DNA from: Acidobacteriota bacterium
GTDB lineage: Bacteria > Acidobacteriota > Thermoanaerobaculia > Gp7-AA8
Length of the DNA: 53,639 nt
Assembly: GCA_016184115.1 (NCBI GenBank)
Contig: JACPDH010000110.1
Location: forward strand, 1-53,639
Reading direction: 5' to 3'
Within the stretch, counting starts at the first letter, position 1, and the number at the start of each line of letters is the position of its first letter. The translations under genes were made by a program, and so were the position numbers. Below the pieces are notes generated by a model that worked only from the letters and a program-made list of their open reading frames with translations, did no database searches and was not told where the DNA came from. Of this stretch, positions 1-53,639 are shown piece by piece.

Positions 1-198
1 GTCGCGCTGGGGATCACGGGAGCGGCGAGTCTCGTTGCCGGCAGCGCGATCGTCCCTTCGAAGAGCTATTCGATCGCGACGACTGACTATCTCGTGAAGG
101 CCTCGCCGTACCGGGATTTGGTCGCGGAGCTGATCATCGTCGATACGGGCGCCAACGTACGAAGCGAGGTGCGCGAGCGCATCGCATCGGGACGGTAG
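1..198 (+). CDS. C-terminal end of a possible 5'-nucleotidase-family protein (partial)
   Basis: Frame 1 is open from the window edge to a TAG at 196-198 and gives 65 residues of a protein whose start lies outside the window. It contains YSIATTDYL and, near the end, IVDTGANVRSEVRERI. These resemble the C-terminal substrate-binding domain of UshA-type bifunctional metallophosphatase/5'-nucleotidases, where a Y-x-VATNDYL strand is followed by a closing VDTG-x-x-R-D helix. The usual Gly-Gly-Asp after the NDYL-like motif is not seen. Family members are exported enzymes that hydrolyse nucleotides. It converges on purK with an 89-bp gap. The assignment rests on a short tail and is tentative. Confidence 0.45.
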   Translation, partial: VALGITGAASLVAGSAIVPSKSYSIATTDYLVKASPYRDLVAELIIVDTGANVRSEVRERIASGR

Positions 199-287
199 GG
201 GCGTGCGACCGGGTGCTGCCGGTGAGGCAATTTCGAGCGCGCGCGCTTCTCGCTGTCGTCGTTGCACGACCTGCGTGTGCCGCCCCG

Positions 288-1424
288 TTACGCCTTTCGT
301 AGCATGTTCCTTGCCGACACGACGCGACGCAGTGCCTCGTCCGTCGTTGCGCCGAGCGCGGTGAGATGTCCCATCTTCCTTCCGGCGCGGGCCTCGCTCT
401 TGCCGTAGAGGTGCAGCTTGACGGCGTCGCCGCCGAGCGCCTTCTCCCAGGCCGGCTGACCATTCGCCCAGAGATCGCCTAACAGGTTCGCCATCGCGGC
501 GGGGCGGATCGAGCTGTCTCCGAGAGGCAGGCCGCAGACCGCGCGCACCTGCTGCTCGAACTGGCTGGTGGGTGACGCCTCGATCGTCAGGTGCCCGGAG
601 TTGTGGACGCGAGGCGCCAGCTCATTCACGAGAATTGCTCCGTCGCTGCAGAGGAACATCTCGACGCACATGACGCCGACGACTCCGAGGTGCTCGAGGA
701 TCTGACGGGCGATCTCGACCGCGTGGTCGGCGGTCTGGTCGCTCACGGACGCTGGTGCCACCGAAGTATCGAGAATGTGGCTGGTGTGAACGTTCTCGAT
801 CACGCCCCAATGGCGGAAGGAGCCGTCGAGGCCGCGCGCGGCGACGATCGAGATCTCGCTCACGAACGGTACGAACGCCTCGAGGATCGCCGCTCGTGCG
901 CCGATCGCGTCCCACGCCTTCGCGGCGTCGTGCGCGGTCGCGATCCTCGCCTGGCCCTTCCCGTCGTAGCCGAGGGTTGCCGTCTTCAGCACCGCCGGAA
1001 CGCCGACCCCTCGGAGCGCCTGGCGAAGCTCTTCGAACGACTCGATCGCGGCGAAGGATGGGACAGGGACCTCGAGATCGACGCAGAGGCTCTTCTCCCG
1101 AACCCGATGCTGCGTCACCTCGAGCACGTTGCTTCCAGGCCTAACTGGAGTGATCGCTTCAGCCCAGTGGACCGCGCTCACCGGGATGTTCTCGAACTCG
1201 AGAGTGATCACATCGCATGACGAGGCGAAGCGCTCGACCGCGCCACGGTCGTCGTAGCGCGCGACGCTCTCCGCATCGGCGACCTGCGCCGCAGGCGAGC
1301 CGGCTTCGGGGCCGAAGACATGCACGCGATAGCCCAACGGCTTTGCCGCGAGGGCGATCATCCTGCCGAGCTGGCCGTTTCCGAAGATGCCGATCGTCGA
1401 GCCGGGGAGAAGTGTCGTCGTCAT
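288..1424 (-). CDS. purK: N5-carboxyaminoimidazole ribonucleotide synthase PurK
   Basis: This 378-residue ATP-grasp enzyme carboxylates AIR with ATP and bicarbonate to N5-CAIR in de novo purine synthesis. Near the N-terminus IGIFGNGQLGRM is the PurK nucleotide-fold signature. TLEFENIP, the ATP-grasp stretch LKTATLGYDGKGQ, and ELAPRVHNSGH in the metal/ATP site are all present, and length is normal. The ATG at 1424 is chosen because the family signature starts right after it; the frame stays open upstream, but that part is arginine-rich shadow of the next gene. The start overlaps the upstream hydrolase stop by 4 bp (ATGA), implying translational coupling. purE lies two genes upstream, so both halves of the bacterial CAIR route are here. 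Confidence 0.95.
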   Translation of the reverse strand: MTTTLLPGSTIGIFGNGQLGRMIALAAKPLGYRVHVFGPEAGSPAAQVADAESVARYDDRGAVERFASSCDVITLEFENIPVSAVHWAEAITPVRPGSNVLEVTQHRVREKSLCVDLEVPVPSFAAIESFEELRQALRGVGVPAVLKTATLGYDGKGQARIATAHDAAKAWDAIGARAAILEAFVPFVSEISIVAARGLDGSFRHWGVIENVHTSHILDTSVAPASVSDQTADHAVEIARQILEHLGVVGVMCVEMFLCSDGAILVNELAPRVHNSGHLTIEASPTSQFEQQVRAVCGLPLGDSSIRPAAMANLLGDLWANGQPAWEKALGGDAVKLHLYGKSEARAGRKMGHLTALGATTDEALRRVVSARNMLRKA

Positions 1425-2947
1425 TGCACCGCCGCGGGAAGCGGGCTTGTGAGCTTCATCAGCTCGAGCACACGCGCCTCCATCCAGGGGTAGAACGGGT
1501 TCCATCGAAGCCGGAGCATTTCGGCCGCGCCGATCCGCAGCACGCCGCGCTCGCCGCGAAGCGAAACGACGCCGATTCGGATTCCCGGGCTCGACACCGA
1601 CTCGTCGCCGCCGTAGAGCGGGTCGTCGTAGCGCATCGGCAGCGCGACGTGCGAGAGCGAGTGGAGATCCCGCGGCCACGAAAGGCCGAGCGGAATCGAG
1701 GTGGCGACCGGCTGGCCCGCTCTCCGTGTCCGCGCAACGACCGCCGCCGTTTCCGGGCCTTCGTTCGTGACGACCGTGATGTCGAAGCGAGGGGTGCCAT
1801 CGCCGAGAAGCTTCTCGAGCGCCGGCTTCGGGTCGTTCGCGAGGATTTGCTCGATCAGTGCATGGCGATTGATGTCGAAGAGGACCAGCTCGTTTCGCCC
1901 CGCCGGGAGCTTGTCGAAGAGGTTGGTGACGACTGCGGGTGTCGACACGGTCGCGTCGACTGCCGATTGGAACGCGAGGATCGGTGGCATTCCGCGCAGC
2001 TTCTCGGGGCCGGCTGCATCGAACTTTTCCTGCACGTCGATCCCGAGACGGTAGACGAGATCGGCCGCGTTGATCGCGAACGAGTTGTACTTGAATGGGT
2101 CGTACTCGGGACCGAGCGCCTCCCATTCCAGTTTTCCGAGACCCAGGGCGTGGCCAAGCCGGGCTTGCCAGGACGCGAGCGCGGCCGCGCGCGTGACTCC
2201 CATCGCCGGTGAGATCAGAACGAGCCCGTCGAGCTTCGGCAGCGTCGAGTCGTCGAGGGAGCGGAGCGCGTAGTGCACCCCGAGCACCCCTCCCGCCGAA
2301 TAGCCGATGAGGTAGACCGGCGCCCCTTCTGACCTCTGCTTCGCATAGCGAACCGCGAGGTCGACGGCGGCAGCAAGATCGCGCCACGTCACGTCGACGA
2401 GCGCGCCCGGGATCGTTCCATGTCCGGGAAGCCGCAGCGCGACGACGTACACGCCTTCCGCATTCAAGCGCTCGCCGATCGAATGAAGCGAGTAGGGAGA
2501 ATCGGACATGCCATGCACGAGAACGACCGCTGCCTTCGGGTGTTCAGCCTTCAGCTCCCACGAACGATTCCAGTTCCGAGGCCAGCGCGAAGGGTTCGAA
2601 AGGCTGTCGCGGGTGAAGCGGCTGATTGCCGACTGCTGGGTCGCGGGCACCCGCGCAACGACCTCTTCGTCGAGCTCTGCAAAGAGCCGCTCTTCGAGCG
2701 CGTTGTACGCGGGATACGTGTCGACGATCCCGTTCGCGTGGAACTCTGCGTCGAGCTTCGCGGTGTGCCAGAGCGAAAGGTCGGGTCTTCGGTTGAGGCG
2801 GAGAACGCCGAGGGTGACGAGAAGAACGAAGGTGCCGAGAAGGAACCAGCCGAGTGTTGCAATAACGCGACGCATCGCCCCGAGAATCCGCGACGCGATT
2901 CTCGTCGTGGCCGAGGGCGCGCGGTCACTGGGCTGCGTATCGGACAT
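1421..2947 (-). CDS. membrane-anchored alpha/beta hydrolase between purE and purK
   Basis: This 508-residue protein has a single membrane segment at about residues 28-48 (VIATLGWFLLGTFVLLVTLG), so the hydrolase domain is probably anchored with its bulk on one side. Motifs include the oxyanion-type VLVHGMSDSPYS, LPGHGT, and the nucleophile elbow GYSAGG (Ser). A late Asp in QSAVDATVS and a later His in LSHVALP are candidate triad members. This resembles lysophospholipase/monoglyceride-lipase-like hydrolases, but the substrate cannot be told. It lies 32 bp after purE and overlaps purK by 4 bp, so it is co-transcribed with purine genes. No link to purine chemistry is visible. The C-terminal 130 residues after the Asp look longer than in a minimal hydrolase. 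Confidence 0.85.
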   Translation of the reverse strand: MSDTQPSDRAPSATTRIASRILGAMRRVIATLGWFLLGTFVLLVTLGVLRLNRRPDLSLWHTAKLDAEFHANGIVDTYPAYNALEERLFAELDEEVVARVPATQQSAISRFTRDSLSNPSRWPRNWNRSWELKAEHPKAAVVLVHGMSDSPYSLHSIGERLNAEGVYVVALRLPGHGTIPGALVDVTWRDLAAAVDLAVRYAKQRSEGAPVYLIGYSAGGVLGVHYALRSLDDSTLPKLDGLVLISPAMGVTRAAALASWQARLGHALGLGKLEWEALGPEYDPFKYNSFAINAADLVYRLGIDVQEKFDAAGPEKLRGMPPILAFQSAVDATVSTPAVVTNLFDKLPAGRNELVLFDINRHALIEQILANDPKPALEKLLGDGTPRFDITVVTNEGPETAAVVARTRRAGQPVATSIPLGLSWPRDLHSLSHVALPMRYDDPLYGGDESVSSPGIRIGVVSLRGERGVLRIGAAEMLRLRWNPFYPWMEARVLELMKLTSPLPAAVQ

Positions 2948-2979
2948 CGGGGCTCTCTTTCTCGCGGCCCGCCAGTGGC

Positions 2980-3477
2980 CTAACCGAGACTCGAATTCCG
3001 TACTTCCTCGGTCTGTCGTTCGCGGAATGCGCGAAGCGTGTCGCGGAGCGCAGGTCGGGTCGTCGCCAGAATCTGTGCGGCGAGGAGTCCGGCATTCCTC
3101 GCGCCGGCGGAGCCGATGGCGAGCGTGCCGACCGGGATGCCGCCCGGCATCTGGACGATCGAGAGCAGCGAATCGAGACCGTTGAGCGCCTTGCTCTGCA
3201 CCGGGACGCCGAGCACCGGGACGATCGTGTGCGCAGCCGTCATGCCGGGGAGATGAGCCGCGCCGCCTGCGCCTGCAATGATCACCTCGATGCCGCGCGC
3301 TTCGGCCGACTTCGCGAATTCGACCATGCGGTCGGGTGTGCGATGTGCCGAGACGATCTCACACTCGTGCGGAACGGCGAGCTCGGTCAGGATCTCGGAC
3401 GCGTGCTTCATCGTCTCCCAGTCGGACCGGGAGCCCATGATCACGGAGACGAGAGGTTTGGCTTTTTCGTCGCTCAT
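2980..3477 (-). CDS. purE: N5-CAIR mutase PurE
   Basis: This 165-residue class I PurE converts N5-CAIR to CAIR in purine biosynthesis, normally as an octamer in the cytosol. Signatures are in order: [12 protein letters not shown] near residue 12, the SAHRTPDRM loop with the catalytic His, [11 protein letters not shown], and [20 protein letters not shown] followed by [10 protein letters not shown]. It is the first gene of the leftward purE-hydrolase-purK set. A heptad-repeat hairpin (3491-3577) ends 13 bp before its ATG and would lie in the leader or promoter. Confidence 0.97.
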
Positions 3478-3490
3478 TCGGGATCAGAAG

Positions 3491-3577
3491 CGAAGTGAGA
3501 ACGCAGAACGCAGAATGCTGAACCCAGACGGAAACCCTTTCTGGACTCCACATTCTAACTTCATCGTTCTCACTTCG
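3491..3577. repeat. heptad-repeat hairpin, copy 1
   Basis: The left arm reads as 7-nt units GAAGTGA, GAACGCA, GAACGCA, GAATGCT, GAACCCA. The right arm is the imperfect complement, ending CGTTCTCACTTCG, so the two ends (CGAAGTGAGAACG) pair exactly while the middle pairs poorly. It fills the gap between purE and the YheT-like gene. The same GAANNNN units occur at 6767, 12914 and 44179. Confidence 0.8.
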
Positions 3578-3599
3578 AGAACGTGGCGCTATTGCGCCG

Positions 3600-4589
3600 C
3601 TATCGAGCCGCCACCCATCCCACCGCCAGTTCCTCGGCCCAGTATGTCGGTTTCCGCGGCGATCCGGAGACGAAGCCGATGTGGCCGCCATGGTCCGTGA
3701 CGACGAGCTGGGCGCAGGAAGGGAGCCGCAGGCGCACGCGATCGACGATTTCCGGAGGGAGGAAGGGATCGTCGAGCGCGTTCACGCAGAGCGTCGGCGT
3801 CGTGATGCGTTCGAGGAAGCGGATCGAGCTACAGGTCGCGTAGTACTCATCGGCACCCGACATCCCGTGGAGCGGAGCGGTCGCCGCATCGTCGAACTCG
3901 CGAAAGGTCGAGCTGCGTGCGATGCGCACGAGATCGAGTTTCGAGGCGAGCTCCGGGAACTCCCGGACGATGTGGGTCGCTTTCTGAACGAGAGTGCGGA
4001 CGAAGGCCCGGATGTAGAACGGCCCGAGCCCCGTCTCCATGTAGGCGCCCCCTTCGCCCAGGTCGTAAGGAACCGAGAGGGCGGCGGCGGCATGGACGAG
4101 CTGCTGACCAGGGTGCTCGCCGAGCCACTTGAGCACGACGTTTCCGCCGAGCGACACGCCGATCGCGTAGCGGCGGCCCGCGGGGGTGCGATGGGCGAGC
4201 TCGTTCACGACGAAATCGAAGTCGTTCGTTTCTCCCGAATGATAGAGACGCGGGCGTTTGTTAGGCATGCAGCGGTCGAGGTTTCGCGGGTCGCGGGCGC
4301 AGTAGCGGAAGTTGATTGCGGTGACGGCGATGCCGCGGGCGAGCGCGAGCTGCGCCATCCCCTGGACGTAGACGGAGTTGGAGCTTCCTTCGAGGCCATG
4401 AAGAAGAATTACGCGCGCCGGCGCGTCATCAGCTCCCGCGTGATCGACGATCAGCTCGTCACCGTCGGGCGTCGCGAGGGCCTCGCGCCGGAAAGCAACC
4501 GCCTGCCGCGGCCGTACCATCCGCCCCCACACCGTCTGCAGATGAGGAGAAGGAAGCCACCACGCAGGGGAGTAGCCGTCAATCGTCAT
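3600..4589 (-). CDS. YheT-like alpha/beta hydrolase
   Basis: This 329-residue protein belongs to the YheT/ABHD1-3-type hydrolases. The N-terminal SPAWWLPSPHLQTVWG is the diagnostic family motif. It has VILLHGLEGSSNSVY, a GVSLGGNVVLKWLGE nucleophile elbow, NALDDPFLP with the acidic residue, and VTDHGGHIGFVSG with the His. Family members are esterases or lipases of largely unknown substrate. The ATG at 4589 is chosen because the motif begins six residues later; a TTG at 4634 would overlap the upstream gene. It follows the DUF2784 gene with a 25-bp gap, so the two are probably co-transcribed. Confidence 0.88.
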   Translation of the reverse strand: MTIDGYSPAWWLPSPHLQTVWGRMVRPRQAVAFRREALATPDGDELIVDHAGADDAPARVILLHGLEGSSNSVYVQGMAQLALARGIAVTAINFRYCARDPRNLDRCMPNKRPRLYHSGETNDFDFVVNELAHRTPAGRRYAIGVSLGGNVVLKWLGEHPGQQLVHAAAALSVPYDLGEGGAYMETGLGPFYIRAFVRTLVQKATHIVREFPELASKLDLVRIARSSTFREFDDAATAPLHGMSGADEYYATCSSIRFLERITTPTLCVNALDDPFLPPEIVDRVRLRLPSCAQLVVTDHGGHIGFVSGSPRKPTYWAEELAVGWVAAR

Positions 4590-4614
4590 GGACGAGGAGT
4601 GCCTTTGAGCGGCA

Positions 4615-4983
4615 TTAGCCCTGCTTCCTGACAAAGAGCCAGTAGGCGACGACGTTGATGGCGATCACGAACATGCCGATCGCGATCTCCACGCGTCGCG
4701 TGAGGCCGTCGGGATAGAGGATGTGGAGGATGTAGGTCTCGACGAAGCCGCCGTCGTATCCCGCCTGACCTCCTCGGCGGCGAAGCCAGTTCTCGAGGGG
4801 AGTAAGCGGACAGTAGAAGCCGATGAACTCGATCATCGCGCCGTAGATCGCGACCGGGAGATGCACCCACGGCATCCAGCGGAATCGCAGCGACAGAAAT
4901 CCGCCGAGCACCACGAAGAGCACGAAGAGCAGGTGGATGAACATCACGACATCGGCGGCGAGGCGGTAGAGCATTGCGGGCAT
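4615..4983 (-). CDS. DUF2784 family small membrane protein
   Basis: The protein has 122 residues and four predicted membrane segments. LADVVMFIHLLFVLFVVLGG, HLPVAIYGAMIEFIGFYCPLT, PLENWLRR and GGFVETYILHILYPDGLTRR match the conserved DUF2784 pattern closely. The biochemical function is unknown. Either the ATG at 4983 or the one at 4974 (MLYRL) could be used; neither has a clear ribosome binding site, and family members usually begin near MLYRLLAD. A heptad tract begins 8 bp upstream. Confidence 0.85.
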   Translation of the reverse strand: MPAMLYRLAADVVMFIHLLFVLFVVLGGFLSLRFRWMPWVHLPVAIYGAMIEFIGFYCPLTPLENWLRRRGGQAGYDGGFVETYILHILYPDGLTRRVEIAIGMFVIAINVVAYWLFVRKQG

Positions 4984-4990
4984 TGTAGCG

Positions 4991-5025
4991 GGAACGCGGA
5001 ATGCGGAACGCGTAGTGCGGAACGG
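4991..5025. repeat. five-unit heptanucleotide repeat
   Basis: Five successive 7-nt units read GGAACGC, GGAATGC, GGAACGC, GTAGTGC, GGAACGG. The units match the tract at 10618-10701. It sits just upstream of the DUF2784 start and is not an obvious hairpin. Confidence 0.8.
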
Positions 5026-5070
5026 GGCGGGGAGCGCGCCCGGTGGGATTGACTTCGAGGAGGGGCAGCG

Positions 5071-5243
5071 GAAGTCAGAGGCCGGGCCCGGGCTCGGGAG
5101 CGTTCACGTTCACGGGAACAGGAACACCGCCAAGGTGCGACGCGTCGCGTTCGTCCTCGATCGACATCCACCTGCCGGTGATCGCGGCCTCGATTCTCCC
5201 GTGAACGCGCCCGGGCCCGGGCCCGAGCCCGGTTTTTGACTTC
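5071..5243. repeat. long imperfect inverted repeat
   Basis: The left arm begins GAAGTCA and continues through CCGGGCCCGGGCTCGGGAG to GTTCACG. The right arm, ending TGACTTC at 5243, is its near complement (CGTGAACGCGCCCGGG, then CCCGGGCCCGAGCCCGG). The arms are roughly 50 nt with small gaps and would form a very GC-rich cruciform or RNA hairpin. The right arm ends with CCCGGTTTTTG, so on the plus strand it could also terminate transcription. It lies in the spacer before the SPFH gene. Confidence 0.7.
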
Positions 5244-5590
5244 CGCCGTCGTTACAGCCATGCAAGGCGGGAGTATCCGACCCCGCATGCGCTGCGTCCG
5301 GCTTGCTTTGACCTTCGACCGATGACCTCAAACCTGGCTTCCGAAACCTTTCCCTCACGGTTCCGTATCTCTGTTCAGAATGCTCGCTGCGTTCCTAACC
5401 CTCCTGAATCGACTGGCCCGGCAGCTCGTAGCTGTCGGGCCGGTCGCCCTCCCTGCGCCGGTACCTGTGCGTACACGGCGCCTCTATCGCACCCGCATTT
5501 AGAGCTCCCCCACATCGAGTATCGGGGCGCGGAACCCGCGTCCGTGAGTTCGTGTACACTCAAATACCGATCAACCAAGGAGGTTCCCTC
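5244..5590. other. non-coding spacer upstream of the SPFH gene
   Basis: No convincing gene was seen. An imperfect 16-bp stem with a 3-nt loop is at 5411-5445 (CCCGGCAGCT and AGCTGTCGGG cores). The SPFH promoter should lie in the last 80 bp, but no unambiguous -35/-10 pair stands out. A strong AAGGAGG precedes the ATG at 5591. Confidence 0.5.
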
Positions 5591-6712
5591 ATGGGCCTGT
5601 TCGACAAGATCTCGTCGCAATTCATCGACATCATCGAGTGGCTGGACGAGTCGAACAACACGCTCGTCTACCGCGTCCCAACCTATCAGCAGGAGATCAA
5701 GATGGGGGCGCAACTGACGGTTCGCGAGAACCAGGTTGCGATCTTCATCAACGAAGGCAAGGCCGCCGACCTCTTCGGGCCCGGCCGCTACGAGTTGTCG
5801 ACCCAGAACCTTCCGGTTCTGACGACGCTCCGTAGCTGGAAGTACGGCTTCAACTCGCCGTTCAAGGCCGAGGTCTACTTCTTCAACACGCGGACCTTCA
5901 CCGAGCTGAAGTGGGGCACGGCGAACCCGGTGATGATGCGTGACAGCGATTTCGGAATGGTTCGCATCAGTGCGTTCGGCATGTACGCGATGAAGGTCTC
6001 GGACGCGAAGATCCTGTTCAATACGATCGTCGGAACGCAAGGGCTCACCACGACCGAGGACATCATCACGCAGCTCCGCTCGACGATCGTGTCGCGCTTC
6101 TCCGACGCGCTCGGCGAATCGGGGATCTCGGCGATCGACCTCGCGGCCCGGTACGACGAGCTCGGTCTCGAGCTGAAGCAGAAGGTGCAGGCCGACTTCG
6201 GCGAGTTCGGTCTCGAGCTGACCCGTTTCGTGATCGAGAACATCTCGCTCCCGCCCGAAGTGGAAGCGGCGATCGATCAGCGCTCGAAGCTCGGAGTGCT
6301 GGGCGGGCACATGCAGCAGTACACGCAGATGCAAGCCGCCGAGGCGATCGGTAAAGCCGCGGAGAATCCGGGAGGAATCGCGGGAGCTGGCGTCGGCCTC
6401 GGCGCGGGTGTTGCGATGGGACAGGCGATGGGGCAGGCGTTCCAGGGGATGGGGCAGCAGGCGCCTCCCCCTCCGGCGGGCGGCGCGCCGCCTCCTCCTC
6501 CGGCCGGCGGCACGCAATGGACGATCGCGGTCGAAGGAAAGACGTACGGCCCGTACGCTGAGTCCGCACTCAAGCAGATGGTTGCTTCGGGCCAGGTTGC
6601 ATCCGACGCGATGGCCTGGAAGCCTGGCGCCGCGGGTTGGGCACCGCTCAGTACGTTCGCCGAGTTTGGCGGAGGCGCGGCGATGCCACCACCACCACCA
6701 CCGATGAAGTAA
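5591..6712 (+). CDS. SPFH-domain protein with C-terminal GYF_2 domain
   Basis: This 373-residue protein starts at an ATG 8 nt after AAGGAGG. Residues 1-245 are an SPFH (band 7/virion-core-like) domain: an IIEWLDESNNTLVYRVP opening, LTVRENQVAIFINEG, a DLFGPGRYELSTQNLP strand and QADFGEFGLELTRFVIENIS. A Gly/Ala/Met/Gln-rich linker and two Pro stretches follow. A GYF_2/DUF4339 domain (TQWTIAVEGKTYGPY, then a late WKPGAAGW) and a terminal Pro tract complete it. SPFH proteins oligomerise on membranes as scaffolds; GYF_2 domains probably bind proline-rich peptides, and the protein carries such peptides itself. A strong terminator follows, and a zinc-ribbon protein lies 157 bp downstream. The exact role is unknown. 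Confidence 0.88.
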   Translation: MGLFDKISSQFIDIIEWLDESNNTLVYRVPTYQQEIKMGAQLTVRENQVAIFINEGKAADLFGPGRYELSTQNLPVLTTLRSWKYGFNSPFKAEVYFFNTRTFTELKWGTANPVMMRDSDFGMVRISAFGMYAMKVSDAKILFNTIVGTQGLTTTEDIITQLRSTIVSRFSDALGESGISAIDLAARYDELGLELKQKVQADFGEFGLELTRFVIENISLPPEVEAAIDQRSKLGVLGGHMQQYTQMQAAEAIGKAAENPGGIAGAGVGLGAGVAMGQAMGQAFQGMGQQAPPPPAGGAPPPPPAGGTQWTIAVEGKTYGPYAESALKQMVASGQVASDAMAWKPGAAGWAPLSTFAEFGGGAAMPPPPPPMK

Positions 6713-6722
6713 ATGACGCGAG

Positions 6723-6751
6723 GGGGCGCGGGTTCTCCCGCGCCCCTTTTT
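6723..6751 (+). terminator. intrinsic terminator of the SPFH gene
   Basis: A perfect 10-bp stem GGGGCGCGGG/CCCGCGCCCC with a TTCT loop is followed by TTTTT, 10 bp after the SPFH stop codon. Confidence 0.92.
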
Positions 6752-6766
6752 CGCCGCTTCGCGGCT

Positions 6767-6856
6767 CGAAGTGAGAACGATGAACTGAGAACGTAGAATC
6801 CAGAAGGTCTCACTCATTCTGGATTCTCAATTCAACGTTCTAACTTCTAACTTCAG
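6767..6856. repeat. heptad-repeat hairpin, copy 2
   Basis: The left arm reads GAAGTGA, GAACGAT, GAACTGA, GAACGTA, GAATCCA. The right arm (ATTCTGGATTCTCAATTC, then CTAACTTCTAACTTC) is its imperfect complement. It ends 13 bp before the zinc-ribbon gene's ATG. Confidence 0.8.
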
Positions 6857-6869
6857 CAGTTGATCCGCC

Positions 6870-7964
6870 ATGACCGTCCAGACTGAAGCATCCATCACAA
6901 CCAAGGTGAGGAAGTTTCCCTGCGAGCAGTGTGGCGCCGACTTGCAGTGGAATCCGGGCGCCGTGAGCCTGAAGTGCCCCTACTGCTCTTTCGTGAAGGA
7001 GATTCCGCAGACGGCCGAAGGAGTCGTCGAGCGTCCGATCGAAGAGGCGCTTTCCTCACGCAAGACGCTCGGGTGGGGGATGGAGCGGAAGGCGTTTCAT
7101 TGCACCCGCTGTGGCTCGTCGACGACGTTCGAGGCAGGACAGGCCGCGGGTGCCTGTGCTTTCTGCGGAACACCGGCCGTCGTCGAGGCGCCGCTCGATC
7201 AAAACATGGTCCGCCCCGAAGGCGTGCTGCCGTTTCGCATCGATCGCGATGCGGCGATCGGGAAGTTTCGATCGTGGGTGAAGGGGCTCTGGTTCCGGCC
7301 TAACGACCTCAAGCACAAGTCGGCCCTCACGCACGTGAGGGGTGTCTACGTCCCGTTCTGGCTCTTCGACGCGGCGACGTACTCGGCGTGGACCGCGGAG
7401 GCGGGGCATTACTACTACGTCAGCGTGCAGGTGCAGGAGAACGGGCGAACGGTGACGCGGCAGGAACAGAGGATTCGGTGGGTGCCGGCAGCGGGGCGCC
7501 TCGAGCTCTTCCTCGACGACCTTCCGACGATCGCGTCACGCGGACTCGACGCGGGTCTCGCGAAGTCGATCGAGCCGTTCCCGACCGAAGGGCTCGCGAT
7601 GTACGACAAGGCATATCTCTCCGGGTTCATCGCTGAGGAGTACGCGGTCGACGTCAAGGAGGCGCTCGCGGCAGCGAAGCAGAGGATGGAAGGGGAGATC
7701 CGGGCTGCATGCGCGGCACAGATACCAGGCGACACGCATCGCAACCTCGTCGTGCGGACCAGCTATTCGGGCGTCGCCTACAAGAACGCCCTGCTCCCCA
7801 TCTGGATCGCGGCGTATCGGTACGGCGACAAGGCGTTCCGTTTCATCATCAACGGAGTCACCGGCAAGGCGTCCGGCACGGCACCCTGGTCGTGGGTCAA
7901 GATCACGCTCGCGCTGCTTGCCGCGCTCATGGTGATCGCGATCGTGTTCGCCGCAAAGAACTAA
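6870..7964 (+). CDS. zinc-ribbon protein with C-terminal membrane anchor, SPFH partner
   Basis: This 364-residue protein has two Cys4 zinc ribbons: CEQCGADLQW with LKCPYCSF at about residues 18-41, and CTRCGSSTTF with CAFCGTPAVV at about 76-100. A central soluble region containing YVPFWLFDAATYSAW follows. One transmembrane helix lies at the C-terminus (VKITLALLAALMVIAIVFA). Proteins of this architecture often neighbour SPFH/virion-core-like genes, as here. The ribbons suggest protein or nucleic-acid contact at the inner face of the membrane, but no catalytic motif is visible. A terminator and a hairpin separate it from the SPFH gene, so it likely has its own promoter or depends on read-through. 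Confidence 0.75.
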   Translation: MTVQTEASITTKVRKFPCEQCGADLQWNPGAVSLKCPYCSFVKEIPQTAEGVVERPIEEALSSRKTLGWGMERKAFHCTRCGSSTTFEAGQAAGACAFCGTPAVVEAPLDQNMVRPEGVLPFRIDRDAAIGKFRSWVKGLWFRPNDLKHKSALTHVRGVYVPFWLFDAATYSAWTAEAGHYYYVSVQVQENGRTVTRQEQRIRWVPAAGRLELFLDDLPTIASRGLDAGLAKSIEPFPTEGLAMYDKAYLSGFIAEEYAVDVKEALAAAKQRMEGEIRAACAAQIPGDTHRNLVVRTSYSGVAYKNALLPIWIAAYRYGDKAFRFIINGVTGKASGTAPWSWVKITLALLAALMVIAIVFAAKN

Positions 7965-7976
7965 GGGCAGGATGCA

Positions 7977-10595
7977 TCAGTCGCGCGCCTTCAGCGTCAT
8001 TAGCGTGACGATCGTGCGCTGTTCATACGCCGAGGATGGGCCGCGCGATCTGACCGTGATCGAGCGGACGGCGCGCTCCGCGATGGACGCCTCATCGCCG
8101 CCGGGAAAGAGCGCGGCAAACTGCTCTGCCTTCTCGACGTAGGGAGAGAGTAGAAACTCGCTCGCCGCCATTGGCCGGACGAGCCTGCGGGTCTTCGTCG
8201 TACCGTCTGCAAGCAGAACTTCGATCTCGAGCTCCGGAGGTTTGTAGAGTGTCCGAAGCATGCGGCCGGCGGCCGTGAGCTCGATGTCGACGCGTGCGAA
8301 GATTGGCGCGTCTCCAGAAATGTCGAGCCGAGTAGGTTCTCCCAGCCGCCCCTCGATCGTGGCGAGTGGCGTGAGCGCCGGTGCGACGCACGCCCCGCTG
8401 TGGCGCAGTAGCAGGGCCCTCGAGACATGTCGCTCGACGTCGTAGCACGCAAGAAGCCAGGGCCACGACGCTCCATCTTCGAGCGACGGATAGCGGCGAT
8501 CGACCGGCGCGATGTCGAAGACGATCTCGTCGGGGGGTGCGGTCGCGAAGCGCGACGCGTTCAGGCGTGCGAGCGACGGTGAATAGGCGGCGTAACTCAT
8601 CAGAACTGGACGGGGACTGTAGCGGACGCCTTCGGCGAGCACCTGTCCCGAAACCGACGGGTAAGCGTCGGCCGAGCTGCCGGCCCGAACGATCGGCACT
8701 CCGCCACCCGGGAGCTTCTCGAGCGCGATGCGCTCGTTCGCACGGAGCACCGCCTCCTGCTCCTCCCACTTCAGGAGCAGCCTCGCGCCGTGCGCCGCCT
8801 TCGCGAGTGTCGTGCGGAGCTGTGTTGTTAGGTCACCTTCGACGAAATGAGAGCAGAGCCAAAGCGCCGCGATGATCGGGAGGGCGAGTAGAATCGTGGC
8901 GCCGCGACGCAGGCGGCTCTCGCCGGCACGCAGCACGATCGCTGCATGGAGAAGCTGAACGATCAGCAGCGTCCCGCACGCCGGCGCGATATGGAAGTGA
9001 TCGGCCCGCACGAAGCCGAGCCTGAAAAGGATGAAGAGCAGGGCCCAGAACGCGGAAACGTAAAGAAGCGACCGGACCGCGCGCCGGCGCGCGTGCCACG
9101 CAACGAGGGCCCCGAAGGCGATCGTCGAGGCGACGTACGGCGCGAACGACCAGGGCTGGTAGAGCGGCGCGTCGATTCCCATCGCTTCGGAGTAGCCCGC
9201 CATCAACTCGAGCGAACGAGCGATCCATGGCCCGATGCTCCGGAGGTGCTGTCCGGCACCAATCCAGAGGGCGAGAAGCGATGCGAGGAAGACCAGTGAT
9301 GAGACCGGACGCTTTCGCCTCGTCAGATCGTCGATCCCAACCGCGATCATCACCGCGGATGCGGCGACCAGGAGCGAGAACTTCGACAGGCTGACGAGCC
9401 CCGTGGCGACGACGAGCATGAGCGCGAGCGGCTCACTGCGTCGTTCGGGAAGCTCGAAGAGGTAGAGCAGCAGAAGGAACGGCCAGAACGAGCTGAAGAA
9501 ATCGGGCCAGCACATCGCGCCGAGCAGCGGCAGGAGAAACGTCGCGATCGCGGCGATCGTGCGACTTCTCGTGCTCCGCCTAACGAGATCCCATAATGCG
9601 ACGAGCGCGACGACGGTGATGAAGAGTCTGCCGAGCGTCGCCGCGACGTATGTCGCCGGGTACCAGGCGTGGGTCGTTACGATTCCCCATGGGCCGAACG
9701 TGAAGACGATGCCGGTGCCGAACTGGCGCCCCGTCGCGAAGGCTTCGTGGACCGCAACCGGCCACCAGTATTCGGCGCCCACCCTGGGATCGGTCTCGGT
9801 CGGAACGAACAGTCCTATTGCCATGGCGATCGCTGCGAGAAGGGCGAGTCCGCCTGCGATCGCGGATGCGTTGAGGAAGCGCCGTCGCAGCGCAAGGCCG
9901 TACCAACGGAGGTAGATCGGCAGCCATGCGAGAACCTTGAACCGGCTCTTTCCTTCGGTGCGGTCGAGCCACGTCGCCGGGACCTCCTCGACTCGGCCCC
10001 CCGCGGCATGCGCCTTCACCGTGAGCTCCATCGCGAGTGCGAATCCCTGCTCGCTTTCGATCGGCGTCGTCTCGAGAAACGCGCGGCTGTAAGCTTTGAA
10101 GCTGTTCGTCGGGTCGTGCACGGGGAGCGCGTCGAGCCAGAAGAGGCTCAAGCCCGCCATTCTGCTCATCAATCCTTTGATGAACGGCCCGCCGATCTGA
10201 CGGCCGCCTTCCATGTAGCGGCTCGCACACGCAACCTGCGCCCCCTCTTCGACGAGGCGCACCATCTCCTCGACCTTCGGGAAGTCGTCGGAGAGATCGG
10301 CCATCATGACGACGACGACTGGGGCTCGCGCGGCACGCATTCCAGCTTCGATCGCGAAGCGCACGCCGCGACCGAGCTCGTTCTTCACGGTTCGCATCCC
10401 GAGAGGGATCCGATCGGGTGATAGCGCCGCAATCGCCGGCACTGTGTCGTCGCCGTCGAAGTCGTAGACGATGAGGATCTCGCCGTCGACGGGAAGCGTC
10501 TCAATCGCGCGATCGAAGAAGCGTGCGATGTTTGCCCCTTCGTTGTAGACGGGGACGACGACGCTGTAGCGCGGTGCGGTCTCGGTGCCGGTCAA
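7977..10595 (-). CDS. family 2 glycosyltransferase fused to a polytopic membrane domain
   Basis: The protein has 872 residues. Residues 1-235 form a GT-A family 2 (dolichol-phosphate-mannose-synthase-like) domain: SVVVPVYNEGANI, a DFDGDD segment, MADLSDDFP in the place of the usual metal-binding DxD, and a PTNSFKAYSR acceptor segment. About ten hydrophobic segments follow from residue 245 to about 560, then a mainly soluble C-terminal region. This fits a lipid-linked sugar transferase combined with a membrane glycosyltransferase-C-like domain working on envelope glycans or proteins. No sugar specificity can be assigned. The ATG at 10595 directly precedes the first GT2 strand. A 12-unit heptad tract starts 23 bp upstream. 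Confidence 0.82.
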   Translation of the reverse strand: MTGTETAPRYSVVVPVYNEGANIARFFDRAIETLPVDGEILIVYDFDGDDTVPAIAALSPDRIPLGMRTVKNELGRGVRFAIEAGMRAARAPVVVVMMADLSDDFPKVEEMVRLVEEGAQVACASRYMEGGRQIGGPFIKGLMSRMAGLSLFWLDALPVHDPTNSFKAYSRAFLETTPIESEQGFALAMELTVKAHAAGGRVEEVPATWLDRTEGKSRFKVLAWLPIYLRWYGLALRRRFLNASAIAGGLALLAAIAMAIGLFVPTETDPRVGAEYWWPVAVHEAFATGRQFGTGIVFTFGPWGIVTTHAWYPATYVAATLGRLFITVVALVALWDLVRRSTRSRTIAAIATFLLPLLGAMCWPDFFSSFWPFLLLLYLFELPERRSEPLALMLVVATGLVSLSKFSLLVAASAVMIAVGIDDLTRRKRPVSSLVFLASLLALWIGAGQHLRSIGPWIARSLELMAGYSEAMGIDAPLYQPWSFAPYVASTIAFGALVAWHARRRAVRSLLYVSAFWALLFILFRLGFVRADHFHIAPACGTLLIVQLLHAAIVLRAGESRLRRGATILLALPIIAALWLCSHFVEGDLTTQLRTTLAKAAHGARLLLKWEEQEAVLRANERIALEKLPGGGVPIVRAGSSADAYPSVSGQVLAEGVRYSPRPVLMSYAAYSPSLARLNASRFATAPPDEIVFDIAPVDRRYPSLEDGASWPWLLACYDVERHVSRALLLRHSGACVAPALTPLATIEGRLGEPTRLDISGDAPIFARVDIELTAAGRMLRTLYKPPELEIEVLLADGTTKTRRLVRPMAASEFLLSPYVEKAEQFAALFPGGDEASIAERAVRSITVRSRGPSSAYEQRTIVTLMTLKARD

Positions 10596-10617
10596 GTCGA
10601 GCGATACATTGACACAA

Positions 10618-10701
10618 CGAAACGCGAAACGCGAAACGCGGAATGCGAAACCCGGAATGCGGAATGAGGAACGCGAAAAGCGGAATGCGGAAGGCGGAAG
10701 T
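10618..10701. repeat. twelve-unit heptanucleotide repeat
   Basis: Twelve consecutive 7-nt units: CGAAACG three times, then CGGAATG, CGAAACC, CGGAATG, CGGAATG, AGGAACG, CGAAAAG, CGGAATG, CGGAAGG and CGGAAGT. Spacing is exactly 7 throughout with no indel. It lies directly upstream of the glycosyltransferase start. Confidence 0.9.
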
Positions 10702-10750
10702 CTGAGCTGACAATGCTCGTGTCCCCCGTCGCGTAGCGACGGCCGATCTT

Positions 10751-10818
10751 AGCCCCCGGTCCCTCGGAGAGGGACCGGGGGCTGGACGCGGAATTTTTTC
10801 CGCGCCGCGTAGCGGCGC
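10751..10818. repeat. cluster of three perfect palindromes
   Basis: A 14-bp perfect stem AGCCCCCGGTCCCT with loop CGGAG is at 10751-10783. A GCGGAA/TTCCGC palindrome around a T tract is at 10788-10803, and GCGCCGC/GCGGCGC at 10802-10818. The neighbouring genes diverge from this spacer, so a conventional terminator role is unlikely; a REP-like element fits better. The rest of the spacer, 10819-11081, holds no gene that I can recognise. Confidence 0.75.
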
Positions 10819-11081
10819 CGGAATTCATCCCCTCGACGCCCCCAGGTTCCCTCGCCCGCCTGCTTCGCGGAACGCGACTCGGTCACCGGCGGCAAAGGTC
10901 GGTCGTCGCCACGAAACGCGAGGACATGCGCCCGCGCCCGGGCCTTCACGCCTTGCACATGGTCAGCGGATCGGCAAGGCCGCATCGCGCCGGCGCCACT
11001 TGTGTGACTCATCCCAGCCCGTCAGAATGGTGGCCGTTGTCTCCATACAAGACTTCGTCCGGAGGCGGGAGGATCACATCG

Positions 11082-11468
11082 ATGCATCGGACAACCTGGA
11101 TTGCGGCAGGGCTCGCGATCGTCGTCGCGGCGGGCGCGGGTGCCGCTGAGTCCGCCACCGGGCACGCACCCGGCTCGACCTCGACGCTCGAGACGCTGCT
11201 CTACGTCTTTCTTCTCGGGTCCTTCATCGGGCTCGGCGTCATCACGCGCGTGTCGCGTCTGCTCCACACGCCGCTGATGTCGATCACGAACGCGATCTCC
11301 GCCATCGCGGTCGTCGGCTCCCTCATCATCACCGGGACGAAGCACCCGCTCTACATCAACATCCTCGGGGCGATCGCCCTCTTCGCCTCGATGACGAACA
11401 TCGTCAGCGGCTTTTTGATCACCGACCGGATGCTCAAGATGTTCAAGACCAAGGAGCCCGGCAAGTGA
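11082..11468 (+). CDS. pntAB: NAD(P) transhydrogenase membrane subunit PntAb (alpha part 2)
   Basis: This 128-residue protein is the small membrane subunit of the split-type proton-translocating NAD(P) transhydrogenase. After an Ala-rich hydrophobic N-terminus, LYVFLLGSFIGLGVITRVSR, HTPLMSITNAISAIAVVG and LASMTN-like ASMTNIVSGFLITDRML give the family's membrane helices. The ATG at 11082 follows GGAGGCGGGAGG, a strong ribosome binding site. Its stop overlaps the pntB GTG start by 4 bp. No gene for the NAD(H)-binding subunit PntAa is found upstream, where it is usual; the spacer there is repeat-rich. Confidence 0.9.
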   Translation: MHRTTWIAAGLAIVVAAGAGAAESATGHAPGSTSTLETLLYVFLLGSFIGLGVITRVSRLLHTPLMSITNAISAIAVVGSLIITGTKHPLYINILGAIALFASMTNIVSGFLITDRMLKMFKTKEPGK

Positions 11469-12871
11469 ACAGCGCGATCTTCACCTCGGTCGCATACCTC
11501 GTCGGCACGGCGCTCTTCATTCTCTCGCTCCACTGGATGAACACTCCGAAGACGGCGCGTCGGGGCGTGTTTGCCGGCGTCGGCGGGATGACGCTCGCGA
11601 TCGTCGGAACGATGTTCACTCCCGGCATCGAGAACTGGCTGTTCATCGCCGTGGCGATCGCGCTCGGTTTCGCGGTCGGCGTACCGCTCTCAATGGTGCC
11701 GCTCACCGCGGTGCCGCAGCGAACCGCGCTTTCGCACGCCTTCGGCGGCATCGCCGCGGGGCTCGTCGGCACGGCGAAGTACTACCTCTGGCTGAACGAG
11801 GCGCCGGCCGAGCTCACGGCGTTCCGCATGACGGCGATCATCGCCGAGATCCTGCTGGGGTATCTCACCTTCACCGGCTCACTGATGGCGGCGGGCAAGC
11901 TGCAGGAAGTGAAGTGGATTCCTCAGCGCCCGGTGACCTACCCGGGCCAGAACCTCACGAACCTCGCGCTGTTCGCCGTTGCGATCGTCTGCGGCGTGAT
12001 TCTCATCGTCAACCCGACCGGCTATCCGTTCCTTTTCCCGGTCGTCATCGGCCTCTCGCTGCTTTTCGGCATCCTGCTGATCATCCCGATCGGAGGCGCC
12101 GACATGCCGACCGTCATCGCGCTGCTCAACTCGTATGCCGGCCTCTCGGCCGTTGCGATGGGCTTCGTGCTCGACAACAAACTCCTTGTCGTGGCGGGTG
12201 CACTCGACGGATCGTCGGGTCTCATCCTCTCGATTATCATGTGTAAGGCGATGAATCGATCGTTCGCGAACGTGCTTTTCGGCGCATTCGGGCAGGTTCA
12301 GAAGAAGGTCGAAGGAGGGGAGCAACGCACCGTCAAGTCGGAAACGGCCGAAGGCGCGGCGATGGTGATGGAGCAGGCGTCGAAGGTCGTCATCATCCCG
12401 GGCTATGGCATGGCGGTCGCGCAGGCGCAGCACCGCGTCCGCGAGCTCTTCGACATCCTCACGAAGCGCGGCGTCGACGTGAAGTTTGCGATCCATCCGG
12501 TCGCCGGCCGCATGCCTGGGCACATGAACGTTCTGCTCGCCGAGGCGGACATTCCGTACGACCGGCTCGTCGAAATGGGCGACATCAATCCGGAACTGCC
12601 GCAGACCGATGTGGTGCTCGTCATCGGCGCGAACGACGTCGTCAACCCCGCAGCGCGACACGACAAATCGAGCCCGATCTACGGCATGCCGATCATCGAC
12701 GCCGACAAGGCGCGAATGTGTCTCGCGATCAAACGGTCGATGAATCCAGGCTTTGCCGGCATCGAGAACGAGCTCTACTTCGCCGGGTCGACCTACATGC
12801 TCTTTGGCGATGCGAAGGCGGTAGTCGGCGAAGTCGTGAAGGCATTGAGCGGCGGGAGCGGGATGCACTGA
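11465..12871 (+). CDS. pntB: NAD(P) transhydrogenase subunit beta PntB
   Basis: This 468-residue protein starts at a GTG that overlaps the previous stop codon (GTGA). About nine membrane helices are followed by the NADP(H)-binding domain III with VIIPGYGMAVAQAQ, AGRMPGHMNVLLAEA, VLVIGANDVVNPAA and MNPGFAGIENELYF. The complex uses the proton gradient to drive hydride transfer from NADH to NADP+, supplying NADPH. Length and motif order are normal, so the gene looks functional. Confidence 0.96.
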   Translation: MNSAIFTSVAYLVGTALFILSLHWMNTPKTARRGVFAGVGGMTLAIVGTMFTPGIENWLFIAVAIALGFAVGVPLSMVPLTAVPQRTALSHAFGGIAAGLVGTAKYYLWLNEAPAELTAFRMTAIIAEILLGYLTFTGSLMAAGKLQEVKWIPQRPVTYPGQNLTNLALFAVAIVCGVILIVNPTGYPFLFPVVIGLSLLFGILLIIPIGGADMPTVIALLNSYAGLSAVAMGFVLDNKLLVVAGALDGSSGLILSIIMCKAMNRSFANVLFGAFGQVQKKVEGGEQRTVKSETAEGAAMVMEQASKVVIIPGYGMAVAQAQHRVRELFDILTKRGVDVKFAIHPVAGRMPGHMNVLLAEADIPYDRLVEMGDINPELPQTDVVLVIGANDVVNPAARHDKSSPIYGMPIIDADKARMCLAIKRSMNPGFAGIENELYFAGSTYMLFGDAKAVVGEVVKALSGGSGMH

Positions 12872-12913
12872 CGGAACATTGGCCCCGTGGCCTGATCCTA
12901 CGAGGAAGAGGCT

Positions 12914-13008
12914 GAAGTTAGAACGATGAACGATGAAGTTTGAACCCAGAAGCCCCTGCCCGCGGCCCTTTTCCGGGTTCAAACTTCATCGTTCATCGTT
13001 CTAACTTC
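12914..13008. repeat. heptad-repeat hairpin, copy 3, with perfect 34-bp arms
   Basis: The left arm 12914-12947 reads GAAGTTA, GAACGAT, GAACGAT, GAAGTTT, GAACCC. The right arm 12975-13008 is its exact reverse complement over all 34 positions, with a 27-nt loop. It lies between two convergent genes, 43 bp after pntB, and could stop transcription from both sides, although no T tract follows. Confidence 0.93.
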
Positions 13009-13080
13009 GAGTCTTTCGTCCCCAACTCCGGGCCATTGCGGTCAGGCATTCATCACGAGTAGTGGGCCGGCTGGCGGTCC

Positions 13081-14694
13081 CTACTTTTGTTCGACCTCGA
13101 GTGAGGCCTCGTTGAGGTTCAGGATCTTCGCGCCTTCAGTCTTATCGACGTACTGCACGTGGATGAAGAAGCTTGCGGAGTAGGTTCCAGGCTTCACGCC
13201 GTCCACGAAGACGACATCGCGCTCGGCGTTCCGCCCAGCGCGTGCCACATACTCCTTCTCGATCTCCGAGGAGAGGGCACCTGAGCGGACGGTGACGGAG
13301 TAGCGCGCGAAGAGCGGCATCGTGACCGCTCCCGATGTCGATTCGCTCGTCCCTGAAATGTAGTCGTCGCCGATCCACGCATCCCAGCTCGCGACGAGTT
13401 TGTCGTCGCGAATCTCGAGGCTGAAGTCGTCGAGATCGATTTTCGAAGGCGAGTCGGGTTCCGGAGACGATTCCTGCCTGCGGTCATAGTCGACGCCGAG
13501 CCCGCGCTCACGAAGCGCGAAGCGAGCGTGCATCCGTTTGGCCCAGTCGTCCGAACGGAGATCCTTGCGGAGCGCGGCGACGTCCGCTGGATCGGAAACG
13601 ATCGGGACCGGCTGAGAGACCTGACCCCCGGCGGATGGCACGCGGCCGCCGATCCACGCCGCCAGCGTCGGGCCTTTGAGCCGGCGAATCGCGTTTTCTC
13701 CGTAATCTGCAATCCAGATCGCCCGACCGTCCCAGGCGACACCGCTCAAGTACTCGAGTGGCCCCGACCAGCTGTGGACGACTTCCGGGCGATCGCCGGA
13801 GACGTCGACGATAGAGATTGCGTCGCTGAAGACGTCGACCCACCAGAGGTACCGGCCGTCCCAGGCGAGTCCCTGACAACCGATCGAAGGCGGCGCGTGC
13901 TCAGCCACCACCTCGAGCTCGGCGTCGAGCTCATAGAGTCGCGGCGTTTCCCCCGAGTCGCGCGTGTTGTTTCGCGTCGCAGCCCAGTAACGCGCTCCGT
14001 CCCATACGATCGCGCCTAACCGCTGGGGAGCGGGTACCGTTTTCGTGATGCGAAGCGTAGCGGGATCGAGCACGACGAAGACGATCCCGTCGTTCTGCTG
14101 GAACCAGCTGCCATTCGCGATCGCGACGAACTCCGTGCCGTTCCAGGTGATACCGTCGAGCGAGATTCGCTGCGCGTACGTCGCCTCGACTACCGGGATC
14201 TGGCGCGTCGTCCAGTCTCCATCATCCTCGGGGGTGATCTCGAGCAGGCCCCAAGGGTCGTCGCGTTTGCAGGTGAGAAACCGCCGGCCGTCCCACGCGA
14301 GTCCGTAAGGGCCTCCCGGGAGGGCAAGCTTCAGGTCGAACTCGCTGCCTGGATTCGCCTGCGCGTCGAGCGACTTCGCTCGTGACGGTTCGCTGCCCCA
14401 GTAGGGGTTCTCCATCAACTTCAGCCGCGGGCGGATCTTGATCCAGTAGTATCCGCCGACGACGACCGTGGCACCGATGATTGACACGGTGAGCAGCCAC
14501 GCGATGCGTGCGAGTGGCGAGCCGCGCGGGGAAGAGGTAGCGGGTTTCCCAGCGCTCGTGCGCGGATGCGGCCGAACGCTCCCTGGCGAAGCCGGTCGCG
14601 GAGGGCGAGCACTGCCGCCGCCGAGTCGCGCACCGCAACGCGGGCACGAGGTGGACGCGTCACTCGATTCGCGATGGCATCGCGGACATTGCAT
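13081..14694 (-). CDS. zinc-ribbon, membrane-anchored, propeller-like protein of unknown function
   Basis: The protein has 537 residues. It opens with a zinc ribbon (MQCPRCH, then CPRCG), a Pro/Arg/Ser-rich linker and one membrane helix (IAWLLTVSIIGATVVVGGYYW). A repeated domain follows in which GLAWDGR, GITWNGTEF, AIVWDGARYW, GLAWDGRYLWW and GVAWDGRAIW recur every 45-50 residues, as in a beta-propeller. The C-terminal 150 residues are predicted soluble and start with an alpha-helical DPADVAALRKDLRSDDWAKR stretch. It is probably cytosolic at the N-terminus and periplasmic after the helix. The ATG at 14694 places the ribbon at the N-terminus; a TTG at 14715 preceded by GGGAG is an alternative. 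No enzymatic motif was recognised. Confidence 0.75.
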   Translation of the reverse strand: MQCPRCHRESSDASTSCPRCGARLGGGSARPPRPASPGSVRPHPRTSAGKPATSSPRGSPLARIAWLLTVSIIGATVVVGGYYWIKIRPRLKLMENPYWGSEPSRAKSLDAQANPGSEFDLKLALPGGPYGLAWDGRRFLTCKRDDPWGLLEITPEDDGDWTTRQIPVVEATYAQRISLDGITWNGTEFVAIANGSWFQQNDGIVFVVLDPATLRITKTVPAPQRLGAIVWDGARYWAATRNNTRDSGETPRLYELDAELEVVAEHAPPSIGCQGLAWDGRYLWWVDVFSDAISIVDVSGDRPEVVHSWSGPLEYLSGVAWDGRAIWIADYGENAIRRLKGPTLAAWIGGRVPSAGGQVSQPVPIVSDPADVAALRKDLRSDDWAKRMHARFALRERGLGVDYDRRQESSPEPDSPSKIDLDDFSLEIRDDKLVASWDAWIGDDYISGTSESTSGAVTMPLFARYSVTVRSGALSSEIEKEYVARAGRNAERDVVFVDGVKPGTYSASFFIHVQYVDKTEGAKILNLNEASLEVEQK

Positions 14695-14846
14695 CTCGGC
14701 GTTCCCGACCTGCAATGAAGATACTCCCGACGATCCCCGGCGTGCACGAGTTTCGAAATCAGGCGATAAGCGAAAAGCGAGAAGATGCCGGCCGCCCTAA
14801 ACGGCGGGGACCGATCCGACAATGTCACGGCAAACGCGGCGATCGC

Positions 14847-15641
14847 TCAGTTCTGACTCTTCAGGATCTTGACGCTTCCGTTCGTCGTCCGGATGCGGAG
14901 CTCGTCTCCGCCACCGTTGAGTGAACCGCTGAGGTGGTTGCGATCGATTGTGCCCTGGACGGTGATGGGAAAGTCGGACTTGATCGATCCGTTCGTCGTC
15001 CGCGCGTCGAGGTTGGCGCGGAAGGAGACCGGAAGCTCGACCTGTACGCCACCATTGGTCGTCTCGAGCTCCATGCGGCCGGCCGAGGTTGCGGTGAGCT
15101 GCGCCGTGATCCCGCCGTTCGTCGTCTCCGCGCTCACGCGACCGGAGCATTTCACGACCTCGATCCTGCCATTCGTCGTCTCGAGCGCCATGACGCCGCT
15201 GATCTCGCGCACTTCGATCCGACCGTTCACCGTCTCGAGGTCGAGGTTCGTCTTGCGCGGGACGGTGATTGTGTAACGGACATTCGCATCGACGTTGTTA
15301 CCGGCAAGCCAGCTGAAAAACCCGCCGTCGCCCCTCTTGGGGTGAATGGTCCGGATCCTGAGGGAATCGCCCTCCTCGCGGACGTCGATACGCAGCTCTT
15401 TCATCGCCGTTCTCGCGGCCTCGCCACTCCCGTCGATGCTCTTCTCGGCCTCGACACGGATTTCGTTGCGGTCCCACGACATCACGGTGACCGATCCGTT
15501 CTCGTTATCGACGCCGACGGTCGCCTTTCCGGCGAACGTCTTGTCGAACGTCTTGTCGAACGTCTCCGTCAGGTCGCTCGCGTAAAGCGTTGCGCAAGTC
15601 ATCATCATCGCCGCTGCGACACTCAGAATCCGCGTTCTCAT
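14847..15641 (-). CDS. exported DUF4097-type beta-strand repeat protein
   Basis: The protein has 264 residues with a signal peptide ending near ATLYASD. After the short repeat TFDKTFDKTF comes a domain built of repeated (V/T)NG-R/G turns (ETVNGRIEV, ETTNGRIEV, ETTNGGITA, ETTNGGVQV, RTTNGSIKS, RTTNGSVKI) spaced about 20-25 residues apart. This is the DUF4097 (putative adhesin) beta-helix pattern. The ATG at 15641 is chosen because GGGAGG lies 7-8 nt before it; the ATG at 15656 precedes that site. The molecular role is unknown. Nothing links it to the neighbours except the same strand. Confidence 0.85.
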   Translation of the reverse strand: MRTRILSVAAAMMMTCATLYASDLTETFDKTFDKTFAGKATVGVDNENGSVTVMSWDRNEIRVEAEKSIDGSGEAARTAMKELRIDVREEGDSLRIRTIHPKRGDGGFFSWLAGNNVDANVRYTITVPRKTNLDLETVNGRIEVREISGVMALETTNGRIEVVKCSGRVSAETTNGGITAQLTATSAGRMELETTNGGVQVELPVSFRANLDARTTNGSIKSDFPITVQGTIDRNHLSGSLNGGGDELRIRTTNGSVKILKSQN

Positions 15642-15718
15642 GGCGTGTCCTCCCATTCGCTGGATTGGGAGTACGGAGAAACGGAGAGTGGGGTTTCACG
15701 GTTCTGCCTTCGCCGAAG

Positions 15719-16240
15719 CTAGAACGCCTTCGAAGAGCGATAGATCCTGACGATGTCGAGCGGTGCTTTCAGCTTCGGCGTCTCCACGCGGATCGCGACG
15801 AACAGAGTCGTCCGCTCCGGCGACACGCGCCACGTTTCGGTCAGGGTCATCTCGGCTTCGCGGTGGACCGCGATGATCGAGGATTCGTTGAGTGTCAGCG
15901 TCGAAGTGGGTGACGGTGCGCTTCCGTCCAGCTTGTAGGTCCGCTCGAAGCGTCCCCCGCCCTGGATATGGAGCTGGCCGCCGACGCGTTCGATGTAGAG
16001 GATCTCGGGAGGATTCCGCAACACCATGAGCCGGTCGCGGGTCGGATCGGCGTCCTGCTTGAGCTCGCTCAACCATTCCTGCGGAATCGATGGGACCTCG
16101 CCTGTATCGTTGATGCTCGCGGCGTAGTCATACATCCAGCTTCCCTCGACCTGGGGATAGACGTAGTCGACACGGCTGGCGCACGAAACGAATGCGAGCA
16201 GGATGAGGAGAGCGGCGAGCAGGAATCGGGTCGGTTTCAT
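15719..16240 (-). CDS. lipoprotein of unknown function
   Basis: The protein has 173 residues. The signal peptide FLLAALLILLAFVSC ends in a lipobox (AFVSC), so Cys-20 would be lipidated and the protein anchored in a membrane facing the periplasm. The mature part is mostly beta: EGSWMYDYAASIND, ILYIERVGGQLHIQGGG, MTLTETWRVSPERTTLFVAI. It resembles small lipocalin-like or secreted repeat lipoproteins, but I recognise no family. It diverges from phoU. Confidence 0.7.
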   Translation of the reverse strand: MKPTRFLLAALLILLAFVSCASRVDYVYPQVEGSWMYDYAASINDTGEVPSIPQEWLSELKQDADPTRDRLMVLRNPPEILYIERVGGQLHIQGGGRFERTYKLDGSAPSPTSTLTLNESSIIAVHREAEMTLTETWRVSPERTTLFVAIRVETPKLKAPLDIVRIYRSSKAF

Positions 16241-16318
16241 CGCGCGCCGATTTTAGCCCGAGATCCGCAATCTGTGGGGCTGCGCGAGACCCGGCAGTTG
16301 GTGTGCGCGCACAAGACT

Positions 16319-16357
16319 CTTTACCTCGAATTCACGCGCGCTGCGAGGGTCATTCAT
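16319..16357 (+). promoter_or_regulatory. possible Pho-box-like repeats upstream of phoU
   Basis: TTTAC at 16320-16324, TTCAC at 16331-16335 and TTCAT at 16353-16357 lie at offsets of 11 and 22 bp, with one turn skipped. The same TTYAY pattern in 11-bp phase is stronger before the porin gene. PhoB/PhoP family regulators bind 11-bp-phased direct repeats, so a phosphate-response operator is plausible. Confidence 0.35.
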
Positions 16358-16424
16358 CGCCGCTGCCTAGCATGACGCGGGAAGGGGAGGCCGTCTCCGC
16401 GGTCCCGCCATGCAGGGAGAGGCA

Positions 16425-17084
16425 ATGCAGCGGCACTTCGACCAGGACATCGAGAAGCTCAAGGAGCAGATTCTCCGGATGGGAGCGATGGCGGAAGATG
16501 CCATTGCGCAGAGCATCCGCGCCCTCGTCGAACGCGACAGCGCCGTCGCGGAGCGGGTCATCGCGCTCGACGACGAGATCGACCGGCTCGAGCTCGACGT
16601 CGACCAGCTGACTCTCGAGCTGATCGCGAAGATGCAGCCCGCCGCGCGCGACCTGCGGATGGTCGTCACCGCGATGCGGATCACGCCCGAGCTCGAGCGG
16701 ATCGCCGACCTCGCGCAGGATGTCTGCGAGCGCGCGATCGAGCTCAACGGCGAAGCGCCGCTCAAGCCTCTCGTCGTCATCCCGCGTCTCGCGCGGATTT
16801 CTCAGGAGATGGTCCGGCAGTCGATCGATGCGTTCGTCAGGCAGGATGCCGATCTCGCACGCGAGGTGATCCGTCGTGACGACGAGGTCGACGATCTCAA
16901 CGAGCACTCGTTTCGCGAGCTCCTGACCTACATGCTCGAAGACTCGCGCAACATCTCACGTGCGATCCGCCTCACCTTCATCGGCAAGTACTTCGAGCGA
17001 ATTGCCGACTCCGCGACGAACATCGCCGAGATGGTCGTCTATTTGGTCGACGGACGGATCGTGAAGCATCAGAAGAGCGAATGA
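16425..17084 (+). CDS. phoU: phosphate-transport accessory regulator PhoU
   Basis: This 219-residue protein consists of two PhoU repeats, each a three-helix bundle. MGAMAEDAIAQSIRALVERD, AARDLRMVVTAMRITPELER and LTFIGKYFERIADSATNIAE contain the conserved E/DxxxD metal-binding pattern. PhoU damps signalling from the Pst transporter to the PhoR sensor kinase and limits phosphate uptake. The ATG at 16425 is chosen because GGGAGAGG lies just upstream; an ATG at 16410 is in frame. It precedes the porin-pstSCAB genes by 143 bp. No phoB or phoR is in the window. Confidence 0.93.
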   Translation: MQRHFDQDIEKLKEQILRMGAMAEDAIAQSIRALVERDSAVAERVIALDDEIDRLELDVDQLTLELIAKMQPAARDLRMVVTAMRITPELERIADLAQDVCERAIELNGEAPLKPLVVIPRLARISQEMVRQSIDAFVRQDADLAREVIRRDDEVDDLNEHSFRELLTYMLEDSRNISRAIRLTFIGKYFERIADSATNIAEMVVYLVDGRIVKHQKSE

Positions 17085-17092
17085 TTACCGAA

Positions 17093-17130
17093 TTTGACGC
17101 TGCTTTACGCGCGCTTTACTTGCGGTTCAT
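17093..17130 (+). promoter_or_regulatory. Pho-box-like 11-bp-phased direct repeats upstream of the phosphate porin
   Basis: GCTTTAC occurs at 17102-17108 and again at 17113-17119, and GGTTCAT follows at 17124-17130, each exactly 11 bp apart. A weaker unit (TTTGA, 17093-17097) precedes them in the same phase. This is the geometry of tandem PhoB/PhoP binding sites, and the downstream genes are a phosphate porin and pstSCAB. It starts 9 bp after the phoU stop. Confidence 0.5.
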
Positions 17131-17227
17131 GCGATTGTCGGGCGGCCGGAGTTCAATGCGCCACCAGATTCGGCGCGCTCGCGCCGGGTCTGAGATCAAC
17201 CGATCAGGCTCACCTAAGGAGGGTTGC

Positions 17228-18562
17228 ATGACGCAGGTACACAAGATGGCGATTGGCCGCAAGGCGCTGCTGGCGCTCGCCGCGACGATTCTCGCCCTGG
17301 CCGCGCAGGTCGCGCTCGCGCAGGGAACGTTTTACGTGGAAGAAGAGAAGGACGGCCGCATCTACGTCTTCAACAACATGAAGTCGTACGAGATGTGGAA
17401 GACGGGCGGCGAGCTCGGAGTCTCGATCACACGCCCAGGCGAAGGCCCTAACGGCGAGACGATGGTGTTCGACACCGACGAGGCGATCCACCTCTACAAC
17501 TTCAAACATGGCCGCCCGGGCGAAGTGCTCGTGCGCCCCGAGCCCGCGCCGAAGCCGGTGATGAAGTTCGCCTGGAAGGACGGAAAGACGACCTTCGAGA
17601 GCGACAAGGCTGCGCTCGCGATCTCGAATCGCGTTCAGGTCCGCTGGACCGAGGAGATGCCCGAGACCGGCGACGACAAGGGCTCGTTCCGAATTCGTCG
17701 AGCGAAGACGAAATTCGAAGGCTGGTTCTACAGCAAGAACCTCACCTACGAGTTGCAGACGAACTGGGCCGACACCGCCAGCTCCCTCGAGGACGCGAAC
17801 ATCAACTACGACTTCTTCGGAACGAAGGGACTGATGCTCAAGGCTGGCCAGTTCAAGGTTCCGTTCGGTCGTCAGGAGCTGACCTCATCGGGTAGCCAGC
17901 AGTTCGTCGACCGTTCGCTCGTCTCGGGCGAGTTCGCGAAGGGGCGCGACGCGGGCGTGCAGCTCTGGGGCATGGCGCTCAACAACACGATCGACTGGCG
18001 CATCGGCGCATTCAACGGAGCGGGCCGCAACAAGAGCTCGAACGACAACACCGAGTATCAGTACAACGCTCGCGTCACCTGGCAGCCGTTCGGCGATGTG
18101 AAGTACAGCGAATCGGACTTCGAGTCGAAGGACAAGCCGCTGTTCGCGCTTGCGCTCCAGTGGGAAGACAACGACATGCACGGCGCGACGAGCGGCAATG
18201 ACAATGCGCGCGAGATCATGGGCGGCGACGTCGTCTTCAAATACAAGGGCCTCTCCGTCTTTGCCGAGACCTTCTATCGCGACAACGACTTCGAAACGGG
18301 CGCCGACACGGAATCGGAGGGCGTCCACTATCAGATCGGTTACCTCTTCCCAAACAGGAAGTTCGAGCTCGCCGCTCGCTTCGCGCAGTACGACCCGAAC
18401 GTCGACGTACTCAACGACGCGCAGACCGAGAAGGGGATCGCCGGGAGCTGGTACTGGAACAAGCACAGCTACAAGCTCCAGGGTGACTATCGGCAGGTCG
18501 AGAACAACAAGACGAAGCAGACGAACGACGAGCTCCGCGTCCAGCTTCAGTTCATCTTCTAA
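17228..18562 (+). CDS. phosphate-selective porin (OprO/OprP family)
   Basis: This 444-residue outer-membrane protein starts at an ATG preceded by AAGGAGG. A signal peptide ends near AAQVALAQG. After a short N-terminal region (YVFNNMKSYEMWKTGGELGV), the barrel has typical Phosphate_porin motifs: FRIRRAKTKFEGWFY, LMLKAGQFKVPFGRQEL, RDAGVQLWGMALNNTIDWRI with GAFNGAG, and a closing strand ending in Phe (LRVQLQFIF), the usual signal for outer-membrane assembly. It should bring phosphate or polyphosphate across the outer membrane for PstS. It lies 24 bp upstream of pstS. Confidence 0.9.
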   Translation: MTQVHKMAIGRKALLALAATILALAAQVALAQGTFYVEEEKDGRIYVFNNMKSYEMWKTGGELGVSITRPGEGPNGETMVFDTDEAIHLYNFKHGRPGEVLVRPEPAPKPVMKFAWKDGKTTFESDKAALAISNRVQVRWTEEMPETGDDKGSFRIRRAKTKFEGWFYSKNLTYELQTNWADTASSLEDANINYDFFGTKGLMLKAGQFKVPFGRQELTSSGSQQFVDRSLVSGEFAKGRDAGVQLWGMALNNTIDWRIGAFNGAGRNKSSNDNTEYQYNARVTWQPFGDVKYSESDFESKDKPLFALALQWEDNDMHGATSGNDNAREIMGGDVVFKYKGLSVFAETFYRDNDFETGADTESEGVHYQIGYLFPNRKFELAARFAQYDPNVDVLNDAQTEKGIAGSWYWNKHSYKLQGDYRQVENNKTKQTNDELRVQLQFIF

Positions 18563-18586
18563 GCGAAGCTCCCAAGGAGAAACACG

Positions 18587-19558
18587 ATGAAGTTCACGTC
18601 CATCGCAACCACCATCGCCGTTCTTGGCTTTGCCGGCACGACGTTCGCTCAGGCCGTTAAGGTCGACCCCGCGATTCCCGCCTACACTTCGACGCAGGGC
18701 GTCTCGGGCAACCTCAAGTCGGTCGGCTCCGACACGATGAACAACGAGATGACGCTCTGGGCCGAGGGCTTCCGCAAGCTCTACCGGAACGTCAAGGTCG
18801 AGATCGAGGGGAAGGGCTCGTCGACCGCGCCCCCGGCCCTCACCGCGGGAACGTCGCACTTCGGCCCGATGTCGCGCGCGATGAAGGCCGACGAGGTCGA
18901 CAAATTCGAGAAGAAGTACGGCTACAAGCCGACTGAGATCCGCACCTCGGTCGACGTGCTCGCCGTCTACGTCCACAAAGACAACCCGATCGCCGGCCTC
19001 ACCCTTCAGCAGGTCGACGCCATCTTCTCGAAGACCCGTCGCGGCGGAGCGAAGAAGGACATCAAGACCTGGGGCGACCTCGGCCTCACCGGCGAGTGGA
19101 AAGACAAGCCGATCAGCCTCTACGGCCGTAACTCCGCCTCGGGAACCTACGGCTTCTTCAAGGAGAATGCGCTCTTCAAGGGCGACTACAAGGACTCGGT
19201 GAAGGAGCAGCCCGGCTCGTCGTCGGTCGTTCAGGGCGTCGCCTCCGATCGATACGGCATCGGCTACTCGGGCATCGGCTACAAGACCGCCGACGTCAAG
19301 GCCGTGCCGCTCGCGGCGAAGGGTGCCAAGTTCTTCGAAGCGAATGCCGAGAACGGCTACCAGGGCCTCTATCCGCTCTCGCGCTATCTCTACCTCTACG
19401 TGAACCGCGCGCCGGGCAAGCCGCTCGACCCGGTCCGGGCCGAGTTCCTGAAGTACATGCTCAGCCAGGAAGGACAGGAAGCGGTCGTGAAGGACGGCTA
19501 CTATCCGCTTCCGAACAAGATCGTCATGGAAGAACGCCAGAAGCTCGGCATCAATTAG
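18587..19558 (+). CDS. pstS: periplasmic phosphate-binding protein PstS
   Basis: The protein has 323 residues with an AAGGAG ribosome binding site 6 nt upstream and a signal peptide ([16 protein letters not shown]). [41 protein letters not shown] and [11 protein letters not shown] are the PstS-like phosphate-binding motifs. [20 protein letters not shown] and a late [11 protein letters not shown] are conserved. It delivers phosphate to PstC-PstA. It is the first gene of the pstSCAB set and lies 26 bp before pstC. Confidence 0.95.
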
Positions 19559-19584
19559 GCGGTTTGCGAGCTCAGGTTCGACCG

Positions 19585-22218
19585 ATGTCTTCCAGCAATG
19601 AGATCGCGCCGGTTACGGCGGGCCGCGGGGCCCGCCGTAACCGCGTTACCAGTCGCAGAGTTCACCTCGTCGATGCGGTGACGAGCGTCGTCATCAACGT
19701 TGGTGGTGTCGCGGTCATCGCCGCGGTGCTCGGGATTCTCGTCTACCTCGTCGCGGTCGTACTGCCACTGTTCAGCGGCGCGAAGATTTCGCCGAGCAGC
19801 ACAGTGTCGCTCGGCGAGCTGGGCGATCCGAAGCAGTTCCTCCTGGTCGAGGCAGACGAGTATCGCAGTCTTTTCGCCGTCATCCGTCGCGATGGCGAGA
19901 CCTTCTTCCTCGAGGCGTCGTCGGGCGCGGTGTTGCGGCAGTCGAATCTCTTCGCGGACGTACCCGAGGGGGTTTCCGCCACGGCGATCTCGCGCCCGGT
20001 TGACGGAAGCAGCGTCGCGGTGGGGTTCTCGGATGGCACGGTGCGGACAGGCGCAGTCGAGTTCGTGACTGACTTCCTCGACGAGTCGTCCGTCGTGCCT
20101 GCTCTTCGCGCGCTCGAGAAGGGGAAGCGGCTGCGTTTCCACGATGGAGTCGTCGAGCACGTGCCAACGGGAGAATGGCGACGGGTGCGCGGCAGTACGA
20201 AGCTCGGCGCGTCGCTCGTGGTCGCGGATACGGGGGCACCCGTCCGCTTGCTGCAGTTCCGGCCGACGGACGACGGCAGCCGTCTCGCCGCATTCCTCGA
20301 GGGTGGAACGCTCGTCGTCAACGAAGTGTCGGAACGCGAGAATCTGATGACGGGCGAAACGGTTCGCGACGTCGCGAGCCACACCGTGCCCGTTCCTACG
20401 GAGCTTCTCGCGAGCGCGCCGTCGCGCATGCTGTTCACGAGCAAAGGAGACCAGCTCTACCTCGCATGGGAAGATGGGCGTTTCGCGCGATTCGATCTGC
20501 GCGACATGGACACGCCTCTGCTTGCGGAGCAGGGCGACCTCGTTCCCGCCGATGCGAAGCTGACCGCGCTCCGCTTCATGTACGGCGAGCAGTCGCTTTT
20601 GAGTGGCGATTCGCGCGGCGATGTCCGTGCATGGTTCAAGCTCGCGAGCCTCGATGACAGGAGCGCCGACGGCGCGCATCTCGTCGAGGCGCACCGCTTC
20701 TCGAAACCGGGAGGCGCGGTATCCACGATCTCCACATCGGTGCGCGACAAGAGTTTCCTCGTCGGACGCACCGACGCGACGATCACGCTCTACCACCTCA
20801 CTTCCGAGCAACGGCTCGGTGAGATTGCGCTTCCGAGAGGATCGGAGCTCGTCGCGACGCAGATCACGCCGAAGAGCGATGCGGTCGTCGCACTGACGGC
20901 CGACGGAAATGCCTCGATCTGGCCGATCGCGAGCCCGCATCCGGAGACGACCTGGAAGAGCGTCTTTCGTAAGGTCTGGTACGAGGGGTACGCGGCGCCG
21001 GAGCATACGTGGCAGTCGTCGAGCGGCACTGATGACTTCGAGCCGAAGTTCGGCCTCATGCCGCTGATCTTCGGTACCCTCAAGGCCACTGTCTACTCGA
21101 TGCTCTTCGCTGTGCCGGTCGCGCTCTTCGGCGCGATCTACACCTCGGAGTTCCTCGACAAGCGCTGGCGCGCTCCGGTGAAGTCGACGATCGAGATCAT
21201 GGCGTCGCTGCCGTCGGTCGTCCTTGGGTTCATCGCCGCACTCGTTCTCGCCCCGATCGTCGAGAGCTTCGTGATGGCGGTGCTGACGGCCTTCCTGTTC
21301 ATCCCGGTTGCGGCGTTAGGCGCAGGCTACCTCTGGCAGCTGTTGCCGCGAAGCGTGGCGATCCGCCTCGAGGGCGCCCCGGTCGTCGTACTGCTCCTCT
21401 CGGTCGTGCTGCTCGCGATATGGGCTGGCGGCAACATGGGTGGCGTCGTTGAGAATCTGATCTTCTTCGGCGACTTCAAGGCGTGGCTCGACGGACGCGT
21501 TGGGGACGGTGCACCGGGAATCGCGCTCGCCTTCTGGCCGGCCGTCTGCTTCGGCCTTCTCTGGTTCGATCGGCGATTCCTTTCGGATCGTGTTGCCGCG
21601 AGTGTGGCCGGCTCGTCGCCGTCGCGACTCGCCGTCGTGGATCTCCTGAAGTACGTCGTGATCCTCGGCGTGTCCGTTCTTCTCGCATGGCTCCTCGGCG
21701 AGACAGGCGCTGCGCTCGGCTTCGATCTCCGAGGAGAGCTCTTCGGTACGTACGTGCAGCGCAATGCGCTCGTCGTCGGCTTCGTCATCGGGTTCGCAGT
21801 GATCCCGATCGTCTACACGATCGCCGAAGACGCATTGAGCTCGGTGCCGGGAACGCTGCGATCCGCGTCGTTAGGCTGCGGCGCGACGCGTTGGCAGACG
21901 GCGACACGCGTCGTCCTGCCAGTTGCGACATCAGGCATCTTCTCCGCCGTGATGATCGGCCTGGGGCGCGCCGTGGGCGAGACGATGATCGTGCTCATGG
22001 CCGCGGGGAACACCGCGCTCATCGACATGAACATCTTCAACGGCCTGCGCACTCTTTCGGCCAACATCGCCGTCGAGCTTCCCGAGGCGGTAAAAGACTC
22101 GACGCTCTACAGGATGCTGTTTCTAGCCGCTTTGGCCCTCTTCGTCATGACCTTCGTCGTCAATACGGTGGCAGAGCTCGTGAGGCAGCGCTTCCGAAAG
22201 AGGGCCTTCCAGCTATGA
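19585..22218 (+). CDS. pstC: phosphate ABC transporter permease PstC, long form
   Basis: This 877-residue protein is more than twice the size of E. coli PstC. After one N-terminal helix (VVINVGGVAVIAAVLGILVY) there is a soluble insert of about 400 residues with beta-propeller-like stretches (SSVAVGFSDGTVRTG, LLSGDSRGDVRAW). Transmembrane helices and the transport permease domain follow. The EAA-like loop ALSSVPGTLRSASLGCGATR, coupling to PstB, is intact, and GLGRAVGETMIVLMAAGNT follows. Such large periplasmic inserts occur in many Gram-negative PstC proteins. The ATG at 19585 follows the pstS stop by 26 bp. pstA overlaps the stop by 4 bp. Confidence 0.92.
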   Translation: MSSSNEIAPVTAGRGARRNRVTSRRVHLVDAVTSVVINVGGVAVIAAVLGILVYLVAVVLPLFSGAKISPSSTVSLGELGDPKQFLLVEADEYRSLFAVIRRDGETFFLEASSGAVLRQSNLFADVPEGVSATAISRPVDGSSVAVGFSDGTVRTGAVEFVTDFLDESSVVPALRALEKGKRLRFHDGVVEHVPTGEWRRVRGSTKLGASLVVADTGAPVRLLQFRPTDDGSRLAAFLEGGTLVVNEVSERENLMTGETVRDVASHTVPVPTELLASAPSRMLFTSKGDQLYLAWEDGRFARFDLRDMDTPLLAEQGDLVPADAKLTALRFMYGEQSLLSGDSRGDVRAWFKLASLDDRSADGAHLVEAHRFSKPGGAVSTISTSVRDKSFLVGRTDATITLYHLTSEQRLGEIALPRGSELVATQITPKSDAVVALTADGNASIWPIASPHPETTWKSVFRKVWYEGYAAPEHTWQSSSGTDDFEPKFGLMPLIFGTLKATVYSMLFAVPVALFGAIYTSEFLDKRWRAPVKSTIEIMASLPSVVLGFIAALVLAPIVESFVMAVLTAFLFIPVAALGAGYLWQLLPRSVAIRLEGAPVVVLLLSVVLLAIWAGGNMGGVVENLIFFGDFKAWLDGRVGDGAPGIALAFWPAVCFGLLWFDRRFLSDRVAASVAGSSPSRLAVVDLLKYVVILGVSVLLAWLLGETGAALGFDLRGELFGTYVQRNALVVGFVIGFAVIPIVYTIAEDALSSVPGTLRSASLGCGATRWQTATRVVLPVATSGIFSAVMIGLGRAVGETMIVLMAAGNTALIDMNIFNGLRTLSANIAVELPEAVKDSTLYRMLFLAALALFVMTFVVNTVAELVRQRFRKRAFQL

Positions 22219-24014
22219 CGACCGATGCTCTTCGGGAACCCGACACGCCGGTCACGAGCGGAACCGCCTTACCGGAAACGGCCGGGAAGCCGGCACGCGC
22301 CCGCCGCAAGCGGCCGCTTTCGCTCGCCGGACGCGGGGAGCCGTATGTCTGGGGCACCGGCGCGGGGCTCGCGATCGGCGTCTTGATGATCGTCGGGCTG
22401 CTCGCACTAGTCCTCTACAACGGCTTCCTGACGTTCTGGCCGAAACGGGTCGTGAAGATCACGACGACGGACGGGAAGTCGATCCTCGGCGAGGTGACGC
22501 GCGACGAGACCTTTCGTGTTACACCCGAGATGCTCGAGCCACTGTCGGACGAGGTGAAGGCATCGATTCGCCGGAGCCACGGCTTCGCGCATCGCCGCCT
22601 CATCAAGCAGGGGAACTACGACCTCTACGGTGATGACTTCGTATGGGTCGCCGACTATGCCGTCGCGACTGAGGAATATCCGCGCGACGCGTGGACACTC
22701 GAACGGCGTGAATGGGGCGCGGCCTTTGGATCGCCTTCGAAACTGATCGTCGGCGAAGGCAGAACTGTCGAGGGTGCGAGAGAGATCGCGCGGGAGTTCC
22801 CGGCGCTTCACGGCGCCGCGATCGCGCGATACGACGAGATCCGCGACCTCGAGAAGTCGGAGATCGGCGACGTCAACTATCGCACCGAAGAGGCGCGACT
22901 CGAGATCCGCCGCGTGGCGCTTCGCGCTGGCGAAGGCTCGGCGGCGCATCGTGCCGCCATTGAGACATTCGAGGCGCGCGAGGGGGAGTTGCGGGCGGAG
23001 TACGACGCAGTGCAGCGGAAGATCGATGAGATCCGCGTCACTGACGAGACAGTGCGTTTCGAGATTCGCGACGTCAACGGCACGCTGATCCCGCAGAAGC
23101 CCTCCGATCCCGACACGCCGATGGCTCTCTCGCACGTCGTGCGCGCATTTCCGGCGAACGAGATCGGGTTCGGAGAGCGGCTTCGCATCTACCTCAGCCG
23201 CTGGCTCGAGTTCATGATCGACGAGCCGCGCGAAGCGAACACCGAGGGTGGCGTGTTTCCCGCGATCTTCGGGACGTTCATGATGACGGTGCTGATGTCG
23301 CTTGCGGTGGCGCCGTTCGGCGTGATCGCGGCGCTCTACCTGCGCGAATACGCCAGGCAGGGGCCGCTCGTCTCGGCGGTGCGCGTCGCGGTCAACAATC
23401 TCGCGGGTGTTCCCTCGATCGTCTTCGGCGTCTTCGGTCTCGGATTCTTCTGTTATGTCGTCGGCGCGCGGATCGACGAGCTCTTCTACGCGGAACGGCT
23501 TCCTTCGCCGACATTTGGTACCGGCGGAATCCTTTGGGCTTCGCTCACGCTCGCGCTGCTGACGGTGCCGGTCGTGATCGTCTCGACGGAGGAAGCGTTA
23601 AGCGCGGTACCTCGCTCGATGCGCGAAGGGTCGTACGCGTGTGGCGCGAGCCGGTGGCAGACGATCTGGCGGATTGTGTTGCCGAAGGCGACGCCCGGGA
23701 TCATGACGGGACTGATTCTCGCGATGGCACGCGGTGCCGGTGAAGTCGCGCCGCTGATGATCACGGGAGTCGTCAAGCTCGCCCCCGAGCTTCCGTTCGA
23801 TCTCCACGCGCCGTTCTTCCACCTCAATCGCTCGTTCATGCACCTCGGGTTTCACATCTACGACGTCGGCTTCCAGAGCCGCAACTCGGAGGCGGGCAAG
23901 CCGATGGTCTTCACGACGACGCTTCTGCTGATCGGCCTGATCGCGCTGCTGAATCTCGCCGCCATTCACCTCCGCAACACGCTGCGCAAACGCTACAAAG
24001 GATCGGAAGTCTGA
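22215..24014 (+). CDS. pstA: phosphate ABC transporter permease PstA, long form
   Basis: This 599-residue protein starts at an ATG overlapping the pstC stop (ATGA). One helix ([18 protein letters not shown]) is followed by a soluble region of about 280 residues including a charged, likely coiled-coil segment (residues about 185-270). Then comes the membrane domain with [18 protein letters not shown], the EAA loop [20 protein letters not shown] and [16 protein letters not shown]. It pairs with PstC to form the phosphate channel. The gene is 2 bp from pstB, so expression is tightly coupled. Confidence 0.93.
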
Positions 24015-24016
24015 TC

Positions 24017-24862
24017 ATGCTGAATGCAAACGAGCTCATCGCTGATGCAAAGGCGCCCGTCGCGGCCCCGACCGAGGGGCCGTTCGTTCATCCCGACATC
24101 CTCGCGGAGGATCCTGTCCTCGAGATCGATCGCTTCGATTTCTGGTATGGAGAGAAGCAGGCACTCTTCGACGTCAGCCTGAACGTTCCGCGCGGCAAGG
24201 TCTCCGCGCTCATCGGCCCTTCCGGGTGTGGCAAGTCGACGCTGCTCCGCTCCGTCAATCGGATCAACGACCTGATCGACGGGATTCGTATCGGCGGCGC
24301 GATGCGGCTCAACGGCGATTCGATTTACGGGAAACATGTCGACGTCATCGAGCTGCGCAAACGGATGGGAATGGTCTTTCAGAAGCCTAACCCATTCCCG
24401 ATGTCGATCTACGAGAACGTCATCTACTCTCTCCGGATCGACGGCGAGAGTCGTCGCGGGGTGCTCGACGAAGTCGTCGAGAGGAGCCTCAGGTCTGCGG
24501 CACTTTGGGATGAAGTGAAGGAGCGGCTCGACGCGAGCGCGCTCGAGCTCTCGGGTGGGCAGCAGCAGCGGCTGTGCATCGCACGCGCGATCGCGGCCGA
24601 TCCCGAAGTGCTCCTCATGGACGAGCCCTGCTCGGCACTCGACCCGATTGCGACGGCGAAGATCGAGGAGCTCATCTTCTCGCTCCGCGGTGAGTACACG
24701 GTGCTGATCGTCACGCACAACATGCAGCAAGCCGCGCGCGTCAGCGACTACACGGCATTCATGTACCTCGGGAACCTCATAGAGGTTTCGCCAACGAACG
24801 TCATGTTTCTCAAGCCGGCAAGGCGCCAGAGCGAGGAGTACGTGACGGGGAGATTCGGGTAA
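24017..24862 (+). CDS. pstB: phosphate ABC transporter ATPase PstB
   Basis: The protein has 281 residues. Walker [10 protein letters not shown] is at residues 67-75, the Q-loop is in [12 protein letters not shown], the signature is [14 protein letters not shown], Walker B is [13 protein letters not shown], and the H-loop is VTHNMQQA. The C-terminus VTGRFG is typical of PstB. It powers PstCA at the inner membrane face. It has a longer N-terminal leader than usual (about 35 residues before VLEIDRF). Its last 60 bp occur again at 28582-28641 with eight substitutions. Confidence 0.97.
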
Positions 24863-24872
24863 GGGAGTGACA

Positions 24873-24890
24873 CCAGCGCTGAGGCGCTGG
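24873..24890 (+). terminator. hairpin after pstB
   Basis: CCAGCGC, TGAG loop, GCGCTGG lies 10 bp after the pstB stop. There is no following T tract, so it is at best a weak terminator or RNA 3'-end stabiliser. Confidence 0.45.
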
Positions 24891-25058
24891 AAACGTCCGG
24901 AAACCGAGCGGACCCGACGCGACGTCAATTGTTTTTGACACGATGCGCGTGGCCTCATCGCGTGTGCCGGGCCACGCAACTCGCTCGGGTGGAGCGCGTT
25001 GGCGGACGATCGGACTACGCACCCCGCCCTGGCGTAAGGCTCGCTTCGGCCTCGGGCC

Positions 25059-25440
25059 ATGGAGCCTGCGCCGTTCTACCGCGCGCGCATCCCGCGCGGG
25101 ACGCCGCTAGCGAAACGGGGAGCGAACTTCGGAGCGTTCCTGCGCGAGCAGGTGGTCGAACCCGTTGGGCATGCGCAGTGGGTCTTCACGATCCTGAAGA
25201 CCCTCCGCGGCTACTTCATGCGCAACCGGGAGCTGTTAGGCGATCGCACGCGCGCCGCGTGGGAGACGGTGCGCGCGATGATGGGCGAGGGGGCAGGCGA
25301 GCCTGGCCTCCGGCCCGGCATGGTCGTGGTGCCGCAGACCTTCGGCAGCTCGGTCAACGCGCACCCGCACGTTCACGCGATCGCCTCGCGCGGCGGGTGG
25401 ACGCGAGAGGGGACGTTGGTGCCGGTTCCGTTACCCGAGT
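25059..25440 (+). pseudogene. IS91-type transposase remnant, N-terminal and central part
   Basis: The translation from 25059 contains FYRARIPRGTPLA, then GHAQWVFTILKTLRGYFMRN, RELLGDRTRAAWETVRAMM, RPGMVVVPQTFGSSVNAH, PHVHAIASRGGWTREGT and LVPVP. These are, in order, core motifs of IS91-type (Y2, transposase_32-like) transposases, including the HPHxHA metal/DNA site. The zinc-binding segment that should lie between TPLA and the WVFT motif is missing. The frame then runs into unrelated DNA at about 25440. The matching C-terminal end is found 3.2 kb away at 28660. The segment 24891-25058 before it holds no recognised gene. Confidence 0.8.
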
Positions 25441-25441
25441 G

Positions 25442-25570
25442 TCGAAACTCTCCGCCTATTTCGGAGGCTACCTCGGCGAGAACCACGTTGCTGTCGTCGA
25501 AGCGTTAGGCCTCACGCGCGAGGACATCGAAACGATCGCAAAGAATTCGTTCGAGTCGAGTTTCGCCTAG
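25442..25570 (+). pseudogene. 3' end of an adenosine deaminase gene
   Basis: Forty-two residues end at TAG 25568-25570. SAYFGGYLGENHVAVVEALG, then LTREDIETIAKNSFESSFA match the C-terminus of adenosine/AMP deaminases, where a helix pair ends in a nearly invariant N-S-F-E-A-S-F. It begins abruptly after the transposase remnant, with no start codon or catalytic part, so it is a scar. The deaminase acts in purine salvage; no intact copy is in the window. Confidence 0.6.
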
Positions 25571-25683
25571 AGTCTCCATCTCCGATCTCCCCGCCTGCCG
25601 CTTGACCCGACCGCCGAGAAGGGCACAGAATCACTACCGTTCCACTGTTCATAACGTAGGTCAACCGGAGCTGGAGGTATGTC

Positions 25684-28104
25684 ATGACGAGCCCCGTGTG
25701 GAGAGGTGTTTCGTTACTCGTGGTCCTGGCCCTCACGATTCCCTGTGTGCCTTCGAGGGGACAGGAGACACCAACCACGGCCGAGAGCAAGGCCTCCGAG
25801 GAAGAGGACCTGAAGGTGTGGGAGGAACTGGTGGTCACGGCTCGCAAGCGAGAGGAGACCGTGCAGGACGTGCCCTTCGCCGTCACGGCAGCCTCGGAAG
25901 AGAAGCTCCACGATCGCGGCGCCGAGACGATCGAGGACGTTTCCGCGAACGTGGCGGGATTCACCGTTCAGAATCTCGGGCCCGGACAGAGTCAGGTTGC
26001 AATGCGCGGCGTCTCCTCGGGCCAGATCGTGCGCGACCAGCCGGGTGTGAAAGAGCAGGTTGGCGTCTACCTGGACGAGTCGGTCATCTCGCTTTCCCTG
26101 TTCACGCCAGACATCGACCTGTTCGACCTCTCGCGTGTCGAGGTGTTGCGCGGACCGCAGGGCACGTTGTTCGGCTCGGGCTCCCTGTCGGGAACGGTTA
26201 GGTACATCAGCAAGCAGCCCCAGCTCGGCGTCTCGGAGTCGGTTGGGGACCTTTCCTTCAGCTCGATTGGCGACGGAGGAACCGGTGGAAGCGCCAAGGC
26301 TGCCGTGAACGTGCCGCTGGGCGAGACGGCAGCGATGCGTGTCGTCGCGTACTACACGGACTACGGCGGGTACATCGACGCGGTGCAGCCCGGCCTGAGC
26401 GTCAAGGACGACGTCAACACGGGCGAGCGGGCGGGCGCGAGGGTGGCATTCAAGTTCCAGCCGAACGAGCGGCTAACCATCACCCCGCGCCTTCTGTACC
26501 AGGAAGTCGACATGGACGGATGGAACCGTGTCGACACCTACAACATCCTGGCGAATCCCTATACGACGACGCGTCCGGCGGTGACACTCGGCAATCGCAA
26601 ACAGTTCACGCAGTTCGAAGAGCCGTTCACCGACGAATTCCTGCTCGGCGATCTCAACGTCGCCTACAAGTTCGGTGAGGCGCTTCTGACTTCGATCACG
26701 TCCTACACCGATCGCGACGTCCTCGTGGTTCGCGACGCGACGGCGCTGACCGCGAGCATCACCGGCGGGAGCATCGGACTGAGTGAGGCCATCTACACTC
26801 TCGACGCACCATTGGACGACGCAACCACGGCAAAGTCCCTCTCGCAGGAGCTGCGCCTCTCCGGCGGCAGCCTTGAATTGCAGTGGGTCATCGGCGGGTT
26901 CTACAGCACGAGCGACCGCGACTACGGTCAGAGCTTGTTCGTGGGCGGATTCGAGGATGGTACCGACATCCCCACGGCAGGTAACTTCGGTGCCGCGAAG
27001 GACGTCTTGTACTTCTCCGATCTGAGTTACGAATTCGATCAGTTGGCTCTATTCGGCGAAGCGACCTTCGCGGTCAGCGATCAACTCGCCGTGACCGGCG
27101 GCATCCGCTACTACGACTTCTCCGAAGATCGCATACAAACCTTTGACGGCATTTTCGCGGATCCGGGAACCACCGTAGGTTCCGTCGAAGCGGATGGCTT
27201 CGCGCCGCGAGTCATGGCCAGCTACAAACTCAGCGCCAACACCAACCTGAACGCGCAGGTCTCGAAAGGCTTCCGTCTCGGTGGAATCAACGACCCGCTC
27301 AACGTCCCTCTCTGTACGCCACAGGACCTTGCGACTTTCGGCGGGAGGGATGCCTGGAAGGACGAAGAGCTGTGGAACTACGAAGTTGGAGCCAAGTCGA
27401 CGATCATGGGTGGGCGGGGCTCGGTGAATGCCGCTGCGTTCTACATGGACATCAGCGATCTGCAGGCAACCGTGACCGCGGGCTCGTGCTCATCGAGGGT
27501 CATCTTCAATGTTCCGAAGGCGCGAAGCGCTGGCGTCGAGGTCGAATTCGATGTGGCGCCGAGCGAAAAGTTCGACTTCGCGCTTTCGGCGAGCTACACC
27601 GACTCGGAGCTCCGTTCCACGCTGACGTCGACCGACGCCCAGGGCAACGTTCAGGTCGTGGCTGGCATCGAGGCGGGTAACCGCCTTCCGACCGTGCCCG
27701 AGCTTCAGGGAGCTGCCGCGACGACCTATCGCTGGCAGGCTGGAAGCGCGTGGGCAGGGTATGTGACCGGCGTCTATCAGTACGTCGGTTCGCGCTTCAC
27801 GCAGATCGGTGATCAGGCAGAAGGCTTTGGCACGGTGAACCTTCTCTCGTTCGCACCGAACAACATTGGCGGCCCATACACGCGGAACACCTTCACGTTC
27901 AATCCGGAGTTGCCGTCTTACGACATCATCAACCTGCGTTTTGGCGTCCTCAGGGGCCAATGGGATACGGCGCTCTACGTCAACAACCTCACGGATGAGA
28001 CGGCACTCCTCGCGCTGGACCAGGAGCGCGGTACCCGTGCTCGCGTGGGCTACCTCACGAACCAGCCTCGAACCTACGGAATTACCACGCGCGTACACTT
28101 CTGA
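25684..28104 (+). CDS. TonB-dependent outer-membrane receptor
   Basis: This 806-residue protein starts at an ATG preceded by CTGGAGGTATGTC. A signal peptide ends near VPSRGQE. A TonB-box-like EELVVTARKREETVQDVPFA precedes the plug domain (AGFTVQNLGPGQSQVAMRGV; VEVLRGPQGTLFGSGSLSGT). The barrel follows, with QVSKGFRLGG and YVNNLTDETALLALDQERG, closing in an aromatic residue (ITTRVHF). These receptors import siderophores, glycans or vitamins using TonB energy; the substrate cannot be told. The N-terminal style resembles proteobacterial (sphingomonad-like) receptors, and it sits between broken mobile and transporter genes, so horizontal gain is plausible. No TonB or ExbBD gene is nearby. Confidence 0.92.
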   Translation: MTSPVWRGVSLLVVLALTIPCVPSRGQETPTTAESKASEEEDLKVWEELVVTARKREETVQDVPFAVTAASEEKLHDRGAETIEDVSANVAGFTVQNLGPGQSQVAMRGVSSGQIVRDQPGVKEQVGVYLDESVISLSLFTPDIDLFDLSRVEVLRGPQGTLFGSGSLSGTVRYISKQPQLGVSESVGDLSFSSIGDGGTGGSAKAAVNVPLGETAAMRVVAYYTDYGGYIDAVQPGLSVKDDVNTGERAGARVAFKFQPNERLTITPRLLYQEVDMDGWNRVDTYNILANPYTTTRPAVTLGNRKQFTQFEEPFTDEFLLGDLNVAYKFGEALLTSITSYTDRDVLVVRDATALTASITGGSIGLSEAIYTLDAPLDDATTAKSLSQELRLSGGSLELQWVIGGFYSTSDRDYGQSLFVGGFEDGTDIPTAGNFGAAKDVLYFSDLSYEFDQLALFGEATFAVSDQLAVTGGIRYYDFSEDRIQTFDGIFADPGTTVGSVEADGFAPRVMASYKLSANTNLNAQVSKGFRLGGINDPLNVPLCTPQDLATFGGRDAWKDEELWNYEVGAKSTIMGGRGSVNAAAFYMDISDLQATVTAGSCSSRVIFNVPKARSAGVEVEFDVAPSEKFDFALSASYTDSELRSTLTSTDAQGNVQVVAGIEAGNRLPTVPELQGAAATTYRWQAGSAWAGYVTGVYQYVGSRFTQIGDQAEGFGTVNLLSFAPNNIGGPYTRNTFTFNPELPSYDIINLRFGVLRGQWDTALYVNNLTDETALLALDQERGTRARVGYLTNQPRTYGITTRVHF

Positions 28105-28140
28105 AGTGCTTCGCGCTGTCGCGATCGCGTGAGACGTGCG

Positions 28141-28168
28141 AGGAACCCCCGGACCTCCGGGGGTTCCT
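28141..28168 (+). terminator. terminator after the TonB-dependent receptor
   Basis: A perfect 12-bp stem AGGAACCCCCGG/CCGGGGGTTCCT with an ACCT loop is followed by CCGTCTT, 36 bp after the receptor stop. Confidence 0.85.
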
Positions 28169-28324
28169 CCGTCTTACTTGCTGGATGACCCGAGTCGGGC
28201 GGGATCGACGACGCGTGGAGTCATAGGACGGTTCAGACGAGCCCTGCCTTTCTGAACTCGAACTAACACCTTCTGGCATCCTGCTGGCTCGCGCAATTGG
28301 TCGGCTTTGAGCGAGGATTAGTCG

Positions 28325-28561
28325 GTGCATATGATGCGAGCCGGCAGAATGGTCGCGATTGCGGCGATGATCGTAATCGCGGGTGCAGTTACCTGGAAGG
28401 CGATGCGACCGGAGCCGATCGCGGTGACGCTGGCGACCGTCGATCGCGGAGCCCGAGACCGCGCCGTCGAAATGATCGCGCGCGGTGGGATTCATTGCGT
28501 CTTTCCGGTCGGCGAAGAGAAGGTCCACGCTCTCGGCGGAGAAGACGTGGACAGCTTCTGA
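28325..28561 (+). pseudogene. fused N-termini of an efflux membrane-fusion protein and an ABC ATPase
   Basis: The 78-residue frame starts with MVAIAAMIVIAGAVTWKAM, then RPEPIAVTLATVDRG. This is the N-terminal anchor and first strand of HlyD/AcrA-type membrane-fusion proteins. It continues directly with MIARGGIHCVFPVGEEKVHA followed by LGGEDVD, which matches the N-terminus of MacB/LolD-type ATPases (consensus IxxVFxVGEExVHALRGVDL). The whole body of the fusion protein and all later ATPase motifs are gone. A deletion between two adjacent genes of an ABC efflux operon explains it. The spacer 28169-28324 shows no recognisable gene. Confidence 0.6.
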
Positions 28562-28581
28562 ACGGATGATACTTCAGGAGG

Positions 28582-28641
28582 CTGTTTCTCGAGCCGACAC
28601 GGCGGCAGAGCGAAGAGTCCGTGACGGGGAGATTCGGGTAG
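28582..28641 (+). pseudogene. second copy of the pstB 3' end
   Basis: This frame encodes LFLEPTRRQSEESVTGRFG and stops at TAG 28639-28641. It matches the last 20 codons of pstB (24803-24862) at 52 of 60 nucleotides, with the final 21 bp before the last stop base identical. No upstream pstB sequence is attached. It is either the relic of a second pstB or an attachment-site-like duplication bounding the inserted DNA. Confidence 0.75.
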
Positions 28642-28659
28642 GGCGTTCCCAAGGTTAAC

Positions 28660-28793
28660 TTTCGAGGTGCGACTCCAGATGCGCAGATGCGGGTGATCAC
28701 CCGGTTGCCGGAGCCGCGGGAGCATTCGATTCGCTACTTCGGCTGCCACGCCGAGGAAGTAAGGGCCAGACGACGGCGGGTGGCGGCTGGAGC
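28660..28793 (+). pseudogene. IS91-type transposase remnant, C-terminal part
   Basis: The frame reads MRVITRLPEPREHSIRYFGC followed by HAEEVRARRRR. This is the conserved C-terminal block of IS91-type transposases (consensus xxHIPEPxxHxIRYYGxYSxxxRGxR). No start codon or catalytic motif precedes it. It complements the N-terminal/central remnant at 25059-25440, which ends before this block. Confidence 0.65.
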
Positions 28794-29149
28794 CGAAGTG
28801 TCGGTAACAGGGGCGGGAATCGATGCCGCGGGCCTCGACCCTTCCCGTCCTCTGGGCCGGCGCCCGCTCTCTCCGTCAGCGGAGCCCACGCCTGCACACT
28901 GGTGCGATCTCCTGACGAGGCGAACCCTGTGCGATCAGCTGCATGCTGCAGCGCGAGTGCGCGAACGTCGCGTGTCCCGACCACCTCCAACGGCCGGAAT
29001 CGGCGAACCCGCGAGTCTTAGTCCTCGCGCATCGCGCCCGAATCGTCGGCAAGGATGTGAATCGGTGCGACGACCCCGAGGAGTCGCATTCCGCCGACTC
29101 GAGCGCGAACTGCATTTTCCTCTCCCTCCATGCCCCGCCAGATTCTCCG
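28794..29149. other. spacer without recognisable gene
   Basis: Several arginine-rich frames are open here, but none shows family motifs or a ribosome binding site. It is probably more decayed DNA continuing from the transposase remnant. Confidence 0.4.
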
Positions 29150-29587
29150 TCAGGGGCAGGTCGCGAAGGCCGAGGTATCCTGGATCGGCTGGAACGCCGT
29201 GTTCAGAGGGTTCTTGTAAGTCTTCTGCTCGAAGCCGGCGAACGTGTCGGTGACGGTGATCGTCGCCTCGACGTTCGTGAGCCCTCCTGCGAAGACCCAG
29301 TAGCGATTGTTGACCGGGCATCCGTTCAGCACCTTGACGACGAGCTCGACGTTGTCCTGGTTGAAGAACCAGAAGTAGCCCGAATCGTCGACGAACTGAT
29401 TCGATGCATTCCGGACTCTGACGGCGTTTCCGGTGCCGTTCTGCCCTTGTGGAGTTTTCCAGTCGACGCGAATCTGGAAGCGCTCGTTGTTGAGGCAGAG
29501 GGTCTTCGAGTCTGGTATGCATGCGGCGAGGTCTGAGGCAAAGCACAGCGCGAGGCACACGAACAGCGCCGTCAACATGATTCGCAT
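29150..29587 (-). CDS. small secreted protein of unknown function
   Basis: The protein has 145 residues. The ATG at 29587 follows AAGGAGA; the frame extends further upstream but that part is arginine-rich non-coding DNA. A signal peptide (MLTALFVCLALCFASDLAAC) is followed by CLNNERFQIRVDWKTPQGQN, DDSGYFWFFNQDNVELVVKV, LNGCPVNNRYWVFAGGLTNV and a closing IQDTSAFATCP. This is a recurrent secreted beta-rich domain in acidobacterial-type genomes, with conserved GYFWFF, NxELVVKVLxGC and YWVFAxGLTN motifs. Paired Cys residues suggest disulfides. The function is unknown. Confidence 0.8.
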   Translation of the reverse strand: MRIMLTALFVCLALCFASDLAACIPDSKTLCLNNERFQIRVDWKTPQGQNGTGNAVRVRNASNQFVDDSGYFWFFNQDNVELVVKVLNGCPVNNRYWVFAGGLTNVEATITVTDTFAGFEQKTYKNPLNTAFQPIQDTSAFATCP

Positions 29588-29847
29588 GGGAGCGTCTCCT
29601 TCGTTCCGGTTTTGGATGTGCCTCCATTCTGGGTCCGCGCGCGAAAGCCTGCAAGCCACTCGACATCGGAGTGCGGAATGTTTTCCGTCGTGGGTGAGGC
29701 GAGGTCGGAAGAATGAAAAACTCGGCGCACGTCCGAAGCTGAAGGTTAGCTCCGTAAAACCTCGACAGTGACACCTCGACACCTCGACAGGGTCGGAGCT
29801 TCTGATTTCTGTTTCTTCGGGGCCGAAGCGAACGTAGGTGCGTAGGT

Positions 29848-29994
29848 GGGGTCAGGTCGGAAAAATGAAGAATTCGCGTAGTCGCGCATGGACCGCTCGC
29901 GTTCGGCTCCTGTGGCAGACGAGTCGTGTGCATGACGGACGTGTCGCCGGCGTCTGCGGTTGCGTCGAACTGTTCATTCTTCCGACCTGACCCC
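29848..29994. repeat. GGGGTCAGGTCGG-bounded element, copy 1
   Basis: The left end GGGGTCAGGTCGGAAAAATG and the right end CATTCTTCCGACCTGACCCC are inverted repeats of 22 bp with one mismatch. The core carries TCCTGTGGCAGACGAGTCGT and GTGCATGACGGACGTGTCG, also present at 38825 and 44560. A truncated end (GGTCGGAAGAATGAA) is at 29702-29717, and an extra GACCTGACCCC follows at 30007-30017. There is no coding capacity. Confidence 0.85.
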
Positions 29995-30024
29995 GGTGGT
30001 GTGAGTGACCTGACCCCAGGAGCC

Positions 30025-30080
30025 TCCGCCCCGCAGGGGCGGCGGAGAGTAGCCGGTGGCAAGCGAAGCGCCGCCACCGG
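30025..30080. repeat. GC-rich REP-like double palindrome
   Basis: CCGCCCC/GGGGCGG is followed by GGAGAGTAGCCGGTGGCAAG and a CCGGTGGC/GCCACCGG stem. The same order recurs at 44690-44760, again directly beside the GGGGTCAGGTCGG-type end, so the two repeats move or duplicate together. The spacer on to 30281 also contains CGCCCCGGAGGGGTGCC near 30100. Confidence 0.75.
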
Positions 30081-30281
30081 ATGACCGTCGAACGTTGTCC
30101 CGCGCCCCGGAGGGGTGCCGGAGCTCGACGGGCGCGAGTCGCGGCCGCGTCGACTCGAGCAGGCGCTCGAGCTCGACCGAAACTCTCCCTGGAAGCTGGC
30201 GTATAACGAACCGCTGGCTGACACTTGAATCGAGAATCGGGCGGAGCCGCTGACACTGCGACCCGCCCAGGAGAAATCGTA

Positions 30282-31625
30282 ATGACGATGTCGAAACGTG
30301 CGACGATGTTTGTGGCAATGCTCATGACGTGTGTGGCGGTCAGCCTGAGCGCCGAGCCGCAGCAGTCGCCTCAACCGGCGCACGTCGAGCCGCCGGCCGC
30401 CGTCGCGGCCTCCCCAACGGCACCATTCGACGTCGAGGGCGCGACGCGGGCCTACCTTTCGAAGCAGTCGCCCGAGGCGAAGGCAAAGTCGGATGCCTAC
30501 TTCGAAGGCGGCTACTGGCTCCAGCTCTGGAACTTCCTCTATACGCTCGCCGTCGCATGGCTCCTCCTCGGCAGCGGCCTCTCGGCACGCATGAAGCGGC
30601 TCGCGGAGAGGATCACGCAGCGTCGCTGGCTGCAGACCGGCATTTACGCGATTCAGTACTCCATCGTCGCGCCGCTGCTCGTCGCGCCGCTCACCCTCTA
30701 CGAGGGATTTTTCCGGGAGCACAAATACGGACTGGCGACGCAGACGCTTGGGGCCTGGCTCTCCGAGCAGGCGACGGTGCTCGTCGTCGAGGCGCTCCTC
30801 ATGGCAATCGCGCTCGTTCCGCTGTACGGCGTCTTCCGTAAGGCGCCGAAGCGCTGGTGGCTCTGGGGCGCCGGAGTCGGCGTCGCGTTCCTCGCTCTCG
30901 TCATGCTGATCGGGCCCGTCTACCTCGATCCGCTCTTCAATACGTACAAGCCGCTCGGGGAAGGACAAGTCCGGCAGGAGATCCTCTCGCTGGCGCGCGC
31001 GAACGGCATCGAGGCGAACGACGTCTACGAGTTCGACGCGTCGCGGCAGACGACCCGCATCTCGGCGAACGTGAGCGGCCTGTTCAACACGATGAGCATC
31101 CGGCTCAACGACAACCTTCTCGAGCGCTGCACGCTCGCGGAGATCAAGTCGGTCATGGCGCACGAGATGGGGCACTACGTGCTCCACCACGGTGGCAAGA
31201 TGATCGTCTTCTTCGGTGTGGTGCTCGTCGGCGGCTTTCTATTCGTCCGCTCGTCGTTCGACGGCGTGCGCGCGAAGTGGGGTGCGCGCTGGGGTGTCAC
31301 CGGAATCGACGACGTCTCCGGCTTTCCGCTTCTCGTCGCGCTCTTCGCCGTCTATCTTTTTGCGATCACGCCGCTGCTCAACACCTACATCCGGTCGGCA
31401 GAAGCAGAGGCGGACATCTTTGGCCTTCACGCAGCGGGGGAGCCCGACGGCTTCGCCGAGGCGGCGCTCAAGCTCGGCGATTACCGCAAGCTCGATCCGG
31501 GACCGATCGAAGAGTGGATCTTCTTCGACCATCCGAGCGGCCGCGCGCGAATTCACATGGCGATGACCTGGAAGGCGGAGCACTTGCAGGATTCGCGTGT
31601 TGCGGCCGTGAGCCAGGGCGATTAG
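30282..31625 (+). CDS. M48 (Ste24/CAAX-type) zinc metallopeptidase
   Basis: The protein has 447 residues with CAGGAG before the ATG at 30282; a second ATG lies 6 nt downstream. A signal-like N-terminus is followed by the Peptidase_M48 N-terminal membrane region (WNFLYTLAVAWLLLGSGLS; LTLYEGFFREHKYGL). The catalytic SVMAHEMGHYVLHH carries HExxH, and YIRSAEAEADIFGLH supplies the third ligand Glu. The family's membrane-bound proteases cleave prenylated or misfolded membrane proteins; in bacteria the role is probably envelope quality control. FDASRQTTRISANVSGLFNT is the conserved loop. Confidence 0.93.
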   Translation: MTMSKRATMFVAMLMTCVAVSLSAEPQQSPQPAHVEPPAAVAASPTAPFDVEGATRAYLSKQSPEAKAKSDAYFEGGYWLQLWNFLYTLAVAWLLLGSGLSARMKRLAERITQRRWLQTGIYAIQYSIVAPLLVAPLTLYEGFFREHKYGLATQTLGAWLSEQATVLVVEALLMAIALVPLYGVFRKAPKRWWLWGAGVGVAFLALVMLIGPVYLDPLFNTYKPLGEGQVRQEILSLARANGIEANDVYEFDASRQTTRISANVSGLFNTMSIRLNDNLLERCTLAEIKSVMAHEMGHYVLHHGGKMIVFFGVVLVGGFLFVRSSFDGVRAKWGARWGVTGIDDVSGFPLLVALFAVYLFAITPLLNTYIRSAEAEADIFGLHAAGEPDGFAEAALKLGDYRKLDPGPIEEWIFFDHPSGRARIHMAMTWKAEHLQDSRVAAVSQGD

Positions 31626-31637
31626 GCTCGTAGCATC

Positions 31638-32075
31638 ATGAAGATCCCGGCAGCGTTCACCCGCGCGGACAATGCGCTCCGCGCGCACGCCCTGAAGTAT
31701 CCGGATTCGTACGAGGAGTTTCCATGGGGACACCGTGCGATCAAGATCAACGGTAAGGCGTTCGTCTTCATCGCGGTCGAAGGCACGCGCTTCAGCATGT
31801 CGGTCAAGCTCCCCGGCTCGAACCTCGCGGCGCTGATGCTTCCGTTCGCCGCGCCGACCGCGTACGGCATGGGAAAGAGCGGTTGGGTGACTGCTACCTT
31901 CGGACCGAAGGACAAGATTCCGCTCGACATTCTCGAGAGCTGGATCGACGAGAGCTTTCGCGCGATCGCGCCGAAGACGCTCCTGAAGCGGATGGCTGCG
32001 GAGAGCAGCGGCGCGCCGGCGAAGAAGACGCCAAAGGCGAAGGCGGCGAGCGCTCGCGGGCGCAAGACGGAGTAG
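31638..32075 (+). CDS. MmcQ/YjbR family protein
   Basis: The protein has 145 residues. HALKYPDSYEEFPWGHRAIK, NGKAFVFIAVEG, SVKLPGSNLAALMLPFA, WVTATFG and ILESWIDESFRAIAPKTLLK match the MmcQ/YjbR (CyaY-like fold) family, thought to bind DNA, but its function is not established. A Lys/Ala-rich tail follows (KKTPKAKAASARGRK). It lies 12 bp after the protease gene and is probably co-transcribed. Confidence 0.88.
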   Translation: MKIPAAFTRADNALRAHALKYPDSYEEFPWGHRAIKINGKAFVFIAVEGTRFSMSVKLPGSNLAALMLPFAAPTAYGMGKSGWVTATFGPKDKIPLDILESWIDESFRAIAPKTLLKRMAAESSGAPAKKTPKAKAASARGRKTE

Positions 32076-32253
32076 GGTCATACGTCAGTTCGTTTCCGCG
32101 TCCGCGCCATCACCGCGACGCGGAATTCGCGACGCCTTCCTTCTGCTGATTTGGAGAAACCGTCACCTCGCCCCGTTCGCAGACTCTATACGGATGGGAG
32201 CGGCTCGGGCTCGAGGCGCTCGCCGTGTGGAGCGACGAACAGAAAGGCAGACG

Positions 32254-33789
32254 ATGAGCGACGCAGAGGAGAGTCTCGGTCCCGATCTCGCGAGGGGAGT
32301 GCCCCTCGCCGACATTCCTGACGGCGGCTCGCTCGTCGGTCACGTCGGAGAGGAGAACGTCCTCGTGGTTCGGCGCGGCGGCGAGTTTTTCGCCGTATCG
32401 AATCGATGCTCCCACTACGGCGGGCCGTTGAACGAGGGGCTGGTCGTCGGGGAGACAGTGCGATGCCCCTGGCACCACGCCTGTTTCAGTCTCCGCACGG
32501 GCGAGCCGCTCGGCGCTCCGGCCTTCCAGGCGATCGCGAGCTGGCTCACGGTAGTCGAAGACGACAGCGTCTTCGTCCGGGTGGCCCGCGAGCCGGCGTC
32601 GCGACCGCGGCGCCACGACGGCCCCGAATCGGTCGTCATCGTAGGCGGCGGGGCCGCGGGGCACATGGCGGCTGAGACGCTGCGCCGCGAGGGCTACGGC
32701 GGCCGTGTCGTCGTCGTGTCGGCCGACGCCTCCGCGCCGTACGACCGGCCTAACCTCTCGAAGGACTATCTCGCGGGCAACGCCCCCGAGGAGTGGATCC
32801 CGCTTCGCGACGAGTCGTTCTACCGGGACAACGAGATCGAGCTGCGTCTCGCGTCGCGTGCGACGACGATCGATGCCGCGCGGAAACAGTTGGTGCTCGA
32901 AGGGGGCGCTGCGCTCCCGTACGGATCTCTGCTTCTCGCGACTGGCGCGGAGCCGGTGCGGCTCGACATCCCCGGGGCGGAACGTGTGGCGTACCTCCGC
33001 ACGCTTGCCGACAGCCGGGCGATCGTCGCGCGCGCGGCGACGGCGTCGCGCGCCGTGGTGATCGGCTCGAGCTTCATCGGGCTCGAGGTCGCGGCGTCGC
33101 TCCGTGCGCGCGGGCTCGACGTGACGGTGGTGTCGCCTGACGACGTTCCGCTCGCGCGCACGTTCGGGCCGGAGGTTGGCGGTTTCATCCGCGCGTTGCA
33201 CGAGGAGCATGGCGTCCGCTTCGAGCTGCGCGAAAAGGTGGTCGAGGTCCGTCCCGCATCGGTCGTTCTTTCGAGCGGCGCGGAGCTGCCGGCCGACCTC
33301 GTCGTCGCCGGAATCGGCGTGAGTCCGTCGCTCGCGCTCGCGGAGAGCTGCGGCGCGCGAATCGATCGTGGAGTGGCCGTCGACCGGTACCTCGAGACGA
33401 GTGTTCCGGGCATTTTCGCGGCGGGAGACATCGCGCGCTGGCCCGATCCTCACAGTGGCGAGAACATCAGGGTCGAGCACTGGGTCGTGGCCCAGCGGCA
33501 GGCGCGCGTCGCGGCACGGAACATGCTCGGGCTCCGCGAACCGTTCGCGGCGGTGCCGTTCTTCTGGAGCGCCCACTACGACGTCGTGCTCGCCTACGTC
33601 GGCCACGCGAGCAGCTGGGATCGCGCCGATCTGACGGGAGACCTCGCGTCGCGCGACGCGCGCGTCGACTACTCGCGCGGTGGGAAGCTCCTTGCGGTCG
33701 CGACGCTGTTCCGCGACCGGGAGAGCCTCGAGATCGAGGCGGAGATGGAGCGCCGCGCGAGGCAGCTCGAGCAAACCGGCGGGCGCTGA
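32254..33789 (+). CDS. Rieske-ferredoxin/FAD-dependent oxidoreductase fusion
   Basis: The protein has 511 residues starting at an ATG after AAAGGCAG. An N-terminal Rieske domain carries the 2Fe-2S ligands CSHYGGPL and CPWHHACF. The pyridine-nucleotide-disulfide oxidoreductase part follows: FAD motif VVIVGGGAAGHMAAETLRRE, PYDRPNLSKDYL, NAD motif VVIGSSFIGLEVAASLRARG, and GIFAAGDIARWPD. A C-terminal ferredoxin-reductase-like domain (FFWSAHYDVVLAYVGHA) ends it. The architecture matches AIFM3/ferredoxin reductase-like proteins, which pass electrons from NAD(P)H to an iron-sulphur partner. No oxygenase gene is adjacent, so the partner is unknown. Confidence 0.93.
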   Translation: MSDAEESLGPDLARGVPLADIPDGGSLVGHVGEENVLVVRRGGEFFAVSNRCSHYGGPLNEGLVVGETVRCPWHHACFSLRTGEPLGAPAFQAIASWLTVVEDDSVFVRVAREPASRPRRHDGPESVVIVGGGAAGHMAAETLRREGYGGRVVVVSADASAPYDRPNLSKDYLAGNAPEEWIPLRDESFYRDNEIELRLASRATTIDAARKQLVLEGGAALPYGSLLLATGAEPVRLDIPGAERVAYLRTLADSRAIVARAATASRAVVIGSSFIGLEVAASLRARGLDVTVVSPDDVPLARTFGPEVGGFIRALHEEHGVRFELREKVVEVRPASVVLSSGAELPADLVVAGIGVSPSLALAESCGARIDRGVAVDRYLETSVPGIFAAGDIARWPDPHSGENIRVEHWVVAQRQARVAARNMLGLREPFAAVPFFWSAHYDVVLAYVGHASSWDRADLTGDLASRDARVDYSRGGKLLAVATLFRDRESLEIEAEMERRARQLEQTGGR

Positions 33790-33811
33790 GCCGAGGTGCC
33801 GGCCGGGCGTA

Positions 33812-34082
33812 GTGTTCCGTCCGTGAATTGGGCGCAGTTTCGTTGCGGTTCCTCCGGGCCGAGCGCGCGGAGCGCCGACGCAGGCGATGTGGGACATCGT
33901 AGAGGAGGCGCGACAACGCGAACGGCCCGAAGGAACCGCAACCCTTCGGGCTGGTGGCGGTTGTGCCGCGATCTCGTCGTCGCTCGTCGTCGACGATGTC
34001 GCCACATCGCCTCCTCCTCGCTCCTCGATCTCGCAGCGCAAGCGTCACCAGCGAAATTGCGCCGAATTCGCGGACGGAACAC
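33812..34082. mobile_element. 271-bp MITE-like element flanked by TA
   Basis: The ends are inverted repeats: GTGTTCCGTCCGTGAATTGG at the left, and at the right the complement of GTGTTCCGTCCGCGAATTCG; 27 of 30 positions match counting the flanking A. TA dinucleotides lie at 33810-33811 and 34083-34084, as expected for insertion by IS630/Tc1-mariner transposases. A second inverted pair (GGCGATGTGGGACATCGT near 33882 and its near complement near 33996-34013) lies inside. No transposase is encoded. Confidence 0.8.
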
Positions 34083-34098
34083 TAGCGCGATCGCCGGC

Positions 34099-34782
34099 CT
34101 AACGGGCTCTCGGCGGCCGCTCCGCGATCGCCTCGAATACCGCGGCGACGATCCTGTCGCAGCGCGCCCCGAGGAATGTGAAGAGATTCGAGCGGGTGAG
34201 ACCTGCGCGATCGAACAATCCGGCGCGAAGGCGCTCACGGGCGCGCGAGAGCCGCGTCTTGATGACGTCCTCGCTCACGTCGAGCAACTGCGCGGTGTCG
34301 GAAGTATCGAGCCCTTCGATCTCGCGAAGCATGAAGACGACACGGTACGCATCGGGGAGCGCGCCGATCTCCGCTTCGAGCGTCTCGCGGAGCTCGGAGT
34401 TGATGGCCTCGCGCTCCGGATCGATCGAGACAGGATCGGAGAGCTCCATCGCGCTCTCTCCGAGCGACTCCAGGGGTTGGCGCTTGCGCAACCGCGCGTA
34501 CGCCTCGTAGACCGCAATGCGCGTCAGCCACGTTGCGAAGCTCGATCGCGACTCGAACTGCGCGAGGTGCGCGTAGGCGTTGATGTAGGCCTGCTGCACC
34601 ACATCCTCGGCCTCGTCACGGTGGCGCACGATCGCGAGCGCGGCGCGGTAGAGCCGCTGGTTGTGGCGCCGCATCAGCACTTCGAAGAGCGGTAGATCAC
34701 CGGCAACGACGCGCGCGACGATCTCTTCGTCCTCGAGAGGATGCCGCATCACCGATTCGAGCTCCAGCCTGACGACGTTCAT
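34099..34782 (-). CDS. ECF-type RNA polymerase sigma factor
   Basis: The protein has 227 residues. Region 2: PLFEVLMRRHNQRLYRAALA, RDEAEDVVQQAYINAYAHL and RSSFATWLTRIAVYEAYARL. Region 4: ALPDAYRVVFMLREIEGLDT followed by DVSEDVIKTRLSRARERLRA. It directs RNA polymerase to specific stress or envelope promoters. The ATG at 34782 follows GGAGG with 5-nt spacing; an ATG at 34794 with an upstream GAGG is also possible. No anti-sigma gene is adjacent. It diverges from the DoxX-folE-cytochrome operon, which it may control. Confidence 0.92.
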   Translation of the reverse strand: MNVVRLELESVMRHPLEDEEIVARVVAGDLPLFEVLMRRHNQRLYRAALAIVRHRDEAEDVVQQAYINAYAHLAQFESRSSFATWLTRIAVYEAYARLRKRQPLESLGESAMELSDPVSIDPEREAINSELRETLEAEIGALPDAYRVVFMLREIEGLDTSDTAQLLDVSEDVIKTRLSRARERLRAGLFDRAGLTRSNLFTFLGARCDRIVAAVFEAIAERPPRAR

Positions 34783-34853
34783 TCCGACCTCCATGAAAGC
34801 AACCTCACGCGAGTGAGAGTCCTTCCCTCAACGGAGTCGCCGGCGGCCGAAAG

Positions 34854-34878
34854 GTGACAACTGCAAGTTCCCTGTCAC
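34854..34878. promoter_or_regulatory. inverted repeat between the sigma factor and the DoxX-folE operon
   Basis: GTGACA at 34854-34859 and TGTCAC at 34873-34878 form a 6-bp perfect dyad with a 13-nt centre, in the 139-bp divergent promoter region. It is a candidate operator for both directions. No binding protein can be named. Confidence 0.4.
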
Positions 34879-34921
34879 TAATCGCAGCGCCCCCGACTCT
34901 CTATTCGCGAAGGAGAAAGAG

Positions 34922-35338
34922 ATGAACGAATCACTGATCAAGCCGTACTGGGCGCTCCGCATCGGACTCGGGGCGAGCGCATTCCTCGCGGGCCTCGACA
35001 AGTTCTTCAGCATTCTCGCGCAGTGGGACATGTACCTGAGCCCTCTCGTTGCGAAGCTGATCCCGATCGATTCCTCGCTGCTCATGCGCGTCTTCGGCGT
35101 CGTCGAGATGGCGGTCGGCCTCTCTATTCTCTTCGGCGCGACGCGCGTCGCCGCCTGGGTCGCGTCGGCATGGCTCCTCGCAATTGCGGCGAATCTCGTC
35201 ACAACCGGAAGCTTCTTCGACGTCGCGGTGCGCGACGTGAACATGGCGATCGCGGCGATGGCGCTCGCACGCCTTGACGCGCTCCGATCGCCGGAGCGTC
35301 AGCCGCTGGCCGTCACCACATCAGCTCGAGCGGTATGA
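34922..35338 (+). CDS. DoxX-like small membrane protein
   Basis: The protein has 138 residues and four hydrophobic segments: WALRIGLGASAFLAGLDKFF, the VFGVVEMAVGLSILFGATRV pair, and AAWVASAWLLAIAANLVTTG. The Leu-Asp-Lys-Phe motif and general layout match the DoxX/DoxD-like family. It has a GAAGGAG ribosome binding site. It is the first gene of an operon that includes folE and a di-haem cytochrome, suggesting a redox role. The exact function is unknown. Confidence 0.75.
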   Translation: MNESLIKPYWALRIGLGASAFLAGLDKFFSILAQWDMYLSPLVAKLIPIDSSLLMRVFGVVEMAVGLSILFGATRVAAWVASAWLLAIAANLVTTGSFFDVAVRDVNMAIAAMALARLDALRSPERQPLAVTTSARAV

Positions 35339-35363
35339 ACACTTTAGGAAAGGAGACAGGAAA

Positions 35364-35702
35364 ATGACGAAGAACTTCATACGAGCGCTGTCGTTTGCCG
35401 CGTTGCTGGTCCCTGCCGCGGCGTGGGCCGATAGCTGGAAGTCGGTTCCGCTCATCGACACGATGTGTCGGGAGCGCTATGAGGGCAAGACCGATGAACA
35501 CACGACCGCCTGCGCGCTGCAGTGCGCAAAGGGGGGATACGGCATTGTCGTCGACAAGACGTACGTTCCGTTCGACGAAAAGGGGAACGCGCTCGCGCTT
35601 GCCGCGCTCAAAGCGACTAAGAAGAGGGACTCGCTTCGGGTGACGGTCGAAGGAACGATCGAGAGCGGAACTCTCCACGTCGCGAAGCTGGCGATCGACT
35701 GA
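35364..35702 (+). CDS. small exported protein
   Basis: The protein has 112 residues starting at an ATG after AAAGGAGACAGG. The signal peptide is ALSFAALLVPAAAWA. The mature protein has DTMCRERYEGKTDEHTTACA, LQCAKGGYGIVVDKTYVPFD and LRVTVEGTIESGTLHVAKL, with three Cys (C-x15-C-x3-C). The pattern suggests a small metal- or disulfide-containing OB-like fold. I do not recognise a characterised family. It lies 25 bp after the DoxX-like gene. Confidence 0.8.
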   Translation: MTKNFIRALSFAALLVPAAAWADSWKSVPLIDTMCRERYEGKTDEHTTACALQCAKGGYGIVVDKTYVPFDEKGNALALAALKATKKRDSLRVTVEGTIESGTLHVAKLAID

Positions 35703-35713
35703 GAGGAGGCGTC

Positions 35714-36301
35714 ATGACCGATCGCCTTGCGCTCGCTCCAATGCGCGTCAGCCTAACCGAGGCCGAGCGTGCCGTCGCGACGCTCCTCGAATACGTCGGG
35801 GAAGAGCCGTCGCGTGACGGGCTGCGCGACACGCCGGCCCGCGTCGTGCGGGCGATGCGCGAGCTCACCTCGGGGTACGACGACGACCCGGCGCAGATTC
35901 TCTCGCGGACGTTCGACGAGTCGAGCGACGAGCTGATCATGCTTCGCGACATTGCCTTTCACTCGACCTGCGAACACCACCTGCTCCCGTTCCACGGAAC
36001 AGTTTCGATTGGCTACCTTCCAGGCAAGGTCGTCGGTATCAGCAAGCTGGCGCGCCTCGTCGACTGCTTCGCGAGACGGCTTCAGATCCAGGAGCGCATG
36101 ACCAACCAGATCGCTCGCGCGATCGAAACCCATCTCGAGTCGAGAGGCACCGGCGTCATCGTTTCGGCGCGCCATCTCTGCATGGCCTGCCGGGGCGTGC
36201 GAAAGGAGTCGACCGCAATGGTCACGTCGGCGATGCTCGGCGCGCTCCGCGCGGATGCGGCCTCGCGCGCCGAGTTCCTCCGCCTCACATCGATGTCCTG
36301 A
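35714..36301 (+). CDS. folE: GTP cyclohydrolase I
   Basis: This 195-residue type IA enzyme converts GTP to 7,8-dihydroneopterin triphosphate, the first step to folate or tetrahydrobiopterin. The zinc ligands are in FHSTCEHHLLPFHGTVSIGY (Cys, His) and SARHLCMACRGV (Cys). It has GISKLARLVDCFARRLQIQERMTNQI in two consecutive blocks and a closing KESTAMVTSAMLGA. It is an ordinary length. It lies 11 bp after the exported-protein gene, inside an envelope/redox operon and not with other folate genes. Confidence 0.96.
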   Translation: MTDRLALAPMRVSLTEAERAVATLLEYVGEEPSRDGLRDTPARVVRAMRELTSGYDDDPAQILSRTFDESSDELIMLRDIAFHSTCEHHLLPFHGTVSIGYLPGKVVGISKLARLVDCFARRLQIQERMTNQIARAIETHLESRGTGVIVSARHLCMACRGVRKESTAMVTSAMLGALRADAASRAEFLRLTSMS

Positions 36302-36313
36302 AGGAGAAATGCA

Positions 36314-37159
36314 ATGAATGCGAACGGGTACAGGGGCTTCGGACCCCTGTCAGTGCTGTTGCTCTCTCTCGCGTTGCCTGCCGCGGCGATCGAGAGCGTC
36401 TACGTCATTCCCGCGGCCGCGCATGTGCGAGGTCTCGCCGGTTCGGAGTGGATGACCGATCTCGTGTTGCACAACCCCGGCTCCGCCGCGGTGACGATCG
36501 ACGTTGCTCTCGTGCGAAGTGGAGCCGCTGCCCTGGTCGCGTCCGGCCTCGAGACGCTCGGCGCCGCAGTCGTCGCTCCGGGCCAGACGGTGCTGCTCGC
36601 GGACCTGTTAGGTTCGGCGCTTTCCGCAGACGCGAGCGGGGCGCTGATTCTCAGCGGGACGGGTCCGTTCACGGCGACGAGCCGGACGTATGTCGAGCGG
36701 CCCGACGGTACGCGCGGAACCGCGATTTCGGTCGCTCGCGTGTTCATCGACGAGAGCGAGCCGAGCGCGTTGCTTTCGGGCGTCAGAGTCGAGGGGCGTT
36801 ACCGGACCAACATCGGGATCTTCGCGCTCGCGGACGGTGAAGATCGGCTCGAGATCGAAGTGACGATTGGAGGCGCGGTCATTCAACGGCTCGTTGTGCC
36901 CGCTGGAACGTTCGCACACGCGCAGCTTCCCGTCGAATCGACCGGGGGATCCGGCGTCGCGACCGCGACCGTCGGGATTGTCGCGGGGCAGGGGTTCGCG
37001 ACCGCGTACGCGTCGGTCATCGACAACGGAAGTGACGACGCGACGCTGATCGAGCCGGTCGCGTTTGAATCTGAACCGGCGGCGCGCCGCGGGAACGCCG
37101 ATGTGGAGCTGAGGCTCCGGCGAGCGCTGGGTCATACGGATCCTGGAGGTGATCGATGA
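36314..37159 (+). CDS. secreted protein of unknown function
   Basis: The protein has 281 residues with a signal peptide ending LALPAAAIES and AAGGAG before the ATG. The beta-rich mature part has GSEWMTDLVLHNPGSAAVTI, then FTATSRTYVERPDGTRGTAI and TNIGIFALADGEDRLEIEV. This layout (short strand, W-x-TD-x-x-x-x-NP, then SRTY) resembles the protein at 39163-40314, so the two are diverged relatives. The C-terminus is charged. The stop overlaps the ATG of the cytochrome gene (ATGA). Confidence 0.75.
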   Translation: MNANGYRGFGPLSVLLLSLALPAAAIESVYVIPAAAHVRGLAGSEWMTDLVLHNPGSAAVTIDVALVRSGAAALVASGLETLGAAVVAPGQTVLLADLLGSALSADASGALILSGTGPFTATSRTYVERPDGTRGTAISVARVFIDESEPSALLSGVRVEGRYRTNIGIFALADGEDRLEIEVTIGGAVIQRLVVPAGTFAHAQLPVESTGGSGVATATVGIVAGQGFATAYASVIDNGSDDATLIEPVAFESEPAARRGNADVELRLRRALGHTDPGGDR

Positions 37160-38502
37160 AGAGCCAGAGAGTCTTTCTTCGCGGGCTGCTTGCCGGCCTA
37201 TTCACTGGGCTCGCGCTTCTTTGGGCCGGGCTCTCGTCCGAAGCGGGGATCGGCGACCGGCTGAGCCAGCGGATGCTCGACGCGAAGGTCGAGAGCGACG
37301 CGCAACGTTCGCTCGCGCGCGGGCGTGCCAGCTTCAGGAGTGACACCTTCGGTGACGAGTCGTTCTGGAGCGGAAAGCTGCGCCTTCACGAAGCGCTCGC
37401 CGGCGAGGCGAACGGAGGAGTCGGTCCCGGCGTGAGCCCTGCGACGGCACTCGCCGTCGGTCTGAAAGTCGATGCCGAGGCGCTCCCCGATGCCCTGAAG
37501 GCGAAGATCGTGCGAGGTGAAGTCGACCTGCAGTCACCTGCGACGACGCTGGCGCTTCTTTCTCTCGACTCGGTCGTGGGTGTAAAGGGTACCTTCGGTG
37601 GTGATGGCAGGCTCGAGGCGGTAGGGATCACTTGCGCCGCGTGTCACTCGACGGTCGATGACAGCTTCGCTCCAGGCATCGGGCGGCGTCTCGACGGTTA
37701 TGCGAATCGCGACCTCAATGTCGGCGCGATCATTGGGCTCGCTCCCGACCTATCGGCCTTCACCTCGCATCTCGGCGCGGACGAAGCGACCGTGCGACAG
37801 GTGCTCGCGAGCTGGGGCCCTGGAAAGTTCGACGCCGCGCTGCTTCTCGATGGGAAAGCGTTCCGTCCCGACGGCAAGTCGGGCGCGACGCTCATTCCGC
37901 CCGCGTACGGACTCGCCGGGGTGAATCTCCACACGTCGACCGGCTGGGGCTCGGTGACGCATTGGAACGCCTTCGTCGCGAATCTCGAGATGAACGGCAA
38001 GGGGAACTTCTACGACCCGCGACTCGACGATCCGGTAAAGTTCCCGCTCGCGGCGCGGTCACGCATGGGCCACGTGCGGACGGACGACGACCGGATCACG
38101 CCCGCGCTCGCGGACCTTCAGTTCTATCAATTGGCACTTGCCGCGCCGCGTCCTCCGCAGGGCTCGTTCGATCAGGAGGCCGCGACGCGTGGCGGAACGA
38201 TCTTCTCCGGTAAGGCCGATTGCGCGCGATGCCACGTTCCTCCGATCTACACCGATCCCGGGTGGAACATGCACCGCGGCGAGGAGATCGGGATCGACGA
38301 ATTCCAGTCGAGTCGCGCTCCGGACGACGCCTATCGCACGACACCTCTTCGCGGCCTCTGGGCGCACCAGAAAGGAGGCTTCTACCACGACGGCCGATTC
38401 GCATCGCTCGACGACGTGGTCGGCCATTACGACGCGTTCTTCAGGCTCGGCCTAACTACCGACGAGAAGCGCGACCTCATCGAGTTCCTCAAGTCGCTGT
38501 AA
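37156..38502 (+). CDS. exported di-haem cytochrome c (peroxidase/MauG-like)
   Basis: The protein has 448 residues with an N-terminal signal anchor (LLAGLFTGLALLWAGLS). Two haem-binding sites are present: CAACH about one third along and CARCH about residue 355. SFWSGKLRLHEALAG and TTPLRGLWAHQKGGFYHDGR with DDVVGHYDAFFRLGLTTDEK match the cytochrome-c-peroxidase-like family. It probably acts in the periplasm in peroxide reduction or protein oxidation. It is translationally coupled to the preceding secreted protein. Confidence 0.87.
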   Translation: MKSQRVFLRGLLAGLFTGLALLWAGLSSEAGIGDRLSQRMLDAKVESDAQRSLARGRASFRSDTFGDESFWSGKLRLHEALAGEANGGVGPGVSPATALAVGLKVDAEALPDALKAKIVRGEVDLQSPATTLALLSLDSVVGVKGTFGGDGRLEAVGITCAACHSTVDDSFAPGIGRRLDGYANRDLNVGAIIGLAPDLSAFTSHLGADEATVRQVLASWGPGKFDAALLLDGKAFRPDGKSGATLIPPAYGLAGVNLHTSTGWGSVTHWNAFVANLEMNGKGNFYDPRLDDPVKFPLAARSRMGHVRTDDDRITPALADLQFYQLALAAPRPPQGSFDQEAATRGGTIFSGKADCARCHVPPIYTDPGWNMHRGEEIGIDEFQSSRAPDDAYRTTPLRGLWAHQKGGFYHDGRFASLDDVVGHYDAFFRLGLTTDEKRDLIEFLKSL

Positions 38503-38560
38503 CGGGAACGTCTGTCGAGAACGCTTTGTGTGCTCGAGCGCGCGGAACGTGGAGCATTGT

Positions 38561-38590
38561 GTGAGGCTGGCGATCCGCCGCCAGCCTCAC
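38561..38590 (+). terminator. perfect 12-bp hairpin after the cytochrome operon
   Basis: GTGAGGCTGGCG, ATCCGC loop, CGCCAGCCTCAC lies 58 bp after the last stop. No T tract follows, so it may end transcription weakly or protect the 3' end. Confidence 0.5.
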
Positions 38591-38720
38591 TCGCCGTCCC
38601 CCCGTGTTCCTCCGGCGTCGGGGGTGTCGCATATTGTGCCGTCCAGGCTCCGCTACGCTCTGCCTGCGCGGGCGGGTTCCTTCGGATCGGAGGATGATCA
38701 CCGTCGGTGGGGTCATCGGT

Positions 38721-38969
38721 GGGGTCAGGTCGGAAAAATGAAGAATTTGCGTGGGGTCATCGGTGGGGTCAGGTCGGAAAAATGAAGAATTCGCGAAGGC
38801 GCGCATGGATCGTTCGCGCTCCGGTCCTGTGGCAGACGAGTCGTGTGCATGACGGACGTGTCGCTCGCCTCTGCCATGGGCGCCGAATTATTCATTTTTC
38901 CGACCTGACCCCAATGGCATTCGACCTGACCCCAATGGCATTGAATTGCTATTTTTCCGATCTGACCCC
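38721..38969. repeat. GGGGTCAGGTCGG-bounded element, copy 2, with repeated ends
   Basis: The left end occurs twice in tandem (38721-38742 and 38765-38786). The right end CATTTTTCCGACCTGACCCC (38893-38912) is followed by two degenerate copies, GACCTGACCCC at 38923 and CCGATCTGACCCC at 38957. The core again carries TCCTGTGGCAGACGAGTCGT and GTGCATGACGGACGTGTCG. Nothing coding was seen from 38591 to 39162. Confidence 0.85.
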
Positions 38970-39162
38970 AATGGCCGTAAGGCAGCATAGTTGAATGGGC
39001 TCTCTCGGATCCGAACGGGGGCAGTCGAGGCAACGCGATTTCGGGGACGGCGTTGAGCTGACCTGGAAGCAGCGTAATGCTGCATTCCTCGGTATGCTCG
39101 GTTGTACGCGGCGAATTCACGCCGCACCGGATCGCGTTCTGTGATGGCGGGTCACGACAACC

Positions 39163-40314
39163 ATGAAGACTCCGGAGCGATTATTCATACTTCTTTGCGT
39201 CGTTGTGTTCGCGTTTGCGATTCCTACTTCAGCTCAGGTCGATCCTAGCGAGGACGACAGTCGAATGTTCGCCGGCACTTCCGTTCTCTTGCCGGTCGTT
39301 GGGCGATCGGCTGGAGCAAACGGATCGTTCTGGAAGACTGACGTCTTCATCACGAATGTCTGGCGCACCGGTCCGCCGGTTCCGGTGACAATCAAGCTCC
39401 TTCGGAGTGGACTGCCAGCGAAAGCGCACTCGTTTGAGGTTTCCCCGCTCGAGACGGTTGCGATGGAAGACCTCATCTTGAAGACCTTCGGTGAGGAAAC
39501 TGCGTCGGGTGCGTTGCTCGTCAGCAGCGACCAGAACGGAGCTCGGTTCTCGGCACGTGCGCGCATCTTCAACAGTGGGAATTCGATGGGCGAGTTTGCA
39601 CAGAGCGCGCAGGCGGTCTCGGTCTCGCGCCTGCCCGTGGAGAGCGTGCTTGCAGGATTGGATGGAACGCGAGGAAAACGCGTCAATCTTGGATTGGCGA
39701 ATCCCCGATCGAGCGACGCCGAAGCGGTCGTACGGCTTTTTCGCGCCGATGGAGAGCTCGTTAGGACTCAGTCGGTCTCGGTCCCGGCCGAGCGCATGAT
39801 TCAGATTAACGATATCTTCATGTGGTTCAACGTCGAGGCCTTTGCGGGGGCCACTCTGGTCATCGGCGGCCGCTTAGAGTTTCTCACGCACCCTGGCCAA
39901 TTCGAACCAGCTCCCATCTCGGTCTACGCCTCCGAGATCCTGAGTGGAAGCGGTGATCCAATCTTCATCGCTGCGGTCGGCGACGATCCGATGGTCCAGG
40001 ATCCCGAGCTCGCACCTCCTTGTGAGACTCCCGCGGAATACGATCAGCATGAGGATCCCGTTGGTGACGTCTTCGTAGGCGTCCGCGAGGGAAACGACGT
40101 GACTCTGGTGGCATACGATCTCGCCGGCAAGTACCACTTTCTTCCGTCATCGATTTTCACGCCAGACAGCTTCGTCGCCAGTCTGCCACCAGAGACAATC
40201 GCCGCGATTCGCTGCGATCCGCGGGTGGATCACGTCACTGAGAATGGGTGGGCCTACCCGCTGACCACCGTCCAGGCGCTTCGATTGAAGGCCGCTGGCG
40301 CCGAAAAGCCCTAG
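39163..40314 (+). CDS. secreted protein with a possible I9-like C-terminal domain
   Basis: The protein has 383 residues with a signal peptide ending AIPTSAQVD. The first 280 residues resemble the secreted protein at 36314 (WKTDVFITN and a LGLANPRSSDAEAVVRLF repeat). The last 85 residues (GDVFVGVREGNDVTLVAYDL; then FVASLPPETIAAIRCDPRVD) look like the inhibitor I9/subtilisin-propeptide fold, in which a final strand ends in DPRVxxVE. No protease is attached. The stop codon lies inside a palindrome (40312-40369). Confidence 0.7.
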   Translation: MKTPERLFILLCVVVFAFAIPTSAQVDPSEDDSRMFAGTSVLLPVVGRSAGANGSFWKTDVFITNVWRTGPPVPVTIKLLRSGLPAKAHSFEVSPLETVAMEDLILKTFGEETASGALLVSSDQNGARFSARARIFNSGNSMGEFAQSAQAVSVSRLPVESVLAGLDGTRGKRVNLGLANPRSSDAEAVVRLFRADGELVRTQSVSVPAERMIQINDIFMWFNVEAFAGATLVIGGRLEFLTHPGQFEPAPISVYASEILSGSGDPIFIAAVGDDPMVQDPELAPPCETPAEYDQHEDPVGDVFVGVREGNDVTLVAYDLAGKYHFLPSSIFTPDSFVASLPPETIAAIRCDPRVDHVTENGWAYPLTTVQALRLKAAGAEKP

Positions 40315-40369
40315 GGAACCTCTGAACAAGTTGGATGGGGACCCATCGACTTTGTTCATAGGTTCCCTA
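40312..40369. repeat. TA-bounded 56-bp imperfect palindrome supplying a stop codon
   Basis: AGGGAACCTCTGAACAAG at 40313 and its near complement TTTGTTCATAGGTTCCCT ending at 40368 are inverted repeats with no spacer. TA begins and ends the palindrome (TAGGGAACC, GGTTCCCTA). The T at 40312 plus the first two bases make the TAG stop of the upstream gene. It resembles fused ends of an insertion element and could also stop transcription. The remaining spacer to 40499 holds no gene. Confidence 0.8.
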
Positions 40370-40499
40370 TCGCAGCTCGGGTTGAGGGATCAGGGCTTCT
40401 CTTTTGGCGCGCATCCGCCCGCGCAACCATCGCGCCGGGAGCGCCTCGTCGAGGCGATCGACACACTTTCCCCGCCCCCGACTTCGTGATCGTGAAGTG

Positions 40500-43400
40500 C
40501 TACTCACCCGTCTCGAAGACGTACCGGAAGGTCACGTCAGCGGATGCGTGCCCCGAATCGGTACTGACCCGAATCATCAGCGTGTCGCCGAGAATGCCTC
40601 CCGGAATGGGCAGCTTGATCAGCCGCGAGTCGTGAGAGTTTTTCGGAGACGCGCTGGCGATGGAGAGGCCACCTCCGGAACGATCCGCGCCTCCCGACGC
40701 TGGGTGAGTGAAAATCCCGCTCTCCATTCCGCCGCCTTGCGGGACTACCCATGCCGAGAGCTCGCAGTGAGGCCCCAGGGCACCTCGCTCGTTCGTGAAG
40801 CCCGTGCTGCCCGCGTCGGCCAGCTCCAGCGTTACCGCGACCTCGGTACCGGGAGAGAGCGTCTGCCCGGGGTGATCCCACGTCGCCACGGAGCGTTCCC
40901 GCGTCGTTCGCGCGGGAGGGCCGGAGATTTGAGCCATGATCGTCAGCTCTGCGGACGTGGGCGCTAGGACGATGTCGGCTGTACTCGGGGACTCCCCCGG
41001 AATGGGCGGCGAGACGCGCTTATCCTGGATGGTCTCTCTGAGCATCCAGACTCCTCTGGACGGCGTGGCCGCGTCGACCTCAGTCTCAACCGCCGCCGTA
41101 ACCTGGTCCTTCGCAAGGAGAACGCCTTTCCGATTGAAAAGCTGAATGGAAACGGGGTGGTCCCCATGGTCAGCCAGGGTAAAGGAGGCCGCCGAGGTCG
41201 CGTCCTCGGTCTGCAAGGGCTTCGCCTGGCCCGGCCATAACCACTGGAAACGATAGGTTCCGGCAGGACGCGCCGCGGCGTGGAATTCGAACGTCTCCCC
41301 AGGTGGGGCGATGAGGCGCCTTGGCGTGATTACGACTTCCGCCTTCTCGACGGTGACCTCAGCCGTGGCGCTGGAAAGCACTTTGCCGTCGTGAAGCAAT
41401 CCGACTTTCAGAACATGCTTCAACGGCTCATCCTCCTTCCGAACACCGGGCGCGGGCTCGTAGACGTGGTCGAGGGTGATCTCCGCCTTCCCGTCGACCA
41501 CCTTCGCTTTCTGCTTCCCCTTCGAGCTCTTCTCGTAGTCGCCGAAATCGAATTCGAAGGTCACCTCGGAAATCGCCGGGGAAAGTGACGTGGCAGTCAC
41601 GTCGAACTCGTACTTCTCATACCCTTTGGCGTTCTCGATCCGGTTTGGTTCGATCTTCAGTCCCCCAGTAGAGAGCTTGACGGCCCAGATGGCCGCGGTG
41701 CCGTTCTTGCCGACGGTCATCGTGCGATGGGCCACGTTCTCCCACGCCTCGTCTTTCATCCGTTGAATGGTCAAGTCGGTTTTCGCGTCGGAGACCGAGC
41801 CGTTCGCCGTCACGAAGTAGAGGATGTCGCCGTTGCTGCCAGACAGCTCATAAGTTTCCGGATGACACTCTTCGATCAAGAGAAGCGGCGTGTCTCGCTC
41901 GGTTAGGCGCTCCCTGCCATCCTCTGTTCTAAAGATTGAGACCTTTTTGAGGCGCTCTTGTCCCGTTTTGGTCTGATAGACCCTCAGAACGGTTTCCTTC
42001 TCATCGATCGTGACGACATCGCTCCAGTCGGCCGCGACATTGGCGTTTTGGGGATTGCCGAAACTCGACAATTGCAGTCCAGCGTGTCGTAGAAGCCAGA
42101 CGGAAAAATCGGCGTAGCAGTCGTCGAAGGAGCGGTCGGTTCTTCTCTCGAGTCGCTTGCGCAGCGGAACCAGCGGGTCGGAGACCTGGTCCGCCGCGAC
42201 GGCGTCCAACAGTTCCTTGATTCTGAAACCCTGAGTTTCCACGAGATATCGGACGAAAATCGGCGCCAGGTACTCGTGGTCGAGTCCACCGACGAGCGAG
42301 CTCGTCTGCGCGATCTTCCCCGTCGCATTGATCGGAACGTGCAGGAACTTCGACCCGATCCGCTGGGTGAGCGAAGGGGATTCCTTCTCCCAGCCCGATC
42401 GGTCGGGGATCTTCGCCAGGTCGTGCGCCGCCCACTCCGCGGTTGCCTCCCTCCACCACTTGTGAGGTGTTCCCGTCCACGCGATCATCACGCCGTAGTA
42501 CGGCCGCTGGATCACGTGAAAGAGCTCGTGAGCGAGGAGCGCCTTGAATGTAAGGAAGTGTTCCTCGAACGTCCCGCGGCCGCTGGTTACCGGGTCGAAG
42601 AACTCGAGCTTCAGGATTTCGGTCGGCAGATGGATCGTGTCCCAAAACGTCTCGTGGGCCATCTCTCCCTGTTGGGCGTAATAGTTGTAGAGGGAGTCGA
42701 CCTTGACCTTCACGTAGCGGGTGTAGATGTGAACCCCGCCGATTCCCTTCTGTGTCGGATCGGGGAAGCCCGCTTCGACGTACCGTTCGAGCGACTTCTC
42801 GAAGATGTACGCGATGTCTTGCACGGCGGCGGCACACTTCGGATCGTACCCGTCGATCACGTAGAGACTTGCCGGCGCGATCGCTTTCTTCCACTGGTCG
42901 TCGGGAAACGTCTTTCGTAGCGCCTTGTCCGAGTAGAGGATCCGGATCTTATGGTTCCGCGAGACGTACTTGTCGTTCGCCCACCGTTCCGCGACCTCGG
43001 CGATCGCTCCACCCGCAACCGTGACGATCGCGGCGGTCGTCCCCAGGCCCGTGAGCGAAAACCCGGTCCAGAACGCGGAGAGATGGTCAGTGATCAGGTA
43101 GACGGTGTGGTTAGGCGCATCCACGCGATAGAAAAGATCCACCCACCTGTGGCTTTGCTCGTCCCACCGTACCGGAGCGAAGTTGGCGTCGACCGGGATG
43201 CGCGGATCCAGCTTGGTCGGATCGAAAGGAATGCCGATCTCGATGGGCTCGTCCAACTGCTCCATGCCTTCGATCGAGACGTCGATCACGTCCACAGTCT
43301 CGAAAGGACTCTCCTGGTAAACCGCCGCATCCTTCACTCGCGAGACCGTGAGTGTTCGTGTTCGCCGCACGAGGCCGGCGGGAAGCGCAACCGAAATCCC

Positions 43401-44024
43401 GGCGTCGGATTTGACGATCTGTCGGACGTTCGAAGGTGCGATCTCCGTCTGGAGGAGTACTGTGGCCACCGGGGACTTGACCGTGAACGGCACGGAATCG
43501 ACTTCTCGGTTTCCGTCGAAGAGACGAAGTGAGGCCGATGGACGATCGAGCGGCAGCTGTACGCCCAGGCAGTGCGTCCCGAGCACGCTGAACGAGAGGG
43601 GAACATCGCCGTAGCGAATGCCGAGACGGCCTGGATCGGCCATCCTCTTCACGTCGACGACGACATACGACCCTGCTGGTCCCTCCTTCGGGAAATAGTC
43701 ATCAATTTCCGGCGAGCGAGTGCGAGTGAAGAACCAGGCGACAACTGTACCGATCGCCAGGACCGAAAGAAGAGTGAGGAAGAAAGGGGCGAACCGGCGC
43801 TTCGGGCGTGGAAGAGTTTCCAGCGGATCGTCTGTGACGCAGCGCAGGGAGCCGATCGTACTCGCCGGAGTCCATGCGCCGAGAGACTCGGACCAGATGA
43901 GGTCGTCGGGGTAGATCTGGCCGTCGCCTCCCATGTGCCAAACCTCGTCCCACGTGTAGGGTCCGTACTGCTGCCCTTCACGCCAAAGGAAGAAGGGGTC
44001 CTCGACGTCAGGCGATGCTGCCAC
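40500..44024 (-). CDS. very large GYF_2/metallopeptidase-like/PKD-like membrane protein
   Basis: The protein has about 1174 residues. An N-terminal GYF_2 domain (FFLWREGQQYGPYTWDEVW) is followed by one membrane helix (FFLTLLSVLAIGTVVAWFF) and a long exported part. An IPT-like region follows, then ALLAHELFHVIQ at about 498-509 with WWREATAEWAAHD about 20 residues later, a plausible gluzincin zinc site. A PKD-like domain (FEFDFGDYEKSSKGKQKAKV) and more beta domains follow. The protein probably processes or binds envelope proteins. The GTG at 44024 is chosen because an ATG at 44129 adds 35 Cys/Arg-rich, noncoding-like residues; neither has a ribosome binding site. Confidence 0.75.
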   Translation of the reverse strand: MAASPDVEDPFFLWREGQQYGPYTWDEVWHMGGDGQIYPDDLIWSESLGAWTPASTIGSLRCVTDDPLETLPRPKRRFAPFFLTLLSVLAIGTVVAWFFTRTRSPEIDDYFPKEGPAGSYVVVDVKRMADPGRLGIRYGDVPLSFSVLGTHCLGVQLPLDRPSASLRLFDGNREVDSVPFTVKSPVATVLLQTEIAPSNVRQIVKSDAGISVALPAGLVRRTRTLTVSRVKDAAVYQESPFETVDVIDVSIEGMEQLDEPIEIGIPFDPTKLDPRIPVDANFAPVRWDEQSHRWVDLFYRVDAPNHTVYLITDHLSAFWTGFSLTGLGTTAAIVTVAGGAIAEVAERWANDKYVSRNHKIRILYSDKALRKTFPDDQWKKAIAPASLYVIDGYDPKCAAAVQDIAYIFEKSLERYVEAGFPDPTQKGIGGVHIYTRYVKVKVDSLYNYYAQQGEMAHETFWDTIHLPTEILKLEFFDPVTSGRGTFEEHFLTFKALLAHELFHVIQRPYYGVMIAWTGTPHKWWREATAEWAAHDLAKIPDRSGWEKESPSLTQRIGSKFLHVPINATGKIAQTSSLVGGLDHEYLAPIFVRYLVETQGFRIKELLDAVAADQVSDPLVPLRKRLERRTDRSFDDCYADFSVWLLRHAGLQLSSFGNPQNANVAADWSDVVTIDEKETVLRVYQTKTGQERLKKVSIFRTEDGRERLTERDTPLLLIEECHPETYELSGSNGDILYFVTANGSVSDAKTDLTIQRMKDEAWENVAHRTMTVGKNGTAAIWAVKLSTGGLKIEPNRIENAKGYEKYEFDVTATSLSPAISEVTFEFDFGDYEKSSKGKQKAKVVDGKAEITLDHVYEPAPGVRKEDEPLKHVLKVGLLHDGKVLSSATAEVTVEKAEVVITPRRLIAPPGETFEFHAAARPAGTYRFQWLWPGQAKPLQTEDATSAASFTLADHGDHPVSIQLFNRKGVLLAKDQVTAAVETEVDAATPSRGVWMLRETIQDKRVSPPIPGESPSTADIVLAPTSAELTIMAQISGPPARTTRERSVATWDHPGQTLSPGTEVAVTLELADAGSTGFTNERGALGPHCELSAWVVPQGGGMESGIFTHPASGGADRSGGGLSIASASPKNSHDSRLIKLPIPGGILGDTLMIRVSTDSGHASADVTFRYVFETGE

Positions 44025-44178
44025 GGTGGATCGATTCTGGCACGGCGAGCCGGCTGCGACAGGTGACGCGGAACACCTCGACGCTTGCGCTCGGAGATGC
44101 GCGGAGATTCGGAGATGAGGACCGAACATGGGGACCGTACATGAGGATCAATGGCGTTAACTTAGTGAGAAAGAGGCC

Positions 44179-44272
44179 GAAGTTAGAACGTAGAGCGATG
44201 AAATGCGAACCCAGAAACGTAAGCGCGGGGCCTTTTCTGGGTTCGCATTTCATCGCTCTACGTTCTAACTTC
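44179..44272. repeat. heptad-repeat hairpin, copy 4, with perfect 39-bp arms
   Basis: The left arm 44179-44217 reads GAAGTTA, GAACGTA, GAGCGAT, GAAATGC, GAACCCA, GAAA. The right arm 44234-44272 is its exact reverse complement over 39 positions, with a 16-nt loop. It lies upstream of the large GYF_2 protein gene. Confidence 0.95.
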
Positions 44273-44536
44273 AGCCGTTGTTCCCTTAAGTAAAGGCCAT
44301 TGGGGCATGGGGACGGAGGATCTGGCTTCTGCGGACCGCGGAGGAGGGGACGCGGAGGTGGGGACGGAGCTTCTGGTTTCTGGGAGGTGTCGTGGGAGCG
44401 ATTGGCGGGGACGCGATGATGTTGCGCCGAGGGAGCGCCGAGCGGCTCGAGCCGATGCACAGTGCGATCCGGTGCGCTGATTCCACTCGTATCAGCAAGG
44501 ACTTTGCAGCCAGAGGCGTTCGGGCCGGCGTGAAGA

Positions 44537-44935
44537 GGCGCATGGACCATTCGAGCTCTGGTCCTGTGGCAAACGAGTCGTGTGCATGACCGACATGTCG
44601 CCCGCGTCTGCGGTGGGCGTCGAACTGTTCATTCTTCCGACCTGACCCCAGATGTGTGTGACCCCAGTGGTGTGAGTGACCTGACCCCAGAGGCCTCCGG
44701 CCCGCAGGGGCGTCGGAGAGTAGCCGGTGGCAAGCGAAGCGCCGCCACCGGTGGCATTTGCGAGAATTGTTCCGCGCGCCGGAGGGGCGCCGGAAACCAA
44801 ACGGCTCCGACAATCATCCCTCCGGCGCCCCTCCGGGGCGCGTATGAATCTCATCCCGGCGATCCGGTGGCGGCATCCCGCGTTGCGGGACTTGCCACCG
44901 GTTACTCTCCGTCGCCCCTCCGGGGCGCGGATGAG
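44537..44935. repeat. GGGGTCAGGTCGG-type element, copy 3 (left end lost), plus paired REP-like palindromes
   Basis: The core (TCCTGTGGCAAACGAGTCGT, GTGCATGACCGACATGTCG) and right end CATTCTTCCGACCTGACCCC (44630-44649) are present, but no left end is found. REP-like palindromes then run to 44935: GGAGAGTAGCCGGTGGCAAG near 44715 faces its near complement CTTGCCACCGGTTACTCTCC near 44890, so two copies are inverted. Several GCCCCTCCGGGGCGC palindromes lie between. No coding capacity was seen. Confidence 0.8.
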
Positions 44936-45313
44936 ATCCTCGAGACTCAGCAGTTCTGCGTCCTCGGCGTCACCGATGTCAGGCACACGCCGTTCGACGA
45001 GTTTGCGTGATGGGTATCAGTGCTTCTTTTTTGTTCGCCTGGCTCCACTTTGCCGAATGTAGAGCGGCGTCGCACGAGTCTCCAAGCCGAGGAGGTTCGG
45101 CGCACGATCAGTTGACCCGTACGTCTGAAACGAACACAGAAGCTGTGTGACCCCATCCGCCCCTTCCGCCATACGCTCGCGACGAAGGTCGCGATCAGGA
45201 GCGCGCGCTCGAGGCAGGACCTGGCGAGATGTTCCGACACGACAGCCTCCTCCGCTCCAAGCGGCGACTGCAATGGCGCCTGGCACGCCACTCTTCTGCT
45301 ATCGTGCTGGCTC
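44936..45313. other. spacer before the first PD40 kinase gene
   Basis: No gene or clear repeat was recognised. The kinase start is a GTG with no good ribosome binding site, so the mRNA may be leaderless or nearly so. Confidence 0.4.
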
Positions 45314-48064
45314 GTGCCAATCCAACCGGGATCCTCGCTCGCGCACTACGAGGTTCTTGCGCCTCTGGGCAAAGGCGGCATGGGTGAGGTGTTTCGCGCG
45401 AAGGATTCGAAGCTCGGTCGCGAGGTGGCGATCAAGGTCCTGCCCGAGGAGTTCACGAAGGACGCGGAGCGGCTCGCGCGGTTCGAGCGTGAAGCGCGCG
45501 TTCTCGCGTCGCTCGATCATCCTCACGTCGCGGCGATTCACGGCTTCGAGGACGTCGGCGGCGTCCGCTTCCTCGTCATGCAGCTCGCTCCCGGCGAGGA
45601 TCTTTCGGATCGCTTGTCGCGTGGGCCGATTCCCGTCGCGGAGGCGATCGGGATCGCGCGACAGATCGCGGAGGCACTCGAATCGGCGCACGACCAGGGA
45701 ATCGTTCATCGCGACCTGAAACCCGCAAACGTCAAGATCGACCAGGACAGCAACGTCAAGGTGCTCGACTTCGGTCTCGCGAAGGCGCTGGAAGCGGAAG
45801 AGGCGGACCGCGACTTCTCCAACTCTCCAACGATGGTCCGTGCCGCCACGCACGCGGGAATCATCCTCGGTACTGCCGCCTATATGAGCCCCGAACAGGC
45901 GCGCGGCAGGAAGGTCGACAAGCGCGCCGACATCTGGGCGTTCGGCGTCGTGCTCTGGGAAATGCTGACCGGCCAGCGCCTCTTCTCGGGCGAGACGGTC
46001 TCGGACACGCTCGCGGCCGTGCTGACGAGACGCCCCGATCTCACCGCTCTCCCGCCCGACACTCCAACTGCGATCTCCTGGATCCTGGAGCGCTGCCTCG
46101 AGCCCGACCCGAGAAAGCGCCTGCGCGACATCGGTGAGGCGCGTCTCGCGATCGAACGGTCGCATGACGAGCCCGCGCGCGAGTCCGCGAACGACGAGCG
46201 CGCGCGAGGCAATCGGCGAATCCGCCACTACGCCCCCTGGGCAATCGTGGCGCTGCTTCTCGCCACGCTCGCGTTCGTCGTCACGCGAGAGCTGCGATCG
46301 ACCGCGCCCGCGGCATTGAAGCCGATCGCCGTGAGCCTCGCCGTGTTCGACGACGAGAGCCTGGCTCCTGACGGCGGCTCGTCCGTCGTCATCTCGCCGG
46401 ACGGCCGCATCCTCGTCTACGTAGCGACCGGCCGGGACGGCAACCAACTCTTCATGCAGCAGATCGACAAGCTCGGTGTCGTGCCGATCCCGGGTACCGA
46501 GGGCGCTGCGAGCCCGTTCTTCTCACCCGACAGTCGCTGGCTCGCCTTCTTTTCGAAGAACCAGCTGATGAAGATTGCGACATCGGGTGGAGCCCCCCTG
46601 CCCATCTGCGCCGCACCGCAGCCACGGGGAGGCACGTGGGGCGACTCGGGGCTCATCGTTTTCAGTGGCAACCTGTCAACGGGCCTGTCGGTCGTATCCG
46701 AAGACGGCGGCACGCCCGAGCCCCTCACGACCCTTGACGAGAGCCAGAACGAGCGCTCCCATCGGTGGCCGCGGTTCCTTCCCGGCGGGAAGGCGGCTCT
46801 CTACATGGGGCAGAAGCTGGGTCGCAACTACGACGAATCTTTGATCAAAGTCGTTTCGCTCGACACTCGCGAGTCGAAGCTCCTCCACGAAGGGGGCGCA
46901 TACCCTCGGTACGCCCGCAGCGGACACCTCCTTTTTTCGAGATCGGGGGCGCTCTTCGCCGCGCGGTTTGACCTCCGCGCCCTCGCGATGAAGGGGCCGG
47001 CGAAGCCGGTCATCCAGCAACTCTTCTCGCGTACGGGCAACGAGGCGACCGACGACGGAACCGCCCACTACGACGTCTCGTCGGATGGAACACTCGTCTA
47101 CCGGCAGGGAGGTACCTCCTCTTCGCTCTCGAAGATCGCCATCATCGACCGAGCGGGCAAGCGGATCGCGACGTCGCGGCCGAATCAGTACCTCTCCCCT
47201 GCTTTGTCTCCCGACGGAAAGCGGGTTGCGGTCGAGGTCGAGAGTGATACCGGTTCGAACCTCTGGATCTGGGATGTGTCACGTGACACGTTGAGCCGGT
47301 TCACGTTTCAGCCGGTACGCGACAACGCGCCGATCTGGTCGCCCGACGGCAAGCTCATCGCCTACCACTCGAATCAGCAGGACGACCATCGGAGCAGGGA
47401 TGGTCACCTGTTCATCAAGCCTTCCGACGGGGCGGGTGTCGAAGTGTCGCTCGGCGGACCCGCGTTCAGCGGCGGCGTCTCATCGTGGTCGGCCGACGGC
47501 CGGACGCTCATCTTCCACGAGCTCGCAGGGCGCGGACTCGTCGATGGCGGCGACAGCAATGTCGACATCAAGGCCATTTCGGTGGGTGGCGACGACGCGG
47601 GGAAGCGCCGATCGATCATCGACAGTCCCGCAGCCGAGGTCTTCGGCGCGATCTCTCCCGACGGCCGCTGGATTGCCCATCAGTCGAACGAGAGCGGCGT
47701 CTTCCAGGTCTATGTGCGGCCATTCCCCGGTCCCGGCGGCAAGTGGCAGATCTCCCTCGATGGCGGCAGCGAGCCAAGGTGGACTCGCGGAGGAAGCGAG
47801 CTCATCTGGCGAAACGAGGACAAAGGCTTTGCGACGGCAACGATCGCGGACAACGGCACGAGCCTCGTCGTTGGTGAACCGAGATCTTTCAGATTCCAGG
47901 GCCGATTCCTGGCGATCCCGCCGCGACGCATGTGGGACGTCTCTCGCGACGGTGAGACTTTCGTCATGCTCGAGACGGAAGAGAACAGCGCCACCGAGGC
48001 AAAATCGATCGTGCTCATGACGAACTGGTTCGAGGAGCTCGACAGGCTTCTGCCGGCGAAGTAG
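45314..48064 (+). CDS. Ser/Thr protein kinase with PD40/WD40-like propeller
   Basis: The protein has 916 residues. The kinase domain spans about 10-280: P-loop LGKGGMGEVFRAK, VAIKVLP lysine, IVHRDLKPANVKI, VLDFGLAKA, and GTAAYMSPEQARG. A membrane helix (APWAIVALLLATLAFVVT) follows. The C-terminal part is a TolB/PD40-type propeller (SPDGRILVYVA, SPDSRWLAFFS, SPDGRWIAHQS). This is a receptor kinase with a cytosolic catalytic domain and an exported propeller sensor, typical of Acidobacteriota-like genomes. The GTG at 45314 is chosen because the kinase motif begins 15 residues later. It converges on two kinases of the same type. Confidence 0.92.
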   Translation: MPIQPGSSLAHYEVLAPLGKGGMGEVFRAKDSKLGREVAIKVLPEEFTKDAERLARFEREARVLASLDHPHVAAIHGFEDVGGVRFLVMQLAPGEDLSDRLSRGPIPVAEAIGIARQIAEALESAHDQGIVHRDLKPANVKIDQDSNVKVLDFGLAKALEAEEADRDFSNSPTMVRAATHAGIILGTAAYMSPEQARGRKVDKRADIWAFGVVLWEMLTGQRLFSGETVSDTLAAVLTRRPDLTALPPDTPTAISWILERCLEPDPRKRLRDIGEARLAIERSHDEPARESANDERARGNRRIRHYAPWAIVALLLATLAFVVTRELRSTAPAALKPIAVSLAVFDDESLAPDGGSSVVISPDGRILVYVATGRDGNQLFMQQIDKLGVVPIPGTEGAASPFFSPDSRWLAFFSKNQLMKIATSGGAPLPICAAPQPRGGTWGDSGLIVFSGNLSTGLSVVSEDGGTPEPLTTLDESQNERSHRWPRFLPGGKAALYMGQKLGRNYDESLIKVVSLDTRESKLLHEGGAYPRYARSGHLLFSRSGALFAARFDLRALAMKGPAKPVIQQLFSRTGNEATDDGTAHYDVSSDGTLVYRQGGTSSSLSKIAIIDRAGKRIATSRPNQYLSPALSPDGKRVAVEVESDTGSNLWIWDVSRDTLSRFTFQPVRDNAPIWSPDGKLIAYHSNQQDDHRSRDGHLFIKPSDGAGVEVSLGGPAFSGGVSSWSADGRTLIFHELAGRGLVDGGDSNVDIKAISVGGDDAGKRRSIIDSPAAEVFGAISPDGRWIAHQSNESGVFQVYVRPFPGPGGKWQISLDGGSEPRWTRGGSELIWRNEDKGFATATIADNGTSLVVGEPRSFRFQGRFLAIPPRRMWDVSRDGETFVMLETEENSATEAKSIVLMTNWFEELDRLLPAK

Positions 48065-48168
48065 TCGCGAGCTCAGCCATCGTCTTCATCCCCGCCGTCG
48101 GATTGTCGTCAGCTCGACGTCAGTGCTGTGCCGAACGGGCGCACGCCCTCGGACCCGCCTAACGAGAG

Positions 48169-50909
48169 CTATCTGGTCTCCGGCCTCTCGAACCAGTTCA
48201 CGAGGATGGTCGCCGAGGTGGGGCGGTACTGTTCGCCGGTCAGGACGAGGAAGCGCTGCCCGTCGCCGGTGACATCGTAGAGGTCGTTGAAGCCGAGGAT
48301 TGGTGCCTTGAAGAGGGCGCGCGGCTCACCGAGGATCAACTCGTCGCCCTTGGATCCGACGGACACTGCCATGATCTCGTCGGCTCGTGTCAGGTAGAAG
48401 AGCTCTCGCTGGTCGCCGCGCCAGCGTGGCTGGAATCCTCCGTCGGGCGAGACGCGAATCCTCTTCCCGGACTGGACGTTGACGACGTAAACCTCCGAGC
48501 GGCCGCCTTCGTTCGTCGCGTAGGCGACCCAGGTCGCATCGGGCGAGAACTTGCCATTGCCCTCGTTGATCCCTTTCGGAGAGTCGATCAGTCGCCGTGA
48601 CTTGCCCGGATTCTCGAGATCTTCGATCCAGCGGTCGTAGGTGGGTCTTTCGCCGAATCGGATGCGAAGACGAGCCACCGTCCGTCGCGGGAGATGGACA
48701 TGGGCGTCGCATAGTGCTCGCCTTTCACCAGAGTCGTCGCGGCTCCGGTTCCATCGGCGCTGACCTGCACGATGTCGCTCTTTCCCGGTTCCGTCTGCAA
48801 TGCAAAGACGATCGAGCGACCGTCAGGTGACCAGATCTGTCTCCACTTGACCTCGGATTTGTGGACGCTCGTCGCGATTCCGCGGCGAACTTCGTAGTTG
48901 CGGATCTCCTGGACTCCGTCTCGTGCGTACTCGAGTGCGACATGCGTCTCGTCGGGCGAGATCGCCGGGGATTCGATATTGCCCGGCTCGCCGATCGTTC
49001 CGATCACCTTCCCGCTCCGGTCGTACCAAGTTGCAGTGCGCAGGGACTCGGGCCCCTTGTCGATCTGTGCGAAGACCCGCAGATCGTCGCTGATGTCCGC
49101 GTTCTGGACCTGCGAGGGAAGACCGTATTCTTCGGGGTCTTTCAGTTCGTGCGTCTTCTGATCGAAGCGTCGGACTGTGATCTTCGGAGGATCGTCGGTG
49201 TAGGTGAGCAGCCCTTTGGAGCTCAGGCTCAAGGTGAAGGGATTGATCCTGAGCACGAGTTTCCTGGCGGTCTCGCCCGGCGTCTGGACGTAGATGCCTT
49301 CCTCGTCTTTCCTGCCGCCGGCCTGCTTCATCGCCACGCCAAACAGGAGTCTTCCGTCGCCGAGGTGGTAGCCCCAGACGTGCGATGCTTCACCAGGCTC
49401 CAGTGTTGTGACAGGCTCCGGCATGCCTCCCTTCTCGGAGACTCCATAGATTGGGGTGTCCCAGGACGGGGCGAAGAGGATCGTTCCGTCCGCCCCCCAG
49501 GTAGCGCCACCCCAACTCGGCGTCCCCGCGATCTCGATGGGGCTCGAGCTTCCGTTGGCGGGGACCTTGAGCAACTTCGATCGGCTGAAGAAACCGATCC
49601 ATTGCCCATCGGACGACCAGAATTGATTGAAGGCGTCGGCCGTTCCGTCGAGTTCTTTCAGGCTGCCGGTTGCCACGGAGCGCACCCAGAGTCGCGGATC
49701 ACCGCGCTCATCGACGACTCTCATCAACAGGTTTCTTCCGTCAGGTGACGGGTTGATCGACGTCAGCCAGGTGCCCTTCGGCGCCTCGACCGAAAACCTC
49801 ATTGGAGGAGGGGGCGCAGGCCGTCCGGGCTCCAGCGTCTTCGTGACGAGAACTGCGACCACCGCGACGAGGACGACCACCGCGATCCATGCCAGCCACT
49901 CCCTCGTCCGGCGACGGATCGTGATCGCGGTCGCGACTCCCGCCTGCGATCCCGCCTCACTGATCCACTGCAGCTCGCTCGCGACGTCGTGCGCCGACTG
50001 CCAGCGGTCGTCGGGGTCTTTCTCGAGGCACTTGCGGACGACGTGGTCGAGCGCGGGTGGAGCCATCGGCGCGACCGACGAGATCGGCTCGGGCTGCGAG
50101 GACACGATCGCCGCGATGAGGCTCGTCTTCGACTGCCCGAGGAACGCGCGGCGACCGGTCGCCATCTCGTAGAGCACGGCGCCTAGCGCGAAGATGTCCG
50201 TTCGCGCGTCGGCCTCGAGCCCTTCGAGTTGTTCGGGCGCCATGTACTGAAAGGTCCCGAGGATCGTTCCTTCCTTCGTGAGCGGCTTCGCCTCGGTCGG
50301 CATGTTCGTTAGGCCGTCGATCGGCGTCCGCCCCTCGGTCGCCGTCTTCGCGAGACCGAAGTGGAGGAGCTTCGCGCCCGGCTTCGTCAGCATGACGTTG
50401 CCGGGCTTGAGGTCGCGATGCGTGATGCCCTGACGGTGCGCGGCATCGAGCGCCGAGGCGATCTGGCGACCGAATTTCAGAACGTCGTGGAGAGGGAGGG
50501 GGCCCTTTTTTACGCGATCCGCGAGCGACTCGCCCTCGAGAAGCTCCATGACGAGGTAGTGGACCGTCGTCGATTCGGCCGGTCGGGCAGCGTCATTCCG
50601 ATCCCGCGAAGCGGGAGAGGAATCTGCTAGTGGCAGATCCCTTCTCCCCGCGCGTGTCGGGAAGACGGCTTTACCGACGTCGTACAGCGTGCAGACGTGC
50701 GAGTGATTCAGCTGCGAGATCGCTTTCGCCTCGCGCTCGAAGCGCTGGAGGAAGAGCTCACTCTCGGCGAGCTCGGAGGGGAGCACCTTAATCGCGACGT
50801 TGCGATCGAGCCGCGAGTCTTTTGCGCGCCAGACCTCACCCATGCCGCCCGCGCCGATCGGCGAGACGATCTCGTAGGGCCCCATGCGTGTGCCGGGCTC
50901 GATGGTCAC
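48169..50909 (-). pseudogene. PD40 Ser/Thr kinase A, frameshifted and lacking the DFG aspartate
   Basis: The kinase domain (GAGGMGEVWRAK, ITHRDLKPGNVML, TFQYMAPEQLEG) is followed by a helix (AWIAVVVLVAVVAVLVT) and a propeller. The magnesium-binding DFG motif reads HFG (CAC codon at 50361-50363); the paralogue has GAC. Near 48641-48646 the reading shifts by one base: one frame ends after FASDSAKDP and the next resumes at TYDRWIEDLENPGKSRR, so a single missing base rejoins them. The upper frame alone would run to 48588. A GTG at 50909 is the best start. A 109-nt palindromic insertion adds about 30 residues between DVG and VHYLV. Probably a pseudokinase or broken gene. Confidence 0.85.
50564..50672. 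repeat. in-frame palindromic insertion in kinase A
   Basis: Compared with the downstream paralogue, which has nine residues between DVG and VHYLV, kinase A has about 38. The extra DNA carries CCCGC/GCGGG (50603-50615) and a longer imperfect palindrome around GGAGAGGAATCTGC and GCAGATCCCTTCTCC (50613-50648). Its length keeps the kinase frame open. Confidence 0.7.
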
Positions 50910-51024
50910 CGAGGTGCAAAGAATAGTAGCAAGTGTGCCGAGCAGAGACGCCCGTTGAATTTCTGGAGGCGGTGCGGCGGGTACCACGCTGGATGGTCGA
51001 GAGTCACAGTTCCCGCAATCTGTT

Positions 51025-53639
51025 TCACGGCCCGCTGAGTTTCGCGGGCCAGTTGACCAGCACCGAGATCGCCCCGCCTTCGCCGGGCTCGACCACGAGG
51101 AAGCGCTGGCCGTCCGGTGAGACGTCATAGACCCACCAGTGAGCCTGGGAATCCAGGTCTTTGTGAAAAAGCGGGGTCGGCGGCCCGGGCACGATCTGGC
51201 GCTCGCCGGTGATCGCCACGGACATCATCGCGTGGTTAGGGTCCAGGTAGAAGAGCTCCCGGCCGTCGCCCCGCCAGCGAGGTTGGGCCCCGCCACCTGA
51301 CGACACCCTGATCGTCGCTCCGGGCCCGGGAAAGGGCTTGAGGTAAATGTTAGGCCCGCCCGCCTCGTCCGAGGTGTAGGCCAGCCACCGTCCATCCGGC
51401 GAGAGCTCTCCCGGCTCCTCGTCGAAGCTCGTCTCGAGGAACGGGCGCGCCTGCCCCTCTGTGAATGAGTAGGACCAGATGTCGTTCGAGGTCGTGCCTC
51501 CCCACACCCCCAGGAGGAGGAGGTCACCGTCGCTCGACCAGTCCAGGACTCGCACCTGGCGGCCGGGGATCGACACGACCTCGCGGTCCTCACCAGCGTT
51601 GTCCTTTTCCATCACGAAAACCTGGTTGGCTCCGTTTCGAGTCGAGGTGAAGGCGTACCGCCGCCCGTCCGGGCTCCACACGGGAACGTAGTCGAGGGAG
51701 GGGTTGGTCGTGCTCCGTGTCGGGATCCCGGAGCCCACATCGTAGAGCCAGATGTCCTGATCGATGTTCGCCGCGATCGACGTCTCATCCGGAGACAGAG
51801 CGATCGCCCAGACGCCTTGTCGGTCCTCGATTCCGCCCATGGCGCGACCTTGTCGGTTCAACCAGAGCACTCGATTCCGGCCCTTCCCCCGAGCCTCGGA
51901 CTCCAGATACGCCAGAGCGCCGTTTTCGCTGACGGAAAAAGCGGCCCATCCAAGGGGAGTGCTGACCGCCTTCGGTGAGATGGGTACGGGGGCCCCGGTT
52001 GGCTGGAGGGTCTCCGGGAGGACCGGCTGTGCGACCAGCAATTGAGAACGGTCAAGGTAGAACAGGACGCCGGGCTCGGCATACTCAGCCCGGCCCCACT
52101 CGTGTACCGGCCCTGCGATCCGTCGAGGCTGGACCTCCGGATCCAGCGACGCCACAAAAACCGAGGACGTACCGTCCCCGCTCCGAGTCTGGAAGAGAAA
52201 ACGACGTCCGTCGGGGAGGAAGCGGGGCGCGCGATACCAGGTCTCGCCGAGGGACCGATCGGGGCGGAGAACAAGCTCCGCCTCGCCGCCTTCGGCCGCC
52301 ACCTTGTAGATCCCGTCGGCGCCGCGCAGGATGATGACTGCGTCTCGGCCCCAACTCCCCTCCGACGAACGGGAGGGACCTTTGCAGATGGTCTGCACCG
52401 GCCCCCCGTCTGCGGGCACCCGCTTCACGAAGCCGTCGGCGGAAAAGCCGATCGAGGCACTGTCGGGTGACCAGAACGGGTACTCCGCTCGTTCGGTCCC
52501 GGCGAGCCGACGGGGCTCCGCGTCATCGAAGCGCCGCACCCACAGCACCCGGTCTCCGCCCGCCTCCGGGACTGCGGCGTAGACCAGGCTCCGCGCGTCC
52601 GGCGCCAGTGCGAATGCTCGGATCGAATGCTCGGATCGATTTGGAGTTGTCCAGGACGAAGGAGAACAGCGATGCCGGCGTCGACGGCACGGGCGGGGGA
52701 AGCGCTCGCGGCCACGCGACGACGCCGAGCAGGCCGAGAATGGCAAGCGCGGCAATTCCCAGCGCCAGCTTTTCGCGCGTCTTCCGTCGAACAATGACCG
52801 GGGTCGCGACGCCGGCCTGCGATCCCGCCTCCGAGATCCATTGGAGCTGACTTGCGACGTCGTGCGCCGACTGCCAGCGATCGTCGGAATCCTTTTCGAG
52901 GCACTTGCGAACGACGTGATCGAGCGCGGGCGGAGTCATCGGCGAGACGGCCGAGATCGGCTCGGGCTGCGACGAAACGATGGCCGCGATGAGGCTCGTC
53001 TTCGTCTGACCCTGGAACGCGCGTCGGCCGGTCGCCATCTCGTAGAGGACGGCGCCTAACGCGAAGATGTCGGTTCGCGCGTCGGCCTCGAGCCCTTCGA
53101 GTTGCTCGGGGGCCATGTACTGAAAGGTTCCGAGGATCGTTCCTTCCTTCGTGAGCGGCTTCGCCTCGGTCGGCATGTTCGTCAGGCCGTCGATCGGCGT
53201 CCGCCCCTCGGTTGCCGACTTCGCGAGGCCGAAGTCGAGGAGCTTGGCGCCCGACTTCGTCAGCATGACGTTGCCGGGCTTGAGGTCGCGATGCGTGATG
53301 CCATGACGGTGCGCGGCATCGAGCGCCGAGGCGATCTGGCGACCGAACTTGAGCACGTCGTGGAGGGGAAGGGGGCCCTTCTTCACGCGTTCCGCGAGTG
53401 ACTCGCCCTCGAGAAGCTCCATGACGAGGTAGTGGACCTTGCTGGAACCTTCGGGCGCGGTGGCGCCGACGTCGTACAGCGTGCAGACGTGCGAGTGATT
53501 CAGTTGCGAGATCGCTTTCGCCTCGCGCTCGAAGCGCTGGAGGAAGAGCTCGCTCTCGGCAAGCCCGGGTGGGAGCACCTTGATCGCGACGTCGCGATCG
53601 AGTCGCGTGTCCCGCGCGCGCCACACCTCACCCATTCCA
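51025..53639 (-). pseudogene. PD40 Ser/Thr kinase B, frameshifted by a 13-bp duplication (partial)
   Basis: The gene enters from the right edge; its N-terminus is missing. The kinase domain (MGEVWRARDTRL, ITHRDLKPGNVML, LLDFGLAKSATEG, FQYMAPEQLEG) is intact and very close to kinase A. It is followed by a helix (LALGIAALAILGLLGVVAW). The frame is broken at 52612-52637 by a tandem 13-bp duplication; removing one copy gives LDNSKSIRAFALAPDARS and continues into the propeller (ALAPDARSLVYAAV to SPDGQRFLVVEPGEGG). The 115-bp gap to kinase A is short. Duplication and frameshift could be recent or a sequencing/assembly artefact. Confidence 0.85.
52612..52637. repeat. 13-bp tandem duplication causing a frameshift
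   Basis: GAATGCTCGGATC occurs twice in direct succession (52612-52624 and 52625-52637). A single copy would restore the reading frame of kinase B exactly. Confidence 0.95.

Follow-up and report, generated by a model that had tools for sequence, protein, structure and literature searches.

Besides genes whose Pfam matches include a TonB-dependent receptor, an M48 peptidase, a GYF-domain protein and protein kinases, the window, i.e. the whole stretch of 53,639 nucleotides that was analysed (G000:C18, from an acidobacterial genome of 4.42 Mb in 126 contigs), contains three related non-coding elements at about 29847-29994, 38703-38970 and 44538-44650 (Table 1). In a Pfam scan of ten open frames of the window none of the frames overlaps any copy. 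The elements have in common a core of about 90 bp and inverted ends of 29-30 bp, the left end being absent from copy 3, and the tip motif of these ends, GGGGTCAGGTC, is found 11 times in the window with at most one mismatch, as compared to a mean of 1.41 and a maximum of 4 in 100 shuffled sequences. A match at 13618-13628 is isolated and was left out of the family.

Table 1. Positions of the three elements and of their additional ends in the window.
Feature	Positions	Strand	Description
Incomplete end lacking GGGG, upstream of copy 1	29702-29724	+	87% identical to 29854-29876
Copy 1	29847-29994	+	Left arm 29848-29876, core, right arm 29966-29994; inverted repeat of 29 nt, 90% complementary
Extra right end of copy 1	30007-30017	-	Perfect match to GGGGTCAGGTC
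Left end array of copy 2	38703-38794	+	Full ends at 38721 and 38765, preceded by a 7-letter tip at 38709
Copy 2 proper	38764-38913	+	Innermost arms 38764-38793 and 38884-38913, core; inverted repeat of 30 nt, 97% complementary
Two further right ends of copy 2	38915-38975	-	38923-38933 and 38959-38969; flank unit ATGCCATT or GGCCATT
Copy 3	44538-44650	+	Core with right arm, no left arm
Extra right end of copy 3	44678-44688	-	Exact motif match; 16-nt repeats at 44643-44697

Copy 2 is 85% identical to copy 1 over 175 bp and to copy 3 over 122 bp, and copies 1 and 3 are 83% identical over 258 bp, a similarity that continues through a GTAG-tagged palindrome (GTAGCCGGTGGC...GCCACCGG) located beside both of them and identical at 30049-30080 and 44720-44751. 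The single-stranded folds of copies 1 and 2 surpass those of 200 shuffled sequences (z -5.94 and -9.19, respectively). On the left side of copy 2 the array comprises a 44-nt tandem (38707-38750 and 38751-38794, 98%), and on its right side there are three ends in all, the outermost with one mismatch. The motif excess over shuffles and the pairwise identities of 83-85% bear out the initial annotation, which had described three related elements with inverted ends, and the left arm is indeed absent from copy 3, as it had stated. Its ends of 22 bp are inverted, but the arms measure 29-30 nt, and the "doubled" ends of copy 2 are multiplied to a greater extent than this term suggests, i.e. to two full left ends plus a 7-letter tip and three right ends. 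That ends multiply is true for copy 2, but the repeated unit there is the tip together with local flank, with truncated tips. The extra right ends of copies 1 and 3, the likeness of these two copies through the GTAG palindrome and the partial end upstream of copy 1 had been missed. A fourth copy of the core is present in the same genome (C27:27484-27629), being 72% identical over 150 positions and having CCGAT outside both tips. The inner end sequence is missing from the majority of single GGGGTCAGGTC sites in this genome, and these were treated as background.

A search with PF01797 revealed eight Y1 genes in this genome, and, as the initial annotation had proposed to look for, one of them is flanked by the same kind of ends. 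This gene, located on another contig (C19), codes for a Y1 (HUH) protein of 347 amino acids and lies between ends that read GGGGTCAGGTCGGAAAAATGAAGAATTCG on its left and ATTTCATTTTTCCGATCTGACCCC on its right; GGGGTCAG, which fits GGGGWSAS, flanks it on both sides. Two further Y1 genes have ends of their own, both of the GGGGTCA type: those of the gene on C59 are 36 nt long, 92% complementary and start with CATTGGGGTCAGACCC, those of the gene on C34 are 29 nt long, 100% complementary and start with TGGGGTCACACCG, the left end being present in triplicate. The translation of the C19 gene contains the motifs NHYH, FQ and YIVLNP, and Pfam at E values up to 10 lists Y1_Tnp alone, with a match that spans 107 residues, and no HTH.

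The surroundings of these genes contain additional structures. C19 also carries a second end type (GGGGTCAGGTCTTC...) as well as two copies of a longer non-coding element of about 460-500 bp with the same ends (L017 6335-6790 and 10627-11121), which are 96% identical over 482 bp and have an inner hairpin (TCGAACCTGTACT...AGTACAGGTTCGA). The C19 transposase unit is separated from the next element by a pair of genes for a MazE-like antitoxin and a PIN-domain toxin (L017 5463-6402), and in three of four plasmid stretches (L130, L131, L132) a related transposase adjoins a toxin-antitoxin gene or pair. On C61, copies of the ends are interspersed with GC-rich repeats about 65 nt long (GCGAACCCCGCGCTGACGCGC...GGCGCCGCTGCCGCGGCGC; L018 4590-5300).

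The TIRYT group, as given in the accessible part of Di Nocera et al. (2013, PMC3733652), has Y1 genes flanked by long terminal inverted repeats whose ends read GGGGWSAS, and the accessible part of Quentin et al. (2018, PMC6006769) equates it with subclass 2.1 of the TnpA-Y1 proteins; in the literature searched, these are the sole papers that name TIRYT, and both call for functional tests. As in the TIRYT/TIRtron system of PMC3733652, the C19 gene has HUH and tyrosine motifs (NHYH, YIVLNP), matches PF01797 and is surrounded by terminal inverted repeats that fit GGGGWSAS, and gene-less dispersed ends occur as singles, dimers and groups, here represented by the window copies, the C27 copy and the pairs in other genomes. 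In line with subclass 2.1 as outlined in PMC6006769, the protein shows NHYH, FQ and Y..LNP-type motifs, its core lacks the insertion of subclass 2.3, as judged from the length of the Y1_Tnp match, and no REP is found at the gene. In contrast to that subclass, its length exceeds the median of 238 residues, and YIVLNP comes near the Y motifs tabulated there but does not coincide with any of them. Subclass 2.1 is described with a C-terminal HTH or DnaA_C-like domain; in the C19 protein Pfam gives no match to an HTH. The enzyme superfamily, HUH/Y1, is shared with IS200/IS605, but the latter, in the same source, has subterminal hairpins and a short TnpA, whereas here 29-30-nt terminal inverted repeats go along with a long protein. 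As the C19 enzyme fits TIRYT better than the classical REP transposases, the elements of the window are most likely its passengers and carry no gene of their own.

The initial annotation had named a REP-associated Y1 transposase as the likely mobiliser; the Y1 kind holds, the strict REP association does not, since the ends have no GTAG foot and fit TIRYT. The corresponding reading, that the elements are classical REPINs, i.e. inverted pairs of REP sequences mobilised by a RAYT that recognises GTAG, appears very unlikely to us. It would agree with the NCBI model for REP-associated tyrosine transposases, which the C19 protein passes with 85.2 bits at a cut-off of 80, with a weak similarity to the solved TnpA-REP chain 4er8 (E 0.0005) and with the GTAG palindrome adjoining copies 1 and 3; on direct reading of the ends, however, no GTAG foot is found at the tips, long terminal inverted repeats surround the C19 gene, and the GTAG repeat brackets a different Y1 gene. 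The latter is located on C117, where the first 12 letters of the palindrome occur five times around the gene (L025 5235-6310), three times on the left and twice, inverted, on the right, and codes for a protein with YIDRQEEHH, similar to subclass 1.2, which is listed as devoid of REP in the accessible part of PMC6006769. Compared to REPINs as described in the available text of Bertels and Rainey (2011, PMC3116915), the elements are likewise hairpin-forming inverted pairs, non-autonomous and found in clusters that include flanking sequence, but they have no GTAG unit, and whereas REPIN clusters repeat whole REPINs, here tips and a few flank bases are repeated.

Relatives of the C19 transposase (E up to 1e-30) are present in 55 of 396 genomes of the phylum. 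As 331 of the 396 genomes contain at least one GGGGTCAGGTC match, low counts mean little and only high counts are informative. Among the genomes with at least 20 matches 15 of 16 have a relative, as compared to 40 of the 380 others (Fisher p 3e-13; motif and homologue listings were inspected by eye to obtain the counts at this threshold). The exception is G054 with 101 GGGGTCAGGTC copies and no close relative of the C19 gene, whose single Y1 match is not bracketed by the motif. Plus and minus ends on the two sides of the gene within 600 bp were observed at 18 of 31 gene loci (30 from the homologue search, one of them the gene of this genome, and L043), in agreement with the kind of mobiliser that the initial annotation had guessed; random 900-bp placements in the window were bracketed in none of 20,000 cases. 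Motif bracketing is absent at 13 of the 31 loci, some of which are cut by contig ends and some of which may use other ends. A further scan of contigs yielded as sole relative an Acidobacteria MAG with 50% identity.

The inner end sequences vary between genomes and largely match within one element, and close inverted pairs of 45-202 bp are numerous, with 99 in stretches of G146 (36), G246 (29), G270 (19), G392 (10) and G320 (5). One related element of G246 (L150 668-759) has no counterpart at the corresponding site of G392, G029 and G278: the sequences that match its two flanks are separated there by 20, 28 and 54 bases, respectively, as compared to 149-183. At identities of 73-78% this empty site is not exact, and the alignment to G392 does not settle the junction. 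The window copies themselves showed no sign of movement. Taken together, the window elements are very probably miniature, gene-less transposons that share their end family with a TIR-associated Y1 (HUH) transposase, with the C19 gene as their mobiliser, an assignment that extends to identity and mobiliser and not to array formation. The assignment of the mobiliser is based on the common ends, three pairs of genes and ends, the co-occurrence across genomes and the one related element that is absent in relatives. Cutting of single-stranded DNA is the known chemistry of HUH/Y1 enzymes; based on this chemistry, the enzyme would recognise the GGGGTCAGGTC-type tip, cut the single strand at or near the boundary of flank and tip and move the hairpin-forming element DNA.

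A short non-coding core within inverted ends would also be typical of a MITE mobilised by a DDE transposase. We regard this as highly improbable, as the gene that the PF01797 search located between these ends codes for a Y1 enzyme and direct target duplication shows no excess over shuffles in the pairs of three sets of relatives, G246 plus G392, G270 and G146 (p 0.81, 0.40 and 0.28; the window copies are too few). What is shared outside the tips is of another kind: 17 of the 29 G246 pairs have at least four inverted letters in common just outside both tips (shuffle mean 2.6, maximum 9; loci L133-L166 and L170, G246 and G392), including TTCAAAAT in 4 of the 17 and GCGGAA in several. These common flanks may be longer ends of subfamilies; in within-subfamily shuffles of the pooled G246 and G392 pairs, inverted flanks are still significant (p <= 0.002), in G392 alone they are not significant (p 0.14), and G270 and G146 do not show inverted shared flanks. 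The inverted flanks of G246 would be accounted for if the elements insert into targets that are palindromic or form hairpins.

Many tips of the family in this genome are preceded by an outward series of units that consist of a flank unit and a truncated tip. Upstream of L017 4140, for instance, CGGGT is followed by 2, 4, 7 and 30 tip letters, and upstream of L168 291 in G029 TGAAC occurs nine times, followed by 7, 1, 2, 1, 1, 4, 9, 21 and 21 tip letters. The flank unit differs at most loci and thus looks like local DNA rather than like a part of the element. In the window, clear arrays are restricted to copy 2; the left side of copy 1 shows one unit whose tip is reduced to a single letter, and at the extra right ends of copies 1 and 3 the flank units have diverged. 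Growth of the tips towards the element is seen at L017 4140 and L017 5433 and is broken at L017 11121, L048 and L062, so that this rule was dropped. Pairing between flank and inner end as a guide to the target looked suggestive at L050, L070 and L111 and is not claimed.

In order to quantify the arrays we scored whether the last five flank letters followed by GG recur within 80 bases outward, with swapped flanks as control and with duplicates and ends too near the edge of a stretch removed. Such recurrence was found at 14 of 24 ends of the family in this genome (swapped flanks 0.67, maximum 3), at 11 of 14 ends in G029 (1.88, maximum 5), where the input consisted of 10 of the 11 exact sites and four ends of the gene locus L052, and at 2 of 10 ends in G320 (0); as several ends of one array were scored separately, 14/24 and 11/14 are numbers of ends, not of independent events. 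The other sites of this genome gave 1 in 38, and none was found among 61 ends in G246, 20 in G392, 43 in G270 and 83 in G146, i.e. 0 of 207 sampled ends; the stretches of these four genomes and of G320 were chosen mainly for close plus and minus ends, so that their rates apply mostly to paired copies. Other settings resulted in 0-1 hits in G246, G392 and G270, none in G146 and 12-14 of 24 in this genome. In 55 outward units from 29 arrays, hand-picked by eye, tips of 7 letters (GGGGTCA) and of 2 letters are the most frequent with nine units each, where short lengths (0-2) may be due to chance. Owing to the selection by eye, a proportion such as 22 of 29 among these arrays does not represent a rate.

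The arrays may be the product of ordinary replication slippage or template switching at the foot of the hairpin, or partly of assembly error, and would then be uninformative on the transposase, a reading that we consider to have nearly an even chance. The units are short, variable tandem repeats beside a hairpin-forming element, the genomes in the array test are drafts of many contigs, and similar elements in G246, G392, G270 and G146 have no arrays. On the other hand, elements that seem equally foldable lack arrays in other lineages, the tip of seven letters is one of the two commonest in the hand-picked units, and two of four complete plasmid records (Iodobacter fluviatilis and Skermanella rosea) contain one reiterated unit each, which argues against a pure assembly artefact.

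Alternatively, the arrays might be written by the transposase, which we put forward tentatively and regard as possible rather than probable. After insertion the boundary of flank and tip might, with less certainty, be re-opened and re-copied, giving rise to units of local flank and truncated tip. The predicted substrate of the C19 enzyme is a single strand of flank plus GGGGTCAGGTCGGAAAAATGAAG, which would be cut at the boundary and also after GGGGTCA. Under this scheme of repeated cutting, each failed round would add flank and a shortened tip, often ending after GGGGTCA, and the inverted flanks of G246 would reflect palindromic or hairpin targets handled by the same chemistry.

The enzyme group is already known and the elements are otherwise ordinary in nature, whereas the arrays of truncated tips are the informative oddity. 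Graded truncated tips set these arrays apart from TIRYT/TIRtron as described in the accessible part of PMC3733652, and no account of them was found in the literature searched, largely open-access main texts; the 18 papers in which the tip 11-mer occurs on either strand include none about these elements, judging by title and abstract. The genome provides a clean set of gene, miniatures and ends, plus two more gene/end pairs. If slippage makes the arrays, they are a warning against scoring ends as insertions; if the enzyme makes them, they would be a readable trace of its activity, in which each array counts attempted transpositions and records the positions of cutting.
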